From: Fibrobacterota bacterium
GTDB lineage: Bacteria > Fibrobacterota > Fibrobacteria > UBA11236
Assembly (NCBI GenBank): GCA_028287505.1
Contig: JAQBPN010000006.1
Span: 1-64,000, forward strand
Reading direction: 5' to 3'
DNA length: 64,000 nucleotides
In this document: piece after piece, positions 1-64,000 of the stretch
Position numbering within the stretch: position 1 is the first letter of the stretch
Layout of the letters: the number at the start of each line of letters is the position of its first letter
Translations under genes and position numbers: made by a program
Notes under the pieces: generated by a model
Seen by the model: the letters and a program-made list of their open reading frames with translations, nothing else
Told to the model about the DNA's origin: nothing
Databases searched by the model: none

Positions 1-53
1 GCCGCCAGATAAGCCGGCTCGGGATCGTTCCGGCGTAATCCTATATTCCGGGA

Positions 54-1892
54 ATGACCCCAGATCCCCTCCGCGTCTACCAGGACCGCAAAACCGCCTT
101 CGCCGCCCAAACGGCCGCGGCCCGCAAGGCTTCCGCCTTCTTCAGCAACGCCCGGCTGGGCGTGGTCCTGGCCGCCTTGGCCGCGTTCCTCTGGTTCGTT
201 TTCCACGACTCCCTCATCCCTACCCTGTTGTCCGCGTTCTTGGGGGCGGTCGCCTTTATCGCCCTGATGGTCCGCCATGAAAAGGTGCTGGCCCGGGAAC
301 GGCTCAGCGACCGGCTCACCGGCCTCAACGAGGACGGGATCAAGCGCATGCAGGGAACCTGGACCCGCTTTTCCGACGACGGACGCGGGTTCGCGGACGA
401 GTCCCATCCCTACGCCTCCGATCTGGATCTCTTCGGCCCCGCCTCCCTCTTCCAATGGCTGAACGCCGCCCGGACGCATTACGGCCGCCTCCGCCTCCAC
501 CGCCTGCTCACAAGCCCTCCGCGCGCCCTGGATCGAATCGCCGAGGACCAGGGCATGGTGCGGCAACTGGCCCCGGAAGTGGATTGGCGCCAACGCTTCC
601 AGGCCGCCGGCGGCCTTCCCCAGGCCAACCAGGCCAAAGAGGATCCGGATGCCCTCCTTCTCTGGGCCGAAGCGGAGACCCTGCTCTTTCCCCGGCCGGC
701 CCTGGCCGGGTTGCTTCGCTTCCTGCCCATCCTCACCATCGCCTTCGCCCTCTTCAGCTTCTTCCAACTCGGCTCCACGGCCCTGATGCTGCCGCCCCTG
801 CTGCTGCATCGCCTCATCGTTTCCTGGAACCAGCGGAGGAACGGCAGGATCCTGGAGGCCATCAGCCGCCAGAAGCGGAGCCTGGAAACCTATCTGGAAC
901 TCCTGGCGCTGATCGAAACCGCCGGGTTCGCCCCGGGAAGCCCGGGACCCGGAGCCACCCTGGCATCCCTGGCCGGAAGCCTGCGTAACCCCCAGGGTAC
1001 CCTGGCCTCGGAAGCCGTGCGCGGTCTCCAGCGCCTGGCCGATCATCTGGAAACGCGCCTCAACCCCATCCTCCACGTCCTCGTGAACACCCTGTTCCTC
1101 TGGGACCTGCAATGGCTCTGGGTTTTCCGCCGCTGGCGCCGCGAGAACGGAGCCCATCTGCGTTCCTGGCTGGAAACCGTGGCCCGCCTGGAAACGCTTT
1201 CCAGCCTGGCCATGATCGCTTTCGAGAACCCGGATTGGGCCTTCCCGGAAGTCTCCGAAAGCGAGCCTTTGGCGGAAGCCAGGATGATGGCCCATCCCCT
1301 CATCCCCAAGGACGTGCGGGTGGGCAATGACGCGAGGCTGGACAAGGCGGGGGAAGTTCTCATCATCACGGGATCCAACATGTCCGGCAAGAGCACGATG
1401 ATGCGGACGGTGGGCATCAACCTGGTGCTCGCCTACGCGGGAGCCCCGGTATGCGCGCAGGCTTTCCGATGCGCCCCCGTGCAGGTGCACACCTCCATGC
1501 GCCTCAAGGACGATTTGGAAAAGCGGATTTCATCCTTCTATGCCGAGCTTCTGCGGATCAAGGGCATCGTGGAGGCGGCGCGCGGCGGAAAGAAAGTACT
1601 TTTCCTAGTGGACGAGATTTTCCGCGGGACCAATTCCAAGGATCGGCATGAAGGAGCGATGGCGGTGCTGCGCCAGTTGCATGGGCTGGGTGCGGCGGGA
1701 TTGGTGTCCACGCATGATTTGGAATTGGCGCGCTTGGCGGAGATGGAACCCGGGAGCTTCCGGAACTTCCATTTCCAGGAGAGCTACCAGGACGGGAAAA
1801 TCCGTTTCGACTACAAGATGGTGGCAGGGGTTTCCCGGACCACCAACGCCATGCATCTGCTGAAGATGGTGGGGTTGGGCCCGGACGCCTAG
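54..1892 (+). CDS. MutS-family ATPase with N-terminal membrane segments
   Basis: A 612-residue protein with a MutS domain V ATPase at its C-terminus. The Walker A motif G-S-N-M-S-G-K-S-T is near residue 440. A DEIFRGT-type Walker B/D-loop and a STHDLEL switch follow, and the end (RTTNAMHLLKMVGL) is typical of MutS-like proteins. The N-terminal third has two hydrophobic stretches (about residues 30-70), with more around 220-250, so it is probably membrane anchored. The mismatch-recognition domain I of MutS1 is absent and the protein is short for MutS1/MutS2. It belongs to the short MutS-like group, and a role in mismatch repair should not be assumed. The start is the ATG after a weak GGGA. Its TAG stop shares the four bases CTAG (1889-1892) with the stop of the convergent next gene. 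Confidence 0.85.
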   Translation: MTPDPLRVYQDRKTAFAAQTAAARKASAFFSNARLGVVLAALAAFLWFVFHDSLIPTLLSAFLGAVAFIALMVRHEKVLARERLSDRLTGLNEDGIKRMQGTWTRFSDDGRGFADESHPYASDLDLFGPASLFQWLNAARTHYGRLRLHRLLTSPPRALDRIAEDQGMVRQLAPEVDWRQRFQAAGGLPQANQAKEDPDALLLWAEAETLLFPRPALAGLLRFLPILTIAFALFSFFQLGSTALMLPPLLLHRLIVSWNQRRNGRILEAISRQKRSLETYLELLALIETAGFAPGSPGPGATLASLAGSLRNPQGTLASEAVRGLQRLADHLETRLNPILHVLVNTLFLWDLQWLWVFRRWRRENGAHLRSWLETVARLETLSSLAMIAFENPDWAFPEVSESEPLAEARMMAHPLIPKDVRVGNDARLDKAGEVLIITGSNMSGKSTMMRTVGINLVLAYAGAPVCAQAFRCAPVQVHTSMRLKDDLEKRISSFYAELLRIKGIVEAARGGKKVLFLVDEIFRGTNSKDRHEGAMAVLRQLHGLGAAGLVSTHDLELARLAEMEPGSFRNFHFQESYQDGKIRFDYKMVAGVSRTTNAMHLLKMVGLGPDA

Positions 1893-3205
1893 TTCTTCAC
1901 CAACCGCACCAGGAACCCCATGCTCATCCAATCGTCGCTGTAGCGGAGCGTCTCGCTGGTGTTATCCAGATCGGCGAAATACCCGAAGGTGTTTTCTTTG
2001 TTGTTGCTGCTGTGCATGATGCACCGAGCGCCCATGGAAGTGAAGTTGCCGCCCTGATCGCGGAAGCCGGTGGGCACTCCCGAGAATCCGCTCTTGTTGT
2101 TCTTGCTCTGATCATTGCCGATGGCCCCGGCCTTGGCCGACGCCATCCAATCGGTCATGGCCGCCATGGACTTGCCGATTTTGTTGCCCGTGGCGGTCCC
2201 GTCGAAGTTGAAACCGCCCGCGATCATGGCGTTCTGCAAAGCCATCCAATCCGTTTCCGACGGGATATGCCAGCCCTCGGGCGCAAGCTTCTTGGTGTTG
2301 ATCACGTGCCAGTTGTACAAGGCGCCGAAGCGCTTTATGGAATCCGGGTTGGACATGCCGTTGTAATAGCAGAAGGCGGGCGTGGCCCGGTTCGCCCAGC
2401 CCGCCTGGTCCGCGACCTTGGGGATGGCGGTGCCGTCGGCATACTTGGTCGCCCGCAAATGTTCCGCCGTCCACACCTGGTTTCCGATTTTGACGGTCTC
2501 ATATTCATTTCCGTCCCCGTCCTTGACGGCGCCCGCGCTGGCGACCATTCTGACTTCGAGTCCGGTGGCGGTGGGGCTGGAGACCGCCAACCTGTATTTC
2601 AGAAAGCCGGATTTGTCGGCCGCCAGGATATCCTTGAAGGCGGAAGCCCCGGTGAGGGCCCGTTTGGCCAAGGGCGCTTTGGCGGCGGCGGCGGTAGAGG
2701 CAGAAGTGGAAGTGGGAATGGCGTCCGCGGTTCCGTTGGCGGAAAGGATCAGGCTTCTGGTCATCACCTCATGGCCATTCGCCTGGATGCGGTAGAAGAC
2801 CAGGCCCTGGCCCCGGTGAGGCAGGGGAATGGCGTTGGCGCCCGCGTCCATCTTCAGGCGCAGGGTGGAGAGCTCCTTGCCGCCCATCCCGAAAGCCGTA
2901 ACGGCCACGTTTCCTTTTTCCGGGACCTGGATCCACAGGGATCCCTGTTCGACCGAGGCGGAAAGCCTGGCCGGGCGCACCACCCCGTTCCGGGCGGGAA
3001 TGGCCGAGGATTTGTCGTTGAGGGTGAAGCTGCCATCGGCTCCCGAAGTGGCCTGGAAGGCCGTCTTTTCGAGCTTGAGGACCACACCGGGGATGCCCAT
3101 GCCGGCGGCGTCCTTGACGACGCCCTTGATGTCCACGGTTTGGGCGAGGCAAAGGGAGGCTGCGCTCAATTGAAAGGCAATGGCGATCGCCTGGATGCGG
3201 GGCAT
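1889..3205 (-). CDS. Secreted FISUMP-domain protein with carboxypeptidase-regulatory-like domain
   Basis: About 438 residues from the chosen start. An N-terminal signal peptide (ending near S-L-C-L-A-Q) is followed by a carboxypeptidase-regulatory-like beta-sandwich (VDIKGVVKDAAGMGIPGVVL). A sorting-domain-like segment (VAVTAFGMGGKEL) comes next, and the C-terminal 200 residues are a Fibrobacter-major-paralogous (FISUMP) domain. Its hallmarks are IGNQVWTAEHL, the ALYNWH core, EGWHIPSETDW, and G-F-R-D plus S-M-G-F-L-V-R-L at the end. The reading frame is open to 3394, but the ATG at 3205 follows a clear GGAGG 8 bases upstream, so the longer form is rejected. FISUMP proteins are abundant cell-surface or secreted proteins of Fibrobacter with no established activity. 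The gene is convergent with the MutS-like gene. Confidence 0.85.
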   Translation of the reverse strand: MPRIQAIAIAFQLSAASLCLAQTVDIKGVVKDAAGMGIPGVVLKLEKTAFQATSGADGSFTLNDKSSAIPARNGVVRPARLSASVEQGSLWIQVPEKGNVAVTAFGMGGKELSTLRLKMDAGANAIPLPHRGQGLVFYRIQANGHEVMTRSLILSANGTADAIPTSTSASTAAAAKAPLAKRALTGASAFKDILAADKSGFLKYRLAVSSPTATGLEVRMVASAGAVKDGDGNEYETVKIGNQVWTAEHLRATKYADGTAIPKVADQAGWANRATPAFCYYNGMSNPDSIKRFGALYNWHVINTKKLAPEGWHIPSETDWMALQNAMIAGGFNFDGTATGNKIGKSMAAMTDWMASAKAGAIGNDQSKNNKSGFSGVPTGFRDQGGNFTSMGARCIMHSSNNKENTFGYFADLDNTSETLRYSDDWMSMGFLVRLVKN

Positions 3206-3415
3206 CGGGCCTCCGGGAGGGAAAAGGTTCAAGGATTCAACCTTCTTAACCTTACTGCCGAGGGAGGAGAGGCATAGAGCGTATGGATTACATAACTCCA
3301 TTAATGAGTCCAAGCCGTCCAGATTATCGCGTTTGGGCGTATTTTGACCCGGGCCGGGCAATACAACCCTTTCAACGTGTTCTACACAACCCAAAGTGGT
3401 ATTCCGTGAAAAAAT

Positions 3416-3450
3416 AAAACTCCCAGGGTTTTCAGATCCCTGGGAGTTTT
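3416..3450 (-). terminator. Rho-independent terminator of the GH18 gene
   Basis: A perfect 13-bp inverted repeat (3416-3428 with 3438-3450, core CTCCCAGGG/CCCTGGGAG) around a 9-base loop. The stem ends in A/T runs on both sides, so it can terminate in either direction. It lies just after the GH18 stop codon at 3465. Confidence 0.85.
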
Positions 3451-3464
3451 ATTTCGATGGAGTG

Positions 3465-4586
3465 TCAGTGGCTCAAGACTGTCGAGGCCGCCTGTGTCCC
3501 CGCGGGAGTGGTCAGCTTGATCAGGTAAGCACCGTCCCCTTGGGCAGCGCCCGCGGGTTCCAAGGGAAGGGAATAATTACCCGGCAGGCTCGGACCCTTG
3601 GCCAAGGTCTTCACCAATCCCCCGGCCATGTCATAGAGCCCCAGGTCGATGACGGCCGCATTCCCGTCGGTCGAGGAGACCGAATAGCGGATGTCGCGGG
3701 AGCCGGTGAGGGGGTTGGAAACCACGGCCAGGGTGCGGGACTGCATGAATGCGCGGCGCGCCTCCATGCCGGGACGCACGGCGGTGACGGCGGACTTGTC
3801 GACGTATTTGGCGGTGTTGTCGTTGCAGGCGGCGCAGGCGCGGGCGATTTCCCAGATCATGATGCCGCCGTATGCATTGTCGATGGCGAACTTGCACTTG
3901 GCTTCCACGTCGGTGGGGTTGTTCACGTCCACTTCCCCATCGGTATCATAGCCGTAGCCCACGCCGAGGACGGACTTGGGCACGCCTTTGTCGGTGAACT
4001 TCTTCATGTAGCCGGCCATGCCGCCCACCAGGGTCCAGTAGGACATGGCGTTCATCTGATCCACATAGTCTTTCACGGCCACGGCGGAAGCCACCTGGTT
4101 GTCCGCGGTGGCGATGGTCAGCAAGGGCTTGGGGGTAATGGCGTTCACGGCGGTGCGCAGTTCCTTGAGGAGCAGGGTGTAATTGCCGCTGATGCCGCCG
4201 CCCTCCTCTTCCCAATCGATGTCCACGCCGTCGAACCCGCCGGCCTTCATCCCGTCCATGATCTTTGTGACGAATGCTGCGCGCTTTTCGGCGGTGTTGG
4301 ACGAGCTTTCGAAGGAACCGGCGGCTCCCCAGCCGCCGATACACAGGATGGCCTTGCAATTGCCCTTATGGATGGCGTCCGTAAATGATTTGCCCGTGCC
4401 CGCGGAGGGCGGGTTGATGCTGCCCGAAAAATACATCACGTGGGTGTAGGCTTTGAAAAAGGTGTTGGCCGCGCTCTGGCCTCCCCAGGTGGTGTGGTAT
4501 CCCGTGGACCATCCCGCATATTTGGCCTGGGAAAACGCCATCCCGCAACAAACGCCCATAACCGCGACGACTTTTTTCATCTTCAT
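3465..4586 (-). CDS. Secreted GH18 chitinase-like glycosidase
   Basis: A 373-residue protein with a signal peptide (about residues 1-20) and a GH18 TIM barrel. The catalytic D-G-V-D-I-D-W-E motif covers residues 119-126, with E126 as the expected acid. Barrel landmarks are VMYFSGSI on beta-2, ILCIGGWG on beta-3 and a late GGIMIWEI on beta-8. GH18 enzymes act on chitin or other N-acetylglucosamine glycans by substrate-assisted retention. The last 75 residues (IDLGLYDMAGGLVKTL ... GAYLIKLTTPAG) resemble a type-A C-terminal sorting domain, suggesting secretion to the surface. The start is the ATG at 4586 after AAGGCGGAAG, and the upstream open frame is discarded. GH18 also includes endo-N-acetylglucosaminidases, so the exact substrate is open. 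Confidence 0.88.
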   Translation of the reverse strand: MKMKKVVAVMGVCCGMAFSQAKYAGWSTGYHTTWGGQSAANTFFKAYTHVMYFSGSINPPSAGTGKSFTDAIHKGNCKAILCIGGWGAAGSFESSSNTAEKRAAFVTKIMDGMKAGGFDGVDIDWEEEGGGISGNYTLLLKELRTAVNAITPKPLLTIATADNQVASAVAVKDYVDQMNAMSYWTLVGGMAGYMKKFTDKGVPKSVLGVGYGYDTDGEVDVNNPTDVEAKCKFAIDNAYGGIMIWEIARACAACNDNTAKYVDKSAVTAVRPGMEARRAFMQSRTLAVVSNPLTGSRDIRYSVSSTDGNAAVIDLGLYDMAGGLVKTLAKGPSLPGNYSLPLEPAGAAQGDGAYLIKLTTPAGTQAASTVLSH

Positions 4587-4990
4587 ATGCTTCCGCCTTT
4601 TCGAAAATCCGAACAGGACCCGCCGACCCATCCCGACGCCTTGAATACACCGCGCGCCGAATGGACCGAAATTGTGAAATCTCCCCGAATCCTGGTCTGA
4701 ATATGAAGGATACCCCCTGGAAGCGCAGAAAGAAAAATGGGACCAATCCGGGACTTTTCGGGCCGGATTGGTCTCAGAGTATAAGGAATGGGATGGGAAA
4801 TTAGAGGATGTTTTGCGGCAGGAAACGAATGTTGGGAAAAGACCCGGCATTCCGCCCAGGTAACAGGGCGGTTTACCCTTATCGGACATTTTTTCAACCA
4901 TTAGAGTCCCGCGGCCTCGCCCCCGGATCCGCATCCCTTGATGCAGTGTGCGCTCGGCTCTCCCTCGGTACTATACACCTGGGGGAAGAC
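4587..4990. other. Divergent intergenic region between two glycosidase genes
   Basis: About 400 bases between the divergent GH18 and GH87-like genes. Both annotated starts have Shine-Dalgarno-like sequence at the edges, so promoters for both genes must lie here. I see no clear gene, strong palindrome or RNA gene. Open frames running through it are N-terminal extensions without ribosome-binding sites. Confidence 0.5.
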
Positions 4991-7900
4991 ATGACAAAAG
5001 GCGAGAACGGATCATTTCGGATGGGCTATCCGGAAACAAGTGCGAAGCTGAAATTCCACTTGGGGATTACCCTGCTCTGCCTATGCTGCCTATCGGCCCA
5101 AGGTACGGCCTTGGCGCAGACCAGCTACGAAGCGGAAAGCGCCGCGCTCAGCGGCGGGGCGAACATCAGCACCGAACACGCGGGCTATTCCGGAACGGGC
5201 TATGTGCAAGGGTATGATGCGGGAAAGGTGGGCGCCGCCACCGCCTTCACGGTTTCCGCGGCCACGGCCGGATTCTATGACATCACCCTCCGCTATGCCA
5301 ATGGCTACGGAGCCAGTTCCCTTTCTATCTACGTAAACCAAGTGAAAGTATTGGTCTCCGAACTGCCGGCCACCGGCGCCTGGACCACCCTGGGCAACAA
5401 GACGGAAACCCTGGCCCTGATCGCGGGCAACAATACCATCACCTACAAGTACGACACCGGCGATGGCGCGCGCGTCAACCTCGACAAGGTCACCGTGGGC
5501 GCCACCACGCAAAGCAAGCCGGACCTTATCGTGACCGATCTCTTCTGGACTCCCATCGCGCCCGCGGAAGGCTCCGCCATTACCCTGAAAGCCGTCCTCC
5601 GCAATACCGGCACCGGCCCCACCCCAGCCGGCGAGCAAGTGGTTTCCTTTAGGGCGGGCGGCCTGGAGGTGGCGAAAGCGGTCCGCACGGCGCCCCTCGC
5701 CGCCGGCGCAAGCGATACCCTGACCGGGGACGCGGCCTGGTCCGCGGCCCATGGCGCATATACCCTCACGGCCGCCGCCGACCCGGCCAATTCCATCGCC
5801 GAACTGAACGAGACCAACAACTCCATTTCCAAGTCCATCACCCTCACCCAAAAGCAAGGCCCCGATTTGATCGTGCAATCGATCACCTGGACGCCTTTCA
5901 ATCCCCCCGCCGGAAGCCCCGTGGCCTTTTCCGTCATCGTGCAAAACCAGGGCACGGAAGCCGGTTCCGGCAGCCCCGCCGTAAGCCTCCAGATCAACGC
6001 CGGCGCCCCCCTTTCCGGATCGTCCACCGGCGCGATAGCCGCCGGCGGCTCCTCCGTCATCGCCATTTCCGGAACCTGGACCGCCGTCAACGGCGCCAAC
6101 ACCGTCACCGCCACGGTCGATCCCCAGAACCTGGTTCCCGAAGCGGTGGAAACCAACAACTCCCTGCGGCAAAGCCTTTACATCGGCCGCGGGGCGCAGG
6201 TCCCCTGGATCGAATACGAAGCCGAAGACGGCAAGGTCACGGGAGGCGCAGCCATAGTGGGACCCAGCCGCATACTGGGCACACCCGCGGGAGAAGCCTC
6301 GGGCCGGAAAGCCGTGATGCTGGATCAAGCCAACGCCTCGGTGGAATGGAACGCCATGGCCGCGGCCAACTCCATCGTGGTCCGCGTGTGCATCCCCGAC
6401 GCGCCTTCCGGCGGGGGGATCAAAGCCACCTTGGGCCTCTACATCAATGGCGTCCATAAGGACGACATCGCCATCTCCTCCGAGCATAGCTGGCTATACG
6501 GAAACGACGATCAACAGGCGGACGCCCCCGGGCCGGGCGCACGCAAGATCTACAGCGAAGCGCACCTGCTCTTCAAAGGCTATGCCATCAACACCGGCGA
6601 CAAGGTGATGCTGCGCAAGGACGCCGCCAGCACTGCCGCCTACTACGCCGTGGACCTGATCGATCTGGAGCAGGTGGCCCCGCCCCTGGCGAAACCGGAC
6701 GGGTTCATTTCCATCACGGAAGCCGGCCACGAGTGGCCCGCCGCCATCCCCGACGACGGCATCGCCGACGACAACGCCATCAACCAATGCATCGCCGCGG
6801 CCCAAGCCGGCAAATACAAAGGCGTGTTCCTGCCGCCGGGAACCTTCCAGCAGGACCAGAAAATCATGACCACGCACGTAAAGATGCAGGGCGCGGGCAT
6901 GTGGCACTCCACCCTCTATTGCCCCAACAAGAACGAAGACGCGGGCTGGGGCAATACCGGCTTCAACGTCAACGGGGACAGCTGCGAGTTCCGCGACTTC
7001 GCCATCTTCGGCTGGGGCGGCACCCGCACCCAAGGCGGCAAGGCCTTCGTCAATTCCGCCCATCTGGACATGGTGATCGAAAGGCTCTGGATCGAAAACG
7101 TGCAATGCGGCTACTGGGTGGGCGGCAACCAGCAGTCCACGAACCTGATGGTGAAGGATACCCGCATCCGCAATACCGGCGCGGACGGCATCAATCTCTG
7201 CAACGGCAGCCTCAACGGCACCATCCAGAATTGCCACGCCCGCAATACCGGCGACGACGCATTCGCCATCTGGTCCGCCACGGATCTCTGGCCCCATCCC
7301 TGCACCAACAACACCATCCGCAACTGCACGGTCCAGGTGACCTGGCGCGCGGCCTGCTTCGCCATCTACGGCGGCTCCGGCAACAAGATCCAGAATTGCG
7401 TAGGCTCGGAAGCCCTGACCTATCCCGGCCTGACCGTGAGCAGCGAGTTCTCCCCCTACCCCATGCAATCGGCCACCGTGGACGGCCTCACCCTGTACCG
7501 CTGCGGCGGGCACTATTTCACCGGCTTCCCCTGGGAAGGCGATTTCGGCGCCATCTGGGTGCGCGCGGATCAATCCCCCACCGACAACATCACCATCCGC
7601 AACGTGGACGTCATCGACCCCACCTTCCAGGGCATCAGCATGCAAGGAACCGGGACCTTGAGCAACACCTTGCTGGAAGAAATCAACATCAGCAATCCCA
7701 CCAACTACGCCATCCAGATCAAGGCCGGCCTGCAAGGCAAAGCCACCTTCCGCCACGTCAACCTGATCAGCAATCAATACAACGTGCCGCGCATGCTGAA
7801 CTCCGCCACCGCCCTGACGCTGACGGAGGTGGTTTCCGTATACAATCCCAAAGCCGTCGCGCAGCACCTGCGGGCGCGGTTCTCCCAGGTGGGACGCAAG

Positions 7901-8131
7901 GTGAGCATCGATTTCACGGTCCCGGCGGGCGCGGGAAGCGGCGGAGAGCCGGTGAAGATCTCCGTGTTCCAGATGGATGGGAAGCGCCTGGCATTCCTGG
8001 AAAACCGGTATCCGGCCGGGGCGCATCGGGTGGAGTTGGACGCGGGGACGGTGGGACCGTTGAGCGGGTTCGGGATTGTGACGGTGGAGAGCGGTCGGGA
8101 GAAGGAGTTTTTCTCGACATTGTTCAGGTAA
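4991..8131 (+). CDS. Secreted modular polysaccharidase: CBM, two CARDB, CBM, GH87-like beta-helix, sorting-like tail
   Basis: About 1046 residues. After a signal peptide (ending near G-T-A-L-A-Q) comes a CBM6/35-type domain (YEAESAALSGG). Two CARDB repeats follow (KPDLIVTDLFWTP and GPDLIVQSITWTP, each ending in ETNNS), then a second CBM-like domain (IEYEAEDGKVTGG). A right-handed parallel beta-helix opens with ITEAGHEWPAAIPDDGIADDNAI and holds the paired acidic sites TGADGIN and TGDDAFAI. This order and these motifs fit alpha-1,3-glucanase or mycodextranase (GH87), with other pectin-lyase-fold enzymes as alternatives. The last 80 residues resemble a C-terminal sorting domain. The ATG at 4991 follows GGGGGAAG; the frame stays open back to 4808. 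It is divergent from the GH18 gene, which suggests a shared glycan-degrading function. Confidence 0.78.
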   Translation: MTKGENGSFRMGYPETSAKLKFHLGITLLCLCCLSAQGTALAQTSYEAESAALSGGANISTEHAGYSGTGYVQGYDAGKVGAATAFTVSAATAGFYDITLRYANGYGASSLSIYVNQVKVLVSELPATGAWTTLGNKTETLALIAGNNTITYKYDTGDGARVNLDKVTVGATTQSKPDLIVTDLFWTPIAPAEGSAITLKAVLRNTGTGPTPAGEQVVSFRAGGLEVAKAVRTAPLAAGASDTLTGDAAWSAAHGAYTLTAAADPANSIAELNETNNSISKSITLTQKQGPDLIVQSITWTPFNPPAGSPVAFSVIVQNQGTEAGSGSPAVSLQINAGAPLSGSSTGAIAAGGSSVIAISGTWTAVNGANTVTATVDPQNLVPEAVETNNSLRQSLYIGRGAQVPWIEYEAEDGKVTGGAAIVGPSRILGTPAGEASGRKAVMLDQANASVEWNAMAAANSIVVRVCIPDAPSGGGIKATLGLYINGVHKDDIAISSEHSWLYGNDDQQADAPGPGARKIYSEAHLLFKGYAINTGDKVMLRKDAASTAAYYAVDLIDLEQVAPPLAKPDGFISITEAGHEWPAAIPDDGIADDNAINQCIAAAQAGKYKGVFLPPGTFQQDQKIMTTHVKMQGAGMWHSTLYCPNKNEDAGWGNTGFNVNGDSCEFRDFAIFGWGGTRTQGGKAFVNSAHLDMVIERLWIENVQCGYWVGGNQQSTNLMVKDTRIRNTGADGINLCNGSLNGTIQNCHARNTGDDAFAIWSATDLWPHPCTNNTIRNCTVQVTWRAACFAIYGGSGNKIQNCVGSEALTYPGLTVSSEFSPYPMQSATVDGLTLYRCGGHYFTGFPWEGDFGAIWVRADQSPTDNITIRNVDVIDPTFQGISMQGTGTLSNTLLEEINISNPTNYAIQIKAGLQGKATFRHVNLISNQYNVPRMLNSATALTLTEVVSVYNPKAVAQHLRARFSQVGRKVSIDFTVPAGAGSGGEPVKISVFQMDGKRLAFLENRYPAGAHRVELDAGTVGPLSGFGIVTVESGREKEFFSTLFR

Positions 8132-8185
8132 GTTCCCCTATGCCGAAACGGCCACGCCAAAGCCGAGGAAAGCGACGACCCGTCG

Positions 8186-8434
8186 GTGGAGGCGGCGCTG
8201 AAGGGAAAGAAAGGGATTCTCTTTTTCAAAGTGAATATCTGGAGCGACGCCCAGGGGCATTTCACCCTATGGAACGGGGAAAAATGTTCGGACAACGCCT
8301 ACTTCCGGGAGGCGGTCAAGGTATCGCTATGGAAGGTGGTCAAGCCGGTAGCGGCTGCGGAGACCTTACGGGTGGCGACTTCGGATGATTCCGTGCGTGT
8401 GGTCGATAAGTCTGGCGTCGGGGAATTGTCCTAG
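8186..8434 (+). pseudogene. Remnant of a Tae4-type peptidoglycan amidase (C-terminal half)
   Basis: A short frame of about 82 codons whose first 50 residues match the C-terminal half of type VI secretion amidase effector 4 as I recall it. The motifs seen are KGKKGILFFKV, W-S-D-A-Q-G-H-F-T-L-W-N-G and KCSDNAYF, with the conserved His and Asp region. Upstream the frame is closed by a stop at 8129-8131, right at the end of the previous gene, so the catalytic-Cys half of a full amidase is missing. Residues after V-S-L-W-K-V do not look family-like. It may be a decayed effector or a horizontally acquired amidase fragment. No immunity gene or other T6SS component is visible nearby. The start is a GTG without a convincing ribosome-binding site. 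Confidence 0.5.
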
Positions 8435-8640
8435 GAAAGGGTTCCGCAAACCCACCTGATGGCGCTCTCAAAACCTGGCACCTGAATGCGACCCTAAGCA
8501 TTCCGAAAAGCGCCAGTATTTCCATTTTAATTGGGATTTTTTGGTCTTATTCGTCCCAATGGCTGCTCTCAACCTAAGAGCGGTAAATATCCCCGCGAAT
8601 GGTTTTCCGGATCGCCTTTCGGGTATATTCCCCTTCAGCC

Positions 8641-9501
8641 ATGCAACCCATCAATACCTATCTCGATTACCGGAAATACCTGCGGGACCATTACGAAGAA
8701 CAGAAGCGCCGCAACCCGCGCTACTCCCATCGGCTTTTCGCGCGCAAGGCCGGCCTCACCTCCACAGGTTTCTTTTCCGAAGTCATATCCGGAAAGCGGC
8801 AACTGGCTCCCGCCGCCGTGCTCCGCTTCTGCAAAGCCCTTAAGCTTACCGCCCAGGACCAGGCTTGCTTCGAGACCTTGGTCGCCTTCAACCAGGCCAA
8901 GACCATGGAGGAACGCAATCACCACTTCACCAAGCTCTCGTCCCTGCGGGGAAGCCGAGTGGATATCGTAGGCGGTGAGCGCTATGAATTCTACCGGCAT
9001 TGGTACCATGCCGCCCTGCGCGAGCTGATCAACTGCCGTCCGGTAAGGGGCAAAAGCCGGGAAGATTTCGCCCTCCTGGGCCAAAGCCTGGAACCGCCCA
9101 TCCCGGCCGCCAAGGCCAAGGAGTCCGTGGAACTGCTGCTGCGCCTGGGCTTCATCGAACGCGGCGCCAACGGCATCCTCAAACAGGCCACGCCCCTGAT
9201 TTCCACCGGCGACCTCACGGCGGCTCCGCCCACCACTCTTGATGTCGACAACTTCCAGGCGGCCATGCTGGAGTTGGCCCGACGGGCCCTGGACAAACAG
9301 CCCCGTTCCCGCCGCGACTTCTCCACCTTGACCCTGTCCCTCTCCGCCGCCGGAGAAGCCGCAGCCCAAACCGAGATCGCCGCGCTCCGTAAACGCCTGA
9401 TGGCCTTGGCCGAAAAGGACGAGGGCGCCGATCGCGTCCGCCAGTTCAACTTCCAATCCTTCTCTCTTTCCAAACCCGAGCCAACCCCGGGCAAACCATG
9501 A
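8641..9501 (+). CDS. TIGR02147-family (DUF4423) putative regulator
   Basis: About 286 residues. The N-terminal part (INTYLDYRKYLRDHYEEQK, FSEVISGKRQLAPAAVLRF) is a helix-turn-helix-like module typical of TIGR02147 proteins. The C-terminal part (DALDKQ-PRSRRDFSTLTLSLS region) is the usual second domain. The family is uncharacterised, expanded in Fibrobacter and some Bdellovibrio relatives, and assumed to be DNA binding. The ATG at 8641 starts at the conserved N-terminus; an in-frame ATG at 8599 is possible but adds non-conserved residues. The stop overlaps the start of the lipoprotein gene (ATGA at 9498-9501), so the two are translationally coupled and likely one functional unit. Confidence 0.8.
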   Translation: MQPINTYLDYRKYLRDHYEEQKRRNPRYSHRLFARKAGLTSTGFFSEVISGKRQLAPAAVLRFCKALKLTAQDQACFETLVAFNQAKTMEERNHHFTKLSSLRGSRVDIVGGERYEFYRHWYHAALRELINCRPVRGKSREDFALLGQSLEPPIPAAKAKESVELLLRLGFIERGANGILKQATPLISTGDLTAAPPTTLDVDNFQAAMLELARRALDKQPRSRRDFSTLTLSLSAAGEAAAQTEIAALRKRLMALAEKDEGADRVRQFNFQSFSLSKPEPTPGKP

Positions 9502-10907
9502 GGCCCCTGATGCATCTCCGCCGCTTCCTCCTCCGCGCGTTCGCTCCCGCCGCCCTGTTGCTTCTAGCGGGCTGCATGCTCAACAAGGAAGACCATTCCC
9601 CCGCGGTCCAAGGAGGCGGCTCCGAAACCACCGTGACCGGCAGAGTGGTCGACGCCAATGGCGCCCCCGTCCCTGGCGCAGCCATCCGCATCCGCCCCGA
9701 AAACGATACCCCCCCCAATCTGTACAGTGCGGATTCCAGCGAAGCGGTAGACCAGCCCGTGGCCTATAGCGGTCCCGACGGCGGCTTCCGGCTGCCCGGC
9801 CTCGCCTCCGGCTCTTATTTCGTCGAGTGCCGCGCCGCCGCGAATCAGGCGGCCCTGTTGCAAGCGGAAATATCCGGCCACGATTCCCTGCACCTGCCCG
9901 ATGCCGTGCTGCGTCCCACGGGGGCCATCAAGGGCCGCATCATCGAGCCCATGGACGGCTCCAACCGGGGATTCTCCGCCGTATACGTTTACATTCCCGG
10001 TCTCTGGAAAAGACAGGTCGTCATGGACCAGAGCGGATTCGGGTTCCTGCTGAAGGATATCCCCGCGGGCAAATACACCCTGAGGCTGCAGCCCGCCTTT
10101 CCCAGCATGCTCGCCCAATGGAACATCCTGGAACTGCGCGATGTGGAGGTCACCCCCGGCGATACCTTGGACCTGGATTCCCTGTCCCTGCCGGAGCGCA
10201 AAGGCATCCAGGACTCCCTGTACACGCAGGATTCCGCGATGGCCTGGGCCTATCACCTGGCAAGCCTGGCTCCCGGGGAAGAACCGGAATCCGGCTGGGT
10301 GGAAAGACACACGGGCGTCATCGGCAATCGCATCAAAATGCTGTACGAACTCGCACTCCCTTCCCACGGCGTCCCCAAGGAAATCCAAACCCTGAGCGGA
10401 TTGGAATCGATTATCATCTATAGCCTTACGGACAGCTCCGTCCGGAGCATCGCTCCGGAAATATCCACATTGCCCCATCTCAATCGCCTTTCCCTTATGA
10501 ATTGCGACCTGAAAAATCTGCCTGCCTGGACCGGATCCTTTCCGGCCTTGACCGTCCTGGATTTGTCCGAAGTGGACCGGTTTCCGGAGTGGGTGCTGGA
10601 GTTGGGTTCGCTGCGGCGCCTGAGTCTGGGCCAAAATCTGACGAGCCTTCCCAAGGAGATTGGACGGCTCAAGAATCTCGTGGTGCTGAATCTGGCGGGA
10701 AACCAGTTGCAGGCTTTGCCCCCCGAGCTGTTGCGGATGAAGTCGCTTCAGGGGGTGTCGCTCAGGGGGAACCGGTTGTGCGAGATGACGGCGGAGGAAA
10801 AGGCGTGGATCGAACGCCAGGATTCCCTGGTGATTAAAGAGGCGGATCCGTTGTCGAGCATCCCGGATACGCTGGGGTGGGAGGCGACGCAGAGGTGCGG
10901 GCCTTAG
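9498..10907 (+). CDS. Lipoprotein with regulatory-like beta domain and leucine-rich repeats
   Basis: A 469-residue lipoprotein. The lipobox L-L-A-G-C places the acylated Cys at residue 26. Then comes a carboxypeptidase-regulatory-like domain (TVTGRVVDANGAPVPGAAIRI) and a second carbohydrate-binding-like fold near 140-220. The C-terminus has about five leucine-rich repeats (LTVLDLSEVDRF, LRRLSLGQNLTSLPKEIG, LVVLNLAGNQLQALPPELL, LQGVSLRGNRL). It is probably an envelope-anchored, outward- or periplasm-facing binding protein. It overlaps the TIGR02147 gene by four bases, an arrangement that suggests the regulator and lipoprotein act together, possibly as regulator and envelope output. No catalytic motif is seen. 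Confidence 0.8.
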   Translation: MRPLMHLRRFLLRAFAPAALLLLAGCMLNKEDHSPAVQGGGSETTVTGRVVDANGAPVPGAAIRIRPENDTPPNLYSADSSEAVDQPVAYSGPDGGFRLPGLASGSYFVECRAAANQAALLQAEISGHDSLHLPDAVLRPTGAIKGRIIEPMDGSNRGFSAVYVYIPGLWKRQVVMDQSGFGFLLKDIPAGKYTLRLQPAFPSMLAQWNILELRDVEVTPGDTLDLDSLSLPERKGIQDSLYTQDSAMAWAYHLASLAPGEEPESGWVERHTGVIGNRIKMLYELALPSHGVPKEIQTLSGLESIIIYSLTDSSVRSIAPEISTLPHLNRLSLMNCDLKNLPAWTGSFPALTVLDLSEVDRFPEWVLELGSLRRLSLGQNLTSLPKEIGRLKNLVVLNLAGNQLQALPPELLRMKSLQGVSLRGNRLCEMTAEEKAWIERQDSLVIKEADPLSSIPDTLGWEATQRCGP

Positions 10908-10939
10908 CAAACATCGTTACAAGTTGAATTTCAAGATAG

Positions 10940-10968
10940 GCCATCCCAGGTTGGAAGACCGGGATGGC
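10940..10968. terminator. Hairpin between convergent genes
   Basis: An 8-bp perfect stem (GCCATCCC, 10940-10947, with GGGATGGC, 10961-10968) in the short gap between the converging lipoprotein and C25 protease genes. T-runs on either side are poor, so termination efficiency is uncertain. Confidence 0.5.
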
Positions 10969-12684
10969 TTATCGTATATCCCTGCCATCCAACCCCACCC
11001 TGCGCCCCTGCCCCTCAAAGACCAGCCCGCCCCCGCGCAACACCAATCTGAACCCCTCCCTGCCCGGCACACTCTTACGCACGGGGTTAAGCGCAACCAG
11101 GCCGAGGGACTCCAACGGCAAATGCCCATAATGCATGCCATAAGTTGTCCAGGTCATGAACTTGATCGCCACGTCCCTGGGATCGCCGGCCGTAGGTAAC
11201 GTGAAAGTTACGGAACCCCCGGCCCCCACCACCCCGAGACCTTCGGCCAGGACCCGCTCCCGGATGTAGGACTTGTCCCGTTGCTGCTGGTTGCTGGCGC
11301 TGATGACGGCGTTGAAAGGCAGGGAGTCGATGCGGACCAGTTGAAAATACGCCGAATCGCCGAGGTTGCCCGGCAGGACCAAGCGGCTCGCCCCGCTGCC
11401 GGACGCGGGGGCCAGATCAAAAGTGGGGACGTGCAGGGTGAGGGCCGGATCGCCCAATATCGCATAGGCCGCGTTGTTGCGGTAATCGTATGCGGAGTCC
11501 TTGGCGCTGGCGAAGGCGCGGCCCAGGGTGCCCCCATTCAGAGCGAAAGCGTTCCAGCGTTTGAATAGGACGTTGTTGGGATTGGGATAGGTGGGAATGG
11601 TGCCCCCGAGAAATGCCACCGCGCCATTGGGATGGAAAAGCAATTGCTCGCCCATGGATTCGGAATTGGGATCCGCGAAGCGGGCCGTGGTGCAGGCCAG
11701 CATGGAGACGATGGGTTGCAAGCGTTTCGGCTCCAGACGCGTCAGGTCCCCGGGCACTTCGAAAATATTCTCATCGGTGAGTTGATGGGGGCTGCCGTGG
11801 CCGATGAAGTAGACCCGGCCGGGGCCCGCGTTGAAAAGGTCCAGGGTGGCATTCTTGGCGGCGGGCTTGGTCCCGTCGGCCTGGATGGGGTACTCGATGG
11901 AGAGCATGCGGCGCACGAATGGCTTGACGGGCAGGGCGTCCCAGATTTCCTGGTGCAATTCGGGCATGCTCAAAATGGGATCCTGATCCTCGGGCGACCC
12001 CTTCTGCAAATCGTCGTCACTCAGAAACCCATAGGTGAAGGCCCCGGGACCATAGGGGAAATGCGCCTCGTAGTTTTCCACCTTGTCGATATAAGCATCG
12101 GCCTGGGCGGGAGTGCGCGCCGGGATGCGGCCGATGGCGAAAGCCAACTTGGGAACGGAATCGTAGCCGACGGAATCGAAGAAGGCGGCATAGGCATCGT
12201 CCGAAGACATGGTGTCGTAGAACACCGTGTCCGGGCTGAAGCGTTGCAGGGACAGGATGCGTTGGCTGAAGGTGGGCACATGGTTGTCCGGGGAGTTCTC
12301 GTCGAAGGAGGCGTCGCCCAGCAGGACCACGTGGGAAAGCGCCCCCGCGGACTGGGTGTAGGCCGCTTTGAGAAAAGCCTGCAAGGACGTCCACTTGGGA
12401 CCCTTGGGCGGATAGTTCTTGTAGATATCCTCCATCTTGGCGATGCAGGGATAGTTGGCCACCGGCAACGTCACGATATGGCGGAAGTCGGCAAGGTGCT
12501 CGGCCTGAACGGTGAAGACACTGTCCGTGATGATGTAATAATCGCAGCGCACCGCCTTCGCGCGGGCCGCGGTGGCGATGTTCACGGCCGCGCCCGCATG
12601 CGCCCCAGGGGCGGCTGCCAGAGAGGCAAAGAAGACGATTCCGACAAGGGTTGGCAGGATGCGGCGAATCGTGTCCAGGGCCAT
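10969..12684 (-). CDS. Secreted C25 (gingipain-type) cysteine protease
   Basis: A 571-residue protein with a signal peptide (ending near G-A-H-A-G) and a peptidase C25 domain. The catalytic His is H296 in FIGHGSP and the nucleophile is C331 in SMLACTTARF. Family landmarks include VVLLGDASFDEN, AIGRIPARTPAQA and the closing AYAILGDPALTL. C25 covers Arg/Lys gingipains and PorU, the type IX secretion sortase; this one is too short at the N-terminus for a typical PorU. After the catalytic domain a sorting-domain-like start (FRLVLRGGGLVFEG) is cut off after about 20 residues by the stop, so the usual C-terminal signal looks truncated. Start ATG follows AGAGG with 7-base spacing. Divergent from the subtilase. 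Confidence 0.85.
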   Translation of the reverse strand: MALDTIRRILPTLVGIVFFASLAAAPGAHAGAAVNIATAARAKAVRCDYYIITDSVFTVQAEHLADFRHIVTLPVANYPCIAKMEDIYKNYPPKGPKWTSLQAFLKAAYTQSAGALSHVVLLGDASFDENSPDNHVPTFSQRILSLQRFSPDTVFYDTMSSDDAYAAFFDSVGYDSVPKLAFAIGRIPARTPAQADAYIDKVENYEAHFPYGPGAFTYGFLSDDDLQKGSPEDQDPILSMPELHQEIWDALPVKPFVRRMLSIEYPIQADGTKPAAKNATLDLFNAGPGRVYFIGHGSPHQLTDENIFEVPGDLTRLEPKRLQPIVSMLACTTARFADPNSESMGEQLLFHPNGAVAFLGGTIPTYPNPNNVLFKRWNAFALNGGTLGRAFASAKDSAYDYRNNAAYAILGDPALTLHVPTFDLAPASGSGASRLVLPGNLGDSAYFQLVRIDSLPFNAVISASNQQQRDKSYIRERVLAEGLGVVGAGGSVTFTLPTAGDPRDVAIKFMTWTTYGMHYGHLPLESLGLVALNPVRKSVPGREGFRLVLRGGGLVFEGQGRRVGLDGRDIR

Positions 12685-12879
12685 GGGAAACCTCTCGCGA
12701 CGGAATGGAAGGGATGGCGGCGGAAAAAAGGTATCCTGCCCCCGGAGTTTTGGCTAGATCTCCTTATCGGCGCCCCAAAACCAATGGCCCCGGGACAATT
12801 GGAACCCATATTCCCGTGCAAAGTGATGGTTGCCACCTGATAAAATATGGATGTTAGGTCTCTCCAAGAGGATGTGCGC

Positions 12880-15099
12880 ATGACCATGATTTCGCGGATG
12901 CGGCTCTTGCCAGCCCTGTTGTTTGCCGTAGGATCCGTATCAGCCAATCCAAGCGGATCCCTGGGCCGGTGCCTGGGCACATTCACCCTCGGCACGCACC
13001 ACCCGGCCCTGGCCAAGCCCAGCGCCACCCACGCCTATCCTCTGCCCCCCGAAGGCGAACGCCAGCGCGCCATGGCCTCCGTCTCGCCGGGCTTCAATGC
13101 CGGCTCCCTGCAGGCCTACGGCTGGCGTCTTGTCAATCTGTACAAGGGCTTTGCCATCCTGGAAGGCAATCCCGCCACCTTGCGCCTCCTGTACGATGCC
13201 GCCGGAATCCTGGAGATCCATGCCTCGCGGCCCGTGCATCCCACCATGGATGCCGCGCGCCAACTCAGCCGCGTCGACGGCATCCTCAACTGGGGCCCCA
13301 GCCCCAATCCCCAGGGCCCCAACGGCAAGGGCGTGATCGTCGGCCTGGTGGACTTCGGCTTCGACACCCATCATCCCGCCTTCCTGGACTCGGCGGGTCA
13401 AACCCGCTTCCTGGGGATTTGGGATCCCAACCTGCCGACGGAAAAAGGCGCGCCCTACAGTCTCGGCCAGGTCCGCCATCAAGCGCAATTGCAGGCCGAT
13501 CCAGCCTTCGGCCAGCATGAATCCGATTTGCACGGCACCCACGTGGCCAGTTGCGCCGCCGGTTCCGGTCCCGGCAATCCCTACTACGGCGTGGCGCCGA
13601 AAGCCTCCCTGATGGGCGTCAACCTCAGCACCAAAAACGACAAGAACGATTTCGACGCCAACGTGGCCAACGGCATCCAATGGCTGTTCCGTGAAGCGGA
13701 CTCCCTCAAGATGCCCTGCGTGGTGAACCTCAGCCTGGGCAACTCGCATATCGGTCCCCACGACGGCACCTCCATGTTCGATCGCTTCCTGGACTCCCTG
13801 GCCGCGCCCGGTCATATCATCGTAGGCGCGGCGGGCAATGACGGCGACAAGCTGCTGCACACGAGCCTGAACCTGGGCGCCACGGACACTCTCGGCAGCT
13901 TCAGCTCCCTGCCCGCCTTCCTGGACATGTGGGGCGAAGAAGCCAAACCCTTCAAGTTCCAGATCCTATTGGTGGACTCGGCCAGCCGCGATTACAAGGT
14001 GTCCTCGATTTACCTGTCCACCACCACCCTGATGACCCGTCCCGAATCCGATACCGTAACCTGGACCAATCCCAACACCCACAACACGGTCAAAATCGCC
14101 GTGACCTTCCAGACCGAGAAGGCCAACCCCGGGAACAAGCGCCCGCATACGGAACTGGTCCTGGATCGCACCGCCAAGGATTCCGCGGCCGACCTGGAAG
14201 GGTTGTTGGTGGGATTCCGCCTGGTGGGCCCCGGCCTGGTCCACGTCTGGAACGCCATCGGCACGCCCTTCCTATCCCTGGGCATCAAAGGGTTCCAGGA
14301 CGGCGACGACACGTACAACGTCAGCGAAATCGGCGGGACCTCCAAGACCATCCTCTCGGTGGGGGCCTATGTCTCCAAGACAGTGTTCACGGACTATCTC
14401 GGCGTCACGCATACCGACCTCATCAATCAGAAAGTAGGCGAGCTGGCCATCTGGTCCAGCCGCGGCCCCACCCTGGACGGCCGCATCAAGCCCGACCTGT
14501 GCGCTCCCGGGCGCAGCGTGGTGGGGGCCTTGAGTTCCGCCCTGACCCACCCGGCCGACTGGCAATTTCCATACATCCCCGTCTGGCCCGATCAGAGCAA
14601 CCTGAACGGCCGATACATAGCGGCGGAAGGGACGTCGCAGGCGGCGCCGGTGGTCACGGGCACCGTGGCCTTGATGCTGGAGTTGAACCCCAAGCTGACC
14701 GGGGCGCAGGTGAAGAGCTATTTGACCGAGACGACCTATAAGGATGAGTTTACGGGAGCGCTTGCATCGCCCACACCCCAGTGGGGGGCGGGGAAGCTGG
14801 ATGTTTCGGCGGGGATCCAGAAGGTGCGGCCGACTCCGGTGCTGGCCAGGGTTAATGCGCCGGGGGCGCATCCCAGGGTGTCGGCGCGGTTTGCGGGGGG
14901 TAGCTTGGTGGTGACGGGGTTGGAGGGCGAGGAAGGTGTGGTGGGGCGGATTGTGGATTGGCGGGGGCGGGTGGTTTGTGGGTTGGGGAGTGTGAAGGCG
15001 GGGCGGATGGCGTTGATGGGAGCCGTGCAACCCGGAGTGTATATCGCGGTGCTGAAGGCGGGGCGGGAGAGTTATAGGGTGCGGTTGTTTAAGGGCTGA
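12880..15099 (+). CDS. Secreted S8 subtilisin-like serine protease
   Basis: A 739-residue protein with a signal peptide and a complete catalytic triad: D158 in VGLVDFGFDTHHPAF, H218 in HGTHVASCAAG and S586 in EGTSQAAPVVTG. The oxyanion region VVGAAGNDG is present. A long insertion of about 200 residues lies between His and Ser. The C-terminal 75 residues (VGRIVDWRGRVV ... GVYIAVLKAGRESYRVRLFKG) resemble a type-A sorting domain. Start ATG at 12880 follows AGAGGA; an upstream in-frame ATG at 12847 has no ribosome-binding site. It is divergent from the C25 protease across about 195 bases. The last 250 bases have strongly G-rich third positions. Confidence 0.9.
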   Translation: MTMISRMRLLPALLFAVGSVSANPSGSLGRCLGTFTLGTHHPALAKPSATHAYPLPPEGERQRAMASVSPGFNAGSLQAYGWRLVNLYKGFAILEGNPATLRLLYDAAGILEIHASRPVHPTMDAARQLSRVDGILNWGPSPNPQGPNGKGVIVGLVDFGFDTHHPAFLDSAGQTRFLGIWDPNLPTEKGAPYSLGQVRHQAQLQADPAFGQHESDLHGTHVASCAAGSGPGNPYYGVAPKASLMGVNLSTKNDKNDFDANVANGIQWLFREADSLKMPCVVNLSLGNSHIGPHDGTSMFDRFLDSLAAPGHIIVGAAGNDGDKLLHTSLNLGATDTLGSFSSLPAFLDMWGEEAKPFKFQILLVDSASRDYKVSSIYLSTTTLMTRPESDTVTWTNPNTHNTVKIAVTFQTEKANPGNKRPHTELVLDRTAKDSAADLEGLLVGFRLVGPGLVHVWNAIGTPFLSLGIKGFQDGDDTYNVSEIGGTSKTILSVGAYVSKTVFTDYLGVTHTDLINQKVGELAIWSSRGPTLDGRIKPDLCAPGRSVVGALSSALTHPADWQFPYIPVWPDQSNLNGRYIAAEGTSQAAPVVTGTVALMLELNPKLTGAQVKSYLTETTYKDEFTGALASPTPQWGAGKLDVSAGIQKVRPTPVLARVNAPGAHPRVSARFAGGSLVVTGLEGEEGVVGRIVDWRGRVVCGLGSVKAGRMALMGAVQPGVYIAVLKAGRESYRVRLFKG

Positions 15100-15127
15100 G
15101 CCGAATCCGACCCAATCGGCTCTTTTT
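15098..15127 (+). terminator. Rho-independent terminator of the subtilase gene
   Basis: Stem GAGCCGA (15098-15104) with TCGGCTC (15116-15122), followed by TTTTT. The stem begins inside the stop codon of the subtilase gene. AT-rich accessory DNA starts immediately after it. Confidence 0.85.
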
Positions 15128-15237
15128 CAAATTCCGAAGAGTCCACGAATATTTTCCAAAGCCTCCTCCTTGCCCATCCCTTTGATTCGAAGACTTTTCA
15201 AATCGACATCTTCGGTCCTTAAATCGTTCCAATCCAG

Positions 15238-16236
15238 CTACCATCGCATACCCTGGATCAACTCATTCAAAGAGGCCTGAATGCGCTCATCGTCCGAGTT
15301 TCTCAGCGACAAATAAACCGACAATGGATCGGCTATTCCCTTTCTGCCAAATCGGTTCGGGGGGTAAGCCCATAGTTCGATTCCCATCAGGTCAGGTCCG
15401 GGTGAATTTGCATGAAATTGAATTCCTGAATTCTGAATCGAATGCCATTCATCCAATTGCACCGCGAATGTCTCAACGTCCGGGTGAGATAGGTTGGAGA
15501 GCTCCGCTAAAGCGCTTAGTCCGGATTTTACTCTGCTTTTCTTTCCCAAATGAGACTCGATGTATGTCTTTTTTTTCACCGGGGATTTCAGAAAAGGCAG
15601 AGCCACATCCCAAAGCATCCGCCCTTTTTCTGGAAACCTAAGGCGTCGCTCTTTACCATGCACTGTATGCTCACCCAATCCAGCTTGTTCCAATTCATCA
15701 AAAACACGGGTCATGGTCATGGTTGAATACCCAAAGCGTTTGGCAGATTCAGTAGGTGTATAGCCTGATTCATTTCCATGATAAAGCGCATCCAGCACCA
15801 GGACTTGAGTCGAGGGACTGAATACCAACCGAGGGACCTGCATTTTCCTGAAATGCTCACGAAGGTCCACTCCCAGCATAGGCAAGAACATCTGATTCCC
15901 GGGAATGACAAAGGGGATTTTTTGCTCAATCATGCGCTTACGATTCAGGCTGGAAACCGACTCATTTACGAAGACTATATCGTGGGCCCATTTTTCACGG
16001 ACCTTTTGCATATGCTTGGCCAAGGTCGCTGGAGTCTGCTCTTCTGCTTTTAGTACCATCAGCAGAGTATCGGTGTTCAGCAAGGTTGTACGATAAAATG
16101 CATACAGCTCCCGCAAGTAGATGGGAAGGCTTTTCTCACCCGGCCATCCATACGTCTTTGGATGCAAAATCAAGGCATTATCGAGGTAAGCCTCAAAAAG
16201 CTTTGCGAGTCGATCGGTTTTGCCTTTTACTAACAT
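15238..16236 (-). CDS. Winged-helix DNA-binding protein, function unknown
   Basis: A 332-residue protein. The central region (GYTPTESAKRFGYSTMTMTRVFDELEQAGLGEHT) reads as a MarR-type winged helix. Before it lies a conserved-looking block (KRMIEQKIPFVIPGNQMFLPMLGVDLRE). The C-terminus (DPLSVYLSLRNSDDERIQASLNELIQGMRW) resembles proteins common in Bacteroidota that carry no firm function, some of them antitoxin-like. Start ATG at 16236 lacks a strong ribosome-binding site. After the TAG stop the same frame stays open for 36 more codons, which could be the tail of a deleted partner gene. Base composition is clearly more AT-rich than the flanking core. It may be a transcriptional repressor or an antitoxin whose partner is lost. 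Confidence 0.55.
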   Translation of the reverse strand: MLVKGKTDRLAKLFEAYLDNALILHPKTYGWPGEKSLPIYLRELYAFYRTTLLNTDTLLMVLKAEEQTPATLAKHMQKVREKWAHDIVFVNESVSSLNRKRMIEQKIPFVIPGNQMFLPMLGVDLREHFRKMQVPRLVFSPSTQVLVLDALYHGNESGYTPTESAKRFGYSTMTMTRVFDELEQAGLGEHTVHGKERRLRFPEKGRMLWDVALPFLKSPVKKKTYIESHLGKKSRVKSGLSALAELSNLSHPDVETFAVQLDEWHSIQNSGIQFHANSPGPDLMGIELWAYPPNRFGRKGIADPLSVYLSLRNSDDERIQASLNELIQGMRW

Positions 16237-16595
16237 ATATTTGGAATGGTAACATAAGTAAAGTTATCGTTCAATATCTATGTTATTTACCGAAATTCCT
16301 TAGGTTTAGTAGCCCGTATGAAAGCAAAGCGCGAAATTTTGGATGTATTTCAAGCTTCGCACAATCCAAAGGGTGTTCAAGATCATTCACGCGAGACGCT
16401 CAAGTAAGAATCAAAGACCTTGTTTAATTATTCACGATTTCATTGATGCGACGGCGGGCCAATAGTTCCCGGGCAATCAATATCCTCTATCCAGCGCACA
16501 ATTACCAAAAAGAAAGAGCCGGTATTAACCGGCCCTGAGTATTTGAGGGTTTGTTTGGCCGGGGTCCCAGGTCAGAGCCCCAGCAGCAGTTGGCT
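16237..16595. other. Intergenic region with terminator, no gene seen
   Basis: AT-rich spacer between the winged-helix gene and the 59-codon gene. It holds the terminator described separately and several TAACATA/TATGTTA boxes near 16234-16290 that could be an operator for the winged-helix protein. I see no other gene. Confidence 0.4.
16507..16534 (-). terminator. Rho-independent terminator of the deaminase operon
   Basis: On the minus strand a GCCGG/CCGGC stem (16529-16533 with 16518-16522) around TTAATA is followed by TCTTTCTTTTT. It lies about 60 bases after the 59-codon gene, which places that gene and the dCTP deaminase in one transcript. Confidence 0.7.
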
Positions 16596-16775
16596 TTATT
16601 TCTTGTCCGAAGAATCCGACTTCGGTTTCTCATCACGGGTGATGTAGCCGGAGCCTGAGGACTTGATTACGATATTCCTTTTCCACTCAGGCCAAGATTC
16701 TATTTTTTGAACACTCTTTTCGGCTGCTCTCCAGAATTCCTGGCTGGCCTCGGAATTGTTTTTACTGATTGCCAT
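16596..16775 (-). CDS. Small 59-residue protein overlapping the dCTP deaminase gene
   Basis: A complete frame from ATG (16775) to TAA (16596). It encodes 59 residues beginning MAISKNNSEASQEFWRAAEK and ending in a Lys/Asp/Ser-rich tail. It starts 14 bases before the end of the deaminase gene on the same strand, so the two are probably translationally coupled, and a terminator follows. The middle (VQKIESWPEWKRNIVIKSSGSG) could form a short helix-turn-strand. I recognise no family. Known Vibrio deaminase systems are controlled by a small antitoxin element (an RNA, or a small ORF, depending on the report). Whether this peptide plays such a role, or is an accessory subunit, is inference only. Confidence 0.65.
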   Translation of the reverse strand: MAISKNNSEASQEFWRAAEKSVQKIESWPEWKRNIVIKSSGSGYITRDEKPKSDSSDKK

Positions 16776-18225
16776 TTTTGCCTTCCGCCTCCTCGTTCAA
16801 TTCACGAGTCTGTAGGATTTCATTATCAAGATACGTACTCGGAAGCATTGGGAATCGGACTTTTGCGGTTTTCTGTTGCCACTTTACCACCCTTCCTTTC
16901 GACTTCCTTTGCAGAGCAGAGCCGCCGCTAAGATGTAAAGAGAATAGGTCAATGTAACGACGGGGGCCGATGCCCACAAATGGCTCGAAGGTTACCTTAG
17001 TATTCTGCCCCTGATTCGATTGGTTTTCAATGAAAATAATCGAATCCTCGTGAAGTCGCAAGGCTTGGCTTTTGGGATACGGTTCGATAAAAACCACCCG
17101 GCTAATGCCAGCTGCGACAATATGTTTGGCACAGTTGTGGCAAGGAAAAGTCGTGCTATAAAGGATGGCACCCCTGGTGGAGACCCCCGTTCGGGCGCAT
17201 GATAGCAGGGCCTCCATTTCCGCATGTACGGCTCGGCCATATTCCGTGATGTCGAAGATGCCGGTGTCCTTGAGCTCCTTTTCTCCTTTTTCAAGCAGGT
17301 CGGCCTCAGATAGGTCGGGGAAGAATTTTCGCAAAATGCGAACCATTATTTCTGTACGCATGCTTTCATTTGAGTCGTACCCAAGAACATGGTCCCGATG
17401 ATCGGCCTTATTGGAGGACTCCCAATACAGCCCACCCGGAAAACAAGGAACGTCGTTGGCGCCCGTAGAAAGGCAATCGCCATGAGGGGACATAACTACC
17501 GCCCCGACCTGACGAGACAGATCCGCCGATCGGAGCGAGGCGGAAAATGCCATGAACATGGCGTACTCTTCCACAGTCGGAGTACTGTAGGGAAAACCGA
17601 ATAGCAATTTGAATATTCTTCCTAGCCGATCGCTTAGGTCTGAGCTGTCGATATTGACAAAAGCATCCGAGAGGTGAAACGTTTCCCTCGTATGCTGACC
17701 ATGCTTATCGTCTTCGCTTTCATCTCTTGCAATGAGAGCTTCGGCCTCATCTTTTGGGATTCCTTTTCTTGATCTCAGATATTCCAACCGTTTTTCTTTG
17801 GAACTTGAAATACCAATCAAGAAGAAACCGTGTTGGTAGACCTCTCGCAAAAGCCGAACCTCTTCCGGGTGCTTGAGAGAGTGCAAAAGCTGGACCCGTC
17901 CATGCAGTGGTTGATAATCCGTTCTTTTCCGCATGATTTCGGTGATGGCCAGGGCGGCAAGAATGTCACCTCTCCCTGCGTTTGACCGAGCTTCATTTCC
18001 GGCCGTCATGTAGGAATTGATTCTTGCCGCTGCAGGTTCTTCAACGAGCACGGTTTCGATTCCAGCAATATTCTTGATTAGCGAACTGATGGATATTTTT
18101 TCAGAGGCATATGCGAACTGTTTCAGAAAGTCTTTAACGAGGCTTTCAATCCACTCCAGATCAACTCCTACCGGAGCCACGAATGCAATGACGAGTTCGG
18201 GTTTCTGGCTATCCGATATGCTCAT
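16762..18225 (-). CDS. Anti-phage dCTP/dCMP deaminase (DcdV/AvcD-type)
   Basis: A 487-residue two-domain protein. The N-terminal half is a P-loop-kinase-like domain with a non-classical loop (VIAFVAPVGVDLEW, residues 12-25). The C-terminal half is a zinc cytidine deaminase: H334-A-E336 and P-C362-H-N-C365 supply the metal ligands and the catalytic Glu. This fusion is typical of defence deaminases that deplete dCTP/dCMP pools during phage infection. The order, size and motifs (SRQVGAVV, FPGGLYWE, SNESMRTE) fit the family. Start ATG at 18225 follows AAGGA with 7-base spacing; the frame is open to 18252. The next gene overlaps the 3' end. A 17-base palindrome lies about 90 bases upstream. Confidence 0.85.
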   Translation of the reverse strand: MSISDSQKPELVIAFVAPVGVDLEWIESLVKDFLKQFAYASEKISISSLIKNIAGIETVLVEEPAAARINSYMTAGNEARSNAGRGDILAALAITEIMRKRTDYQPLHGRVQLLHSLKHPEEVRLLREVYQHGFFLIGISSSKEKRLEYLRSRKGIPKDEAEALIARDESEDDKHGQHTRETFHLSDAFVNIDSSDLSDRLGRIFKLLFGFPYSTPTVEEYAMFMAFSASLRSADLSRQVGAVVMSPHGDCLSTGANDVPCFPGGLYWESSNKADHRDHVLGYDSNESMRTEIMVRILRKFFPDLSEADLLEKGEKELKDTGIFDITEYGRAVHAEMEALLSCARTGVSTRGAILYSTTFPCHNCAKHIVAAGISRVVFIEPYPKSQALRLHEDSIIFIENQSNQGQNTKVTFEPFVGIGPRRYIDLFSLHLSGGSALQRKSKGRVVKWQQKTAKVRFPMLPSTYLDNEILQTRELNEEAEGKNGNQ

Positions 18226-18314
18226 CGATTTTCCTTTTTGGATTACATGCAAAGGAATCGAGGTTTTAGACTGTAATTCGATTCAGAAGTGCGTTTGAAC
18301 GTAAGTCGTAAATG

Positions 18315-18331
18315 GGGACAATAATTGTCCC
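18315..18331. promoter_or_regulatory. Palindrome upstream of the dCTP deaminase gene
   Basis: GGGACA-ATAAT-TGTCCC, a perfect 6-bp inverted repeat extending to 8 bp through the loop. It lies 90 bases before the deaminase start. It could be an operator, a small RNA hairpin, or a weak terminator for the HEAT-like gene upstream. Confidence 0.4.
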
Positions 18332-18350
18332 TCTTTGGAAAATCTTTCGA

Positions 18351-18370
18351 GGCGCCCGGATTCGAATCAT
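18351..18370 (-). repeat. tRNA T-loop/acceptor-like fragment, candidate attachment scar
   Basis: The minus strand reads GATTCGAATCCGGGCGCC, like a tRNA T-loop with the 3' acceptor strand, but no matching T-stem or cloverleaf precedes it. Twelve bases (18355-18366, CCCGGATTCGAA on plus) recur in the same orientation at 43452-43463 inside the tRNA-Arg remnant. Confidence 0.4.
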
Positions 18371-18427
18371 CAATCACTGCCCCTGCCACTTGGGAATTCA
18401 ATCATGGGACTTAATTCATTCACAGAT

Positions 18428-19432
18428 CTACCTAGGCGCCGCCGTAGGCACACTAATCTCATACAGAAAGGGCGGCCTCGGCTCCTTCCAGGTCACCCCC
18501 AGGTGCTCCGTAGCCCATTTTTCGATGGCCTCATAATAGGTATCCTCTGTCGGAGAGAACATAGGCCTCCAGAATAATTTCTCCATTGGATAAGCAATGT
18601 GCAGTCCCTCTATGACATGAACGCGGAAGGAGCGGGGGGCCTGCCTATTCCAGGGATAGGTCATAGGATTCCGGAGGTCGCGGGCCAAGGTCAGGATGGA
18701 TTTCGGAGACGCGATGAATCCCAAGGCCAGGGCCAGATCAGATTTTTCTCTTGGATCCTTTTCCCTTTTATAGGATTCGATGAATTCCTTTTCCAGCAGG
18801 GAGTCGCCAAGCTTTGCCAAAGACTTTCTTGTCGAGAAGTCCGATTGGGAGCGAATCACGCTATTGGTGCGTATCATTCCACGCGCCTTCTCCGAACCGG
18901 TTTTTGCGAGAAGCTCTGCGGCATCGGTTATACCAGGGTTGGCAGCGATCCGGCCGATCAGCTCATTTGAGAAATTCCGCAAGTACAAATCTGGGACCCA
19001 TTTCAACAATTCCCGGGACGCTGCATTTTGGACATCCAGGTCCTTATCTCCAAGGAATGCGACCATTGTATGGATAAGAATCAAGTCAGCGATATAGGGA
19101 GGGCCATCAAGCCTTCCATCGTCTTTCGAGACTTCTAGGATACTTCCTAGTTCTAAGAATTCCTCCAGGCAATCAATTTTGGTTTTGGGATCAACGTGCC
19201 CCATTTTAGCCGCAAGGGCCTCGTAAACTTTAGGAGACTCCTGGAAACCCTTGATTTCTTCCAGTTCGAACCCGTTTCCTTCTCTAATCTTTGCGATAAT
19301 CGCATCAGCCGCATGACTTGGGGAGATAATATTGGACATGGATTTTAATCCTTTCGAATTCGAAACCAAAGGCATGAGCAACAAGAGAGTGGAGAATAAT
19401 TTGATCACTTGCGACCGGGCATTTTTCCCCAT
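18428..19432 (-). CDS. HEAT-like helical repeat protein
   Basis: A 334-residue protein. The N-terminus has a hydrophobic stretch (KLFSTLLLLMPLVS) that may be a signal peptide. The rest is alpha-helical with degenerate HEAT-like pairs, for example DLDVQNAASRELLKWVPDL and SDLALALGFIASPKSILTLARDL. No catalytic motif is visible. Start ATG at 19432 follows GGAAGGAA with 5-base spacing. It overlaps the end of the HELGH gene by 28 bases on the same strand, so the two probably form an operon and the products may interact. Base composition is more AT-rich than the chromosome core. Function unknown. Confidence 0.6.
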   Translation of the reverse strand: MGKNARSQVIKLFSTLLLLMPLVSNSKGLKSMSNIISPSHAADAIIAKIREGNGFELEEIKGFQESPKVYEALAAKMGHVDPKTKIDCLEEFLELGSILEVSKDDGRLDGPPYIADLILIHTMVAFLGDKDLDVQNAASRELLKWVPDLYLRNFSNELIGRIAANPGITDAAELLAKTGSEKARGMIRTNSVIRSQSDFSTRKSLAKLGDSLLEKEFIESYKREKDPREKSDLALALGFIASPKSILTLARDLRNPMTYPWNRQAPRSFRVHVIEGLHIAYPMEKLFWRPMFSPTEDTYYEAIEKWATEHLGVTWKEPRPPFLYEISVPTAAPR

Positions 19433-21129
19433 TGGGATTCCTTCCGTTCGGGATGGTAGAAAAGAGGCAATGCTCGACCCCTAAGGCCTTCGCCGAGAGA
19501 GCCTCCTCCGAACATGACGTTATCTACCTCCGCAATGTCTTCGAATTTGGCATAGGTATGGCCAAGTTCATGGGCGGCGTATATTATCAACTCGTTAAGA
19601 TTCCCGGCATCGGAAATCAAAGTAGGATTTCCCGATAACCCACCTAAGGGCCAAATCAGTGCCGCCTTGTCCGAGACTTTCAAGTCGAATCCCAGCGGAG
19701 CGCTCAGTTCAAGTTCACCAGTGGTGTTGTCAACCGATTTGACCGTTATGAAAACCACCTTCCCCGTAGCATCTTCCAATTTGTACCTGATATTCCCAAT
19801 GAAATCCAGATATGAGCCGTATTTTTTCAGCGTGATCTTGGAATCCCAACGACCTGCATCTTTTGCGAGGAAATAGGTCCAGCTAAGTTCGTGAACGTGA
19901 ACAAGGGGTATACCACCCTTAATGCCTAATGCGGTCTTGATCTTTTCCAATTCGGCTGAGTGAAGCCCAGGTTCAAGATTGAGTACGCCATTCTTGAGGC
20001 TATCGTACCTGCATTCAATATCCCTTGCAGTTCCGTGAATTTTCCACCATGCGACAGCAGGATGGTAAAGTCGGTTCAAAGCGTGCTGAATCTCCTTGGG
20101 TGAAGCCTTCGTAGTAAGCTTGGTTTTGGGCGAACTGGGATCGATAATTCTATAGTAAGTCGCCTCATATTGGACAGGCTTCATTACTGTCACATCAATT
20201 TCAGCTACTACAGGGCCGCTCAATCCTCCTACTCTGGCTTCTATCCCGGATTCCTTAAAGGTGCAATCCTTGGCTTCGATTCGGAGGACGATAGGATTAG
20301 TGCTCTGGTTTTCTACCACTAAATTGTACATCGAGGCATCTTTGGCTTTGAAAAATAGCTTTCTCCCGGCTACTCCCTCATAGTAGACGTTAACCATTCC
20401 TGTTTTCCCCTTTTCAACGCTGATCCGGTCCAGGGTGGAATCCGTCTTGAAGTTGAAAAGGCTTCCGTTGAGATCCTCGCAGACCAACTCACCCGCCTCG
20501 TCGTAACCCCAAGGATGATCCTTATGAACCGAAAAAACCACACGCACGACGGAAATCGAGTGGTTCACAGGGCCCAATGGCGGGGAACCGGTGGGAGTGA
20601 AAATCAATTCCAAAGTTTCGCTTTTGCCGCTCAGTTGTGAACCAGCATCCACCTTAACAGTCACGACTTGGCTACCGGTATTCTCAAGCTTCAACACCGT
20701 ACTGGATGTCCTCCAGGTATAGCTCCCAGCCCCCTTGTTGGTCACAGCCTTGAGCTTGAGCGAGGCACCCGGCAGTATCTCGTTTGCTGCCGCATCCTTC
20801 CCGTTTTCGGCCATGATTCGCACCGAAAAGATTTCATTCTCCTCATTGACTTCGCGAGGCATTCTTTGCGCCTCGAGAGGTTCCGGTCCATCCGGAGAAC
20901 CGTTGGTTGGCTTCTTCCTTTGGACGGAAGTTGCCGTTCCTCTGGATGGCATCGCCGACCGGACCAGGTAATACCGCAGGCTTTGGTAGTTGAATCGGCC
21001 GCTCCCCACATAAAATGGACTGCGGGATGTCAACGGCTGGAGGCTTTTACACCCTTGATTGGTGAATTCCACCAGTACCGCGCGGGTCGCACATAAGCGG
21101 AGGGCCTCCGAACGCGAAATTGGAATCAT
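19405..21129 (-). CDS. Putative zinc metalloprotease-like protein (HELGH motif)
   Basis: A 574-residue protein. Near residue 518 it has H-E-L-G-H in the context YAAHELGHTYAKFED, followed by VDNVMFGG, as in zincin metallopeptidases. The long N-terminal part is rich in beta-strand patterns (for example SYTWRTSSTVLKLENTGSQVVTVKV), suggesting several Ig-like or pre-protease domains. No clear signal peptide is visible at the ATG chosen, which has a poor ribosome-binding site, so the true start may differ. It is the first gene of a two-gene unit with the HEAT-like protein. The third zinc ligand is not certain, so proteolysis is a hypothesis. Confidence 0.6.
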   Translation of the reverse strand: MIPISRSEALRLCATRAVLVEFTNQGCKSLQPLTSRSPFYVGSGRFNYQSLRYYLVRSAMPSRGTATSVQRKKPTNGSPDGPEPLEAQRMPREVNEENEIFSVRIMAENGKDAAANEILPGASLKLKAVTNKGAGSYTWRTSSTVLKLENTGSQVVTVKVDAGSQLSGKSETLELIFTPTGSPPLGPVNHSISVVRVVFSVHKDHPWGYDEAGELVCEDLNGSLFNFKTDSTLDRISVEKGKTGMVNVYYEGVAGRKLFFKAKDASMYNLVVENQSTNPIVLRIEAKDCTFKESGIEARVGGLSGPVVAEIDVTVMKPVQYEATYYRIIDPSSPKTKLTTKASPKEIQHALNRLYHPAVAWWKIHGTARDIECRYDSLKNGVLNLEPGLHSAELEKIKTALGIKGGIPLVHVHELSWTYFLAKDAGRWDSKITLKKYGSYLDFIGNIRYKLEDATGKVVFITVKSVDNTTGELELSAPLGFDLKVSDKAALIWPLGGLSGNPTLISDAGNLNELIIYAAHELGHTYAKFEDIAEVDNVMFGGGSLGEGLRGRALPLFYHPERKESQWGKMPGRK

Positions 21130-21217
21130 ATCCGGAAGTTAGCCAAAATAGGGTGGAAAGAGGTATTGGAGAATTTGGGATAGTGCTGGGCATCACGGTT
21201 GGATTATATTTACCCCT

Positions 21218-22048
21218 GTGCACCCCATAAAAAGCCGACTTCTTCCCGCCCTTGGCCTGGCGCTGCTCCTATCGAGCTGCGTCTCCAACTCCGACTCCCA
21301 GTACGCCAATCCCTATAGCGGTTTGTCCTGTGGCGACAAACTCTCCAAGATGGTCCTGGAACTGCGGGAATTCGAAACGGCAAAACAAAATGGTCTCGCC
21401 AAGCGCGCGGTCGACGACTCCGGGAGCACCGTCTCTGGGATCACCGACTCCGGAAGTACAGACTCTGGAAGCATCGACACCCTTCCCCGTACCATTCCCC
21501 TCTTTCGAGGCTTTCCGCCCGTGGCCGGTCTGGATCCCTCCAACCCCGGTTTCCAAATCGAGAACAATGACCCGAGGAGCGATACAAATCCTTCCGTGAC
21601 GCCGCGTCCGGATTCCGGATTCCAAGTCCTCTGGATCCCGCCCTTCGGTTTTTCCGATAGTACCGGCACCAAGCCGGTGTCCGATCCCGTTGGACCCGGT
21701 ACGCCGGAAACAACCACACCAACGGTATTGCCGCAAAAAATCTCCACTCTCCAAATCATTTCCTCGGAAGGCTATAAAGCCCATATCCGCATCTACGACT
21801 ATCAGAACAGCCTGGTCCGGGAGATGGACCAGGAATTCGGGACTCACGGCGAACTGGATAATCGGAACCGCTCCGTACCGAACGGCCTGGTTTCCTATCT
21901 GGTCTGGGACACCAAGGATTCTGAAGGCAAGCAAGCACTGGATGGGGTTTATCTCTGGAAGGTGAAGCTTAGGCTGACTTCCAACGAGGTGATCGAGATG
22001 ACTCAGAAGACGGGGCTGATCGGGGATGAGTGTACGGCAGTACAGTAG
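21218..22048 (+). CDS. Lipoprotein with low-complexity linker and FlgD/sorting-like C-terminus
   Basis: A 276-residue protein starting at GTG. The lipobox is L-S-S-C with Cys at residue 21. A Ser/Asp/Gly/Thr repeat (about residues 66-86, a TDSGST-type pattern) and a Pro-rich linker follow. The C-terminal 100 residues (AHIRIYDYQNSLVREMDQEF ... YLVWDTKDSEGKQALDGVYLWKVKL) resemble the FlgD Ig-like or type-A sorting fold. It is divergent from the HELGH gene across about 90 bases. Codon use is GC-rich and host-like, unlike the genes on both sides. Probably an envelope protein of unknown role. Confidence 0.65.
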   Translation: MHPIKSRLLPALGLALLLSSCVSNSDSQYANPYSGLSCGDKLSKMVLELREFETAKQNGLAKRAVDDSGSTVSGITDSGSTDSGSIDTLPRTIPLFRGFPPVAGLDPSNPGFQIENNDPRSDTNPSVTPRPDSGFQVLWIPPFGFSDSTGTKPVSDPVGPGTPETTTPTVLPQKISTLQIISSEGYKAHIRIYDYQNSLVREMDQEFGTHGELDNRNRSVPNGLVSYLVWDTKDSEGKQALDGVYLWKVKLRLTSNEVIEMTQKTGLIGDECTAVQ

Positions 22049-22053
22049 CCGGT

Positions 22054-22317
22054 TCAATCATTGACCAGCCGCTGGGCTATTGAGGCTCCAATCGCCAGCA
22101 TGGACCTCACCTCATTCGCGTCCACGATCGGCTTGCCGAATAGCAAATGCAAATTTGCGCACCATTTGGCCAGATAAAAAGTGATGAGTAAAACCAGATA
22201 ATTGAATATCTGATTTTAAGCACTCCAAGAAATATCGGCTAAGCGAGGCCCGCGAGCAATGGAACGAAAAATGTGTTCAACTCGCCAATCACCGAATGGG
22301 CAAGATTAGCCTTTGGC
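22054..22317 (-). pseudogene. Short coding remnants downstream of abiEi, including a possible AbiEii tail
   Basis: No intact AbiEii toxin gene follows the antitoxin. Just after its stop, in another frame, about 27 codons read NLAHSVIGELNTFFVPLLAGLA (22239-22322). This resembles the C-terminal helix of AbiEii nucleotidyltransferases. Further on, about 53 open codons without a start (22054 to about 22213) read NYLVLLITFYLAKWCANLHLLFGKP and end in AQRLVND. Both look like leftovers of deleted genes. Assignment of the first to AbiEii is tentative. Confidence 0.3.
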
Positions 22318-22932
22318 TTAGCCAAGGAATGCCTCCAAATACGGACCAAGGACTTTCGAGACTCCGCGCAATTCAGCAAACCTCCTGATATCCGTCGGAG
22401 CCGCCTTCTTTGAACGCAAACCTTCCTTAAGCGCTTCCACGGCAACCTCCATTCCGATTTTGTTCCGATAACGAAAGCAATCGGCGATGGTTTTTGCCAG
22501 GCTATAAACTCTCACCGTGATACCGTTCACGGGTTGTATTTCAATACCTTCCCGAAAAGCCTTTCCTGAAAACCGAACAACACGCAAATCCATGGACATG
22601 CCTCTTGGCTTCCAATCTCCTTGCTCGATGGCAATCCAAATGGATGGATGCAGTTGGGTCGACACGCCATGGACTTCCAATGCTGTCAGCAAACAAAAAA
22701 CCGCCTTGGGAGCCTTGATGGCGACTTCGAGGAAACTTTCCTTGCCTGAAATCGGGACGCCAGGAAGGGAGTATAGACCTCTTGATATCCTGAGTAGCAT
22801 CCCTTGCTCCACCCAGCGCACCAGCGCCGTTCTGGAGACCCCAAGGGCTTCCGCTTCTGAAGCGCGAAATGGCCCTTTTACAGCCTTTTTTCGGAGGGAT
22901 TGAGGAAGTAGTGTGTTGCGAATCATAAGCAT
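22318..22932 (-). CDS. AbiEi-family type IV antitoxin (toxin partner missing)
   Basis: About 204 residues. The N-terminal winged helix (FRASEAEALGVSRTALVRWVEQGMLLRISRGLYSLPG) is the AbiEi DNA-binding domain. The C-terminal domain (VFCLLTALEVHGVSTQLHPSIWIAI, VYSLAKTIADCFRYRNKIGMEVAVEAL) is typical of the family. AbiEi represses its own operon and neutralises the AbiEii nucleotidyltransferase. Here no intact AbiEii gene follows. Several near start codons (22941 GTG, 22932 and 22926 ATG) are available and none has a ribosome-binding site, so translation may be leaderless. Three half-sites of a 13-base palindrome lie 75-130 bases upstream, a likely operator. Confidence 0.8.
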   Translation of the reverse strand: MLMIRNTLLPQSLRKKAVKGPFRASEAEALGVSRTALVRWVEQGMLLRISRGLYSLPGVPISGKESFLEVAIKAPKAVFCLLTALEVHGVSTQLHPSIWIAIEQGDWKPRGMSMDLRVVRFSGKAFREGIEIQPVNGITVRVYSLAKTIADCFRYRNKIGMEVAVEALKEGLRSKKAAPTDIRRFAELRGVSKVLGPYLEAFLG

Positions 22933-23007
22933 ATAATACACATATAATTATGATTTGAAACAGTCAAAAAACTATATATCCATATTTCTCATTTGTTGAT
23001 TTGGCCA

Positions 23008-23061
23008 TTTTCTTTACATGTGGAGAGCCTCATGTAAAGAAAAACCGGTTTTCTTTACATG
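23008..23061. promoter_or_regulatory. Three copies of a 13-base motif in palindromic array
   Basis: TTTTCTTTACATG occurs at 23008-23020, inverted at 23031-23043, and direct again at 23049-23061. Copies one and two form a 13-bp stem around 10 bases, and copies two and three form a near-perfect 31-base palindrome. The array lies upstream of abiEi. AbiEi antitoxins are known to bind inverted repeats in their own promoter, so an operator is the best guess. It could also control the rightward operon. Confidence 0.5.
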
Positions 23062-23077
23062 AGAAGGTATTCGGGCT

Positions 23078-23359
23078 CTATTCCGACCACTCCGCCACCC
23101 ACTCAAATCGGCCTTCCAAACAGGCGTTGGGAAGATCCAAAGACTTTCCATTGGGGCGGCATTCAATATCACCTTCAGACCGTTCAGTCCCTTCTGCAAT
23201 GGATACTCGCAAACCATCTCTGTAAGTATCGGCTCCATAACCGCCTAGGAGACTTTTGCAATCAATATTTTGGAGGTACAGGCCGAAGGTATCCCCATCA
23301 AGCGGTATTGGGGCCCCTTGTCCCTTTTGGCTGGCCAACCAAATAGAGTAAATGCTCAC
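23078..23359 (-). CDS. Doubtful hypothetical ORF or gene remnant
   Basis: A 93-codon open frame (beginning MSIYSIWLASQKGQGAP, ending EGRFEWVAEWSE). The composition is protein-like (GGYGADTYRDGL, GDIECRPNGKSL), but the start has no ribosome-binding site and I recognise no family. It could be the 3' end of a truncated gene. The frame ends next to the palindromic array. Confidence 0.3.
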   Translation of the reverse strand: MSIYSIWLASQKGQGAPIPLDGDTFGLYLQNIDCKSLLGGYGADTYRDGLRVSIAEGTERSEGDIECRPNGKSLDLPNACLEGRFEWVAEWSE

Positions 23360-23547
23360 TCGCCAATTTTCGAGAAATAAGAGTTGATGAAAGCCAAATC
23401 AAATTGACTCGAACTCTACCGATCTCACATAAAATCAATGTCTTAGAGGCGTTTGGGTGCACGGCGAAAAAAAATATGGCACTCGAATCCAAATCGAAGA
23501 TAAAGAGCGAATGATCCTATATTTTTTAACAAAAATCCCGAGGCAAA

Positions 23548-24534
23548 ATGAAGACTTTAGAAGGCCCGCCGACTGAACTTGAGGAAATATCCTTGAAAAA
23601 CAAGGCAAATTTCCTCACGAAACAGATTCCACCGCCGATTTTTGCTAGGCACGAAACTTTCCACCCAAGATTTGGGTGGCTAAAAAAAGGTTTCGACAAA
23701 ATCATTGAAGACGAAGCGATTTTTCTCTCCCCAGATGCACCGGTGCTACTCGGGGTCGGAAAGAACATGGTTCAGGCAATTCGCTTTTGGTGTACTGCTT
23801 TTAAAGTGGTGGACGAGCACCAAAATAAAGGCGAAAAAGCCCGAAAAGGTAAGCCAAGCCAATTTGGAAAGAGGCTTTTAGATGATACAGGGTGGGATCC
23901 ATATCTTGAGAATACAAATTCTCTCTGGCTCTTGCACTGGCATTTACTTAAGCAACCATGCACAGCTACTGCATGGTATTTCTTTTTTAATTACTTCCAC
24001 CAACATGATTTCACAGTAAACGAATTTTCTGATGGCTTGATAGATTTTAAGAAAATTAATTATCCAAATTCGAAAATTGTCGATGAATCTTTGCACAAGG
24101 ATGTCTCTTGCCTTTTGAGAATGTACGTGTCACATTCAGAGTTAAAACAGCCGGCTGAAGAATCTTTAGACTGTCCGTTTACAAATCTGAATCTCATCCA
24201 AATTGACGAAACGAAAAGATTCAGATTCAATACTGGCGAAAAATCGAACCTCTCTCCAGAAATATTGGTTTCGGCATGTTTGGACTTCGCATCAATGGAA
24301 TCTGACCAACCAGGTACGATTTCAATCACGCGCTTGCTGTATGATATTGGCAGCCCTGGATTAGCGTTTAAAATTTCCGAGAGCTTTATTTGCGCAGCAA
24401 TTGAAAATATTGTCACAAGAAATTCAGATATCACCTTTTCTGAAACAGCCGGGCTGATCCAGCTGGGATTCAAGAGAAGACCGTCGGATTTAAAGGAACT
24501 AATTCTCAATTCCTTCTATAAGAAAAACCGGTAG
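23548..24534 (+). CDS. DUF4007-family protein
   Basis: A 328-residue protein with the DUF4007 hallmarks: FARHETFHPRFGWLKKGFD, VLLGVGKNMVQAIRFWCTAF, GWDPYLENTNSLWLLHWHLL and ATAWYFFFNYF. DUF4007 proteins are found next to PAPS-reductase-like and ATPase genes in defence loci tied to DNA phosphorothioation. Their biochemical role is not established to my knowledge. It is the first gene of a seven-gene operon; the start ATG follows GAGG with about 5-base spacing. The next gene starts 11 bases after its stop. Base composition is AT-rich, matching the island. Confidence 0.8.
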   Translation: MKTLEGPPTELEEISLKNKANFLTKQIPPPIFARHETFHPRFGWLKKGFDKIIEDEAIFLSPDAPVLLGVGKNMVQAIRFWCTAFKVVDEHQNKGEKARKGKPSQFGKRLLDDTGWDPYLENTNSLWLLHWHLLKQPCTATAWYFFFNYFHQHDFTVNEFSDGLIDFKKINYPNSKIVDESLHKDVSCLLRMYVSHSELKQPAEESLDCPFTNLNLIQIDETKRFRFNTGEKSNLSPEILVSACLDFASMESDQPGTISITRLLYDIGSPGLAFKISESFICAAIENIVTRNSDITFSETAGLIQLGFKRRPSDLKELILNSFYKKNR

Positions 24535-24545
24535 GGGAGATTTAA

Positions 24546-27500
24546 ATGCCATTATTAAGCGAGTATATCAAGCTTTCAAGACGGTATACCCGTTCTATAA
24601 ATCTTGAGCGCGACCTGCACGATTCGGACGCGCTCAATGGGTACATCCCTACCGAAAATACACGCGATGTATTGAACAGATTCTTTTTAGCTTATTCGAC
24701 GCCAAAGTCTTGTCGAGCATGGACATTAACAGGTCCGTACGGATCCGGCAAATCTGCTTTTGCACATTTCCTTCTTTCACTATACGGAAATGAAGCCGAT
24801 CCTATTCGTGCAAAGGCCCAAAAAATATTACGGGAAAATATCGGTAATTCGATTTTGCCTTTCAAAAGCTATAAGGCAAACCTTTCTGACCGCGGAGTTG
24901 TCAGGGCCATTGCAACAGCTCAAAGAGAACCCATTTCAAACACAATTATTCGAGCCCTTTGGAGGGGAGTGCAACTTTTTTGGCGGGAGAACAGGGGAAG
25001 AAATCCAAGCTGGGTTGACGATCTAGATGACTTAGTCAAAAAAATATCAAAGGGTAAGCTCATCCCTGCGGCAACGGCCTATGAATTTGTTCAAACGGTT
25101 TCGCAAGCTACCGATCACGGACTGCTTATAGTCATAGATGAATTGGGTAAAAATCTTGAATATGCTGCCCAAAATCATACTACAGATGACTTGTTCCTTC
25201 TCCAACAAATCGCTGAACTTCCGTCCAATGAAGACTCTCCAAAGGTTTTCATAGTCGGCCTCTTGCATCAATCCTTTTTGGACTACGCGCATATTCTTCC
25301 AAATGGCCAGCGGAATGAGTGGGCAAAAGTACAGGGGCGATTTGAAAGTATCCCTTTCGTAGAATCACCAGACCAAACCCTTAAGCTGTTGAGCCAAGCA
25401 ATAATCAGGAAAAATACCGGACCGGTCCAAGATAGGGTGTATTCCTGGGCCAAAAAATGGCGTGGTGCCTTTGGCGAAGATCCCTATGTTCTAAGGACGT
25501 TGGGCGAATCCTTACCTAACCTGTTCCCCCTTCATCCCATCGCGGCAATATCACTTCCAATTTTGTGCAACAAGTTTGCACAAAATGATCGGTCCTTGTT
25601 TACGTTCCTGACGGGATCACAACCTCATTCTTTCAATAATTTTTTAAAGGAAGAAAGTTGGAGTGAAAACCAAACAAGGTCTCTGCAACTTTATCGTGTT
25701 TATGACTATTTCGTGGATTCGGCAGGAATCGCGATGAATTCGCGACCCCAAATGCAAAGGTGGGTAGAGATCCAAGGCCGAATTGATGAAGCGAAACACC
25801 TAAGCCTTGAATCTATCGTGGTTTTGAAAACAATAGGCCTTCTAAATCTTGTATCCCTATCAGGGCCGCTTAGGGCTACACGTCGCTTGGTGGTAAATGC
25901 CTTGCTTGATAGAGCTGATGACCCAAAGAAATCCGAATGGGAAAAATCCATTGATGACCTGATCAACCAAAACCTTATTATCTGGCGGAAACAGATTGAT
26001 GAGCTTCGAATCTGGGAAGGCTCTGACTTCGATATCGAAAAAGCAATTTCTGATTCAGCATCAACAATTCAGATTTCCCTGGCGCATACGTTGTCTAAAA
26101 GCTGGCCGCTGCGACCTCAATTGATCCAACGCCATAGCTATAAGAGCGGAACTTTGCGCTTTTTTCAAAGGTTGTACATCGATAAATCGGAACAACTCCT
26201 TGAGCTTTCTCAAAAGCCAACTGAATTTGATGGCGTCATTTGCTTTTGGATAGGCGCCACCCCAGAGTTTGATGAGCTACCCAATTTTAAGACTGCGGAC
26301 GGAAAGCCTATCGTATTAGTTGTTGGGAGACAACAGTCTGTTCTTCAATCTCTTTGCAAAGAATATTTGGCGCTAAGGTCAATCGAAAACAAAACGCCTC
26401 AGATTCAAAATGATGGCGTGGCGCGGAGGGAAATTAAGCAAAGAATTTTCATTTTAAAAAATTCAATTGCCGAGTCGATTCAACGCTCATTTGATTTTTC
26501 TTCGGAAGAAATTCTGGTAGTTATCGAAGGAGTAAAGTCAAAGACAACAGGTGAATCTCGATTTCATTCTGAGCTTTCAGACCTAGCTGACAAAGTTTAT
26601 TCGAAATCCATGGTCCTTTGGAATGAACTGATTAATAGAAAAGAAATTACTGCCCAAGCAGCCAAAGCTAGAAGCGAATTAATTGAAGCAATCCTAACGA
26701 AGTCAAGCATAGAGCGACTTGGCCTAGAAGGCAATGGGCCTGAATGCACAATTTATGAATCGATTCTTAAGTCTACTGGAATGCATCATGAGGAAAATGG
26801 AAAGTGGACAATTGGTCAGCCGAAAGCAAATAGTTCAATCCAGGAAGTTTGGATAGCGATTCAAAACTTCTTTTTATCAGCCGTAGACCAAAAGAAACCC
26901 CTAAGCGCCCTATACGATCACCTATATGCTCCTCCATATGGAGTTAGGCAAGGACCGCTCCCAATCATGCTGGCGGCATTTTTGGTGCAGCATACGGATG
27001 ATATCAGCATTTTCTATGAAGGGAGCTTTATTCCCTCCCTTGGGCCTGAAAACTTTGAGTTAATAGTGAAGGCTCCCCACAAATTTGAATTCAAATATTT
27101 TGAACTCACAGGGCTAAAAGCACAGTTCTTCAAGGAACTTGAATCCATCTTTTCAAATTCAAAAGATCCCGGTAACGTCCAAACCAGAACCTTAACCTTG
27201 CTAAGGGTAGTCAAGCCTCTCATACGGTTTATACGTGGATTACCAGCCTATACGCTCAAAACCAAAAACATCAGCAAGGAAGCAATGGAGGTTAGGAAGG
27301 TACTCCTTGAAGCAATTGAACCCGATCATCTCTTGTTTGAACTATTGCCACGTGCATGCGGAATTGATCCTATTCAATTCAAGGATGGCGGCGATATTGA
27401 ACGGGCAAAACTTCTTAAGAAAAAGGTTGTCGCCGTTTTAAAAGAGCTGCAATCAGCTTATGAAGACCTGTTAAATTCGAACAAAAAACTTATTTACGAG

Positions 27501-28049
27501 GCCTTCTCGGTTCGCAGCCAGGCAGAGAATATCCGAGAGGATCTCAGAGTACGGGCAAGCTACTTGCAAGGTCAATGCTTAGAAATGAGACTTAGGAGCT
27601 TCCTGTATGCGGCAACTAATGAGGACGCTACCGAAAAGGAATGGCTTGAAGGTCTAGTGATGGTCATTGCGGACAAACCCGCGGAGTCGTGGCTTGATGA
27701 CGACCAGCTTGGGTTCGAGATGAACTTAAGTGATATGGCTCGCAGGTTCATGAATCTCGAAGCCTTGCAAAAGGAATTCGCCCAGGCGCCATCGGCGGCA
27801 TTCGATGCCAGGAGAATTACCATTACTCAGCCGAATGGACAAGAAATCCACCAATTGATTTGGATAGACAAGGAAAAGCAAGAAATAATTGATCATTGGG
27901 TGGATAACATTTTAAAAAGCGAAACAATTCGGGGTAACGAATCGCTAAAGCAAGTCCTCGTTGCCGCACTAATGGAAAAGGTTTTTTCCCAAGAAAAAAT
28001 CAAAAGAGAAAAAATGGGTTCCGGAAAGAACGGTAAAAAATATGCTTGA
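24546..28049 (+). CDS. Large AAA+/P-loop ATPase of the phosphorothioation-like operon
   Basis: An 1167-residue protein. Walker A is G63-P-Y-G-S-G-K-S70 and Walker B is LLIVIDELG with D198 and E199. Residues 1-40 (SRRYTRSINLERDL, NGYIPTENTRDVL) precede the P-loop as in BrxC- or PglY-like defence ATPases. The long C-terminal part is helical, with charged stretches near residues 950-1030 that may be coiled coil. A strong AGGGGAG site precedes the ATG. The stop overlaps the start of the PAPS-reductase-like gene by 8 bases. It probably acts as a DNA-dependent ATPase in modification or interference; assignment to a named subunit is not possible by eye. Confidence 0.75.
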   Translation: MPLLSEYIKLSRRYTRSINLERDLHDSDALNGYIPTENTRDVLNRFFLAYSTPKSCRAWTLTGPYGSGKSAFAHFLLSLYGNEADPIRAKAQKILRENIGNSILPFKSYKANLSDRGVVRAIATAQREPISNTIIRALWRGVQLFWRENRGRNPSWVDDLDDLVKKISKGKLIPAATAYEFVQTVSQATDHGLLIVIDELGKNLEYAAQNHTTDDLFLLQQIAELPSNEDSPKVFIVGLLHQSFLDYAHILPNGQRNEWAKVQGRFESIPFVESPDQTLKLLSQAIIRKNTGPVQDRVYSWAKKWRGAFGEDPYVLRTLGESLPNLFPLHPIAAISLPILCNKFAQNDRSLFTFLTGSQPHSFNNFLKEESWSENQTRSLQLYRVYDYFVDSAGIAMNSRPQMQRWVEIQGRIDEAKHLSLESIVVLKTIGLLNLVSLSGPLRATRRLVVNALLDRADDPKKSEWEKSIDDLINQNLIIWRKQIDELRIWEGSDFDIEKAISDSASTIQISLAHTLSKSWPLRPQLIQRHSYKSGTLRFFQRLYIDKSEQLLELSQKPTEFDGVICFWIGATPEFDELPNFKTADGKPIVLVVGRQQSVLQSLCKEYLALRSIENKTPQIQNDGVARREIKQRIFILKNSIAESIQRSFDFSSEEILVVIEGVKSKTTGESRFHSELSDLADKVYSKSMVLWNELINRKEITAQAAKARSELIEAILTKSSIERLGLEGNGPECTIYESILKSTGMHHEENGKWTIGQPKANSSIQEVWIAIQNFFLSAVDQKKPLSALYDHLYAPPYGVRQGPLPIMLAAFLVQHTDDISIFYEGSFIPSLGPENFELIVKAPHKFEFKYFELTGLKAQFFKELESIFSNSKDPGNVQTRTLTLLRVVKPLIRFIRGLPAYTLKTKNISKEAMEVRKVLLEAIEPDHLLFELLPRACGIDPIQFKDGGDIERAKLLKKKVVAVLKELQSAYEDLLNSNKKLIYEAFSVRSQAENIREDLRVRASYLQGQCLEMRLRSFLYAATNEDATEKEWLEGLVMVIADKPAESWLDDDQLGFEMNLSDMARRFMNLEALQKEFAQAPSAAFDARRITITQPNGQEIHQLIWIDKEKQEIIDHWVDNILKSETIRGNESLKQVLVAALMEKVFSQEKIKREKMGSGKNGKKYA

Positions 28050-28842
28050 AAAAAAAATTCGCCACATTATGGGTTTATCTGGAGGCAAGGACAGCGCCGC
28101 TCTTGCCATTTACCTTTATAAAAAAATCCCAAACCTCGAATATTTCTTTTGTGACACTCACAAAGAATTACCCGAAACCTATGAGTTTCTGGATAGAATT
28201 AAGGCCAGACTCGGAATAAAAATTGAATATTTGAGCGCAGAGAGAGGCTTTGATCACTGGCTAAACGTATATGGCGGCTACCTGCCTTCACCAAAATCTA
28301 GGTGGTGCACGAAACAATTAAAAATTGTTCCCCTCGAAAAATTTGTAGGGGAAGATGACGCCATAAGTTACGTGGCCATACGCGCCGATGAAAATCGCGA
28401 AGGATATATTTCCACAAAACCCAATATTAAAGCGGTTTTTCCTTTCAAGGAGGCTGGCATTGATTTGGCGGGAGTCAGGAAAATTCTTGATGAAAGTGGC
28501 ATAGGAATTCCCTCCTATTACGAATGGCGCACAAGGTCAGGGTGCTATTTCTGCTTTTATCAGCGGAAATATGAGTGGGTTATGCTTGCACAGGAGCACC
28601 CTGATTTATTTGCAAAGGCCATTGAGTACGAAAAAATGCATAGTGATGGCCGGACATTTACTTGGACTCAAAAAGAAACGCTGGAGGAGTTGATCGCCCG
28701 GAAGGACGAAATTCTCGCCGACCATGATAAAAACCTCTTAAGGACTAAAAAAGCAAGCCCTAATAAGCCCCTTTCAGCTATTCTTGGGCAAGTTTTAGAT
28801 GCGGAAGACGATTCACTTCCATGTCAAATATGCCATTTATAA
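28042..28842 (+). CDS. PP-loop PAPS-reductase-family protein (DndC-like, short)
   Basis: A 266-residue protein with the PP-loop S-G-G-K-D-S at residues 13-18, FFCDTHKELPETYEFL, and Cys at 89 (SRWCTKQLK), 168 and 171 (SGCYFCFYQRKYEW). A further C-x-x-C is at the very end (261, 264). In Dnd systems DndC binds ATP and a Fe-S cluster and delivers sulfur to the DNA backbone. This protein is about half the length of DndC and nearer the compact family found with DUF4007. It overlaps the preceding ATPase gene by 8 bases. The role in sulfur transfer to DNA is inferred from family and context; the cysteine desulfurase at the end of the operon fits as sulfur donor. Confidence 0.78.
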   Translation: MLEKKIRHIMGLSGGKDSAALAIYLYKKIPNLEYFFCDTHKELPETYEFLDRIKARLGIKIEYLSAERGFDHWLNVYGGYLPSPKSRWCTKQLKIVPLEKFVGEDDAISYVAIRADENREGYISTKPNIKAVFPFKEAGIDLAGVRKILDESGIGIPSYYEWRTRSGCYFCFYQRKYEWVMLAQEHPDLFAKAIEYEKMHSDGRTFTWTQKETLEELIARKDEILADHDKNLLRTKKASPNKPLSAILGQVLDAEDDSLPCQICHL

Positions 28843-28921
28843 AAGCAGACTATTCGGACTCGAAAGAACCTACGACGAATACAACTCTGTTCCCAAAAAC
28901 CTAACTGACAGACGAGGTAAA

Positions 28922-30802
28922 GTGAGCGAATCAAGTGTAGTGGAAAAATCCTGCTTGGATTCCAAATGGATTAAATTCCTCCGTCAGTTCGGTCCAATCC
29001 CCCAAAATGATAATATGTATGACGAGGTAATCCGGGCATCCGCACGGAGAGCCAATATCAAGCCAATAGTTTTTGAAACGGAATATTTGCAGGAGGTTGT
29101 GGAAAACTTTCAATCTACAGCCCCGGTTTCCATTATTCTCACTGGGACCGCCGGTGATGGGAAGACCTTTTATTGCCGGCAAGTCTGGGTAAACCTAGGA
29201 GGCTCGGAAGAGATTTGGAATGGTGGAGCAAAAATCCCGAAAATATTGGCGTTAGATTTACCTTACAAAAAGCTTTTCATCATTAAAGATCTTTCCGAAT
29301 TGGATGATACCGATTCGAATTTTCTTTTCCAAATTGCAACCGATCTACTTTCTTCAAACCCATTGAATGTGTACCTCATCGCAGCTAATGACGGGCAATT
29401 GGTCGACCGATGGAAAAGTCTTGGTTCGGACCCTATTATTGAAAAAGTGAAATCTGGGATTGAAGAGCATCTGCTTAACGGCAAAAGCGATACAGTTCAA
29501 TGCAAGCTATTCAATTTGAGCAAGCAAAATGCATCAATGATGCTGGAACGGATCATCGAGTCAATTGTCCAGCATCCTGGCTGGGACGGGTGCAAGGGAT
29601 GTAAGTATTTGGTTGAGACGGCAACCAGAGCAAGGTGCCCAATTTTGGAAAACAAAGCTCGCCTTCAAGGGAAAGAGGGCGAGCGTCTCTTAAGAACGAG
29701 GCTTGCTGAATTAATTGAACTTAGCGAGCTAAATGAGACCCACTTTCCGGTGCGACAACTCTTGATCTTAATTTCTAATGCGATTTTAGGCCATCCCGAC
29801 GTGGATCTTCACCTCATGACGTGTAAGGACGTTGAAAAGATCCTTGAATCTGGTTCGAGCCATTTGGCCAGTGTTTTCAGAAACATCTTCGGTGAAAATT
29901 TATCCAAGCGCAAAAGAGAGACCACAGATGTTTTCGAAAAACTTGGTCGTTTTGGGATTGGAAGTGAAACCAGCAATAGCATTGACAACATTCTTGTTTA
30001 TGGCGAGGATGATCCTGAGTTGACCCCTCTTTACAATGAATTGGTGTTATCAGATAAGGTTTTCGGAATCAATCCCCAGCAGCAGGCGGTAAAGAGGAAT
30101 TACCTCGAAGGAGTCCAGGGCAGCGATTCAGAACCTTTTTTAAATCTCCTGAGGGCTCACAGGCAAAGAATATTTTTCACTATGCCTGAAAGAATGGTTG
30201 GTGAACTCCGGTTATGGGACTTGACTGTGTTTCAAAATGCGGGAGAGTATCTATCCCTTACTCGAATTTTGAAAAGCAGAAAACCCATTCATCAAACCCT
30301 TGTGAAGAAAATCGTCAAAGGAATGAATCGGGTTTTTACTGGAATGCTTCTATTTAATCAGGAAGAAATTGTTTTGGCAACTTCAGGCAGCCATTCACAA
30401 GCCAAAACAAGTCTCATTTTGGAAGACTTCATTTCGGTTCCGAAGAAGCAAGGCGAAAGTGTTTCTATCCAACTAGGACAAGATTTAGGATTGCAAAAAG
30501 ATGTACCGGTCCTATGTGTTACAATTGGAAAATCCCCTGACCTCCAGCCAATTTATCTACCGCTAACTCTGTTAAGATTTGAATTCCTTTGCAGAGTAGC
30601 GGATGGCGTACTCCCGAGTAGCTTTTCGCTTGAATGTTATGAAGATATGCTAGCCTACAAATCAAGCATTTTAAAGCAACTCGAAAAAAGAAGAATGATT
30701 GACAACGATGGAATTCCCACCGTGGGACTGGATATCAGATTCCTAGAATTGAAACCGGACGGCTTCGTTACTACTCGTACAGTGGATGTGAAAATTCAAT
30801 GA
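28922..30802 (+). CDS. dptF: DptF-like P-loop ATPase
   Basis: About 626 residues from the GTG at 28922, preceded by CGAGGT. An upstream in-frame ATG at 28799 would overlap the previous gene by 44 bases and is less likely. Walker A is G-T-A-G-D-G-K-T at residues 75-82 of this form. A Cys cluster (GWDGCKGCKYL ... RARCPI, near 220-240) may bind a metal. The region LASVFRNIFGENLSKRKRETTDVFEKLGRFGIG resembles DptF (DndF), an ATPase of phosphorothioation-dependent restriction. Its stop overlaps the start of the next gene (ATGA). The DptF name is a family-level call from memory of the family. Confidence 0.65.
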   Translation: MSESSVVEKSCLDSKWIKFLRQFGPIPQNDNMYDEVIRASARRANIKPIVFETEYLQEVVENFQSTAPVSIILTGTAGDGKTFYCRQVWVNLGGSEEIWNGGAKIPKILALDLPYKKLFIIKDLSELDDTDSNFLFQIATDLLSSNPLNVYLIAANDGQLVDRWKSLGSDPIIEKVKSGIEEHLLNGKSDTVQCKLFNLSKQNASMMLERIIESIVQHPGWDGCKGCKYLVETATRARCPILENKARLQGKEGERLLRTRLAELIELSELNETHFPVRQLLILISNAILGHPDVDLHLMTCKDVEKILESGSSHLASVFRNIFGENLSKRKRETTDVFEKLGRFGIGSETSNSIDNILVYGEDDPELTPLYNELVLSDKVFGINPQQQAVKRNYLEGVQGSDSEPFLNLLRAHRQRIFFTMPERMVGELRLWDLTVFQNAGEYLSLTRILKSRKPIHQTLVKKIVKGMNRVFTGMLLFNQEEIVLATSGSHSQAKTSLILEDFISVPKKQGESVSIQLGQDLGLQKDVPVLCVTIGKSPDLQPIYLPLTLLRFEFLCRVADGVLPSSFSLECYEDMLAYKSSILKQLEKRRMIDNDGIPTVGLDIRFLELKPDGFVTTRTVDVKIQ

Positions 30803-32346
30803 GAAATAGAATCCCACGCCCCCTGAATATCGGGCAAAATGAGATGTGGATTGACGAAGCAATATGGGGGCATCGCTTACATGATGAGCAATCTCCCTGG
30901 CTATGCTTCCTTGAATTTCTGGGAGTTCTATACTCCGAGCATAAGAAAGGATCCGCCTTCGTAGAAGCAAAGCCCAACACCCTAACTTATGCGCCGCAGA
31001 TACAGTTAAATATTCGCAACATCTTGTTCAACAACCCGACTATGGGCGTCATTGTATCAGAAACAAGAAATGATCAAGATAGATGGACGAGATGGCTTGA
31101 AAGAATGAATAGCAAAGCAGCCAATCGGGAGCCAACCGATTACTCTTATTTAAGGAATCATTTTGATTCTTTCGATGATTTTTTCTTTGTAGTTAAATTT
31201 CTTAGGTCTTCTGCAATAGAAGGAAACAGCAATAAGCGGTGGAGTTCAAAATTTGTATTCCCTTATGGGCCCAATTGCCTGTATGAGGATCTCAATTTCA
31301 AGAATGATGGATTTTCAAACGACAGAAGATTTTTCGGTAGGACCGGAGAAATCCTTTATCTCATGCTTTGCCGGAGTGGCAAGGGTAAGGAAATACTCGA
31401 AAAGCTTGCTCCGATTGTATTTAACGAAACTTCAAAATGGAACATTTTAGGAGGAATTCTACAAGGTAGTCCGCAAAATAATGAGGCGAAGGGCGGGACC
31501 TATCTGCCCTATGAGTTTGAACCGGAATACGGTGATATTGCCTCCGATTGGCTATCAGTCCTAAATTTGCGATTGCCCGGATATGATGCCCTACCTCATT
31601 TGGTAACACTACTAGGCTTCCACCTAATTCGATACCAATTAAATCAATCCCGGATTGAACTCGGTGAGATGGGGAAGGCTACCTTTATTTTTGAAATTGT
31701 CGCTCCGAAGAAAACAATTATACGAGATTTGGCCGCAGAATCCTTCAGCGAAAACAACAGCCTTCCGCAGCAGGCCATAGAGAAAATGATCAAGGATATT
31801 TTTTCCACCTCTGAATGGGAGCAGGCAAAATCTTCAAATGACCCTCAGGGTCAGGCCATTAAACTGTTACAGGAAAAATTTGCATGGCCAAACAAACAAA
31901 ATGAGACGGCTCTTCAGATCCAAGAGCCCGATGGGCTAGCAAAATACTTGGTGGATTGCTCACTCGCTCGACATAAGCAACACCTTGGAAAATTCCACGG
32001 TACCTGGGGTAGACTAATTGGGTTATCCTCACGTCGGGTAAGCAGAAGAACAAGGTATGCACCGACAGACAGTTTTTTAAAAAGTCTCGTAGTTTCAAAT
32101 GTCAAAAGCCGAATGGAATACCAGGAATTCCTTCGCATCCTTTTTGAAAGATATGGAATAATTATCGGTGAGAAACAGGCCTTTGGCAATCCGCTAATCC
32201 AATCCTTAAACGCCGATAAAGAGTCCTTTGCTGACAATTCAAGAAGACTTGAGGAGCGCTTATCTAGCCTAGGTCTATTGAGGCGATTATCCGATGCCTG
32301 CGCTTACGTAGAAAATCCCTTGGTAACGATGGAGAAGACCACGTGA
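30799..32346 (+). CDS. Unrecognised subunit between DptF- and DptH-like proteins
   Basis: A 515-residue protein, overlapping its neighbours by four bases on each side (ATGA at 30799, GTGA at 32343), so it is a core part of the operon. Its position corresponds to DptG in dptFGH loci, but I see no motif that proves the homology. Features include a GGTYLPYEFEPEYGDIASDWLSVLNLRLPGYDALPHLVTLLGFHLIRY block and a basic segment (GRLIGLSSRRVSRRTRYAP) that could contact DNA. No P-loop, nuclease or methylase motif is visible. Confidence 0.6.
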   Translation: MRNRIPRPLNIGQNEMWIDEAIWGHRLHDEQSPWLCFLEFLGVLYSEHKKGSAFVEAKPNTLTYAPQIQLNIRNILFNNPTMGVIVSETRNDQDRWTRWLERMNSKAANREPTDYSYLRNHFDSFDDFFFVVKFLRSSAIEGNSNKRWSSKFVFPYGPNCLYEDLNFKNDGFSNDRRFFGRTGEILYLMLCRSGKGKEILEKLAPIVFNETSKWNILGGILQGSPQNNEAKGGTYLPYEFEPEYGDIASDWLSVLNLRLPGYDALPHLVTLLGFHLIRYQLNQSRIELGEMGKATFIFEIVAPKKTIIRDLAAESFSENNSLPQQAIEKMIKDIFSTSEWEQAKSSNDPQGQAIKLLQEKFAWPNKQNETALQIQEPDGLAKYLVDCSLARHKQHLGKFHGTWGRLIGLSSRRVSRRTRYAPTDSFLKSLVVSNVKSRMEYQEFLRILFERYGIIIGEKQAFGNPLIQSLNADKESFADNSRRLEERLSSLGLLRRLSDACAYVENPLVTMEKTT

Positions 32347-35300
32347 ATTCAATTGAGTTGATAGGTCAAGTCGGCGCAGAAACTTTAAAAAGGGCCTTGG
32401 AAAAAGAAGGTGACAACTCAGGAGACAATGGTGTCGCACGATTTATTATGCACCAACTTACAGGGAATCAAGTCGGTCAAATTGTTCGAGAAATTCTAGA
32501 TGATCCAATTTTAAAAGAAAAAATTGAAATTAAAATTCCAAGGGAATTTGTGGAAAGTGAAGGGTTGCCGGAGGAGACTTTAACCAGCGAAAGAACCACA
32601 GCCCTCAGGCATGCTCCTTGTACGAAAGCTGCACTTTTACTTGCCAATACCAATGATGACCAGGATCAGTCCTTAAAAGACATAACAAGACTAGGAGCTT
32701 CTGAATTTAAAGAGTCGCCAAATATTTGGGTGGCAATCGCCTCGCGCGGACTACCGCTTTTACCGGAAATGCATCTCCACTGGGCATGCGCCCTTAGAGG
32801 CCTTTTGCTTGCCCATGAGGTCAGTTTAGAAGACTATGCGAATTATATTAAGCTAACTGCCGAACGCATTAGGATTGACTCTGTACCCCTGTATGACGCT
32901 CTTGGTTGGGCCCTCCCCGCCCTTCGATTGCCGAGAAATTCTGGCCGCTTTGTATCCATTAAAAGCAGAGATTTTAATAACCCTGGTGCCTGGAAACGTT
33001 CGTTCGGTGAGGCTTTCCAGAAGTTACAACCGTTGCTGAAAAAGCAAACATCTTCGAGGCAAATTTTAGAACCCGAGGTATTGCAACTTCAATTCGAGTC
33101 AGTAAAGGATCAAATTCCATCAGAGGCGCACGGCGTGGTCCAGGCTTTCATCAACGCGGGCCCAAACTGGACTGAGCAGTCCGCTGCCCTATCAGAATTA
33201 GAGTGGGAGCAACAAAGCATATGTCAGGTTTTTTCAGGGATCAAAACCGAAAAAATTAGTCTTGCCGATGAAACGATCCATTTTTTTGACTTTGCACATC
33301 CTAAGGCATTAACTGAAGACGATTCAAAATACTTGGTCACCTTAAGGCAAAGAAAAACGAAGGAACCCCATGAGGAAGATAAGGAGTTCTTCGAAAAGCA
33401 CAGGAATGAATTGCATGATGATAAGCCACTAAAATCAAAGTGGGACAAATTTATTTATGGCAAAAACATTGAGTGTACAGATTTTTTGGTCGGCTTAATA
33501 AGCGCATTGGAACGCCTATATGAACAAGCGGCACCTTTTTCTGGAAAAAAGAAACTCATTATCAGAGCTCAGCGAAAAACAAAAAAAGCCTGGATGGAGC
33601 TGAATACTGACCTTGGTTTATTTTTTTGCCTGAGATATCGTGGCATTGAAAAAATGACATCCCCATTCATAGATTGGGAAGTGTCGAACCTTTTTTCATT
33701 CGATAAATTAATTAATGAACTACTACAGCAAGAGGCCAAAAAGCGGAAATATCCTATTAATACATCCTCTGCTAAATCGGCTACCCAAATAAAGTTTGAA
33801 ATCGAGCTTCAATTTTCTGGTACCCAGGTTAAAAGGTCTCAGGTAACCCAACTTATTTGGATGGGAAATCCCAATTCAATTGGAGGGCAAATTTATGATG
33901 ACTTGGACAGATTATCCAAAAAACCATTCGTACGCCATGAAGTTTCTCGGCAGCCCATTAACAAAAAGGGTCAACTTCAATCGATTTCATTAGAGGATGT
34001 TTCCTCCCTTGATGCTGCTTTCAGGCAAGATGCAGGGTCCTTAATCGGAACATATCACCTTGCTAATGATTTTGGGAAACCCTATTTGAAAAAAATTGAA
34101 GAGGCCGAAAAGCAGAATCGACTCGATAAAGATGGGGCATATGCCATTAAGCATGCCTGGAATACTTTTTCAGAAAATTACAAAAGCGCATTGGTTAACT
34201 GGTTAACCAATGGTGTCCAGTGTCCTGAAATTCTGACGCAGGCCTATGCATTTGGCGCGCTCTTAGAAATCTTGAAATTGCATTGCCGCGGTGACCTCAA
34301 CCGGAAAGATTTTTGGGAGCCCATTCTTCAAATAGGCAATATTGATATTGTCGGAGGGGCCCCAGCTGCAATTATCGCTCCCTGGCACCCTTTACGGTTA
34401 GCTTCTATCGCCGTTAAAACAAGGCTTGTTGCCGGGCTTTTCAAACGAATACTATCCAGAGAAGATGTCAATTTTGGTGATTCCAGGCTATTTTTTGCTG
34501 ATCTCAAAGAGGAGTTACTCCATCCATTTTACCCTGAAGTATCTGTCGGCCGTACTAGCGGCGCATTTCAACTACTGATAGCGACCGATACTCTAAACGA
34601 TTATAGCCTAATGGAAATGTCAACGAGAAGTGATATGGATTCTGCCACAAATGAATCGCCTAAGGATTCGGCAAATAAAATTGTCGACCTCGTAGATCGG
34701 TATTTGACACTCCAGCCGCATGAGCAAGCGAATTTAAGCCTTGCTCTTTACAACTGCGACTCAACAGGGCTTCCTATAGCCGCAGTGGAGGCTTTGGCGG
34801 CTTTTAAAGAGGACGAAGAAGTTCGGTGCAATATTGTGCTAAAGCACAACGACAATGTGAAGTTAAGTCACTTGTATTCCGAAATGCTGGAAAGCGTTGA
34901 TTCCGACCCCGATGCCGCCGTGGCAAGCGAGAATTCTAGAGATTTTATGGCAAAGCTCCGTGTAGGAATATTGCTAGATGCCGCGCCAAAGAATAATTCC
35001 ACCGATGGGAAGCTGGTCGATATTGTCTTTCTTCAGGATGTCGTTTCAAGGAGGGCGTCATGCAGCTGGGTTTCACAGAACTTCATTGAGGTCCCTCCGA
35101 ATATCCTTGATCATATTCCGCCGAGGTGGTCATACAAAAGATCGGCAGCTGAGGATGAGCTGAAATCTTCATCATATATTGTTTGCCCAAGACAACCAGC
35201 CTGCGGACTTGCCTATCTTGATGCCGTATTTTCACTCACTACAAATGAATCGGCCCCTAAGGATTCTCACAAGTTGCCGATAAGGCAAATCGCATTCCAC

Positions 35301-37709
35301 GATGGATCAATTAACTCTTTATTCGAAGAAGTTCATAATTTGGCCGAGTGGGTGGTTAACTATGACACCCTTTTAGATAAGCGATTGCTTAAGAACCAAA
35401 ACATCAATATTATTCGGTACCAACGAAACCGCTCGCAAGGCCGAAATTTACTTGTATCCTCCACCTCACAAACTAGGGTATTGATAGCTTTAGTCATACG
35501 TCGACTAACGGAGTTAAATCTTGGTATTCCCCCTGAGTCCATTCATGAATTGGCAAAAAAGCTTATTTCGGAAGCCGGGGAAGTTTCTGGTGATATAGTC
35601 ATGCGGGCTGCTAAGAGAGGCGTATTCGCTGGTGAATTGTTAGGACTGGTACTAAGCAAGCTTCTTGTAAAGTCAGAAATCTCTGCGACTCAACCGGTTA
35701 TTTGGTTTTCTCTGGACGAGTATGCGGATTGGCTTGGACAAAAAGAGGAGAAAATCGCCGATATTCTTGCCCTGAGTGTGTACGAACGTCAAGGGGAGAC
35801 GATCTTAAAAATTGTTGTAACCGAATCCAAATATATCGACACTACGGGAGCTTCTGAGGCGAGGCGCAACTCCTCTCGGCAATTAACCGATACTGTGAAG
35901 CGGATTGAAGATGCCCTTTTTGGTGACCCAGGCCGGCTTGACAGAGATTTATGGCTGTATCGACTAAGTGATTTGATTTCCGAGGGAATCCCAAATGGCC
36001 TCGCTGCCAACAGAATGTTCGATGCCATTCGAGACAAGGTTCGCCTAGGGGAGGTAAAAATTGATATCAAGGGATATTCCCATGTTTTTGTCCATGGGCC
36101 TTCTGGTTCAGCGTACCCGAGTGATCAGGAAGATTTGGGTTCAACAAGCAATTGCTATCAAGAGGTGTTTGACAGGGAGAGTGTTCGAAATTTGGTTCTA
36201 AATTACCTGAAAAATGAGTCCATATCAGAGATTAGGAAAAAGCTTGGTGACAAAAAGCCTTGGGACTTTGAAGTCCCAAAGATGCCTGCACCCAGAGTCT
36301 CCTGGGTGGACAGGCAAGGCCTTTCCCCTGAGGATATTTCGCTTGGCGAAAGGGTTCAAAACAGTAACTATCCGAATGCTTTGAATCCATATTCAATTGA
36401 ATCTACACAGCATTCTCTGCCCCAGAAGGATGGCGGGTATCCCATTGGAACCGACGCCCCCTCTGCTGAAGATGATCAGCCGCATGAATTGAAAAATAGC
36501 GGTCTTGTCGAGCAGCCTGAGGTCGAGGATATCGTACTGCCGTACTCCCCAGCCGTCAACAAATTGATTTTGGAGAATAGCCTCGGGCTTGCAACTAGCC
36601 CAGAGGACTTTCAATGGCTCGAAACAATCGGAATGACATTACGGACCGCCCTTGTTAGCTATGACCTTCAAGCAAAGATTCTCGGGTCGAGGCTAACCCC
36701 TAACGCTGCTGTTGTTCGACTCAAAGGGACAGATCGTTTAAGGACAGAAGATATTGAAAAAAAACAGTCCCAACTTTTAACTACCCATGCTTTGCAAATC
36801 ATTAGTATTACCGGAGTTCCTGGTGAAATCGTAGTGGCAATTGCCAGACCAAAACGTCAAACTATTTCTCTTTGGGACCTATTAAAGGAGAGGAAAATAA
36901 ATAGGTCAGATTCCGGGATTAACATGAGCTTCATCCTAGGCGTCAGGGAGCTCGATGGCGAGCAGCTTTTCTTGAACTTATCAGGGCCGTTTGGAGGAAG
37001 TGTTCAGCATGCCCCACATACCCTAATTGCTGGAGCTACTGGTAGTGGAAAATCTGTGCTATTGCAAAATTTGGTTTTAGATATATGCCTTACCAATTCA
37101 CCAAGACTTGCAAACATTTACCTCATCGATCCTAAAGGTGGAATCGACTACCCAGGCCTGGAGAAATTACCTCATCTAAAAGGTGAGGTAATAGTCGACC
37201 AAGGTAAAGCCATGGAAGTTCTGGAATTCTTGGTACAAGAAATGGACCGCCGATATCAGCTTTTCCGAGGGAAGGCCTCAAACCTTCTTGAGTACAATTC
37301 TAAGGTAGGATTTGAAGGACACCTCCCCGCGATTTGGCTAGTACATGACGAATTTGCAGAATGGATGATGATTGACACATACAAGGATGCGGTATCTGTT
37401 AGCGTCCAAAGGTTAGGAGTAAAAGCCCGTGCAGCTGGTATTCATCTTATTTTCGCAGCCCAAAGGCCTGACGCGAATGTTATGCCTGTACAGCTTCGCG
37501 ATAATCTTGGAAATCGCCTTGTGCTTCGAGTCGAGAGCATTGGTACTTCAGAAATAGCTCTGGGTGCAAAAGGAGCGGAAAGATTGCTTGGGAAGGGACA
37601 TCTCATTGCGAGGTTAAGTGGTGAACCGGATTTTATCTTTTCACAGGTGCCCTTTCTTTCCAATTCAGATGTGGCGCGGATCGCCGAAGCACTAAACGAT
37701 AGCAAGTGA
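32343..37709 (+). CDS. dptH: DptH-like protein: FtsK/HerA-type motor with a candidate nuclease site
   Basis: A 1788-residue protein. The C-terminal 230 residues form an FtsK/HerA-like motor: Walker A G-A-T-G-S-G-K-S near residue 1563, LIDPKGGIDYPGL, Walker B IWLVHDEFAEW near 1665, and IHLIFAAQRPDANVMPVQLRDNLGNRLVLRV. Size and layout fit DptH (DndH), the large ATPase of phosphorothioation-dependent restriction. In the middle, D1140, E1161 and K1163 (ADILAL ... VVTESKY) have the spacing of a PD-(D/E)XK nuclease core, followed by a helix with conserved-looking ARRNSSRQL. The start is a GTG overlapping the previous stop. The next gene begins one base after the stop. Confidence 0.75.
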   Translation: MNSIELIGQVGAETLKRALEKEGDNSGDNGVARFIMHQLTGNQVGQIVREILDDPILKEKIEIKIPREFVESEGLPEETLTSERTTALRHAPCTKAALLLANTNDDQDQSLKDITRLGASEFKESPNIWVAIASRGLPLLPEMHLHWACALRGLLLAHEVSLEDYANYIKLTAERIRIDSVPLYDALGWALPALRLPRNSGRFVSIKSRDFNNPGAWKRSFGEAFQKLQPLLKKQTSSRQILEPEVLQLQFESVKDQIPSEAHGVVQAFINAGPNWTEQSAALSELEWEQQSICQVFSGIKTEKISLADETIHFFDFAHPKALTEDDSKYLVTLRQRKTKEPHEEDKEFFEKHRNELHDDKPLKSKWDKFIYGKNIECTDFLVGLISALERLYEQAAPFSGKKKLIIRAQRKTKKAWMELNTDLGLFFCLRYRGIEKMTSPFIDWEVSNLFSFDKLINELLQQEAKKRKYPINTSSAKSATQIKFEIELQFSGTQVKRSQVTQLIWMGNPNSIGGQIYDDLDRLSKKPFVRHEVSRQPINKKGQLQSISLEDVSSLDAAFRQDAGSLIGTYHLANDFGKPYLKKIEEAEKQNRLDKDGAYAIKHAWNTFSENYKSALVNWLTNGVQCPEILTQAYAFGALLEILKLHCRGDLNRKDFWEPILQIGNIDIVGGAPAAIIAPWHPLRLASIAVKTRLVAGLFKRILSREDVNFGDSRLFFADLKEELLHPFYPEVSVGRTSGAFQLLIATDTLNDYSLMEMSTRSDMDSATNESPKDSANKIVDLVDRYLTLQPHEQANLSLALYNCDSTGLPIAAVEALAAFKEDEEVRCNIVLKHNDNVKLSHLYSEMLESVDSDPDAAVASENSRDFMAKLRVGILLDAAPKNNSTDGKLVDIVFLQDVVSRRASCSWVSQNFIEVPPNILDHIPPRWSYKRSAAEDELKSSSYIVCPRQPACGLAYLDAVFSLTTNESAPKDSHKLPIRQIAFHDGSINSLFEEVHNLAEWVVNYDTLLDKRLLKNQNINIIRYQRNRSQGRNLLVSSTSQTRVLIALVIRRLTELNLGIPPESIHELAKKLISEAGEVSGDIVMRAAKRGVFAGELLGLVLSKLLVKSEISATQPVIWFSLDEYADWLGQKEEKIADILALSVYERQGETILKIVVTESKYIDTTGASEARRNSSRQLTDTVKRIEDALFGDPGRLDRDLWLYRLSDLISEGIPNGLAANRMFDAIRDKVRLGEVKIDIKGYSHVFVHGPSGSAYPSDQEDLGSTSNCYQEVFDRESVRNLVLNYLKNESISEIRKKLGDKKPWDFEVPKMPAPRVSWVDRQGLSPEDISLGERVQNSNYPNALNPYSIESTQHSLPQKDGGYPIGTDAPSAEDDQPHELKNSGLVEQPEVEDIVLPYSPAVNKLILENSLGLATSPEDFQWLETIGMTLRTALVSYDLQAKILGSRLTPNAAVVRLKGTDRLRTEDIEKKQSQLLTTHALQIISITGVPGEIVVAIARPKRQTISLWDLLKERKINRSDSGINMSFILGVRELDGEQLFLNLSGPFGGSVQHAPHTLIAGATGSGKSVLLQNLVLDICLTNSPRLANIYLIDPKGGIDYPGLEKLPHLKGEVIVDQGKAMEVLEFLVQEMDRRYQLFRGKASNLLEYNSKVGFEGHLPAIWLVHDEFAEWMMIDTYKDAVSVSVQRLGVKARAAGIHLIFAAQRPDANVMPVQLRDNLGNRLVLRVESIGTSEIALGAKGAERLLGKGHLIARLSGEPDFIFSQVPFLSNSDVARIAEALNDSK

Positions 37710-37710
37710 T

Positions 37711-38877
37711 ATGAGCCCGATTTACCTAGATAACCATGCCACAACCCAGGTTGACCCTCGGGTTTTGAGCAAAATGCTGCCATTTTTTTGCGAGGCATTT
37801 GGAAATTCATCAAGTCAGGATCACATTTATGGTGATCAGGCCTCCGCGGCTGTTGAAGAAGCTCGCTTTGAAGCTGCAAAATTAGTCAACGTAGACCATC
37901 GGCGACTCTACTTTACCTCAGGTGCAACCGAAGCAATCAACATTGGAATAAAGGGGCTAGCGCTTGACCGCAAAAATGCAAGGGGGAAGATAAGGATAGC
38001 TGTGGCGCCAATCGAGCATCATGCCGTTCTTGAAACGTGTAAGGAACTTTACAGCCTTGGAACTGCTGATATCGAATCAATTCAAATCGATTCCCAGGGG
38101 CGGATTGATTTAGACCAGGTTCAAGCCCTTTGCGAATCCAACATCGATTTGCTTTGCATTATGGCGGCAAATAATGAAGTTGGAAACCTCTATCCAGTTA
38201 GTGAGATCTGCAATATTGCGACGAAAAATGGAGTACCTGTCTTTTGCGATGCTTCACAAGCTGTAGGGAAAATTCCATTTGATTTTTCCGCTTTGGGAAT
38301 ATCTATGGCCGTTTTTTCAGGCCACAAAATGTACGGCCCAAAAGGCGTTGGCGCATTGTTTGTATCAAGTGATATTAAACTTTATCCTGTGCTGCATGGG
38401 GGCGGCCAAGAGCGTGGAATGCGTCCAGGTTCATTGAATGTTCCCTGCATTGTTGGGTTGGGTGAGGCTTGCCGGCTTCAAGGCTTTGAAATGGAAAGCG
38501 ATGATCGCCGGATACGGGCCCTCCGAGATTCATTACAAAGGTTTTTTCAAAATGAAATTGATGATGTGGTGATTAATGGTGATGAAAATTATAGGCTCGC
38601 CGGAAACTTAAACGTTTCATTCATTGGCGTTCCAAATTCTGCCGTAATTTCGCGTGTACGGAATGCCCTTGCGATTTCTACTGGCTCTGCTTGCAGCGCT
38701 GGTGTTGATGCACCTTCTCATGTATTATCTGCAATGAGGCTTGAAGCCGATGTTATTGAAGGTGCCCTTAGATTCGGAATAGGCAAATTCAATACTGGTG
38801 AAGAATTAACAAATGCCGCCAGAATTGTCTCCGATGCTGTTAAAGAAATCAGGAGAATTGTGCGAAGCGGTTTTTAG
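37711..38877 (+). CDS. Cysteine desulfurase (DndA/IscS-like)
   Basis: A 388-residue PLP enzyme. The N-terminus YLDNHATTQVDPRVL, the PLP lysine K206 in FSGHKMYGPKGVGALF and the sulfur-carrying C328 in STGSACSAGVDAPSHVL are all present. IEHHAVLETC, AANNEVG and GMRPGSLNVP complete the class V aminotransferase pattern. It would remove sulfur from cysteine and pass it on as persulfide. At the end of this operon it most likely supplies the PP-loop protein for DNA sulfur modification, the DndA role, rather than general Fe-S assembly. It starts one base after the DptH-like stop and converges with the receiver gene at 38883, leaving 5 bases. Confidence 0.88.
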   Translation: MSPIYLDNHATTQVDPRVLSKMLPFFCEAFGNSSSQDHIYGDQASAAVEEARFEAAKLVNVDHRRLYFTSGATEAINIGIKGLALDRKNARGKIRIAVAPIEHHAVLETCKELYSLGTADIESIQIDSQGRIDLDQVQALCESNIDLLCIMAANNEVGNLYPVSEICNIATKNGVPVFCDASQAVGKIPFDFSALGISMAVFSGHKMYGPKGVGALFVSSDIKLYPVLHGGGQERGMRPGSLNVPCIVGLGEACRLQGFEMESDDRRIRALRDSLQRFFQNEIDDVVINGDENYRLAGNLNVSFIGVPNSAVISRVRNALAISTGSACSAGVDAPSHVLSAMRLEADVIEGALRFGIGKFNTGEELTNAARIVSDAVKEIRRIVRSGF

Positions 38878-38882
38878 ATGGG

Positions 38883-40862
38883 CTAAGAGTTTTCTGAATT
38901 CGGATTGGGGGAGGATCTATCATCTCCTGCGATTGCGGCAGGTTCCTCTCGAACAGCTATTACAATACCCTTTTGTTTTAGTTGAATTCCAGACAAAGAA
39001 ATATTTATTCTTGTCGTCCAGGCGATTTGCTTCGCTTGAAACCCTGGAGTTCCTGGATCCATTTGAAGTATTTCCCTGAATGGTCCTCCTACCACAGCAG
39101 GAATTCTTACCCCTCTTTCCAAGGCGATTAAAAGATCTCCATTTTCTTTTAGCGCCTTCAGTTTTTCACGAAACGATGGGTGAACCAATGTTGGCTCAAC
39201 GTCCTGTATTCTTTCACAAATTTCTTCACAAGCATCCTCCGACATTGTTAGTCGCATTTCTTTTTGGCCATTTTGTCCCACATAACAGACTCCGGGGTCA
39301 ACCCCCAACGAGGAAACAGATAGTTGTCGTCCAGTTCCGGCAACCTCTGGATAATAAACCTCAACCTGTACAGGGAATGTCGCCGGCATTGGGACAATTA
39401 AACCAATCCTCCCGATATTTGCCAAAAGCTTTTGCTGAAGTTCAAAGGCGCTTGACTCTCTTAGCCGAGCGACAACCTTTGTCGGGCCGCCTTCTTGAAG
39501 GTATTTTTCAATTTGCTCCCTTGAAATTGCCTCAACGTGCTTTAGGTCCCATTTAATCCAATATGTGGATTCATTGAGCTTTATAATTGGGGTTCGGATA
39601 GGAGTTTCTTCATATTTCCAATCCGTCGGTTTCAGTTCCTTCATACTCCCAACCAAGAGCAGCACTCGCTTAGTGCCTGTTTCTCGCTGGAGATCACATG
39701 CAGGAGTCATTACAACAAAAATATTTTCTTTTGCCAAACCTTTAAGGGGCCCATCTATTTCAGCTGGATCAATTTCCTGATTCTTCCAATAAATAATGTC
39801 GCCAAAAGTAATTTGACCTCCAACCGACCCGGGGAGCTTCAATCGATTAGGGTTTTGAAAAATGGATGAATAGACCAAATTTTGAAGATTTCGGGATCCT
39901 CCAATATGCGGAGGCGGATAGTAATTCCAATTGACTCGGTTGAGTTCAACTGCCGAATCAATAATCGTTGTGTCGCGTTCTAACTCATGCTGAAATACCC
40001 TATCAAAAACATCAACCAAATAGCTTCCTGTTAGGGCTCCCTCTTCTGTGAGCAACAAATCGGTTATCTGGGCATAGTCCGAAAGATCCAATGTTCGGAT
40101 TAGTTTTTCGGTTCGGCTTCGAGCATTTTCAATTCCGCTCAGCCAAGCTTTTAAAAACCCTACGAGTTTTAATGAGTCTGAATAATGATTTGCAAGGCGA
40201 GATAGCATCCGTTGGAGCTTTCCAGGAATGGAAATGCTTTCTTTTCGAAAAACCCTGAACATGGACTCTGGGACCCCTGCTCCATCCCTAAACTCTTCTC
40301 GCCTTAAATTTAGCCTTGTGCTCCCAGACATGAGGACAATAATCGGAGGGCGCCCAACTCGACCTCTAAGGGTCATACCTAGGCCATTTATGGATAATCG
40401 AATAGCGTCTTCGGTTTGCATCGTACCTAGAAAAAGATCAATAAAAATGATATCAGCTATCAGGGCCTTTTCAATAAATTCCCTTCCACTTCGTTCACAA
40501 GTCAGGCCAAAGGAAACTAACTGGGTGGATAGGTCATCCAATTTTTGGATCTCAAAGGCATTTTCTCGAATGTAACGCTCAAAAAGCGGATCGAAAATAG
40601 CCGGCCTGCGTTCTCGGTTTTTCCACAAGGCTGCCACAAACTCATCGGAATTTTGCAAATCTCCGGCATCCGTGCCCTCGTATTTTGGAAATACCTCCTG
40701 AAGAAATTCATGATCTTCTGGTGCGAGGTCTTGGAAAAAGAAACTCCACTCCTGAACATCAGGAAGCAAGTCCAATGCACGTGGAACTTCATCAAAAGCG
40801 TCATCTATGATTAAGGCTTTCTTAACTTCAATATTTTCGAAAAGAGATTGAATTTCGGGCAT
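38883..40862 (-). CDS. Receiver-domain protein with long insertion and unknown output region
   Basis: A 659-residue protein. The N-terminus has receiver features: acidic pair D20-D21 (ALIIDDAFDE), phospho-acceptor D142 (IIFIDLFLG), a Ser/Thr switch near S179-S181 (IIVLMSGS) and K207 (VFRKE). The spacing from D21 to D142 is far longer than the roughly 40 residues of a standard receiver, so about 80 residues are inserted after beta-1. The C-terminal 400 residues include FGDIIYWKNQEIDP and NIFVVMTPACDLQRETGTKRVLLLVG, which I have not tied to a family. It starts 4 bases after the kinase stop, so it is the partner of that kinase. No DNA-binding domain is obvious, so the output may be enzymatic or scaffold-like. 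Confidence 0.65.
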   Translation of the reverse strand: MPEIQSLFENIEVKKALIIDDAFDEVPRALDLLPDVQEWSFFFQDLAPEDHEFLQEVFPKYEGTDAGDLQNSDEFVAALWKNRERRPAIFDPLFERYIRENAFEIQKLDDLSTQLVSFGLTCERSGREFIEKALIADIIFIDLFLGTMQTEDAIRLSINGLGMTLRGRVGRPPIIVLMSGSTRLNLRREEFRDGAGVPESMFRVFRKESISIPGKLQRMLSRLANHYSDSLKLVGFLKAWLSGIENARSRTEKLIRTLDLSDYAQITDLLLTEEGALTGSYLVDVFDRVFQHELERDTTIIDSAVELNRVNWNYYPPPHIGGSRNLQNLVYSSIFQNPNRLKLPGSVGGQITFGDIIYWKNQEIDPAEIDGPLKGLAKENIFVVMTPACDLQRETGTKRVLLLVGSMKELKPTDWKYEETPIRTPIIKLNESTYWIKWDLKHVEAISREQIEKYLQEGGPTKVVARLRESSAFELQQKLLANIGRIGLIVPMPATFPVQVEVYYPEVAGTGRQLSVSSLGVDPGVCYVGQNGQKEMRLTMSEDACEEICERIQDVEPTLVHPSFREKLKALKENGDLLIALERGVRIPAVVGGPFREILQMDPGTPGFQAKQIAWTTRINISLSGIQLKQKGIVIAVREEPAAIAGDDRSSPNPNSENS

Positions 40863-40866
40863 TCGG

Positions 40867-43278
40867 TTACTTGCTATTCGGAATTTCTAGCACGAACCTG
40901 TGGAGTCTGCCTGTATCCGGGTTTACCGTTTGATCGAGATACAATTTACCTTTGTTGTATTCTGCGGATTCCTTTGCAATGAAAAGGCCAAGACCTCTCC
41001 TTTTTGATGGTTCCTTTAATGAAAACCAGGCTTCAAAAACCTTACTTTGATTTTCTATAGCAATTCCTTGCCCGTTGTCCTCAAAGAGAATTGTTGATGG
41101 ATTTTCTTGTAGGGAAATCTTTATCTCGGGAATAAGTTTCGAAGACTTCGAGGCCTTTATATCCAGCCAATAAATGGAGTTTGAAATAAGATTTTCCAAT
41201 ATCTGGACTACCATTCCTTTCACGGCCTTGATTGAATCTGCTTTCGTTGGCAAGTCAAGAACGACATGGATATTGTGCCTTTTAAATTGGGCCTCATGGG
41301 CCTGGATCGTATCTTTTATCAATTCAGAAAGGGAGAAAACCTCGAATCTTTGTCGGCCTGAAATACTCATTGGATCAAGTATCCGTATCCGCTTTCCAAG
41401 GCTCTTCATTTCTTCGCGCAAGGTTTCCAAATAACCACGTAATTCATCTGGAATTGATTTACGCTTTAAACCATCAAGCATCTTCAAAGCGTTTTCTGAA
41501 GCCCTTGCTAATTCATGTGCGACAACTTCAACCATCAAACCGACACCGGCCATTTCGACCATCTGACGGCTTTCCTGTTCCGCTTCTAATATTCTAGTCT
41601 GTGCCCTAGCAGCTAAATCTGAAAACTCGAATACAGCTTGTTGAAGCTCTTCAATAAGATCTTGGCCTTCAGATATTGCCAGCTTTTTCAGTTTTTTAAG
41701 CGCAATATTTGTACGCGCCTCAAGATTTTTGATCTCGGATTTAGACTCTGAAAATTCTGTTTTTTTAACCTTCTTAAAATCCTGCTCCACTTGTCGCATG
41801 AAATTCAGAAGCTGATCTTGGATTATCAATTTCATGATCCGCACAAAAACTATCTGTTCTGGAGTTTCTCTAAGCCCTTCGCGATTTGTTTGATCCAATA
41901 GATTTTTGTTTGCGGTTCTTGAAATCTCGACCCGGCCAACAAATTGTGCTTTGTTGAGCGCGTACCCTGATCGTCCTAGCGCTTTTCGATCAAGGTCAAG
42001 CCAATCATCTTCATCATCGCCATATGGAAAAACCCTGAATGCGTCTCGGAAAAGCCGGATTCCGGACCATTTAATCTGCAAGTCTCTTACGGCTCGTTGC
42101 TCCCCGATTCCGTCGATCCGAGACAAATTTTTGCGGTTATACCAGTACGCCTCAAATCTAAATGGCCCAACAGTTACCAGCGCACTCTCTGGGACCAGGA
42201 GCTCCTTTCCAATTACAGCACCATAGATATCATCTGCAGAAACGGTTGACACTTGTAACTTTTTTGGATGGTCGAAACCAAGATTAATCGCTTCAAGAGA
42301 ACAGGTTAAATTTGGTTTTCCGTTCTCAATCGAATATTCCCCCTTAACAATGGCGTGCGCGTTTTCAAGTAGATCTTTATTCATGGTGGGGATCATTACC
42401 CTGTCTTCATTCCAAAAAAGTGCGATTCGTTTTTGCTTTTTTGGATCAAGAAACGGATCAGTCAACTTGGAAAAATCTTCATCCGCCGTTTTTTCGACCT
42501 TTCGCCTTGTCCAATCTTCTTCGAGCTTTGTGATTATAATCCGCGTTCCAGACCAAGAGGGTTGTGTCTTTAAGGCCCCGGATTTTGGATTAATTACAAT
42601 CTCATCGATCATTGCATCAAGATTTTCAAAAAGGTCCCAATCAATTTCTAATACATTAAATTTGGTATCCTCTACCCTCGCAGTTTCTACGCGCAATTTA
42701 TTTCCAAGGCGCATAGCAGAAAGCCGTCCAATCCCCTTTTCTCCAAGGAAAGGAGTACTTTTCGCACCCTTTGCCAGTGCTTTTTCAACTTCGTGTTTCC
42801 TAGAAGCGGTTCCAATGACCAAGAAATTTTTTTGAAGGTCCGCGATCGACATACCCGATCCGGTGTCACTTATAATAATTGAATTACACTTTCCCTGGGC
42901 TTCATCCAGGGCTTCCAAAACTTCGGAAACGGAACTGGCGGCGCTAATGATGTCTTCAAAAGCGGTGATTGTTTTAGGGGATGCATCACGGTTTATTGAG
43001 GCTAAAATTTCACTCTGCATATCGGAATAATTAACCGCCTCGGACTCGAATTTTGATTTGAAGGCTAGGTAAGAATTATTTCGGAGGACAACATTAAATC
43101 GAATTTCAACGCCAGTTTTTGTCCCTGCATCGAACCCATTTTTTATCAATTCGTAGAAGGCGATGATGTCTGAGCTGATCAACTCAGACCCGAGCTCCAA
43201 GACCGTTCTAGCGCAAACTTTAAACAATGCTGGTTCCCTTGAAAATGTTGCTTCAATGTAAAAATGAGGGTCGGCCAA
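40867..43278 (-). CDS. Cytoplasmic double-GHKL ATPase / histidine kinase
   Basis: An 803-residue protein without membrane segments. The N-terminal domain is Hsp90/MutL-like: E43, N47 and D50 in FYELIKNGFDAG, D138 in ISDTGSGM and the lid GEKGIGRLSAM at 179-189. A middle region leads to a coiled coil (about 500-580). Then comes a HisKA-like helix with H588 (VEVVAHELARASENAL) and a second GHKL domain with N696/N700 (ILENLISNS), D734-N-G-Q-G and RGLGL at 761-765. It is therefore both chaperone-like and a canonical histidine kinase. The start is TTG (43278-43276) after AGGG. It forms an operon with the receiver protein. Sensing of an intracellular signal such as DNA damage or phage infection is inference. 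Confidence 0.75.
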   Translation of the reverse strand: MADPHFYIEATFSREPALFKVCARTVLELGSELISSDIIAFYELIKNGFDAGTKTGVEIRFNVVLRNNSYLAFKSKFESEAVNYSDMQSEILASINRDASPKTITAFEDIISAASSVSEVLEALDEAQGKCNSIIISDTGSGMSIADLQKNFLVIGTASRKHEVEKALAKGAKSTPFLGEKGIGRLSAMRLGNKLRVETARVEDTKFNVLEIDWDLFENLDAMIDEIVINPKSGALKTQPSWSGTRIIITKLEEDWTRRKVEKTADEDFSKLTDPFLDPKKQKRIALFWNEDRVMIPTMNKDLLENAHAIVKGEYSIENGKPNLTCSLEAINLGFDHPKKLQVSTVSADDIYGAVIGKELLVPESALVTVGPFRFEAYWYNRKNLSRIDGIGEQRAVRDLQIKWSGIRLFRDAFRVFPYGDDEDDWLDLDRKALGRSGYALNKAQFVGRVEISRTANKNLLDQTNREGLRETPEQIVFVRIMKLIIQDQLLNFMRQVEQDFKKVKKTEFSESKSEIKNLEARTNIALKKLKKLAISEGQDLIEELQQAVFEFSDLAARAQTRILEAEQESRQMVEMAGVGLMVEVVAHELARASENALKMLDGLKRKSIPDELRGYLETLREEMKSLGKRIRILDPMSISGRQRFEVFSLSELIKDTIQAHEAQFKRHNIHVVLDLPTKADSIKAVKGMVVQILENLISNSIYWLDIKASKSSKLIPEIKISLQENPSTILFEDNGQGIAIENQSKVFEAWFSLKEPSKRRGLGLFIAKESAEYNKGKLYLDQTVNPDTGRLHRFVLEIPNSK

Positions 43279-43370
43279 CTAAACCCTGAATTGCATAATG
43301 CCAATAATAGTGAAGGGGAGAGTCTACAAAGTGTCCACTTTTTGAGAGTAAGAGGGAGGAGTTCGGAAGG

Positions 43371-43399
43371 TGAGGGGAGACAATTGCACTTCCCTCACC
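43371..43399. repeat. Inverted repeat upstream of the kinase operon
   Basis: GGTGAGGG (43371-43378) pairs with CCCTCACC (43392-43399) around 13 bases. No T-run follows, so it is not a clear terminator. It lies about 100 bases upstream of the kinase start and could be an operator. Confidence 0.35.
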
Positions 43400-43443
43400 A
43401 CCGGCCTATCCACCTAATTCTTTCGAATTTCGGTAATTAAGAC

Positions 43444-43490
43444 TGCACCCACCCGGATTCGAACCAGGGGCCAACGGTTTAGAAAACCGC
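43444..43490 (-). pseudogene. 3' half of a tRNA-Arg(TCT), remnant at island boundary
   Basis: On the minus strand the anticodon arm (GCGGT-TTTCTAA-ACCGT, anticodon TCT), variable loop, T-arm (CCTGG-TTCGAAT-CCGGG) and acceptor 3' strand TGGGTGCA are intact. The 5' acceptor strand GCACCCA and the D-arm are absent, and the preceding bases belong to the end of the response regulator gene. Such 3'-half fragments are typical att scars of elements that integrate into tRNA genes. The base composition changes at this point. Confidence 0.65.
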
Positions 43491-43511
43491 GGGTCCCCGA
43501 TATCTTGGAAA

Positions 43512-45044
43512 CTAAATCCCCCGCGCCTTACTCAACGCCAACACCACCTCCGGATCAAACCTCTTCCCACTCCCCTGCCTCACCACCTCAATCGCCTCCG
43601 CCTCCGTCAACGCCCCCCGATACGGCCTCCCCGATCGCATCGACACATAAGCATCGGCCACCGCCAACAATCTCGCCAACGGCGCAATCGCCCTGCCCCG
43701 TATCCCCCGCGGCTTCCCCGCCCCATCAAAACTCTCCTGGAAATCCTCCAGCACCCGCGCCGTCGTTTCCAATCCCGGAATCGAACTGATCCGCTCATAA
43801 GCCCAAGCCGCCTGCGCATGCACGAACTCCAGCTCGCCCTCCCCCAGCACATCCCGGTTCTCCAACATCCTCTGCGGCACCCGCACCTTGGCGATATCGT
43901 AGATCCGGCAGATTAGCGGCCAGCTCTCCCCCGTCTCGGTGGGCCAGTTCATCTCCTTCATCAGGATCTTCCCCAGCGCTTCCACCCGCTCGCCCTTGCT
44001 CTCGTAGCCGGCGCAATGCTCGTCCACCATCTGCCCAATCAGGCGCGCCCAGGACTCCAGGGTCTTGCCGCCTTCGGACAAATCCGGTGAAGCGGGCTTG
44101 GGGAACAATCCCAGCGCCCGGATGCCCAGGGCGAAGGTCGCCGCCAGTTGGTTGAACACTTCCAGGTCCACGGCATCGTATTTGGGCGCGGGCTTCAGGC
44201 GGCGGAAGATCAGGACGCCATGGATGGCGGAACTCACTTCCACCGGTAGGGACAGGTACCAAGCGCCGTCGGCGCCTTTTTGCAGCGGCTCCAGGGTGCC
44301 GCCATCGGGTCCGATTCGGCCTAGTGCGGCCGCACGGCTCGTGATGCCGGAGGCTTCGGTGTGCACGGTGACGGGGCCGCCGGGGCCGGGATCATCGGTC
44401 ACTTCCACGTCCATTTTTTCCGCGGTGGAGCGGGCCACCTTGATGAGGAAGCCGTGCTGGCCGATGTTCTCCGCGTCCGGGTAGAGGACTTTGGCGGCGG
44501 TGATGGCCGTGTCCGAGGAGGGTGAGGCCACCCAGTACCAGCCGCCATCGGAGCCGGTGAGGCGCGTGCCCAGTTTGATCACCTTGGTGGAGAGCTCTTC
44601 CATGGAGGCGGCTTCGGCGGTGACGCGGGAGATGGAGTGGAGGGAGACGAGCTTGGAGTAGAGGAGGTTTTCGTCCTTGACGCGTTTGGTGGAGAGGGCC
44701 TTGTCGGCGCGTTCGGAGATTTCGTCCAGGTGGAAGGGCTTGACCACGTAGTCGAAGGCGCCGCTGCGGAGGGCTTGGACGGCGGAGTTGTGGGAGGGGT
44801 TGCCGGTGGTGACGATGACGGGGATGTCCAGGCCGGCGTCCCGCATTTTCTTGAGGAGGTCCAGGCCGGAAAGGCCTTTCATGGCGATGTCGGTGATGAC
44901 CAGGTCGGTGGGATTGGCCGCTAAGTGGGCCAGGGCTTCGGTGGCGAGGGTGAAGCCTTGGACTTCGTGGCCCTTCTCGCGGAAGAAGCGCGCGATGATG
45001 TCCGTGATGTGGCTTTCGTCGTCAATGATGACCAGACGGGCCAT
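43512..45044 (-). CDS. Response regulator: REC, GAF-like, degenerate HD-GYP
   Basis: A 510-residue protein. The receiver (LVIIDDESHITD, phospho-acceptor in LVITDIAMKGLSG, switch Thr in VIVTTGNPSHN, Lys in DYVVKPFHLDE) is complete. A GAF-like sensor of about 200 residues follows. The C-terminal domain keeps the HD-GYP outline, but HD-x-GK is YDIAK and the HHE-x-DG-GYP element is FQESFDGAGKP. The metal-binding His residues are therefore lost, and c-di-GMP hydrolysis is unlikely. It may bind rather than cleave its ligand, or act by protein contact. No cognate kinase is adjacent; the kinase at 40.9-43.3 kb has its own receiver partner. Core-like GC-rich codon use. Confidence 0.78.
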   Translation of the reverse strand: MARLVIIDDESHITDIIARFFREKGHEVQGFTLATEALAHLAANPTDLVITDIAMKGLSGLDLLKKMRDAGLDIPVIVTTGNPSHNSAVQALRSGAFDYVVKPFHLDEISERADKALSTKRVKDENLLYSKLVSLHSISRVTAEAASMEELSTKVIKLGTRLTGSDGGWYWVASPSSDTAITAAKVLYPDAENIGQHGFLIKVARSTAEKMDVEVTDDPGPGGPVTVHTEASGITSRAAALGRIGPDGGTLEPLQKGADGAWYLSLPVEVSSAIHGVLIFRRLKPAPKYDAVDLEVFNQLAATFALGIRALGLFPKPASPDLSEGGKTLESWARLIGQMVDEHCAGYESKGERVEALGKILMKEMNWPTETGESWPLICRIYDIAKVRVPQRMLENRDVLGEGELEFVHAQAAWAYERISSIPGLETTARVLEDFQESFDGAGKPRGIRGRAIAPLARLLAVADAYVSMRSGRPYRGALTEAEAIEVVRQGSGKRFDPEVVLALSKARGI

Positions 45045-45085
45045 GTTCCCCCACTAGGCGCCCCCGGAAACCTGCTGGTTGCGGG

Positions 45086-46723
45086 TTACTCGGAGAGGGC
45101 TGCTTTGACCAAATGATAGAATAGCGGGCTCGGATTGCGCAAGTTGCTGGTGAGTTCGGGATGGAATTGCGAGCCCATGAAGAACTTGTGGTCGGGCAGC
45201 TCCATCACTTGCATGATGTTTTCGGTGGGATGCTTGCCGGAAAAGACCAGGCCCTTGTCTTCCAGGGGCTTGATGTATTCGGGGTTGACTTCGTAGCGGT
45301 GGCGGAAGCGTTGGCGCACCAGGGTCTTGTTGCCGAAGATCGTGTAGGCCTTGCTGTTGGATTTGATTTCCACGTCGTGGCCGCCCAGGCGCATGGTGCC
45401 GCCCTTGTTGGAGACGTTGACCTGGCCTGGCAGGATGTCGATGACGGGATGGGGCACGTTGATGCCCTCTTGGCGCACTTCGGTGGTGTTGGCGTCTTTG
45501 AGGCCGGCCACGTTGCGGGCGTATTCGACAACCGCGAGCTGCATGCCGTAGCAGATGCCCAGGTAGGGGATGTCGTTCTCGCGGACGTATTGGATGATTT
45601 TGATCTTGCCTTCGATGCCGCGGTGGCCGAAGCCGCCGGGGACGATGACGCCTTGGGCGCCTTTGAGGGCGGCTTCGACGCTGGCGATGTCCGTGAGCTT
45701 GGCGGTGTCCACCCACTTGATCTCGACCTTGCAGTTGAGATGGGCGCCGCAATGGGTCAGCGCTTCTACGACCGAGGCGTAGGAATCTTCAAGCGTCGTG
45801 TATTTGCCGCACAGGGCGATGGTGACCGTCTTGCGGGGGTTGACCTGGTTGTTCTTGATGTTGCTGACCCAGGTGTCCCATTGGCGCAGATCGGGGGGCG
45901 AGTAGATGCCCAGGGCGTTGTGCAGGAGTTCGGGCAGGCCTTCCTTCTCGTAGATGAGGGGGATTTCGTAGACGGAGGCGACGTCCGGGCCGGAGATGAC
46001 GGCGCTGGGCGAGATGTTGCAGTAGGAGGCGATTTTCTCTTTGATGGACGGGCTCAGGAGTTCCGAGCAGCGGCCGATGATGATGTCGGGTTCGATGCCT
46101 TTTTCGTTGAGCAGGCGCACGGACATCTGGGTGGGCTTGGACTTCTGTTCGTGGACGCCTTCGGGGACGGGCACATAGGTGAGGTGGACGTAGATGAGGT
46201 TGTCTTCGCCCACGTCCCGCTTCAATTGACGGATGGCTTCCAGGTAGAACTGGTTTTCCAAATCGCCCACGGTGCCGCCCACTTCGATGAGGAGGACGTC
46301 CGCGTTTTCCTTGGCGGCGATTTCGTGGTACCAGTTCTTGATGGAGTCGGTGACATGGGGGATGAACTGGACAGTCTTGCCCAGGTAGTCGCCGCGGCGT
46401 TCTTTGTCGAGGATGTTCTTGAAGACCTTGCCCATGGTGAGGTTCCAGAAGAACTTGGTCTCGATGTTCATGAAGCGTTCGTAGTGGCCGAAGTCCATGT
46501 CCACTTCGCCGCCGTCGTCCTGGACGAAAACTTCCCCGTGTTCGATGGGGTTCATGGTGCCGGGGTCGGTGTTGAGATATCCGTCGCACTTGACGGGAAT
46601 GACCTTGAGGCGGCCGGAGAGTAGGTTGCCGATGGAGGCGGCGGCGATGCCCTTGCCCAGACCGGAGAGCACTCCCCCGGTCACGACGATGAACTTACAA
46701 CTGGCTTTCCGGGGCTTGGACAC
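45086..46723 (-). CDS. pyrG: CTP synthase
   Basis: A 545-residue enzyme, the usual length, that makes CTP from UTP using ATP and glutamine. The N-terminal synthase domain opens with FIVVTGGVLSGLGKG and carries YLNTDPGTMNP, GEVFVQDDGGEVDMDFGHYERF and LIEVGGTVGDLE. The C-terminal class I amidotransferase has the nucleophile Cys in YLGICYGMQ and a matching His-x-Glu (QFHPE) near the end. The GTG at 46723 follows AGGAAGG; the open frame extends to 46756 but without support. Downstream is the REC/GAF regulator. A possible structured RNA lies upstream. Confidence 0.97.
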   Translation of the reverse strand: MSKPRKASCKFIVVTGGVLSGLGKGIAAASIGNLLSGRLKVIPVKCDGYLNTDPGTMNPIEHGEVFVQDDGGEVDMDFGHYERFMNIETKFFWNLTMGKVFKNILDKERRGDYLGKTVQFIPHVTDSIKNWYHEIAAKENADVLLIEVGGTVGDLENQFYLEAIRQLKRDVGEDNLIYVHLTYVPVPEGVHEQKSKPTQMSVRLLNEKGIEPDIIIGRCSELLSPSIKEKIASYCNISPSAVISGPDVASVYEIPLIYEKEGLPELLHNALGIYSPPDLRQWDTWVSNIKNNQVNPRKTVTIALCGKYTTLEDSYASVVEALTHCGAHLNCKVEIKWVDTAKLTDIASVEAALKGAQGVIVPGGFGHRGIEGKIKIIQYVRENDIPYLGICYGMQLAVVEYARNVAGLKDANTTEVRQEGINVPHPVIDILPGQVNVSNKGGTMRLGGHDVEIKSNSKAYTIFGNKTLVRQRFRHRYEVNPEYIKPLEDKGLVFSGKHPTENIMQVMELPDHKFFMGSQFHPELTSNLRNPSPLFYHLVKAALSE

Positions 46724-46896
46724 GTTTGCAACCTTCCTAATTCTCGATTTCAGCAATTATAGCCATATTAATCGGCTCTTCGGCACTGGCTCTGAGCACT
46801 TCTTTTGGACCTGCGCAATGTTGCCAATCGGCTGGAAAGCCCCGCCGCCGTAGGGCTGGAGCGATTTTCCCATCTTGGGGAACATCAATGGCTTGG

Positions 46897-46984
46897 CTTG
46901 GAGTCGGTCTCTCCGTGGCGTCGGTTTCAGCCCACGGAAAAGTTCCTGTGTTTCCGAAAGTAAGGCTACCACCGGACCTCCAAG
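46897..46984 (-). ncRNA. Possible structured RNA or leader upstream of pyrG
   Basis: An 88-base minus-strand segment closed by CTTGGAG/CTCCAAG (46978-46984 with 46897-46903), with an inner CCGTGG/CCACGG hairpin. The 5' edge can alternatively fold as ACCT-CCTTGG-AGGT, giving two competing structures. It lies in the 294-base gap between kdsB and pyrG, reading towards pyrG. It matches no class I can name; SRP RNA, 6S and TPP signatures are not visible. Could be a leader element, a small RNA or chance structure. Confidence 0.3.
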
Positions 46985-47017
46985 GAGGTAAAGATAGTTA
47001 ACAGGGGATGGGGTCGG

Positions 47018-47776
47018 CTATGGGGCGGCCGGGACCTGGGCTTCGCTGGGAGCCGCGCGGACCAGGATGGCCAAGGCCAATTCCGCATCCTCGAGCACAT
47101 CCACGGACTGGCTGGAAAACGGGCAGGCATGGGCGCGGATGGGAGCCAATGCCAAATTGCGCAACAGCTCATGGCTTTCCGAAAGTTCCGGGCCGGAGGG
47201 CGCGCCGTTGGCATAGCGCTTCAGGAATTCCTTGGCGTATCCGTAGCTGCCCATTTGCACCCGGGATTCGGCGAGGGGCAATCCGCCCGGGACATGCGGG
47301 TCGCGGCGGTAAAAATCGAGCACCTGGCCGTTGGCGTCCAACCCGGCCTTGCAACGGTTCGGGTTCGCCAATTCTTCCGGCGTGGCAAGATGATCGTGGA
47401 CCAGGATGTGGACGGAATCCGGTTCCAGGGTCAGGGCGCGGCAGAGAAGGCGCAGGGCCTGCGGGGAGAACACGGGTTCGTCGCCCTGGAGATTCACGAT
47501 CAAATCATTCGCGATGTAGTCATGGTATTTGCCGATGCGCTCGGTGCCGTTGGCGGCGGGACCGGTGAGTTCGGCCCGGAAGCCCGCTTCCACCACCGCG
47601 TCGCGGATGACGGGAGAATCGGTGAGGCACAGGATCTCCTCGAAGCATCCTGCCTCTTGGGCCCGGCGCAGGGTATGGACCACGATGGGGGTTCCCAGCA
47701 GCGGGAACAGCATCTTGCTTGGAAACCGGCTCGAAGACAAGCGGGCGGGCACGACGCAACTGACCTTGCGGGTCAT
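47018..47776 (-). CDS. kdsB: 3-deoxy-manno-octulosonate cytidylyltransferase
   Basis: A 252-residue protein that activates Kdo with CTP for lipopolysaccharide core synthesis. The N-terminus VVPARLSSSRFPSKMLFPLLGTPIVVHTLRRA is the nucleotide-binding signature. CLTDSPVIRDAV, GTERIGKYHDYI, VNLQGDEPVFSP and SYGYAKEFLKRY follow family order. The start ATG at 47776 lies 4 bases after the gatC stop, so the two are co-transcribed. The presence of KdsB shows a Gram-negative outer membrane. The C-terminal 15 residues are Ala/Pro-rich and probably disordered. Confidence 0.93.
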   Translation of the reverse strand: MTRKVSCVVPARLSSSRFPSKMLFPLLGTPIVVHTLRRAQEAGCFEEILCLTDSPVIRDAVVEAGFRAELTGPAANGTERIGKYHDYIANDLIVNLQGDEPVFSPQALRLLCRALTLEPDSVHILVHDHLATPEELANPNRCKAGLDANGQVLDFYRRDPHVPGGLPLAESRVQMGSYGYAKEFLKRYANGAPSGPELSESHELLRNLALAPIRAHACPFSSQSVDVLEDAELALAILVRAAPSEAQVPAAP

Positions 47777-47780
47777 CGGG

Positions 47781-48071
47781 TCACCCGCCAATCACCTTGG
47801 GAATGGAGAAATGGTCCATGTTGACGGAGGGGGCATTGCGGAACGCCAGTTCCTTGTCCAGGCTGGGCACGTTCTCATCCGGGCGCAGGGACCTGGCCGC
47901 GGTATCGACGGCGAGCATGGGCTCGACGTCCTTGAGGTCGATTTTCTTGAGGATGGTCATGTATTCGACGAGCTGGTTCAGGGAGCCGGTCATTTTCTCG
48001 ACTTCGGCGTCGGAGAGATTGAGGCGGGAGAGCTTGGCCATGCGGAGCACTTGTTCGCGATTGACTTCCAT
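47781..48071 (-). CDS. gatC: Aspartyl/glutamyl-tRNA amidotransferase subunit C
   Basis: A 96-residue protein with the GatC pattern: an N-terminal helix VNREQVLRMAKLSRLNLSDAEVEKM, then LNQLVEYMTILKKIDLKDVEPML, and a C-terminal LRPDENVPSLDKELAFRNAP ... FSIPKVIGG tail. GatC joins GatA and GatB in transamidation of misacylated tRNAs. The ATG at 48071 follows AAGGGAA; the longer frame to 48113 has no ribosome-binding site. gatA and gatB are not in the window. It is followed after 4 bases by kdsB. Confidence 0.92.
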   Translation of the reverse strand: MEVNREQVLRMAKLSRLNLSDAEVEKMTGSLNQLVEYMTILKKIDLKDVEPMLAVDTAARSLRPDENVPSLDKELAFRNAPSVNMDHFSIPKVIGG

Positions 48072-48185
48072 CTTGGTTCCCTTCAAATGTCCTGGAATCC
48101 ACGGCCCGGACAATGCGATGCCCGGAATAGACCGGACTGGGCACGTGGTAAAGAGCCTAATCTAATAAATGGTCCGGGAGGCTGC

Positions 48186-48490
48186 GAGGTCGCGGCGGGT
48201 CCGGGGGCGCGGGCTCCCCGGCTCAGGCTAGGCGTTTCGATGCTTTGCGGTTTTTCCGCGATTCGCGGGCTTGGGACGTCCGCGTATCGCGCGGGACTGC
48301 GTGGTCGCGGCAGGGCCGGCGCACACGACCCCCGGCTCAGACGAGGCGTTTCGGGTTTTGGGGGTCCCAATGCGATCGGAGGCCTTGGGTGTCCGCGTAT
48401 CATGCTCTGGGGTGATTCGGTGGCTCGCGGACTTGGCGAAGGGGTGGGGCTTGGGCGTCCTCCGATCGCGACCGCCTCGATTCGCCGGGG
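48186..48490. repeat. Degenerate ~115-base tandem repeat in a gene-free gap
   Basis: Two units start near 48186 and 48301 and a partial third near 48420. Shared blocks are G-GGTCGCGGC, CCCCGGCTCAG, AGGCGTTTCG and TGTCCGCGTATC/CGTCCGCGTATC at the same offsets. The roughly 590-base gap between gatC and the small minus-strand frame holds this repeat and no convincing gene. Parts resemble the inverted repeats near 58.0 kb, which suggests one dispersed repeat family. Confidence 0.55.
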
Positions 48491-48661
48491 GTCGCGCGCA
48501 CTGGCCCTGAGGCGGCCAAGACATTCGTCACGCGGCGGAAGCGGGGTCTCAGGGAGGGTGGGTCACGGGGGAGCGAGGAGAAGAGGGGAGGTGGGTCGCG
48601 GGGGTTGCGCCGCGAGGGGAATACGCGCGGCGCGGGGAGGGGAGGTGGGAGAGGCTTACTT

Positions 48662-48892
48662 CTACAGGAAAGAAATACCTTCCTCGGGGCTAAGGGGCCG
48701 GAAATAGCCTTTAATGCTTGCCGGGGTTCGGACACATATTTGGATATGGTTTTTTTCCCTAAAGCCGGCCTGGGGATATAGTTCAGGACCTTCGAAAAAC
48801 ACCCCTCTAACCGTGTCGAATTCGGACTTCCCGCCTTCCTTATTGGAAGCATGGATAAGCTGAATAACTGCGCAGTCCAGTGGCCTGAGCAA
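48662..48892 (-). CDS. Small hypothetical protein or gene remnant
   Basis: A 76-codon frame (LRPLDCAVIQLIHASNKEGG, FDTVRGVFFEGPELYPQAGFREKNHIQICVRTPASIKGYF) that reads like real protein. The open frame continues upstream for about 30 codons without a proper start; the listed start is TTG. The 5' end may be lost, or it starts at a rare codon. No family recognised. It follows the 62-residue gene on the same strand by about 110 bases. Confidence 0.35.
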   Translation of the reverse strand: MLRPLDCAVIQLIHASNKEGGKSEFDTVRGVFFEGPELYPQAGFREKNHIQICVRTPASIKGYFRPLSPEEGISFL

Positions 48893-49003
48893 AAGATCGG
48901 CTTCATCATGTACGGATTTGTTTTGCGGAAAGGGGCTTCCCGCCGCTTTCGAAAGATTGACTAGAGAGTGGGATGGGAGGACATTTTAGAACGAAAGGCT
49001 CAG

Positions 49004-49192
49004 TTACTTGTATGGCTTTTTAAGCTGACCCTTTGCGGTAGTAATTCCGGCCCCAGTCAGGAATTTGCGAGCGCTCGATTCGGACCTTGCGGTCTTGTCG
49101 GTGAATTTCTTCAAATCAGAGGCGAATTTTCGAGCCTCTTTCGATGTCATCATCTGGGATGAAGCTTGCTTTTTGGTGCTCATAGAACTCAT
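49004..49192 (-). CDS. Small hypothetical basic protein
   Basis: About 62 residues from the ATG at 49192 (preceded by AGGGG); ATGs at 49213 and 49183 are alternatives. The sequence is helical and basic (MMTSKEARKFASDLKKFTDK, SARKFLTGAGITTAKGQL) and ends in KKPYK. It looks like the short uncharacterised proteins sometimes found beside toxin-like genes. No partner is firmly identified, though the frame at 48662-48892 lies just downstream. Confidence 0.5.
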   Translation of the reverse strand: MSSMSTKKQASSQMMTSKEARKFASDLKKFTDKTARSESSARKFLTGAGITTAKGQLKKPYK

Positions 49193-49376
49193 GCCTATTT
49201 TACCCCTGTTCAATGGAAAATACCTTTTATTTCCAGTCCGGTTTCCGTTTTGAAGAATGGCTCACAATTCCTGGAGATAAAGGTAGTCAGCGAAAACTTA
49301 AATCGCAAAACGACCTATAACGGGAGTGACTTAGCCCACATAACAGACGCGGAAGGCGCCAGGCCTGGGCTCAAGC

Positions 49377-49958
49377 TCAGAAACCGGCGCGGAGGCCGAG
49401 GCTTGAGGTGATGACGAAGGGGTAGCCGGGGACCAGGCTGTAGAGCAGGCCCAGGTGGGGGCGCAGTTTGTATTCGGCTTCGAGGTTGCCGCCGTACCAG
49501 ATCCAGGCGCTTTGGAATTTGGCGCCGGGATCGGGGCGGCCGAAGAAGGCGTCGGAGCGGTAGTTTTTCACTTTGCCCAGCCAGCTTTGGCGCCAGAGGA
49601 AGCTGGGGCCGATGCCGATGCGGAAGGCCAGGCGTTCGGCGGGGGCCCAGTTGAGGCGGAAGCCGAGATGGGCGAAGCCGGCCCAGACGTCGGCGCAATC
49701 CTTATAGAGGGAGCCGGCGCCGCGCACCAGGAACCAGGGTTTGACGTAATAGTCCGCGTAGCCTTCGCCGCCCACTTGCAGTACCCAATAGGCTTTGTCG
49801 TCGAACTGGCGGGGGTATTCGGCGCCGCCGCCTCCGGGGTGGTAGGTCAGGGCGTAGTAGTTGGCGCCCAGGGCGAAGCGATTTCCGTAATCGGATTGGG
49901 AGCGGGCCATGGCCGCGAAGGCGAGCAGGATCGCCAGGACGAGATTGATGCGTTGCAA
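49377..49958 (-). CDS. Small outer-membrane beta-barrel-like protein
   Basis: A 193-residue protein with a signal peptide (MQRINLVLAILLAFAAMARS-QS) and alternating aromatic/hydrophobic strands typical of 8-stranded barrels, for example RFALGANYYALTY, HLGFRLNWAPAERLAFRIGIG and SLGLRAGF at the end. The C-terminal Phe fits BAM recognition. No specific family recognised. It sits 3' of the YCF48-type gene on the same strand with a 69-base gap, so the two may be co-transcribed. Confidence 0.6.
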   Translation of the reverse strand: MQRINLVLAILLAFAAMARSQSDYGNRFALGANYYALTYHPGGGGAEYPRQFDDKAYWVLQVGGEGYADYYVKPWFLVRGAGSLYKDCADVWAGFAHLGFRLNWAPAERLAFRIGIGPSFLWRQSWLGKVKNYRSDAFFGRPDPGAKFQSAWIWYGGNLEAEYKLRPHLGLLYSLVPGYPFVITSSLGLRAGF

Positions 49959-50027
49959 ATCGGGGTTCCTCTCGGACTAGGACGAATAGGCGGAAGGAAC
50001 CTGATACTCTTTTAAGGGAATAAAAGC

Positions 50028-52175
50028 CTAGCGTCCGCGTTCCAGGAGCATGGCGTTGGAGGTGTTTCCGATCCGCAGGTCCAGGACGTAGCGGCCTTTG
50101 GCGTAGCCGGTGGCGGGGAGTTGCCAGGTGTGGTCGCCTTGGGCGAGGGTCTGGTCGAGGAGGATGCGGGTGCGGCCGACGAGATCGGAGAGGCGGATGC
50201 GGACGTGTTCGGACCGGTTCAGGTGGAAGCGAAGCTTGTCGCCGGAGAGGGATTGGCGAAGGGTGGCGGGTTTTTCGAAATCGGTTTTGATGGCGATGGC
50301 GGGTTTTTCGCTGCGGAGGATGACGCCGCCGGATCCGACGGCCACCAGGTCGCCGGCGCTGGTGAGGGCCATGTCGGTGATGTCGTTGACGTGGAGGGGC
50401 TCGCCCACCTGGGTCCACTTGAGGCCTCCGTTCACGGTTCGATACATCGATCCGGTGCCGCCGGCGATGAAGCCAAGAGAGTGATTGGCGAATCTGACGG
50501 AGGTGAGTCCGCCGTAATTGGAGAGGTTGTCCGTGACCAGGGTCCAGGTGGCGCCGGCATCCTTGGTGCGCAGGACCGTGCCGTCATCGCTGACGATGAT
50601 GCCCACGGCGGAATCGGAGAAGGCGATGCTGCGCAGCATGCCCTTGGTGACCTTCTGGATGATGGGCGACCAGGTGAGACCGCTGTCCGTGGATCGGTAG
50701 AGGTTGCCGCTGTCGGCCAGGATCACGGCGATGGCGGGGGTGGCGAAGGCGACGGCGGAGAGATATCGGTTTATATAGATGGAGTCCTGGACTTCTTTCC
50801 AGGTCTTGCCCGCGTCCTCGGTGCGCATGGTGAGGGCCCAGGCTCCCACGGCCAGGCCCATGCGGCCGTTGCCGAAGGCGATGCCGTTGGCGCCGGGGGA
50901 GCCGTCGTCCGTCTGATCGAAGAGCTTGTCCCAGGTCTTGCCGCCGTCTTCCGTGCGGAGCATGACCCAGTTCCTGCCGGCGGCCACGGCCACCTGGGAA
51001 TCCGCGAAGGCCACGGCGTTGAGCCATTGGGTGGTCAGCTTCGATTCGAGCGCGCTCCAGGTAGCGCCGTTGTCGCCTGAATGCAGGAGGGTCCCGTCGC
51101 CGCCGGCGATGATGCCGTCCTTGCCCGGGCCGAAAGCGATGGCTCCGAGGAAGGAAACCGTCTCGCTCTTGCCGATGCGGGACCAGGATTGGCCGCCGTC
51201 CGCGGTGCGAAGGAGCATTCCGTAATGACCGACGGCGATGCCCACCTTGGGGCCGGAGAATGCGGAAGCGAAGACGGAGGGGAACGCCCCGTCATCGTAG
51301 CCCGGGGACCAGGTACCGCCGCCGTTGGTGGAGAATAGGATGCGCGAATAATCCGCCGTGGCCACCACGTGCAGACTGTCTATGAAATGGAACGACGTGA
51401 CGCCGCCTATATCCAGCATGGGTTTTTGCGCCCAGGTGAGGCCGCCGTCCAAGGTGACGAGCACATCGCCGTATTCGTCCGAGGCCAAGCCGTGCAGGGA
51501 GTCCGCGAAGGCCACCGCGGCCAGGAAATGGTTGTCCGGTTTTTGGCGGATGGGAGACCAGGTCTTGCCGCTGTCATTGGAACGGATGATGATGCCGGAG
51601 TCGCCCACGGCCACGGCTACGCGGGCGCTGGCGAAAGCCACGTCGCGCAAAAGGACGTCGCGGGGAGGCAGGGACAATTTGGACCAGGTGCGTCCGGAGT
51701 CCGTGCTGCGCATGATTTCGAATCCGAAGCCGGTGGCCAGGCCGATCTTGGCCGGGCTGAAGTCGAGAGCGTACCATCCGCTCGATGAGAAAGCCGGGCG
51801 GAGATCCTGCCAGGTTTTGCCCGCGTCCCCGCTTTTCAGGATGACGCCTCCGTCGCCCACGACGACGGCGTAGGCGCTATCGACCATGGCGACGTCCCGG
51901 AGCCAGCTGTCCGTGAGACCGTGATCGATTTCCGTCCAGGCCTTTCCGCTGTCCTCGCTACGCAGGATGGTGCCGTGGGAGCCGATGGCCAGGGCATTCG
52001 CGCCGTTCATGGCCACGCCGAAAAGGTGGCTTCCAATGGGCTGGGGGTTGATCCATTTCCAGGCGTCGCCCTGGGCATGGGCGGTTTGTACGGTCTGGAA
52101 AAGGCAGGCGAACGCCAGGGCCTTCAGTCCGAGGAAGGTCCAACGGAAGGACCCGCGGAAGGAAATCGCTTTCAT
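50028..52175 (-). CDS. Secreted YCF48/BNR-repeat beta-propeller protein with sorting-like tail
   Basis: About 715 residues with a signal peptide (ending near T-A-H-A-Q) and roughly twelve repeats of the form S-x-D-x-G-K-T-W (for example RSEDSGKAWTEI, KSGDAGKTWQDL, RTEDAGKTWKEV). These are the Asp-box blades of a YCF48- or sialidase-like propeller. The last 75 residues (VRIRLSDLVGRTRILLDQTLAQGDHTWQLPATGYAKGRYVLDLRIG) are a type-A sorting-like domain. No catalytic residues of sialidases stand out. Start ATG at 52175 follows GTGAGA; an ATG 6 bases earlier is possible. It follows the lipoprotein gene at 52220 on the same strand. Confidence 0.75.
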   Translation of the reverse strand: MKAISFRGSFRWTFLGLKALAFACLFQTVQTAHAQGDAWKWINPQPIGSHLFGVAMNGANALAIGSHGTILRSEDSGKAWTEIDHGLTDSWLRDVAMVDSAYAVVVGDGGVILKSGDAGKTWQDLRPAFSSSGWYALDFSPAKIGLATGFGFEIMRSTDSGRTWSKLSLPPRDVLLRDVAFASARVAVAVGDSGIIIRSNDSGKTWSPIRQKPDNHFLAAVAFADSLHGLASDEYGDVLVTLDGGLTWAQKPMLDIGGVTSFHFIDSLHVVATADYSRILFSTNGGGTWSPGYDDGAFPSVFASAFSGPKVGIAVGHYGMLLRTADGGQSWSRIGKSETVSFLGAIAFGPGKDGIIAGGDGTLLHSGDNGATWSALESKLTTQWLNAVAFADSQVAVAAGRNWVMLRTEDGGKTWDKLFDQTDDGSPGANGIAFGNGRMGLAVGAWALTMRTEDAGKTWKEVQDSIYINRYLSAVAFATPAIAVILADSGNLYRSTDSGLTWSPIIQKVTKGMLRSIAFSDSAVGIIVSDDGTVLRTKDAGATWTLVTDNLSNYGGLTSVRFANHSLGFIAGGTGSMYRTVNGGLKWTQVGEPLHVNDITDMALTSAGDLVAVGSGGVILRSEKPAIAIKTDFEKPATLRQSLSGDKLRFHLNRSEHVRIRLSDLVGRTRILLDQTLAQGDHTWQLPATGYAKGRYVLDLRIGNTSNAMLLERGR

Positions 52176-52219
52176 GGTCATCTCACTTTTGATTTTAGGG
52201 CGCGATGGGAAAAGGTAAT

Positions 52220-52864
52220 TCATGGAGCCTGGGCAGCGGTGTCCTTGCGGACTGTCAATTGGTAGACGGCGTAGCGGGATCCGTTCTTATGGACATGGAC
52301 GTAGAGGGTATCGGGATTGGCAATGGCGACCGGGCAACTTACCTTGAGATTGGGGACGGCGCAGGTTCCGCCGTTCGCTCCTAGGCCTTGCAAGGACAGG
52401 GTCGCCGTGTAGCACCCTACGTAGGCCCGTTCTACGTCCGAATCGAATTGCTCCAGGAAGGTGTTGGAGAGATCGTTGGCGCAGGACCCGATTTTGAATG
52501 TATGCGCGAAGAGCTCCACGGAATATTCGTTTCCCTCTTCGTAATTTTTTTCCAGGACCTTGACCAGACCGCCGGCGGGGATCATCTTCAGTTCGACCAC
52601 CTTGTCGGTTTCGTTCATGCGTTTGTAGGATTCCCGGGCCGTCAGCAACCCGGTCAATTCCGCGTTGGATTTGTAGACGACCTTGAGTTCGGCGGGTGGC
52701 GAGACGACCGTGACCAGGGTGAATTTTTCCGGGGGCTGGAAAGCGATGTGTTCCCGTTTGGGTTGTCGCGCCTTGGCCGCAGCGTCATAGGTGGCCATGT
52801 TTTGCTTAATCCGCGCGCAGCCGGCAAGCAATAGGACCGCAAGCAGGAGGGTGGCTTTATTCAT
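52220..52864 (-). CDS. Lipoprotein of unknown function
   Basis: A 214-residue lipoprotein. The signal MNKATLLLAVLLLAGC places the lipid-modified Cys at residue 16. The mature part has two or three Cys pairs (KIGSCANDL, YVGCYTATL, GGTCAVPNLKVSCPV) that may form disulfides in the periplasm, and ends in a beta-rich segment (DTLYVHVHKNGSRYAVYQL). No family recognised. The ATG at 52864 follows GGGATGA. It is followed by the YCF48-type gene 45 bases downstream, which suggests a shared envelope role. Confidence 0.65.
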   Translation of the reverse strand: MNKATLLLAVLLLAGCARIKQNMATYDAAAKARQPKREHIAFQPPEKFTLVTVVSPPAELKVVYKSNAELTGLLTARESYKRMNETDKVVELKMIPAGGLVKVLEKNYEEGNEYSVELFAHTFKIGSCANDLSNTFLEQFDSDVERAYVGCYTATLSLQGLGANGGTCAVPNLKVSCPVAIANPDTLYVHVHKNGSRYAVYQLTVRKDTAAQAP

Positions 52865-52951
52865 TTCATCCCGGGGTATGGATGCATTCCCGGGGAAATC
52901 TAGCAACGCGCGAATTGAGCCGGAACACCATTCAAGATGGTGATCCTGGCC

Positions 52952-54742
52952 CTAGAGCCTTTCGACAAAGCGGATTTTGGAAATCCTGGCCTGGCTTGCC
53001 GGTTGTTTCCTGCCGGTCAGGTCAAAGCGCGGCCGCAATGCGGCGGTGGTGGATCTGGCAGCCGGCCGGACCAGGGAAACCGTGGGGCCCAGGACGACGA
53101 CCTGGACCTGGTGGCAATTGGCCGAGCCGCCGTTGTCCAGGCAGAGGTTGATTTTCACATCGCTTTCCTTGGGCTGGGGCTTGAGCATGAGGGCGCCGTC
53201 CAGCATGGAGGTGTCCACGGCCTGCCCGGGGAGGTTCCAGGTGTATTGGATGGAGGGACTCGCGCTGGCGATGACGGCGTTCAGGTTGGCGATGGAGGGT
53301 TGGATGACGAGGTTGCTTTTGCCGTCCCATTCCAGATAGGCCGGCAAGGTGAAGAGGGGATCGGGAATGGATTCCTTGATGTAGACGTTGACTTGCCGGG
53401 TGCGGACGGTATCGCCGAAGGTGGCGCTGAACAGGTATTTCATGACGGTATCGCGGGTGACGCGCGGCACCAGGATGCGGAGGGATTTGACTTCCGGGTC
53501 CAGGATGCGGGGCGTGGGGCCTTCCAGGGTGGTCCAGACATAGCTGTCCGCGCATTCGGCCACGCCCGAGAGCTCCAGGATGCCGCCCTCGGTGACGGTG
53601 GAATCCGCCGAGGCCGAAAAGGAGGACGCACATGCCGCCTGCTTGCGGAAGGAGATGACCTGCTGATCGGGTCGCTGGTTTTCGTAGCCCAATTTGATCC
53701 AGTTGGGACTCTGGGCGATCTTGGCGAGCCTGGGTTCGTCCATTTCCCCTTTGAAGTAATCCTGGCTGGACCAGTTGGAGCGGCCCAGGTAATTGCTGGT
53801 GCGGGGGGTTCCGTTGATGGGTTGGGTCAGGATTTCCGAGTTGATCAAGGCGCCGTTGCGGTAGATGCTGGCCAGGTTTCCGGATACCGTCACGGCGATG
53901 TTCTGCCATTGGCCGGGCGCCACGCCCGCTTCGCCGAAGATGAGGTTGGAAGAGGCCGTGCCGTCCACGTTGAGGAAACCGATATTCTGGGTGGCCTGAT
54001 AGCGCGCCACCGCGATATTGTCCACGCCGCCGCCGTTGCCCAGGTCCAGGAAATGGACCGAGTTGGCCGTCATGACGGGATTGACCCAGACGGAATAGGT
54101 GAAGCCGGACGTGAACATGCCGTATCCGTCGCCGATATCCAGGTAACCTCCCGGAGACCCTCCCGCCATGCTGTCGGCCATGCCGATTATCCCGGGTTGG
54201 GAAGCATCGGGCCTGTAGTTGACCGGCACCGCCGCATTGCCCCCGGCCACGGAGTTGGCCCGCGATCCGGTCCCGCCCAGATGCCAGACCGCCACGAATC
54301 CGGACGCATCGCTGAAGACGGCGGATCCGTTGGAGGCGGAAGCCGCGGCGGCATTGCCCCAATGCATCTTGAGTACCTGGCCGGCGGTGTTGCCCTTGAG
54401 GGTATCCGCCTTCACCCAGATTTCAGCGGCCGCGCCGGCGGAATCCCAACGCTCGATTTCGAAGGGCAGGACTTTTCCGGCCGCGCTCGTGAAGCGGATG
54501 TCCGCGCCTTTGCCCTGGGCTTCCGAAAAAGCGAACACGGAGGCGTTCAGACGCACCAATAAGGGGAACCCGGTGACCTGGCCGGACACGTTGGCGCCGG
54601 TGGCGGAAGTGTTGACGAGGATCTCGGCATGGCGGGACCAGGCGGGATACTCTTCGGCCCAACCCAAGTTGCAGAGAAGCAAAAGCGAAAGGCCGAGTAT
54701 CCGGGTGATCGTGCGCTTGCGGGTTACGGATGGTTTTTTCAT
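52952..54742 (-). CDS. Secreted DUF2341 plus LamG (concanavalin A-like) protein
   Basis: A 596-residue protein. After a signal peptide (ending near N-L-G-W-A-E) comes a DUF2341 domain (FPLLVRLNASVFAFSEAQGKGADIRF, LPFEIERWD, AEIWVKADTLKG). A LamG/ConA-like domain follows (FTYSVWVNPVMTANS, GQWQNIAVTVSGNLASIYRNGALI, GEMDEPRLAKIAQSPNWIKLGYENQ). This pair of domains is common in glycan-binding secreted proteins, and the middle may carry Ig-like repeats. No clear sorting tail is present. Start ATG at 54742 (MKKPSV) is preferred over the ATG at 54775. Confidence 0.75.
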   Translation of the reverse strand: MKKPSVTRKRTITRILGLSLLLLCNLGWAEEYPAWSRHAEILVNTSATGANVSGQVTGFPLLVRLNASVFAFSEAQGKGADIRFTSAAGKVLPFEIERWDSAGAAAEIWVKADTLKGNTAGQVLKMHWGNAAAASASNGSAVFSDASGFVAVWHLGGTGSRANSVAGGNAAVPVNYRPDASQPGIIGMADSMAGGSPGGYLDIGDGYGMFTSGFTYSVWVNPVMTANSVHFLDLGNGGGVDNIAVARYQATQNIGFLNVDGTASSNLIFGEAGVAPGQWQNIAVTVSGNLASIYRNGALINSEILTQPINGTPRTSNYLGRSNWSSQDYFKGEMDEPRLAKIAQSPNWIKLGYENQRPDQQVISFRKQAACASSFSASADSTVTEGGILELSGVAECADSYVWTTLEGPTPRILDPEVKSLRILVPRVTRDTVMKYLFSATFGDTVRTRQVNVYIKESIPDPLFTLPAYLEWDGKSNLVIQPSIANLNAVIASASPSIQYTWNLPGQAVDTSMLDGALMLKPQPKESDVKINLCLDNGGSANCHQVQVVVLGPTVSLVRPAARSTTAALRPRFDLTGRKQPASQARISKIRFVERL

Positions 54743-55202
54743 ATCCAGAAGGATATGCGCGCCCGGATAATCCACGCGCTAAAAAATCGCAAGCCGCGAA
54801 CGGAAAATTCACAGTCGTGAATCCGTCTCCTGCGTGTAACGGGTAACTTACCGGTTTCTGTAATTTGGGAGTAGTGGCCGGATCCCGCGGATCACACGGG
54901 GCTTTCGCCCGAAAACTCCCAAAGCAACCCCAAAACCCAAAGCATCCCGGCCGGCCTTGCGATTGTCCACGATCGTAACGATTGCGCCGAAAGCAAATCG
55001 CGAGGAGCCCGATGGTTCCGATGCAGACCGTGAAAATTCCGATCAAAAGATCTTGCATCCGAAACGCCACCCTCGGAACCCTTTCTTAACATTGAGATGG
55101 AGATCACAGCAATAGTGCCGAATTGTTTCGAATTTCTCTGGGTTCAGAGGGTTTCACAAATTGACTTGTACAATATGAAAAGTTAGAGATATATATGCGT
55201 AT
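54743..55202. other. Intergenic region, promoter of the antitoxin gene at its right end
   Basis: About 460 bases without a supported gene. A minus-strand frame begins with a hydrophobic stretch (MQDLLIGIFTVCIGTIGLLAIC at about 55058-54993) and could be a short membrane peptide, but it runs into the next gene in a non-coding frame. The right end carries the antitoxin promoter candidate. Confidence 0.4.
55161..55189 (+). promoter_or_regulatory. Candidate promoter of the Phd-like antitoxin gene
   Basis: TTGACT (55161-55166) and a weak TAGAGA (55184-55189) at 17-base spacing, 13 bases before the ATG at 55203. The alternative -10 is the TATATA run that follows. Confidence 0.3.
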
Positions 55203-55430
55203 ATGATCTTCACCTATTCAAGCGCAAGACAGAATTTGAGCCGATTGCTCGACATCGCCCTGAAACAGGGCGAAGTGACGATCAGGCGCAGAGATGGGAC
55301 CAGCTTCACAATCCGGCCTGAAAGAAGAAAAAAAACACAGTCCCCATTCGACATTAAGGGTGTTGATGCCAAAGGGATTTCACAAAAGGATATTTTGAAG
55401 GCGATTAAGGAAAGCCGGAAAGAATATTAG
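55203..55430 (+). CDS. Phd/YefM-type antitoxin, solitary
   Basis: A 75-residue protein with the Phd/YefM N-terminal pattern: TYSSARQNLSRLLDIALKQGEVTIRRRDGTSFTIRP. The fold binds operator DNA and the C-terminal tail (GISQKDILKAIKESRKEY) would block a toxin of the RelE, Doc or PIN type. No toxin gene follows; the next 20 bases lead into the end of the convergent helicase gene. It may be an orphan regulator or act on a toxin elsewhere. Base composition is AT-rich compared with the neighbours, which suggests transfer. Confidence 0.65.
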   Translation: MIFTYSSARQNLSRLLDIALKQGEVTIRRRDGTSFTIRPERRKKTQSPFDIKGVDAKGISQKDILKAIKESRKEY

Positions 55431-55451
55431 CCGCCGGATTCCAGCGGTGGA

Positions 55452-57938
55452 TCAGCTTAGGACGGTAAGCTTTGCATACTTGACCATCAACACGCGCCGG
55501 ATATGGTCCCCGAAGGTAACGTGCACGCGGGCCGATTCCCCGGAGCCGTCCAGGCCCACCACCGTGCCTTCGCCGAACTTGTCGTGGCGCACGCGCTGGC
55601 CCTTCTGGAAGCCGACTTCCTGTTCCTGGCTGAAGTCCTCGTAGTCCGGAGTGGCGGTCGATCCGAAATCGTCGCTGCCGCGGCCGCCGCTGGTGCCCAG
55701 GCCTCCGCCCCGGTAGCCGCCGAACTCCCCGCCCTTTGACGCTCCGCCGCCGCTGCCATAGCCTCCGCCCATTCCGCTGCGTGAATAAGGACTGGGGGCC
55801 GCGCTGGGCCGGGCGATTTCGAGGTATTGCTTGTCGATTTCCCGGAAGAAACGGGATCCGACCGATTCCTGGTACATGCCATAGCGCCTGCGGCGATGGG
55901 CATAGCTGAGGCTGAGCTCCTGGCGCGCGCGCGTGACGGCCACGTAGAACAGGCGCCGCTCTTCTTCCACGTCCCCGTCGCTGTCCTGGCGCATCATGGG
56001 GAACAGGCCGTCTTCCAGACCGGTCACGAACACGCGTGGGAATTCCAAACCCTTGGCGCTGTGCACGGTCATGAGGGTAACGGCTTCCTGGCTGGCCTTG
56101 AGGCCGTCGGCATCGGCCAGGAGCGAAATTTCCTGGAGAAAGAAATCCAGATCCTGCAGGCGCGAGCCATCCGCCGGGACCGCGGTTTCGGAGCCCGCCG
56201 CATTTCCGAAGAAATCTTGAGACTCCGGGGAAGCGGCATCGTTCCCGGGCTTACTGGGAAAAGGGAACTTCAGTTCCAAGGCGCTTTGCGCGTCGGCGGC
56301 TTCCTGGGCCAGGGGATCGTTGATCTGATCGAGTTCGCCATCCGCGCGGCGGCGCAGGAAATCCTGGGCGGCGGAAACGAGTTCCTCCACGTTGGCCAGA
56401 CGATCCAGGGCCTCGTCGGTGCCCTCCTCTTCCAGATGCACACGGTAGCCGGTGCGGGAAATGATCTCGGCGATCAAAGAGGGCAAAGGTTCGTTGGCGG
56501 CCAGGGTGCGCAGGGTGTCCACCAGGGTCACGAATTCGGTGATGCGTTTGGCCGCGCCCGCCGAGAGGCCGGCGGCTTCCGGACGGCGGAGAGCGTCGAT
56601 AAGCGGCAGGCCGTGATCGAAAGCATAGTCCTGGATGGCGGAAATGCTTTTGTCCCCGATGCCGCGCTTGGGCACGTTGATGATGCGGCTCAAACCCACG
56701 CTGTCGCTGGGATTGGAAATCACGCGCAGGTAGGCCATCAGGTCCTTGACCTCTTTGCGCTCGTAGAAACGGATGCCGCCCACGATCAGGTAAGGGATGC
56801 GGTGGCGGCGCAATTCATCTTCCATGACGCGGGACTGGGCGTTGGTGCGGTAGAAGACGGCGGTGTCCCCGGGCTTGAAGCGATCGTCCTCGCGGATGCG
56901 GCGGGCCACCCAGGCGGCTTCCAGGATTTCATCGTCGAGCTCGAGCATGGTGATTTTCGCGCCCGGCTCGTTGGCGGTCCAGATGGTCTTGTCCATCCGG
57001 TTCTTGTTGTTGCGGATGACGGAACTGGCCACGCCCAGGATGTTGGCGGTGGATCGGTAGTTCTGCTCCAGCTTGGTGACGCGCGCTTCCGGAAAATCCT
57101 TCTGGAAGCTGAGGATGTTGCCGATGTCGGCGCCGCGCCAGCCGTAGATGCTCTGATCGTCATCGCCCACGACCACGAGATTCTTGTGGGAGCCCACCAA
57201 TAGGCGGATGAGCTTGTACTGGGCCTTGTTGGTGTCCTGGTACTCGTCGATGAGGATGTAACGGAACCCGGCGGCGAAGACCTGGCGCACTTCCGGGAAG
57301 GACTCAAGCAGGCGGATGGCCATGAAGATGAGATCGTCGAAGTCCATGCCGTTGTTCTTCTGAAGATCTTCCTGATAGCGATGGTAGAGATGGGCCATGC
57401 GCTCTTCGTAGCGGTCTTCCGCATTGAGCTTGGCTTCCGTGGCGGGGATGCCCTGGTTCTTGTGCCGGCCGATGAAGGCGCGCACCGCGTCCACGGAGAA
57501 TTGCGCATCGTCTTCCAACCGCTCCGCTTTCAGGAGCTGCTTGATGAAGCGCTTCTGATCGTCCGTGTCGAAGATGGTGAAGTTGGATGTATACCCCAGC
57601 CGAGCGGCGTGGAAGCGGAGCAAGCGCGCGCAGATGGAATGGAAGGTGCCCACCCAGCGGAGGTTGCCGGCATAGCCGATGAGATTGGAGATGCGCAGAC
57701 GCATTTCCTGCGCGGCCTTGTTGGTAAACGTCACGGCCAGGATTTCCCAGGGCCGCACGTTGCGCTCGCGGATGAGCCAGGCGATTTTATAGGTCAGAAC
57801 CCGCGTCTTCCCCGATCCGGCCCCGGCCAGGATGAGCTGGGGCCCGGGGCTATGTGTGACGGCTTCGAGCTGGGGGGGGTTGAGGGCGGCCGCCAGACTT
57901 GCGGCGTCGAGTTTCACGAGGTTTTGCGTTGGGTGCAT
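55452..57938 (-). CDS. pcrA: UvrD/PcrA-type DNA helicase
   Basis: An 828-residue SF1A helicase. The Q-motif region LNPPQLEAVTHSPGPQLILAGAGSGKT holds Walker A at 38-45. AVTFTNKAAQEMRLRI (Ia), ILIDEYQDTNKAQYKLI (II), VVGDDDQSIYGWRGA (III), LEQNYRSTANIL (IV), VTLMTVHSAKGLEF (V) and RLFYVAVTRARQEL (VI) are all present. A Gly/Ser-rich linker precedes a C-terminal Tudor-like domain (GQRVRHDKFGEGTVVGLDG). It unwinds DNA 3'-5' in repair and replication. The N-terminal ATG at 57938 is the only plausible start. PcrA rather than UvrD or Rep is chosen from the C-terminal tail. Confidence 0.93.
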   Translation of the reverse strand: MHPTQNLVKLDAASLAAALNPPQLEAVTHSPGPQLILAGAGSGKTRVLTYKIAWLIRERNVRPWEILAVTFTNKAAQEMRLRISNLIGYAGNLRWVGTFHSICARLLRFHAARLGYTSNFTIFDTDDQKRFIKQLLKAERLEDDAQFSVDAVRAFIGRHKNQGIPATEAKLNAEDRYEERMAHLYHRYQEDLQKNNGMDFDDLIFMAIRLLESFPEVRQVFAAGFRYILIDEYQDTNKAQYKLIRLLVGSHKNLVVVGDDDQSIYGWRGADIGNILSFQKDFPEARVTKLEQNYRSTANILGVASSVIRNNKNRMDKTIWTANEPGAKITMLELDDEILEAAWVARRIREDDRFKPGDTAVFYRTNAQSRVMEDELRRHRIPYLIVGGIRFYERKEVKDLMAYLRVISNPSDSVGLSRIINVPKRGIGDKSISAIQDYAFDHGLPLIDALRRPEAAGLSAGAAKRITEFVTLVDTLRTLAANEPLPSLIAEIISRTGYRVHLEEEGTDEALDRLANVEELVSAAQDFLRRRADGELDQINDPLAQEAADAQSALELKFPFPSKPGNDAASPESQDFFGNAAGSETAVPADGSRLQDLDFFLQEISLLADADGLKASQEAVTLMTVHSAKGLEFPRVFVTGLEDGLFPMMRQDSDGDVEEERRLFYVAVTRARQELSLSYAHRRRRYGMYQESVGSRFFREIDKQYLEIARPSAAPSPYSRSGMGGGYGSGGGASKGGEFGGYRGGGLGTSGGRGSDDFGSTATPDYEDFSQEQEVGFQKGQRVRHDKFGEGTVVGLDGSGESARVHVTFGDHIRRVLMVKYAKLTVLS

Positions 57939-58036
57939 CAGGGCGTCAAAAATAGAAAATGCGGGGCGGCTTGGTTCCGCGGCGGGGCAATCTCTGCCGC
58001 TTCCAGGGGGCGGTAGGTGCGGGTCCTTTTAGGACC

Positions 58037-58245
58037 GGGCCTGGGGGCGCGGGGGCGGGTTCCGGCTCGGGCGAAGCTTGGTGATGCTGTGGGTCGATTG
58101 GCGGTTTGGGGACGGGGATGTCCGTGCATCCTTCGCTGGGGCAAACACCGGGCGCACGGACGTTCAATTCATTGAGGCTATTCCCGTCCCCAAACCGCCG
58201 TCCGCTTCGAATCGCCGGAACCCGCCCCCGCGCCCTCAGGCCCTG
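58037..58245. repeat. Nested inverted repeat (REPIN-like unit 1)
   Basis: The block at 58037-58117 (GGGCCTGGGGGCGCGGGGGC, then GGCGGTTTGGGGACGGG) recurs inverted at 58181-58245 with few differences. Inside it GTCCGTGC (58120-58127) pairs with GCACGGAC (58154-58161). The whole 200-base unit could form a long hairpin. Confidence 0.65.
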
Positions 58246-58831
58246 CCCCAGCGGGGCCCGCAGCTATGGCCATGGGAAGGGGTGTCGAGTGTCTGCGGCG
58301 GAAACAGGCCGCTGGGCAGACCTACTCCTTGGCCAATCGGCTGCCCGAAGAAAAACTCCGTAAACCTTTACAATCAACAGGTTGTCAGCGAACAGGGATT
58401 ATCCCCCCAGTCACTTCGTGCGTGGGATCAAGAAGGTTGTCGGCAACGAGGTACGGTCAACTCCATAATTGGGCGTTCGCCCCCACCGAGCCCCGGCCCC
58501 TGGGGACGGACGTAAGGGTCAAGTTGGTTTTCAGAATGTTTATTCAGGTCAAGTCAAGGATCCTGAAGTCCGGTGAAATCGAATTTTCTTGGCACCTTAG
58601 GCCGATCATTCCCGAAAAAAAGATCCGATTTGTCCACCGGTCGACTAATTCCTTTGCTGTTTCTGGATAGGAGACCTGCCATGAGCGAGCATTGGTTTGG
58701 ACCTATCTTCTCCGCCCACACGAGGCATCCTCACGATATTCTGGAGCCTGGGATTTGGGCCCGCCTTCTTCCTCCTCCTTTTCCTCATCCACTCCACCCA
58801 ACGCGCGAAACCAGCGCAATCCCCATGGCAC

Positions 58832-58947
58832 GTGGTCCCTGGGGGCGGGGGCTTACCGAGGGGCTCAACGCGCCCGTGCCCACCAAATATGCCAGACATA
58901 TTCATGAGCCCAGGCTCATAGGGCCCCCATCCCAGACCCCGCCCATT
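58832..58947. repeat. REPIN-like unit 2
   Basis: The block at 58832-58884 (GTGGTCCCTGGGGGCGGGGG and following) is a diverged copy of the block at 59695. A weaker inverted copy lies at about 58907-58947. Confidence 0.45.
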
Positions 58948-59028
58948 GTGATATCCCTCACCCGGGTGATACCGAACACGGGTTTGAGACGTCTAATTGA
59001 CGACATTATGGGTATCAAGGAGGTTGTC

Positions 59029-59472
59029 ATGGTCACGTTTCCGCAAGCGGTGGCGCAAGCGATGAAGTTCGTAGAAGCCCGGCAGTCCGAGTTGTGGCTG
59101 GGACGGTTGGATAGGGCTTTGGAGCGGCGCGGGATCGATGAGGCTCGGCGCGAGCGCTGGAGAAAAGCCTTGGCCCCCTTTCTGGCGCGCCATGCCCTGA
59201 AACCGGAGCTATTGCGGCCCGGACAGGTCCAGAGCTTTATCGAGGAACAAGCGGATTCCGGACGCTACGAAGCCAGGACCCTGATCGACCTGATCCAGGC
59301 CCTCTCCTTCTTCTACGACAGCGTAGTGGAACAACGGGAACTCGCAGGCGAAGCCGGACACCCATTCGACATGCCCGCCGAAGACTGGGCCGTGTCCACG
59401 ATTTCAGAAACGCTTGGGTCGATGCGAACCGGCACCGCCAACAAAGACTGGTCCAAAGCCCGTGTCTACTGA
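59029..59472 (+). CDS. Tyrosine-recombinase N-terminal (core-binding) domain only
   Basis: A 147-residue protein. Residues 15-110 (WLGRLDRALERRGIDEARRERWRKALAPFLARHAL, LRPGQVQSFIEEQADSGRYEARTLIDLIQALSFFYDSVVEQ) read as the SAM-like DNA-binding domain of phage or integron integrases. The catalytic domain with the R-H-R-Y residues is absent; the protein stops 35 residues later (SKARVY). The ATG at 59029 has an excellent AAGGAGG with 5-base spacing, so it is probably expressed. It could be a truncated integrase or a stand-alone DNA-binding protein derived from one. REPIN-like repeats lie on both sides. Confidence 0.6.
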   Translation: MVTFPQAVAQAMKFVEARQSELWLGRLDRALERRGIDEARRERWRKALAPFLARHALKPELLRPGQVQSFIEEQADSGRYEARTLIDLIQALSFFYDSVVEQRELAGEAGHPFDMPAEDWAVSTISETLGSMRTGTANKDWSKARVY

Positions 59473-59920
59473 ATTTCAGAAACATACTTACGGCCCACCC
59501 TTGGGCCGCCCATTCCCGGGCCACGCGCTCCCCTCCCCCCCACGTAACCTACGCGCTACCAAAAAAACCAGCACACCCACCTGTGCCAAACGCCCCCGCG
59601 CGCAAGCTAAACTCCCATCTTCTTTCCACTCCCACACATCGCGCCAGCCAAATCCCCATCTTATTCCCATTCTTCAACCAACGCACTGACCGCCGTGGTC
59701 CCCTGGGGCGGGGCTTACAGAGGGGCTTAGTGCGCCCGCGTCCTTGCGCGGAGGCATGTCTGAGCAAGTGCCGCGAACATCCCAACAGGGGATGTGAGCC
59801 ACCCCGTCGACTTCTACAACTGCCGAACGACCACGGAGAAGGATACGCGCGAGTTCCGGAGCGCAAGGACGCGGGCGCACGAACCCCATCTATGACCCCG
59901 CCCCTCGGGACTACCCCCGC
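59473..59920. other. Gene-free gap with inverted repeat between recombinase fragment and TonB receptor
   Basis: About 450 bases of C-rich sequence without a gene. It holds the inverted repeat at 59695-59914, which ends 6 bases from the end of the receptor gene and may also act as a terminator. Confidence 0.5.
59695..59914. repeat. Inverted repeat (REPIN-like unit 3)
   Basis: The block at 59695-59753 recurs inverted at 59856-59914. A 19-bp core (TGCGCCCGCGTCCTTGCGC, 59731-59749) matches 59861-59879 perfectly. The spacing is about 100 bases. The left arm is a copy of the block at 58832. Confidence 0.7.
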
Positions 59921-62599
59921 TCAGTACCGATAGCTGAGACCAAGGAACAAGATGGGAATCGGGTAATTCGCGTCGAAGAACTTCCACTGCTCCGTCTTCT
60001 GGTCCATCATGATGAAATTCGGGGTGTTGAATGCATTCCAGATTTCCATGTAGGAGGTCATGGGATGGCCGAAGACCGGGAACTCTTTGGACAGGCGGAT
60101 GTCCCAGCGGCTGTAGGGCGCGTAGCGGGAGGAGTTGCGGGGAGCCACGTAGAACAGGGTGTCGCCGCCGACGGTGGCGCCGGGGAGGTCCGGGAATTTG
60201 AAATCCGTATAGGGCAGGCCGGCGGCGAAGCGGCCGCGGAGGGAGAGTTCGTAATTGCTGGGCATGTGGAAATAGTTGACCCAGTTGAAGGCCCAGGGGC
60301 GATGGTAGCGGAAGTCGTACATGCTTTCGCCGGGCAGATCCCGGCGCTTGGAATAGCCGGCTTCGGCGGAGACCCAGCCGCTCCAGAATTTGGCGGGGTC
60401 GTAGAAAAAGGAGACCTCGCCGCCGGCGGCCTTGCCGATGCCCAGGTTCTGGTAGTCGAGTTTTTTTTCCCCGAAGCGGTCCAGGATGGCCTGGCGGACG
60501 GCGGGATCCAAATTGTTGAACTCGCTGCTGTCCATGTTTATGGCGCCGTCCCTGAAGTTGATCCGGCCGGTGTTCTGGATGATGGGAACCACCAGGTCGT
60601 AATAGTTCTTCTGGTAAATCTGCGTTTCCATGCGGTAGCTCTTGGAGAAATAGTGCGTCCATTCCGCATTCATGTGGAACGCCTTTTCCGGGCGCAGAGC
60701 CGGATTCACGTCCCGCAGGTTGAAGGGGAAATCGGACTGCGAGTACAGGCCGCTGGCCAGCGTGAGTTCATCCTTTTCCCCCAGGTTCTGGAAATAGGCG
60801 AACCGCGGGCTCAGGAAGGCGTCTCCGGACCAGGTGTCCACTTCCGAGCGGAAGCCGAAGGTGATCCTGTGCCTATCGTCCAGGCTCCAGGAATCGGATG
60901 CATACCCGCCCACGAAGGAACCGGATTGCTTGCCGTTATAGTCGAATCGGATCAGATCGGGCAGGGACGTAAGATAATCCACTCCGCCGTCCGCGCCGGG
61001 ATCCCCGCTGCGGATGGTGGTGCCGGCCGGATCCAGATAGCCCAGCGCATCGGTAGCGTCCACGCTGCCGTTGACGATGATCTCGTAGATGGTGCGCTCC
61101 AGGCGGGTTTCGAAATCGAAAGTGCGGATGGATTGGAAGAGCCCCAGCTTGACCAGATGGTTTTGCGCGGCCTGCCATTTGGCGTTCACGTTCCAGTCGT
61201 AGGCCTCCTTGCCCAGCTTGAGATAGCGCACGCTGCGGCCGAAAGTGCGGTAGCCGGCATAGCTTCCGTTGGGGGCGATGGAATCGTGCCAGGTCTCATC
61301 GTCGGAGAATTTCACGTGCCAGTCCTGGCGCTGGTAGGCCAGGCTCTGGTCCACGTCCCATTTCTCGTTCGGGCGCCAGTGGAAATGGAGGCCATGCACC
61401 TGGTTGTCCACGGACACGTTGGCCACCGTGTCCAACCCCTGGCGCTGGGTCCACGTGCCGACGGGAGCGCCATTATCGGAGTTGTTGCTGAACCAGCGCC
61501 GGGACACCTCCCGGCCGTTTTCGTAGTAGCGGGTCTTGGCGCTGCGGGAATGGAAACCGTCCGTGGAAATGAGGCCGGCGTAATCCATCTTGACCTGGTC
61601 GTTGAGGTCGTAGGCCAGGCCGAACTGCAGGTCGCGGAAATTGGGGAGCTCCAGGTAGCGGCGGAAGTCCTGCTTCTGGGCCGAGAAAGCGCTGTCGCTT
61701 TGCACCAGATCGGCCAGGTCCCAGGCGCGGTTCACCACCCAATCGTACCAGAAAGCCTGGTAGGAAAAGGAGGCGGCCAGCTTGTTCTTGAGAATGGGGA
61801 CGCCCACGTAGGTGCTGCCGCGCAGGAGGGAGAGGTCCGCCGCAAGCCTGAGGCTGTCCATGGGCGCCGGGCGCGATTCCATGAACAGGGCCGCGGACAG
61901 GGCGTTGCCGGCCTCGACGGGAAAGCCGCCGCTGTACAGGGTCATGCTCTCCAGGGATTCGGTATTGAAGATGGAGTAGATGGTGCCGAAGTGATACGGC
62001 TGCAACAAGGGCACGCCGTCCCAGAGGATCTGGGTTTCCTCCGCCTTGCCTCCGCGCACGAAGGGCCGCACGCTGAGATCGTTCTGGTTGGTGACGCCGG
62101 GCAGGGTGCTCAGCACTTTCAACGGATCGCCCTGGGACGCGGCCACGCGCTGGATGTCCTGGCGGGAAAGGCGGATGCGGCTGACTTCCTTTTCGCGATG
62201 GACCTTGGCGGCGCGGGCTTTCACGGATTTCTCCCGCAGCTCCAGGGCGGAGGTGTCGCGCGCGGCGGCGGAATCCAGGGAGGCTTTTTCCCGGGCGGCG
62301 GTGCGGGCCGAATCGGTCGGAGATATGTGAGAGGTCGAATCCGCCGCGGCCGCGGCGCCCGCGGAATCCTTGGGAATGTCTTTGTCCATCGTGTCCGCCG
62401 GATCCACGCCGTAGGTGGGCACCGAATCGTATACCGGATCAACGGTTTTCGCGCGGGCCGAATCGGCGGGGGCAGCCGACGTCGCGGAAGCTGTCCGCGC
62501 CGGTGCGGCCGAGGCCGCGAGAACCGGGGTTTGCGCCAGGGCGGCGGCCAGGAACAATGCGGCGGCGGGCAAGGCCTGGCGGGCGCGGCGGAGGCCCAT
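59921..62599 (-). CDS. TonB-dependent outer membrane receptor
   Basis: An 892-residue protein with a signal peptide and a long Ala/Ser/Asp-rich linker (about residues 30-120). The plug domain follows (RIRLSRQDIQRVAASQGDPLKVLSTLPGVTNQNDLSVRPFVRGGKAEETQILWDGVPL), then a 22-strand-type barrel ending in Tyr (FLGLSYRY). It takes up a large or scarce substrate using TonB energy; the substrate cannot be read from sequence. The ATG at 62599 overlaps the TGA of the upstream lipoprotein gene (TGATG), so translation is coupled. The frame is open much further upstream but only as a shadow of that gene. Confidence 0.88.
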   Translation of the reverse strand: MGLRRARQALPAAALFLAAALAQTPVLAASAAPARTASATSAAPADSARAKTVDPVYDSVPTYGVDPADTMDKDIPKDSAGAAAAADSTSHISPTDSARTAAREKASLDSAAARDTSALELREKSVKARAAKVHREKEVSRIRLSRQDIQRVAASQGDPLKVLSTLPGVTNQNDLSVRPFVRGGKAEETQILWDGVPLLQPYHFGTIYSIFNTESLESMTLYSGGFPVEAGNALSAALFMESRPAPMDSLRLAADLSLLRGSTYVGVPILKNKLAASFSYQAFWYDWVVNRAWDLADLVQSDSAFSAQKQDFRRYLELPNFRDLQFGLAYDLNDQVKMDYAGLISTDGFHSRSAKTRYYENGREVSRRWFSNNSDNGAPVGTWTQRQGLDTVANVSVDNQVHGLHFHWRPNEKWDVDQSLAYQRQDWHVKFSDDETWHDSIAPNGSYAGYRTFGRSVRYLKLGKEAYDWNVNAKWQAAQNHLVKLGLFQSIRTFDFETRLERTIYEIIVNGSVDATDALGYLDPAGTTIRSGDPGADGGVDYLTSLPDLIRFDYNGKQSGSFVGGYASDSWSLDDRHRITFGFRSEVDTWSGDAFLSPRFAYFQNLGEKDELTLASGLYSQSDFPFNLRDVNPALRPEKAFHMNAEWTHYFSKSYRMETQIYQKNYYDLVVPIIQNTGRINFRDGAINMDSSEFNNLDPAVRQAILDRFGEKKLDYQNLGIGKAAGGEVSFFYDPAKFWSGWVSAEAGYSKRRDLPGESMYDFRYHRPWAFNWVNYFHMPSNYELSLRGRFAAGLPYTDFKFPDLPGATVGGDTLFYVAPRNSSRYAPYSRWDIRLSKEFPVFGHPMTSYMEIWNAFNTPNFIMMDQKTEQWKFFDANYPIPILFLGLSYRY

Positions 62600-63432
62600 C
62601 AGAAATTCCATCCGAACCCCAGATTGAAATTCACCAGCACGGGTTCCAGCCTGTCCGAAGCGATGGTGACGAAAGGCGAGACCACCGGAAAGGTGAAGTT
62701 GACCTGGGGCGTGAAATAATCCGGGATGATGACCCAATCCGGCATCTTTACGTAAAGGCCCAAGGCGGCCTGATGGATGGTGCGCCGATGGGAGGTGAAT
62801 TTCCAGGTGTTGAAAGAGGAATCCAGATCGCCGGGCTGGGTAGCCAGATACGTGAAGCGATAGCTGCCGTACAGGGCATGCGCCCCCAGGTTGCGGGAGG
62901 CGGCGTATTCCGCGAAATAGGAATTGTCCGCCCACATGCCCACGCCCCAGCCGGCGGACAGGGAATGCTGGGCCTTGAACCTTTTGGCCATAGGCAGTCC
63001 CAGCTTGAGATCGAACTCCACCGTGCCGGGATTGGTGGGGGCTTCGATTAGCCAGCCCATTTCCACGCCGGTGAAAGGACCCCAGGGGCCGCGCACGCCC
63101 AGGCGGTAGCTGAGGCTGAATTTGGGAATGGTCTGGGATTCGATGACCGGGGCCACGGTGGCCGTGTCCGATTCGGAGAAGCGGGATCCGGGATAGCAGC
63201 GGGTGACCTGGTAGGCGTCGTGGGACCGGTAATAGCCATCCGGGCAGCCTTCCGAATAGAGCTTTTCCCGGCCCAGGCCGAAGGTCACGGCGGTTTTTCC
63301 CGGTTCCAGCAGGCGCCCGGAGTTGAAATGGTGGGTGGTGTACAGGCACCCGGTCAGCAAGAACGCGGCGAATGCGAGCGAGGCGCGCCCGGCGGTGGCG
63401 GACCCTGGGGCTTTCCCGACGTCATTGCTCAC
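62599..63432 (-). CDS. Lipoprotein with beta-barrel-like sequence, partner of the TonB receptor
   Basis: A 277-residue protein with lipobox F-L-L-T-G-C (Cys near residue 29) and a mature part of alternating strands (TAVTFGLGREKLY, KFSLSYRLGVRGPWGPFTGVEMGW, VLVNFNLGFGWNF at the end). The C-terminal Phe fits an outer-membrane protein, so the lipobox could be fortuitous. It is the first gene of an operon with the TonB-dependent receptor and is coupled to it by a one-base stop/start overlap. No known family recognised. It may help the receptor in uptake or be an assembly partner. Confidence 0.6.
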   Translation of the reverse strand: MSNDVGKAPGSATAGRASLAFAAFLLTGCLYTTHHFNSGRLLEPGKTAVTFGLGREKLYSEGCPDGYYRSHDAYQVTRCYPGSRFSESDTATVAPVIESQTIPKFSLSYRLGVRGPWGPFTGVEMGWLIEAPTNPGTVEFDLKLGLPMAKRFKAQHSLSAGWGVGMWADNSYFAEYAASRNLGAHALYGSYRFTYLATQPGDLDSSFNTWKFTSHRRTIHQAALGLYVKMPDWVIIPDYFTPQVNFTFPVVSPFVTIASDRLEPVLVNFNLGFGWNF

Positions 63433-63581
63433 GAATTGGGTCCATTGGCTGAAGACTCAGGCGATCGGTGTGGGGAGAACGGAAAATACATATCTTCCCC
63501 GCTCGGGCACGCCCAGGATGCCTTCCGCCTGCTAAACGATTGGATGAGGTCGATCTGCTACCGAAAACTAACTTTACGGCC

Positions 63582-64000
63582 ATGAGCGACCCAACCAGAG
63601 CGGGACGGGCGGATGACCGTCGCTTCCGCTCCCGCCTCGCGGCCTTCGGCCTGCTGTCGGCCCTGATTGTTTTCGGCTGCACCCAAAACCGGATCCGTCC
63701 CTTGACCGGCCCCGCGCCTACCGTCCCTTACCGCTCCGTCGAGGCCCACGGTGATCATTGGCTGCATGGTGACAGTCTTTGGGCGCTGCGATCCGATCCC
63801 GCGGCCGCCCACCGGAGCCTGAAAGAATATCGCAAGGCGGTCAAAAACCAGAAAACGGTTCCGGAGCTGTTCGCGCGCCTTTCCCATGCCTGCTATTTCG
63901 CGGCCTCTCTCGAGCCTTCCATAGAGAAACGGAACGAGCTTTTCCGGGAAGGCCAGGATGCCGCCGAAAATGGCATGCTCTTGCATCCGGGGTATCGGAA
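63582..64000 (+). CDS. Lipoprotein, TRAP-transporter TatT-like (partial, runs off the window)
   Basis: An open frame from ATG at 63582 to the window end (about 139 residues seen). The lipobox region ALIVFGC places Cys at residue 33. The following sequence (HWLHGDSLWALRSDPAAAHRSLKEYRKAV, ELFARLSHACYFAASLEPS, EGQDAAENGMLLHPGYR) fits the helical repeats of TatT-type TRAP-associated proteins. It is divergent from the receptor operon across about 150 bases. The call rests on the N-terminal part only. Confidence 0.6.
   Translation, partial: MSDPTRAGRADDRRFRSRLAAFGLLSALIVFGCTQNRIRPLTGPAPTVPYRSVEAHGDHWLHGDSLWALRSDPAAAHRSLKEYRKAVKNQKTVPELFARLSHACYFAASLEPSIEKRNELFREGQDAAENGMLLHPGYR

What the first reader, a model, noticed from the sequence alone, without database searches (positions are those of the whole stretch)
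23548..38877. Seven-gene phosphorothioation-like operon without DndB, DndD or DndE
Order: DUF4007, BrxC-like ATPase, compact PP-loop protein, DptF-like, unknown, DptH-like, cysteine desulfurase, almost all overlapping or within 1 base. Sulfur donor and PP-loop enzyme are present, but the usual SMC-like DndD and nicking DndE are not seen, and modification and restriction genes are interleaved in one transcript. The known archaeal DndCDEA-PbeABCD and bacterial DndFGH layouts differ. The DUF4007 protein and large ATPase may take over the DndD/E role.
Basis: partly seen in the sequence, partly recalled or inferred. Interest (0 to 1): 0.7.

Follow-up and report, generated by a model that had tools for sequence, protein, structure and literature searches.

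The report
Sulfur-DNA defence operon with signalling pair
The seven genes are a complete copy of a known bacterial anti-phage system that marks its own DNA with sulfur (SspABCD-SspFGH), but the two unreported genes beside it form a signalling pair that turns out to accompany such systems across several bacterial phyla and often stands in place of their known DNA-damaging partner.

Summary
The operon (23548-38877, +) is real and complete. It is not a Dnd variant but a published kind: sspB-C-D-F-G-H-A, the SspABCD-SspFGH phosphorothioate (PT) defence system of 2021. SspB and SspC already replace DndE and DndD there.

Five bases after sspA, tail to tail, lies a two-gene operon (43278-38883, -). 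It encodes an 803-aa double-GHKL histidine kinase with a MORC/Hsp90-like N-terminus (HK) and a 659-aa partner (RR). RR has an intact receiver domain and an output domain whose predicted fold resembles MazF/CcdB.

Searching genomes with HK alone split the hits cleanly: 43 of 47 loci of its clade carry ssp genes, against 0 of 33 for more distant HEF_HK-type kinases, many of which sit with cytosine methylases. Two more of the 47 sit beside other PT genes. 27 loci are sspBCD-HK-RR without sspFGH in view, so the pair is a candidate effector or switch for "orphan" sspBCD. The only published hint found is one passage on Acinetobacter baumannii.

Association is strong; mechanism (PT-state sensing, phosphorelay, output activation) is inference. 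Verdict: known system plus a largely unrecognised module; new variant of a known kind.

The parts
23548..24534 (+). sspB (DUF4007; three-wHTH DNA-binding/nicking subunit in characterised systems)
   Evidence: PADLOC SspB 1.2e-115, Pfam DUF4007 8e-96; phmmer to solved SspB 6juf 4.5e-60
24546..28049 (+). sspC (BrxC-like ORC/Cdc6-type AAA ATPase), Walker A GPYGSGKS at residue 63
   Evidence: PADLOC SspC E=0, 1284 bits, against BrxC 455 bits; motif
28042..28842 (+). sspD (PP-loop ATP pyrophosphatase), SGGKDS at residue 13; C89, C168, C171, C261, C264 conserved in 58-59 of 59 homologues
   Evidence: PADLOC SspD 8e-114; PF01507 2e-13; motif and conservation
28799..30802 (+). sspF (P-loop protein, Walker A GTAGDGKT conserved in homologues; true start probably near 28952)
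   Evidence: PADLOC SspF 8.9e-212 starting at residue 58; alignments
   Evidence: PADLOC SspG 2.2e-197; MADS7 7.4e-10
32343..37709 (+). sspH (1788 aa; C-terminal FtsK/HerA translocase, Walker A GATGSGKS at residue 1564); C-terminus resembles MAD8
   Evidence: PADLOC SspH 2203 bits; PF01580 4.9e-32
37711..38877 (+). sspA/dndA-type cysteine desulfurase (PLP lysine in SGHK, catalytic Cys328 in TGSACSAG)
   Evidence: PADLOC DndA 1.9e-130 and SspA 6.6e-130; sequence
38883..40862 (-). RR: 659-aa response-regulator-like partner; receiver domain (D20, D21, D142, S179, K207 invariant in 42), helical linker, MazF/CcdB-fold output domain at about 349-486 (G354, C389-D390-L391, R485)
   Evidence: alignments; models and fold matches
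40867..43278 (-). HK: 803-aa double-GHKL kinase; N-terminal MORC/Hsp90-like HATPase_c_3, DHp-like region with invariant H588-E589, C-terminal HATPase_c (start may be 43230)
   Evidence: Pfam PF13589 7.4e-15, PF02518 3.4e-14, PF19191 weak 0.0038; alignment; conservation of H-E in 60 of 60; PDB profile hits to histidine kinases and Hsp90
43444..43512 (-). tRNA-Arg(tct) at the right edge of the low-GC island that holds the system
   Evidence: GC 42-49% between about 16 and 44 kb (53% at 20-22 kb), 57-65% outside

Best explanation
Two adjoining, convergent operons make one PT-based anti-phage locus. (1) SspA mobilises sulfur, SspD activates it, and SspB with the AAA ring SspC choose the site and put a PT into one DNA strand; SspFGH damages DNA without the mark. 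This is transferred by homology from the characterised system. (2) HK-RR is a PT-linked two-component module. Its N-terminal MORC-like GHKL ATPase most likely senses a DNA state (PT-marked, unmarked or damaged DNA), the kinase half phosphorylates H588, the phosphate passes to D142 of RR, and the MazF/CcdB-fold output domain then acts as a growth-arrest or nucleic-acid effector, a second line beside SspFGH or, in sspBCD-HK-RR loci, the only one in view. Shown here: identity of all ssp parts; genomic coupling of HK-RR to PT genes; intact phosphotransfer residues; receiver fold; MazF/CcdB-like predicted fold. Inferred: what is sensed, that phosphotransfer occurs, what the output domain does.
For: Ssp identity: against PMC8092258. 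Coupling of HK-RR to PT: a genome scan seeded with HK alone gave 47 clade loci, 43 with ssp genes within the fetched flanks and 45 with RR; 33 distant HEF_HK-type loci gave 0 and 0 (Fisher 2e-18; 36/37 against 0/15 when only loci of 20 kb or more are counted). Two of the remaining four sit beside PbeA/PbeC-type genes (L025) or the PT-associated methylase TIGR04096 (L053). All 16 plasmid records with a full-length HK also carry SspD. In L007, L049, L057 and L063 HK-RR lies directly after sspC inside the ssp cluster (in three of them between sspC and sspD), and in about 30 loci it follows sspD on the same strand within 200 bp. No other gene family recurs in more than 9 loci. Receiver: VIA Z 11.5 to CheY, 2.2 A over 113 residues. 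Output domain: every one of the 50 listed rows is a MazF, CcdB or Kid-type toxin, best Z 8.9, 105 of 114 residues; Foldseek probability 1.00.
Against: HK and RR evolve together (rho 0.80) but hardly with any Ssp protein (0.07-0.35), so the pair moves between Ssp lineages and need not touch Ssp proteins. The MazF catalytic arginine is not seen in RR and profile comparison to a PemK protein gives nothing; the fold match is to a predicted model with Z near 9. Co-location in defence islands could reflect shared mobility. No PT, phosphotransfer or phage assay exists. Retrieval took the hits nearest to the window's HK, so the association rate is for that clade only.
Confidence: 0.68

Rival explanations
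1. HK-RR is only a regulator: a cytosolic two-component system that adjusts transcription or activity of the ssp genes, with RR acting as a DNA-binding or protein-binding regulator rather than a toxic effector.
For: Intact DHp and receiver residues; present both with and without sspFGH; a sister branch sits with methylase systems, which suits a general epigenetic-status regulator.
Against: No helix-turn-helix output was found; the output domain resembles a toxin fold. In 27 loci no sspFGH is in view and no SspE signature was found, leaving sspBCD with no other recurrent effector candidate.
Confidence: 0.35
2. HK-RR is a separate defence or restriction-associated system that merely shares islands with ssp genes.
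For: Low co-evolution with Ssp proteins; one clade member (L060) has no PT gene in a 22-kb locus and lies beside a TniQ gene.
Against: 45 of 47 PT-linked, against 0 of 33 ssp-linked in the sister family; position inside the ssp cluster in four loci; no RR hits outside the seed genomes in 787 sampled genomes of two orders, so a chance meeting of two rare gene sets is implausible.
Confidence: 0.12
3. The operon is a new Dnd-type or BREX-type-4 variant.
For: SspC also hits BrxC (455 bits) and SspD hits BrxP and DndC weakly.
Against: Every protein except the desulfurase, which fits DndA and SspA equally, scores far higher against its Ssp model; no PglZ, BrxL, DndD or DndE in the scanned island proteins.
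Confidence: 0.02

Closest known systems
SspABCD-SspFGH (Vibrio anguillarum FF-93; Wang et al. 2021, PMC8092258)
   Same: Same seven protein families, same grouping of BCD and FGH, FtsK-like SspH and Walker-A SspF.
   Different: sspA is the last gene of the operon here (FF-93 was expressed with iscS); a convergent HK-RR operon follows, which the parts of the paper that were read do not mention.
Ssp locus of Acinetobacter baumannii global clone 2 (PMC12421847)
   Same: sspBCD with the same HK-RR pair next to sspD (L019); [quoted passage not shown]
   Different: No sspFGH near it in L019; the passages read do not identify the pair as a recurrent partner of Ssp in other bacteria.
HEF_HK / Response_reg_2 two-component-like pair (Bellieny-Rabelo et al. 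2021, PMC8011034)
   Same: Double-GHKL kinase plus a receiver-bearing partner; partners of distant HEF_HK-type kinases share the receiver and the GD...TPxCDL...RxG output region with RR (hhalign 98.6%, E=9e-16).
   Different: The published family is tied to type II restriction-modification, with no word on PT; the PT branch is below the HEF_HK cut-off in the window and does not hit PF19192.
MORC/paraMORC GHKL ATPases of restriction systems (Iyer et al. 2008, PMC2292703)
   Same: N-terminal GHKL ATPase encoded in a DNA-modification neighbourhood; a DNA-looping role was proposed there.
   Different: Here fused to a full histidine-kinase half.

Membership tests
SspABCD PT modification | SspB (DUF4007), SspC (AAA), SspD (PP-loop) encoded together | tested here: met
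SspABCD PT modification | Cysteine desulfurase (SspA, or IscS in its place) | tested here: met
   37711-38877, catalytic Cys and PLP Lys present
SspABCD PT modification | Single-strand PT at 5'-CCA-3' and SspB nicking activity | not testable with these tools
   needs LC-MS/MS and biochemistry
SspFGH restriction module | SspF with Walker A, SspG, SspH with FtsK-like C-terminus, adjacent to sspBCD | tested here: met
SspFGH restriction module | Damages DNA lacking PT | not testable with these tools
   known only for FF-93 (PMC8092258)
SspE-type Ssp | SspE (DGQQR motif) beside sspBCD | tested here: not met
   no such motif in the window's open frames and no SspE hit among the scanned proteins
Dnd system | DndB, DndD and DndE | tested here: not met
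BREX type 4 | PglZ and BrxL with BrxC and BrxP | tested here: not met
   no PglZ or BrxL among proteins scanned; SspC and SspD fit Ssp models better
HEF_HK / Response_reg_2 pair (Pfam) | HEF_HK domain above curated cut-off | tested here: not met
   18.1 bits against 24.1 in the window protein
HEF_HK / Response_reg_2 pair (Pfam) | Partner with Response_reg_2 (PF19192) | tested here: not met
   no PF19192 match at E up to 1 in 12 members; yet homologous to partners of distant HEF_HK-type kinases
Two-component system | Phospho-acceptor His next to HATPase_c; receiver with DD, D, T/S, K | tested here: met
   H588 invariant; D20, D21, D142, S179, K207 invariant; receiver fold Z 11.5
Two-component system | Phosphotransfer from HK to RR | not testable with these tools
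   needs in vitro assay
MazF/PemK toxin family | MazF/CcdB fold | tested here: met
   predicted fold only
MazF/PemK toxin family | Sequence similarity and catalytic Arg of MazF | tested here: not met
   so it is not filed as a MazF

The most novel reading that the evidence does not exclude
HK-RR is a third effector arm of PT defence: a MORC-like kinase reads the PT state of DNA and, by phosphorelay, switches on a MazF/CcdB-fold effector that stops growth or infection. It would be the missing partner of many 'orphan' sspBCD systems, including that of A. baumannii global clone 2, and one branch of a wider class of epigenetic-mark-reading two-component modules whose other branch serves methylation systems.
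Probability: 0.35. Interest if true: 0.82.

Novelty: new variant of a known kind. Interest (0 to 1): 0.6.

Why it matters
In the 2021 survey, over four fifths of sspBCD loci had neither sspFGH nor sspE, and the authors asked whether other restriction partners exist. A conserved two-gene pair that sits exactly there gives a named, testable candidate. It would also link DNA backbone modification to histidine-kinase signalling, and tie two separately described observations (HEF_HK pairs in restriction islands, and the effector-less Ssp of a major hospital clone of A. baumannii) to one family.

Tried and rejected
Dnd, Pbe and BREX-4 membership of the operon: rejected by model scores. Whole-chain Foldseek of RR gave no significant match; folding the C-terminal part alone was needed. 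Profile comparison with a PemK/MazF protein gave nothing, and an alignment meant as a MazF reference set was not one. Integration repeats of the tRNA-Arg end were not found in the window. Promoter-like matches do not exceed shuffles (28 against 31.6 expected) and terminator-like ones barely do (29 against 22.8, sd 4.7), so transcript borders are not supported by sequence. Random genomes of two orders gave no new RR, so a prevalence estimate was not possible. E. coli genomes hold no close copy of the operon.

Full report
What was claimed.

All seven ORFs exist on the + strand, tightly packed (junction sequences). They lie in a low-GC stretch (mostly 42-49% from about 16 to 44 kb, against 57-65% outside) that ends at a tRNA-Arg gene. 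The genome has one copy of SspB and of RR, and no other of 166 held genomes of the phylum gave an SspG match, so the island was probably acquired.

The operon is a known system. In PADLOC the seven proteins match SspB, SspC, SspD, SspF, SspG, SspH and DndA/SspA at E-values of 1e-113 or better. SspB also matches the solved SspB structure 6juf (4.5e-60). Key residues are present: SGGKDS and five nearly invariant cysteines in SspD, Walker A motifs in SspC, SspF and SspH, catalytic Cys and PLP Lys in SspA. SspABCD-SspFGH was described in Vibrio anguillarum FF-93 in 2021 (PMC8092258): SspABCD marks one strand at CCA, SspFGH damages unmarked DNA and blocks phage replication. That SspC stands for DndD and SspB for DndE is also published (PMC10853773). 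Gene order varies in nature: A-B-C-D-F-G-H (L010), B-C-D-F-G-H-x-x-A (L004), and FGH facing BCD (L003).

The neglected neighbour. Plasmid relatives of SspG showed a recurring pair, 'sensor histidine kinase' plus 'hypothetical protein' of about 650 aa, beside or even inside the ssp genes (L005, L006, L007). The window has the same pair on the other strand: HK 43278-40867 and RR 40862-38883, 4 bp apart, their operon ending 5 bp from the stop of sspA. RR hits on plasmids number eight records, seven of them among the 33 that encode SspG, the eighth next to sspBCD and a cysteine desulfurase. All 16 records with a full-length HK also carry SspD, which occurs in 67 of 72,556 records.

Test seeded without ssp. 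One genome scan was seeded only with the HK alignment, and every locus was then searched with locally built models of SspA-H, HK and RR. The hits split in two. In the HK clade (47 loci; 40 groups among the 46 aligned at 80% identity; Pseudomonadota, Verrucomicrobiota, Acidobacteriota, Planctomycetota and Patescibacteria by record titles, with Chloroflexota among plasmids) 43 carry ssp genes and 45 carry RR. Among 33 more distant HEF_HK-type kinases none carries ssp genes or RR as modelled (Fisher 2e-18). Restricting to loci of 20 kb or more gives 36/37 against 0/15. Of the four exceptions L025 has PbeA and PbeC/DndD-type genes and L053 the PT-associated methylase TIGR04096; L048 is a 5.9-kb contig; L060 is a true exception beside a TniQ gene. 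Conversely 13 of 33 distant loci carry a C5 cytosine methylase motif pair and none of the 47 does.

Arrangement. In 27 loci sspBCD genes go with HK-RR and no sspFGH lies in the fetched flank; 13 loci have sspFGH genes. HK usually starts within 200 bp of sspD on the same strand. HK-RR is placed right after sspC, inside the cluster, in L007, L049, L057 and L063. The SspE signature DGQQR occurs only in L004 in a plausible DUF262 gene; other hits look like spurious frames. Flanks of 10 kb cannot exclude effectors further away. No other family recurs in more than 9 loci.

What the pair looks like. HK has two GHKL ATPase domains with intact motifs and, between them, a DHp-like region with an invariant His-Glu. 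The C-terminal half resembles histidine kinases and the N-terminal part Hsp90 in the PDB. RR has no Pfam domain above threshold, but D20, D21, D142, S179 and K207 are invariant in 42 sequences, the receiver set. AlphaFold2 gives a confident model (pLDDT 85.7) whose residues 13-224 match CheY-type receivers (Z 11.5, rmsd 2.2, 113 aligned). The C-terminal part folded alone (pLDDT 83) matches MazF, CcdB or Kid-type toxins in all 50 rows listed (best Z 8.9, rmsd 3.1, 105 of 114 residues, RR about 349-486; Foldseek E=3e-3, probability 1.00). The MazF catalytic arginine is not conserved by inspection and sequence profiles do not connect. RR has its own conserved residues, G354, C389-D390-L391, W438, R468, R485, G487. 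The activity of the domain is therefore open.

A wider family. The genes next to the distant, often methylase-associated HEF_HK-type kinases also encode a receiver and the same GD...TPxCDL...RxG region; profile comparison with RR gives 98.6% probability, E=9e-16, through both domains. So the PT-linked pair looks like one branch of a two-component-like family whose other branch was reported in type II restriction islands (PMC8011034). HK and RR evolve together (rho 0.80) while neither follows SspA-H (0.07-0.35; SspF, G and H among themselves 0.91-0.92), so the pair is exchanged between Ssp lineages as a unit. That fits a reader of the mark better than a subunit of the Ssp enzymes, which is my inference.

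How it may work. Established for homologues: SspABCD marks, SspFGH attacks unmarked DNA. Inferred: the MORC-like ATPase of HK detects a DNA state tied to PT; phosphate passes H588 to D142; the output domain acts. Whether the result is toxicity, nucleic-acid cleavage or regulation is not settled by sequence.

What is known of the link. The literature library gave one hint: in A. [quoted passage not shown] L019 shows the HK-RR pair beside sspBCD in that species, very probably the same genes. No paper found links the pair to Ssp generally; the library holds only open-licence papers, so this is not proof of novelty.

Verdict. The operon as given is a known system in a slightly varied order. The associated HK-RR module makes the locus a new variant of a known kind with strong genomic and weak mechanistic evidence.

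Noticed in passing
window 16762-18252 (-): Anti-phage dCTP deaminase (NF041025, 454 bits against cut-off 400): a second known defence gene in the same island.
   Followed up: partly
window 18428-21129 (-): Two overlapping unknown genes (334 and 574 aa) beside the deaminase, without any family match; possible further defence pair.
   Followed up: no
window 22318-22941 (-): AbiEi-type antitoxin (PADLOC 7.6e-69); no AbiEii toxin was recognised among the neighbouring proteins scanned. Several other ssp loci also have AbiEi/AbiEii nearby (L003, L011, L020).
   Followed up: no
window 28799-28952: sspF as listed probably begins too early: homologues and the HMM start about 50 codons downstream.
   Followed up: partly
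L065-L100 (downstream of distant HEF_HK-type kinases): Partners share the receiver plus GD...TPxCDL output region with RR; the CD motif region is not covered by a Pfam domain in the members tested.
   Followed up: partly
window 30799-32346 and 32343-37709: C-termini of SspG and SspH resemble MAD7 and MAD8 of the methylation-associated defence system MADS, suggesting a shared restriction core.
   Followed up: no
L025:4769-9911: HK-RR beside PbeA and PbeC/DndD-type genes instead of ssp: the pair may serve other PT systems too.
   Followed up: partly
L060:8984-14384: HK-RR directly after a TniQ-domain gene with no PT genes in view; the one clear exception to the PT link.
   Followed up: partly
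L015:20621-23143, L018:13306-15867, L031, L032, L052: A further unnamed family of about 820 aa near five HK-RR ssp loci; its N-terminal region looks GHKL-like by eye.
   Followed up: no
L102, L103 (cyanobacterial plasmids): The closest plasmid SspD relatives (66-68%) lie in sspBCD loci with helicase, ATP-binding and phospholipase-D genes (and a DndB-annotated gene in L102): apparently another kind of effector set.
   Followed up: no

Follow-up and report, generated by a model that had tools for sequence, protein, structure and literature searches.

A kinase-receiver pair of the paraMORC type linked to Ssp phosphorothioation loci, probably the signalling switch of one Ssp branch

A histidine kinase (HK) and a receiver protein (RR) encoded side by side in a Fibrobacterota genome belong to a real, conserved and phosphorothioation-linked branch of paraMORC two-component modules, for which the genomic case is strong, and the pair probably serves one branch of the Ssp systems as its signalling switch. 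The reading that we favour, with a probability of roughly 0.55, is that the two proteins form a dedicated cytoplasmic His-Asp two-component module of this branch, in which clamp sensing would gate the restriction arm or the modification. The window, i.e. the whole stretch of 64,000 nucleotides analysed here (contig JAQBPN010000006.1), contains a complete Ssp phosphorothioation-defence locus adjoining the pair (sspB-C-D-F-G-H-A, 23548-38877, PADLOC), with both the modification genes (SspB, SspC and SspD) and the restriction arm SspFGH. Ssp is an anti-phage system that introduces sulfur into the backbone of DNA. The original prediction had placed the pair in a defence island, and this tie to defence stands, now refined to a complete Ssp phosphorothioation locus. 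The features of the locus and the pair are:

23548..24534, plus strand: sspB (DUF4007; PADLOC SspB, 384 bits)
24546..28049, plus strand: sspC, BrxC-like ATPase (PADLOC, 1284 bits)
28042..28842, plus strand: sspD, PAPS reductase-like (PADLOC, 378 bits)
28799..30802, plus strand: sspF (PADLOC, 703 bits)
30799..32346, plus strand: sspG (PADLOC, 655 bits)
32343..37709, plus strand: sspH, FtsK/HerA-type (PADLOC, 2203 bits)
37711..38877, plus strand: sspA/dndA cysteine desulfurase (PADLOC, about 433 bits)
38883..40862, minus strand: RR, receiver protein of 659 aa (AlphaFold pLDDT 88.9, pTM 0.85)
40173..40862, minus strand: RR 1-230, receiver domain with D20-D21, D142, S179 and K207 (AlphaFold, VIA-align, alignment)
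39837..40172, minus strand: RR 231-342, helical linker domain (AlphaFold)
39366..39809, minus strand: RR 352-499, beta-rich output domain (conservation, AlphaFold, hhalign)
40867..43227, minus strand: HK, sensor kinase of 786 aa from TTG at 43227 (ORF open to 43278)
41908..43227, minus strand: HK 1-440, GHL (Bergerat) ATPase and S5-like transducer (conservation, AlphaFold, fold match)
41361..41862, minus strand: HK 456-622, long helices with the DHp phospho-acceptor H571 (AlphaFold, sub-threshold match to HEF_HK, PF19191)
40870..41352, minus strand: HK 626-786, CA kinase domain (Pfam, conservation, fold match)

The cysteine desulfurase gene sspA/dndA is convergent with RR and 5 bases away from its end; with this convergent arrangement towards ssp, the pair requires a promoter of its own in the window. 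It is flanked by sspA on one side and by a tRNA-Arg and a regulator ORF on the other, with no C5-methylase as a neighbour. The G+C content is about 42-49% at 22000-43444 compared to 59-63% right of the tRNA-Arg (43444-43512), and the transition at the left border of the island is more gradual (48-53% at 16-22 kb). A search for direct repeats at the tRNA-Arg gave none, and the five integrase matches of the genome all lie on contigs other than that of the window, so that integration of the island at the tRNA is no more than putative.

Architecture of the kinase and its receiver

As originally predicted, both genes lie on the minus strand with HK upstream, its stop codon separated from the start of RR by 4 bases. 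The start of HK is most probably the TTG at 43227, because homologues begin there (their N-termini read M-x-F-x-V-x-A-R-T-V-L-E-L-G), and it is preceded by an AAGGGA element. From the N-terminus onwards, the kinase consists of an Hsp90/MORC-type GHL ATPase module, coiled-coil/DHp helices and a catalytic ATPase (CA) domain, and Pfam recognizes both ATPase domains (HATPase_c_3 at 124-219, E 7e-15; HATPase_c at 690-800, E 3e-14). The first ATPase site (E26, N30, D33, D121 and the lid G162-K164-G165-G167) is invariant in 47 kinases, and so are H571 and the CA residues N679, N683, D717, G719, G721 and G745-x-G747. The claim of a double-GHKL kinase is thereby confirmed. In the earlier numbering, E43, N47, D50, D138, G179-K181-G182-G184, H588, N696, N700 and D734 were invariant in eight diverse homologues as well; the residues had been picked correctly, but their numbers drop by 17 when counted from the TTG start, with H588 becoming H571. 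In the AlphaFold model of HK (pLDDT 81), the N-terminal half matches the folds of Hsp90 and MORC3 equally well (Z about 20), while the C-terminal half matches those of HK853, ThkA and ZraS (Z about 20). The models of both HK and RR are predicted to contain nothing but soluble folds.

The receiver domain of RR had been described as stretched, with its acidic pair D20-D21 far from the acceptor D142. Judged from its predicted structure, it is a true receiver fold extended by a helical insert that is conserved: the model aligns to Spo0F and CheY with a Z of 11.4 and an rmsd of 2.1 over 113-114 residues (VIA-align), and it places D20/D21 at the end of beta1, D142 in beta3, S179 in beta4, K207 in beta5 and, between beta1 and beta2, the insert (approximately residues 29-117). 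D21 and D142 are 115-132 residues apart in each of the 54 RR homologues, which makes the insert a conserved feature of the family. D20, D21, D142 and K207 are invariant among these homologues and position 179 is serine or threonine in 54/54, so that the active site of the receiver is complete. Thus, the canonical two-component set is conserved throughout, i.e. the phospho-acceptor histidine and the CA domain in the kinase and the D-D, D, T/S and K residues in the receiver.

The model of RR is beta-rich throughout residues 352-640. Within the output domain, G354, C389 (in the motif C389-D390-L391), R485 and G487 are invariant and D390 is present in 53/54 homologues. RR itself belongs to no family in PADLOC, Pfam or NCBIfam, the 54 homologues gave no consistent match to Pfam and PHROGs, no match was found in phages, and comparisons with PDB sequences yielded no match with either the single sequence or the profile.

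Linkage to ssp genes and variable restriction arms

Eight plasmid records match RR, two of them near-identical, and the HK gene adjoins RR in all eight; the seven distinct plasmid loci that we read carry ssp genes around the pair in 7/7 cases. With the HK alignment as query, 84,980 species genomes yielded 357 relatives; we read the best 80 of them, a choice that favours close relatives. Together with the plasmid loci these make up 87 loci from at least nine phyla (hosts are Pseudomonadota, Verrucomicrobiota, Bacteroidota, Planctomycetota, Nitrospirota, Acidobacteriota, Rhodothermota, Chloroflexota and a patescibacterial lineage). Some ssp gene is present in 85 of the 87 loci and SspB/C/D in 80. 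The two loci without ssp (L026 and L045) both run into contig ends; in the kinase tree, L045 groups with the ssp loci L043, L056 and L063, and the neighbours of L026 are the same as those of L025. The genes usually run sspA-B-C-D-HK-RR; 11 loci have the pair inserted into the ssp operon, after sspC and before sspD (sspB-C-HK-RR-D). These linkage counts rule out that the pair and ssp share a defence island by coincidence.

HK and RR are adjacent in 82/87 loci (median gap -1 base), and the clustering with defence is specifically one with ssp genes. In L081 and L082, two ORFs make up RR beside an intact kinase, possibly due to decay, a frameshift or an assembly error. The Rhizobiaceae plasmid loci L002, L004 and L005 have the same left border (integrase, VapBC and an RHE_PE00001 family gene), which suggests one integration site for these islands. 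The pair had been proposed as a self-standing undescribed system, a view that must be given up, since all of the homologous loci that are well sampled are Ssp phosphorothioation loci and the pair therefore belongs with a named system.

For the converse test, genomes were drawn evenly from two classes (385 + 369 = 754). In the search of the window's phylum, only genome G000 had a strong SspD, and the class-level sampling was therefore centred on other genomes. SspD was found in 10/385 and 10/369 genomes. None of the 734 genomes lacking SspD contained RR, in a search that scored few candidates per genome and may miss divergent RRs, and the three sampled genomes with RR were all SspD-positive, two of them being seeds. 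With the seeds excluded, the pair was found near ssp in one of 18 SspD-positive genomes (L133) and was absent from the other 17, within up to 20 kb around each SspD gene (five of the stretches were shorter at contig ends or starts). Ssp systems thus normally work without the pair. The linkage is one-way, in that the pair predicts Ssp while Ssp does not predict the pair, and the pair so marks a minority branch of Ssp systems.

Effectors near the pair vary. SspFGH is present in 30 loci, SspE in four, PbeA/PbeC-like proteins in six, a triad of a helicase, an MzaB-like GHKL protein and a PLD protein in eight, and a TPR/AAA protein in six, while none of these five known or candidate effector modules occurs in 23 of the 66 loci that are flanked by 8 kb or more in both directions. 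Given this variability, the constant partner of the pair is the SspBCD modification module. The triad of helicase, MzaB-like GHKL and PLD-like genes lies beside Ssp and HK-RR in L009 (5476-9856), L047 (14440-18855) and L048-L052, and is a candidate for a further restriction arm. The AAA and TPR-repeat protein of about 988 aa is encoded immediately downstream of RR in L009 (14521-17484), L012, L013, L015, L025 and L026. A four-gene set following sspD in L079 (14986-19226) and L073 encodes an SNF2 helicase, ParB-N, ParB-HTH and a metallo-beta-lactamase-fold protein. In the literature, sspBCD loci have mostly been reported without sspE or sspFGH (PMC8092258).

Methylase-associated relatives and known systems

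The closest described relatives are the paraMORC two-component-like pairs of HEF_HK (PF19191) and Response_reg_2 (PF19192) (Bellieny-Rabelo 2021, PMC8011034). They resemble our pair in having a soluble kinase with an N-terminal HATPase_c_3 and a C-terminal HATPase_c domain (both in 47/47 Ssp-linked members) and an adjacent receiver with the D-D, D, T/S and K set and loop extensions, as well as in their linkage to DNA modification genes. The published pairs adjoin C5-methylase type II restriction-modification (R-M) genes and Vsr/HNH, and phosphorothioation, Dnd or Ssp are nowhere mentioned in that paper (PMC8011034). HEF_HK matches the window kinase with 18.2 bits against a cut-off of 24.1, and 43 of the 47 members at E<=0.1 (best 3e-6), while Response_reg_2 matches none of the 54 RR members at E<=1 (Pfam).

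The relationship extends to the output domain. In the C5 cassettes (L158-L162), a C5-methylase is combined with the kinase and a receiver of about 550-630 aa, and on the plasmid loci L160, L161 and L162 the C5-methylase, a 990-aa GHL kinase and a Response_reg_2-type protein are encoded side by side. The receivers of these cassettes end in RR motifs, namely [ST]-P-x-C-D-L and R-L-R-x-x-x-A-L...R-[VI]-G, and hhalign aligns the R-L-R...R-x-G block of both groups with 96% probability (E 4.9e-9). On this sequence evidence, the C-D-L/R-x-G output domain is homologous between the RR family and the Response_reg_2 proteins. The original prediction had left the output region of RR unassigned, and this remains accurate, as the shared domain has no Pfam match in scans of the RR family or the C5-cassette receivers. 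A tree of 59 kinases places all ssp-linked members on one side of one branch (SH-aLRT 100) and sets the C5-linked ones apart (SH-aLRT also 100); this is a quick tree with long branches flagged, and its deeper order is unsure. The Ssp-linked pairs are a clade separate from the HEF_HK/Response_reg_2 pairs and are associated with a different modification chemistry.

Prophage cassettes on IMG/VR contigs (L140-L155) encode an N6-methylase or an Eco57I-type methylase, a GHL histidine kinase, a short receiver and an HNH nuclease, an R-M-like unit built around a phosphorelay. Like our pair, they have a two-ATPase kinase followed by a receiver gene. However, identities are at 22-35%, a methylase takes the place of SspBCD, the receiver is only about 225 aa long and lacks the extended output region, and the HNH nuclease is separate; their kinases form further branches.

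In Detocs, a histidine kinase and receiver proteins serve defence, and the receiver is fused to a purine nucleoside phosphorylase-type enzyme. No nucleoside phosphorylase-type Pfam domain was found in RR or its relatives, which agrees with the original view that Detocs differs. The MORC/paraMORC ATPases of R-M systems (BbrUII/HgiDII-type) have the N-terminal GHL and S5-like module in common with HK; they work with helicases and endonucleases, and a receiver partner is absent from the text that describes them (Iyer 2008, PMC2292703). With SspB, C, D, F, G, H and SspA/DndA, the window carries components of the SspABCD-SspFGH and SspABCD-SspE systems, among whose described parts there is no kinase or receiver (PMC8092258). 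A kinase-containing two-component system near Ssp has been noted in Acinetobacter baumannii global clone 2, with speculation about a new variant (PMC12421847); it is similar by description, and its membership in the HK-RR family is putative. The claim of an undescribed composition thus stands in part. PADLOC has no model for the pair, and as a part of Ssp it is absent from the searchable Ssp/phosphorothioation full texts, whereas the related HEF_HK/Response_reg_2 pairs are published (PMC8011034). The novelty of the pair is conditional on this searchable literature.

Proposed role and significance

GHL modules dimerise upon ATP, and in MORC proteins DNA gets enclosed, while histidine kinases hand phosphate to receivers. 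From this family knowledge, we infer how sensing, phosphotransfer and gating might proceed in the pair. The Hsp90/MORC-like N-terminal module of HK would sample DNA in an ATP-dependent manner, and the clamp may read it as foreign or as lacking phosphorothioate, the sensed feature being a guess. By analogy with other histidine kinases, such sensing would switch autophosphorylation at H571, from where the phosphoryl group would be passed on to D142 of RR. Phosphorylated RR would then act via its C-D-L/R-x-G output domain, most likely through protein contact, and could license the local restriction arm (SspFGH in the window, and SspE, Pbe-like or other modules at other loci) or, alternatively, adjust the SspBCD modification complex. 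The pair might thereby keep an otherwise self-toxic restriction arm off pending a signal, and such gating is plausible because SspFGH is toxic to cells lacking phosphorothioation (PMC8092258).

A possible though rather doubtful alternative is that RR is the effector itself, its phosphorylated C-terminal domain being a nuclease, a nucleotide-acting enzyme or a toxin, and hence an extra restriction arm for SspBCD (and, in the related cassettes, for C5-methylases). The 23 well-flanked loci that show none of the five effector modules would fit this, as would the Pseudoalteromonas and Pantoea plasmid cassettes, where C5-methylase, HK and RR stand alone with no separate nuclease gene adjacent; orphan C5-methylase cassettes could, however, be purely epigenetic, and many loci already possess a full restriction arm. 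The invariant polar residues of the output domain (C389, R485, and D390 in all homologues but one) point in the direction of an enzyme or toxin, and there are weak fold matches to a PemK-like protein (probability 0.85, E 0.017) and to a viral endoribonuclease (TMt 0.52). An alignment of the output core to an alphaproteobacterial PemK profile even falls into the expected register (G354-D355...TPACDL on the PemK core). However, this likeness falls short of significance (hhalign: 2% probability, P 0.02), full-length RR has no Foldseek match to the PDB below E 0.001, with the follow-up fold comparison mainly spanning the receiver, and the Arg-Pro typical of MazF is missing from RR.

An ordinary two-component regulator that tunes ssp transcription is unlikely. 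A kinase-receiver pair beside its possible target genes is the usual layout of such regulators, and the convergent orientation in the window would give the pair its own promoter, but no DNA-binding domain is recognizable in the 54 RR members (Pfam) or apparent in the confident RR model, and in 11 loci the pair is part of the ssp operon. Moreover, in the prophage relatives the receiver is short and paired with a gene for an HNH nuclease instead, which points to control at the protein level. We consider it very improbable that the Hsp90-like module, regulated by the kinase half, helps the large SspC/SspH complexes to mature or assemble: Hsp90 is among the best fold matches of HK and one sub-branch has the pair between sspC and sspD, yet the MORC fold matches equally well, the relatives adjoin DNA methylases, which need no chaperone, and most Ssp systems are without the pair. 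Least credible is a free-standing anti-phage system that merely shares islands with Ssp, as the fact that the pair can occupy the other strand or be removed from ssp by a few kb (the window, L009, L025 and L028) is outweighed by ssp genes in nearly all of the 87 loci, the absence of RR from every SspD-negative genome sampled, and the intra-operon pairs, which such a system can hardly account for.

The preferred reading, a phosphorelay switch dedicated to one Ssp branch, can be extended, as a tentative idea of rather low probability, to a general class of phosphorelay-gated DNA-modification defence across 5-methylcytosine, N6-methylation and phosphorothioation, in which a MORC/Hsp90-type clamp-kinase would read the modification and the output of RR would be a phosphorylation-gated effector. 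If this were true, the pair would be one missing restriction arm in phosphorothioation loci without SspE or SspFGH.

The control of a restriction arm that can attack its own host is a standing question in phosphorothioation systems (PMC8092258), for which a phosphorelay is a concrete candidate. The same candidate applies to sspBCD loci lacking sspE or sspFGH, and it is addressable at H571 and D142. Further, the pair connects phosphorothioation with the methylase-associated paraMORC kinases and exposes an unannotated output domain that is common to both.
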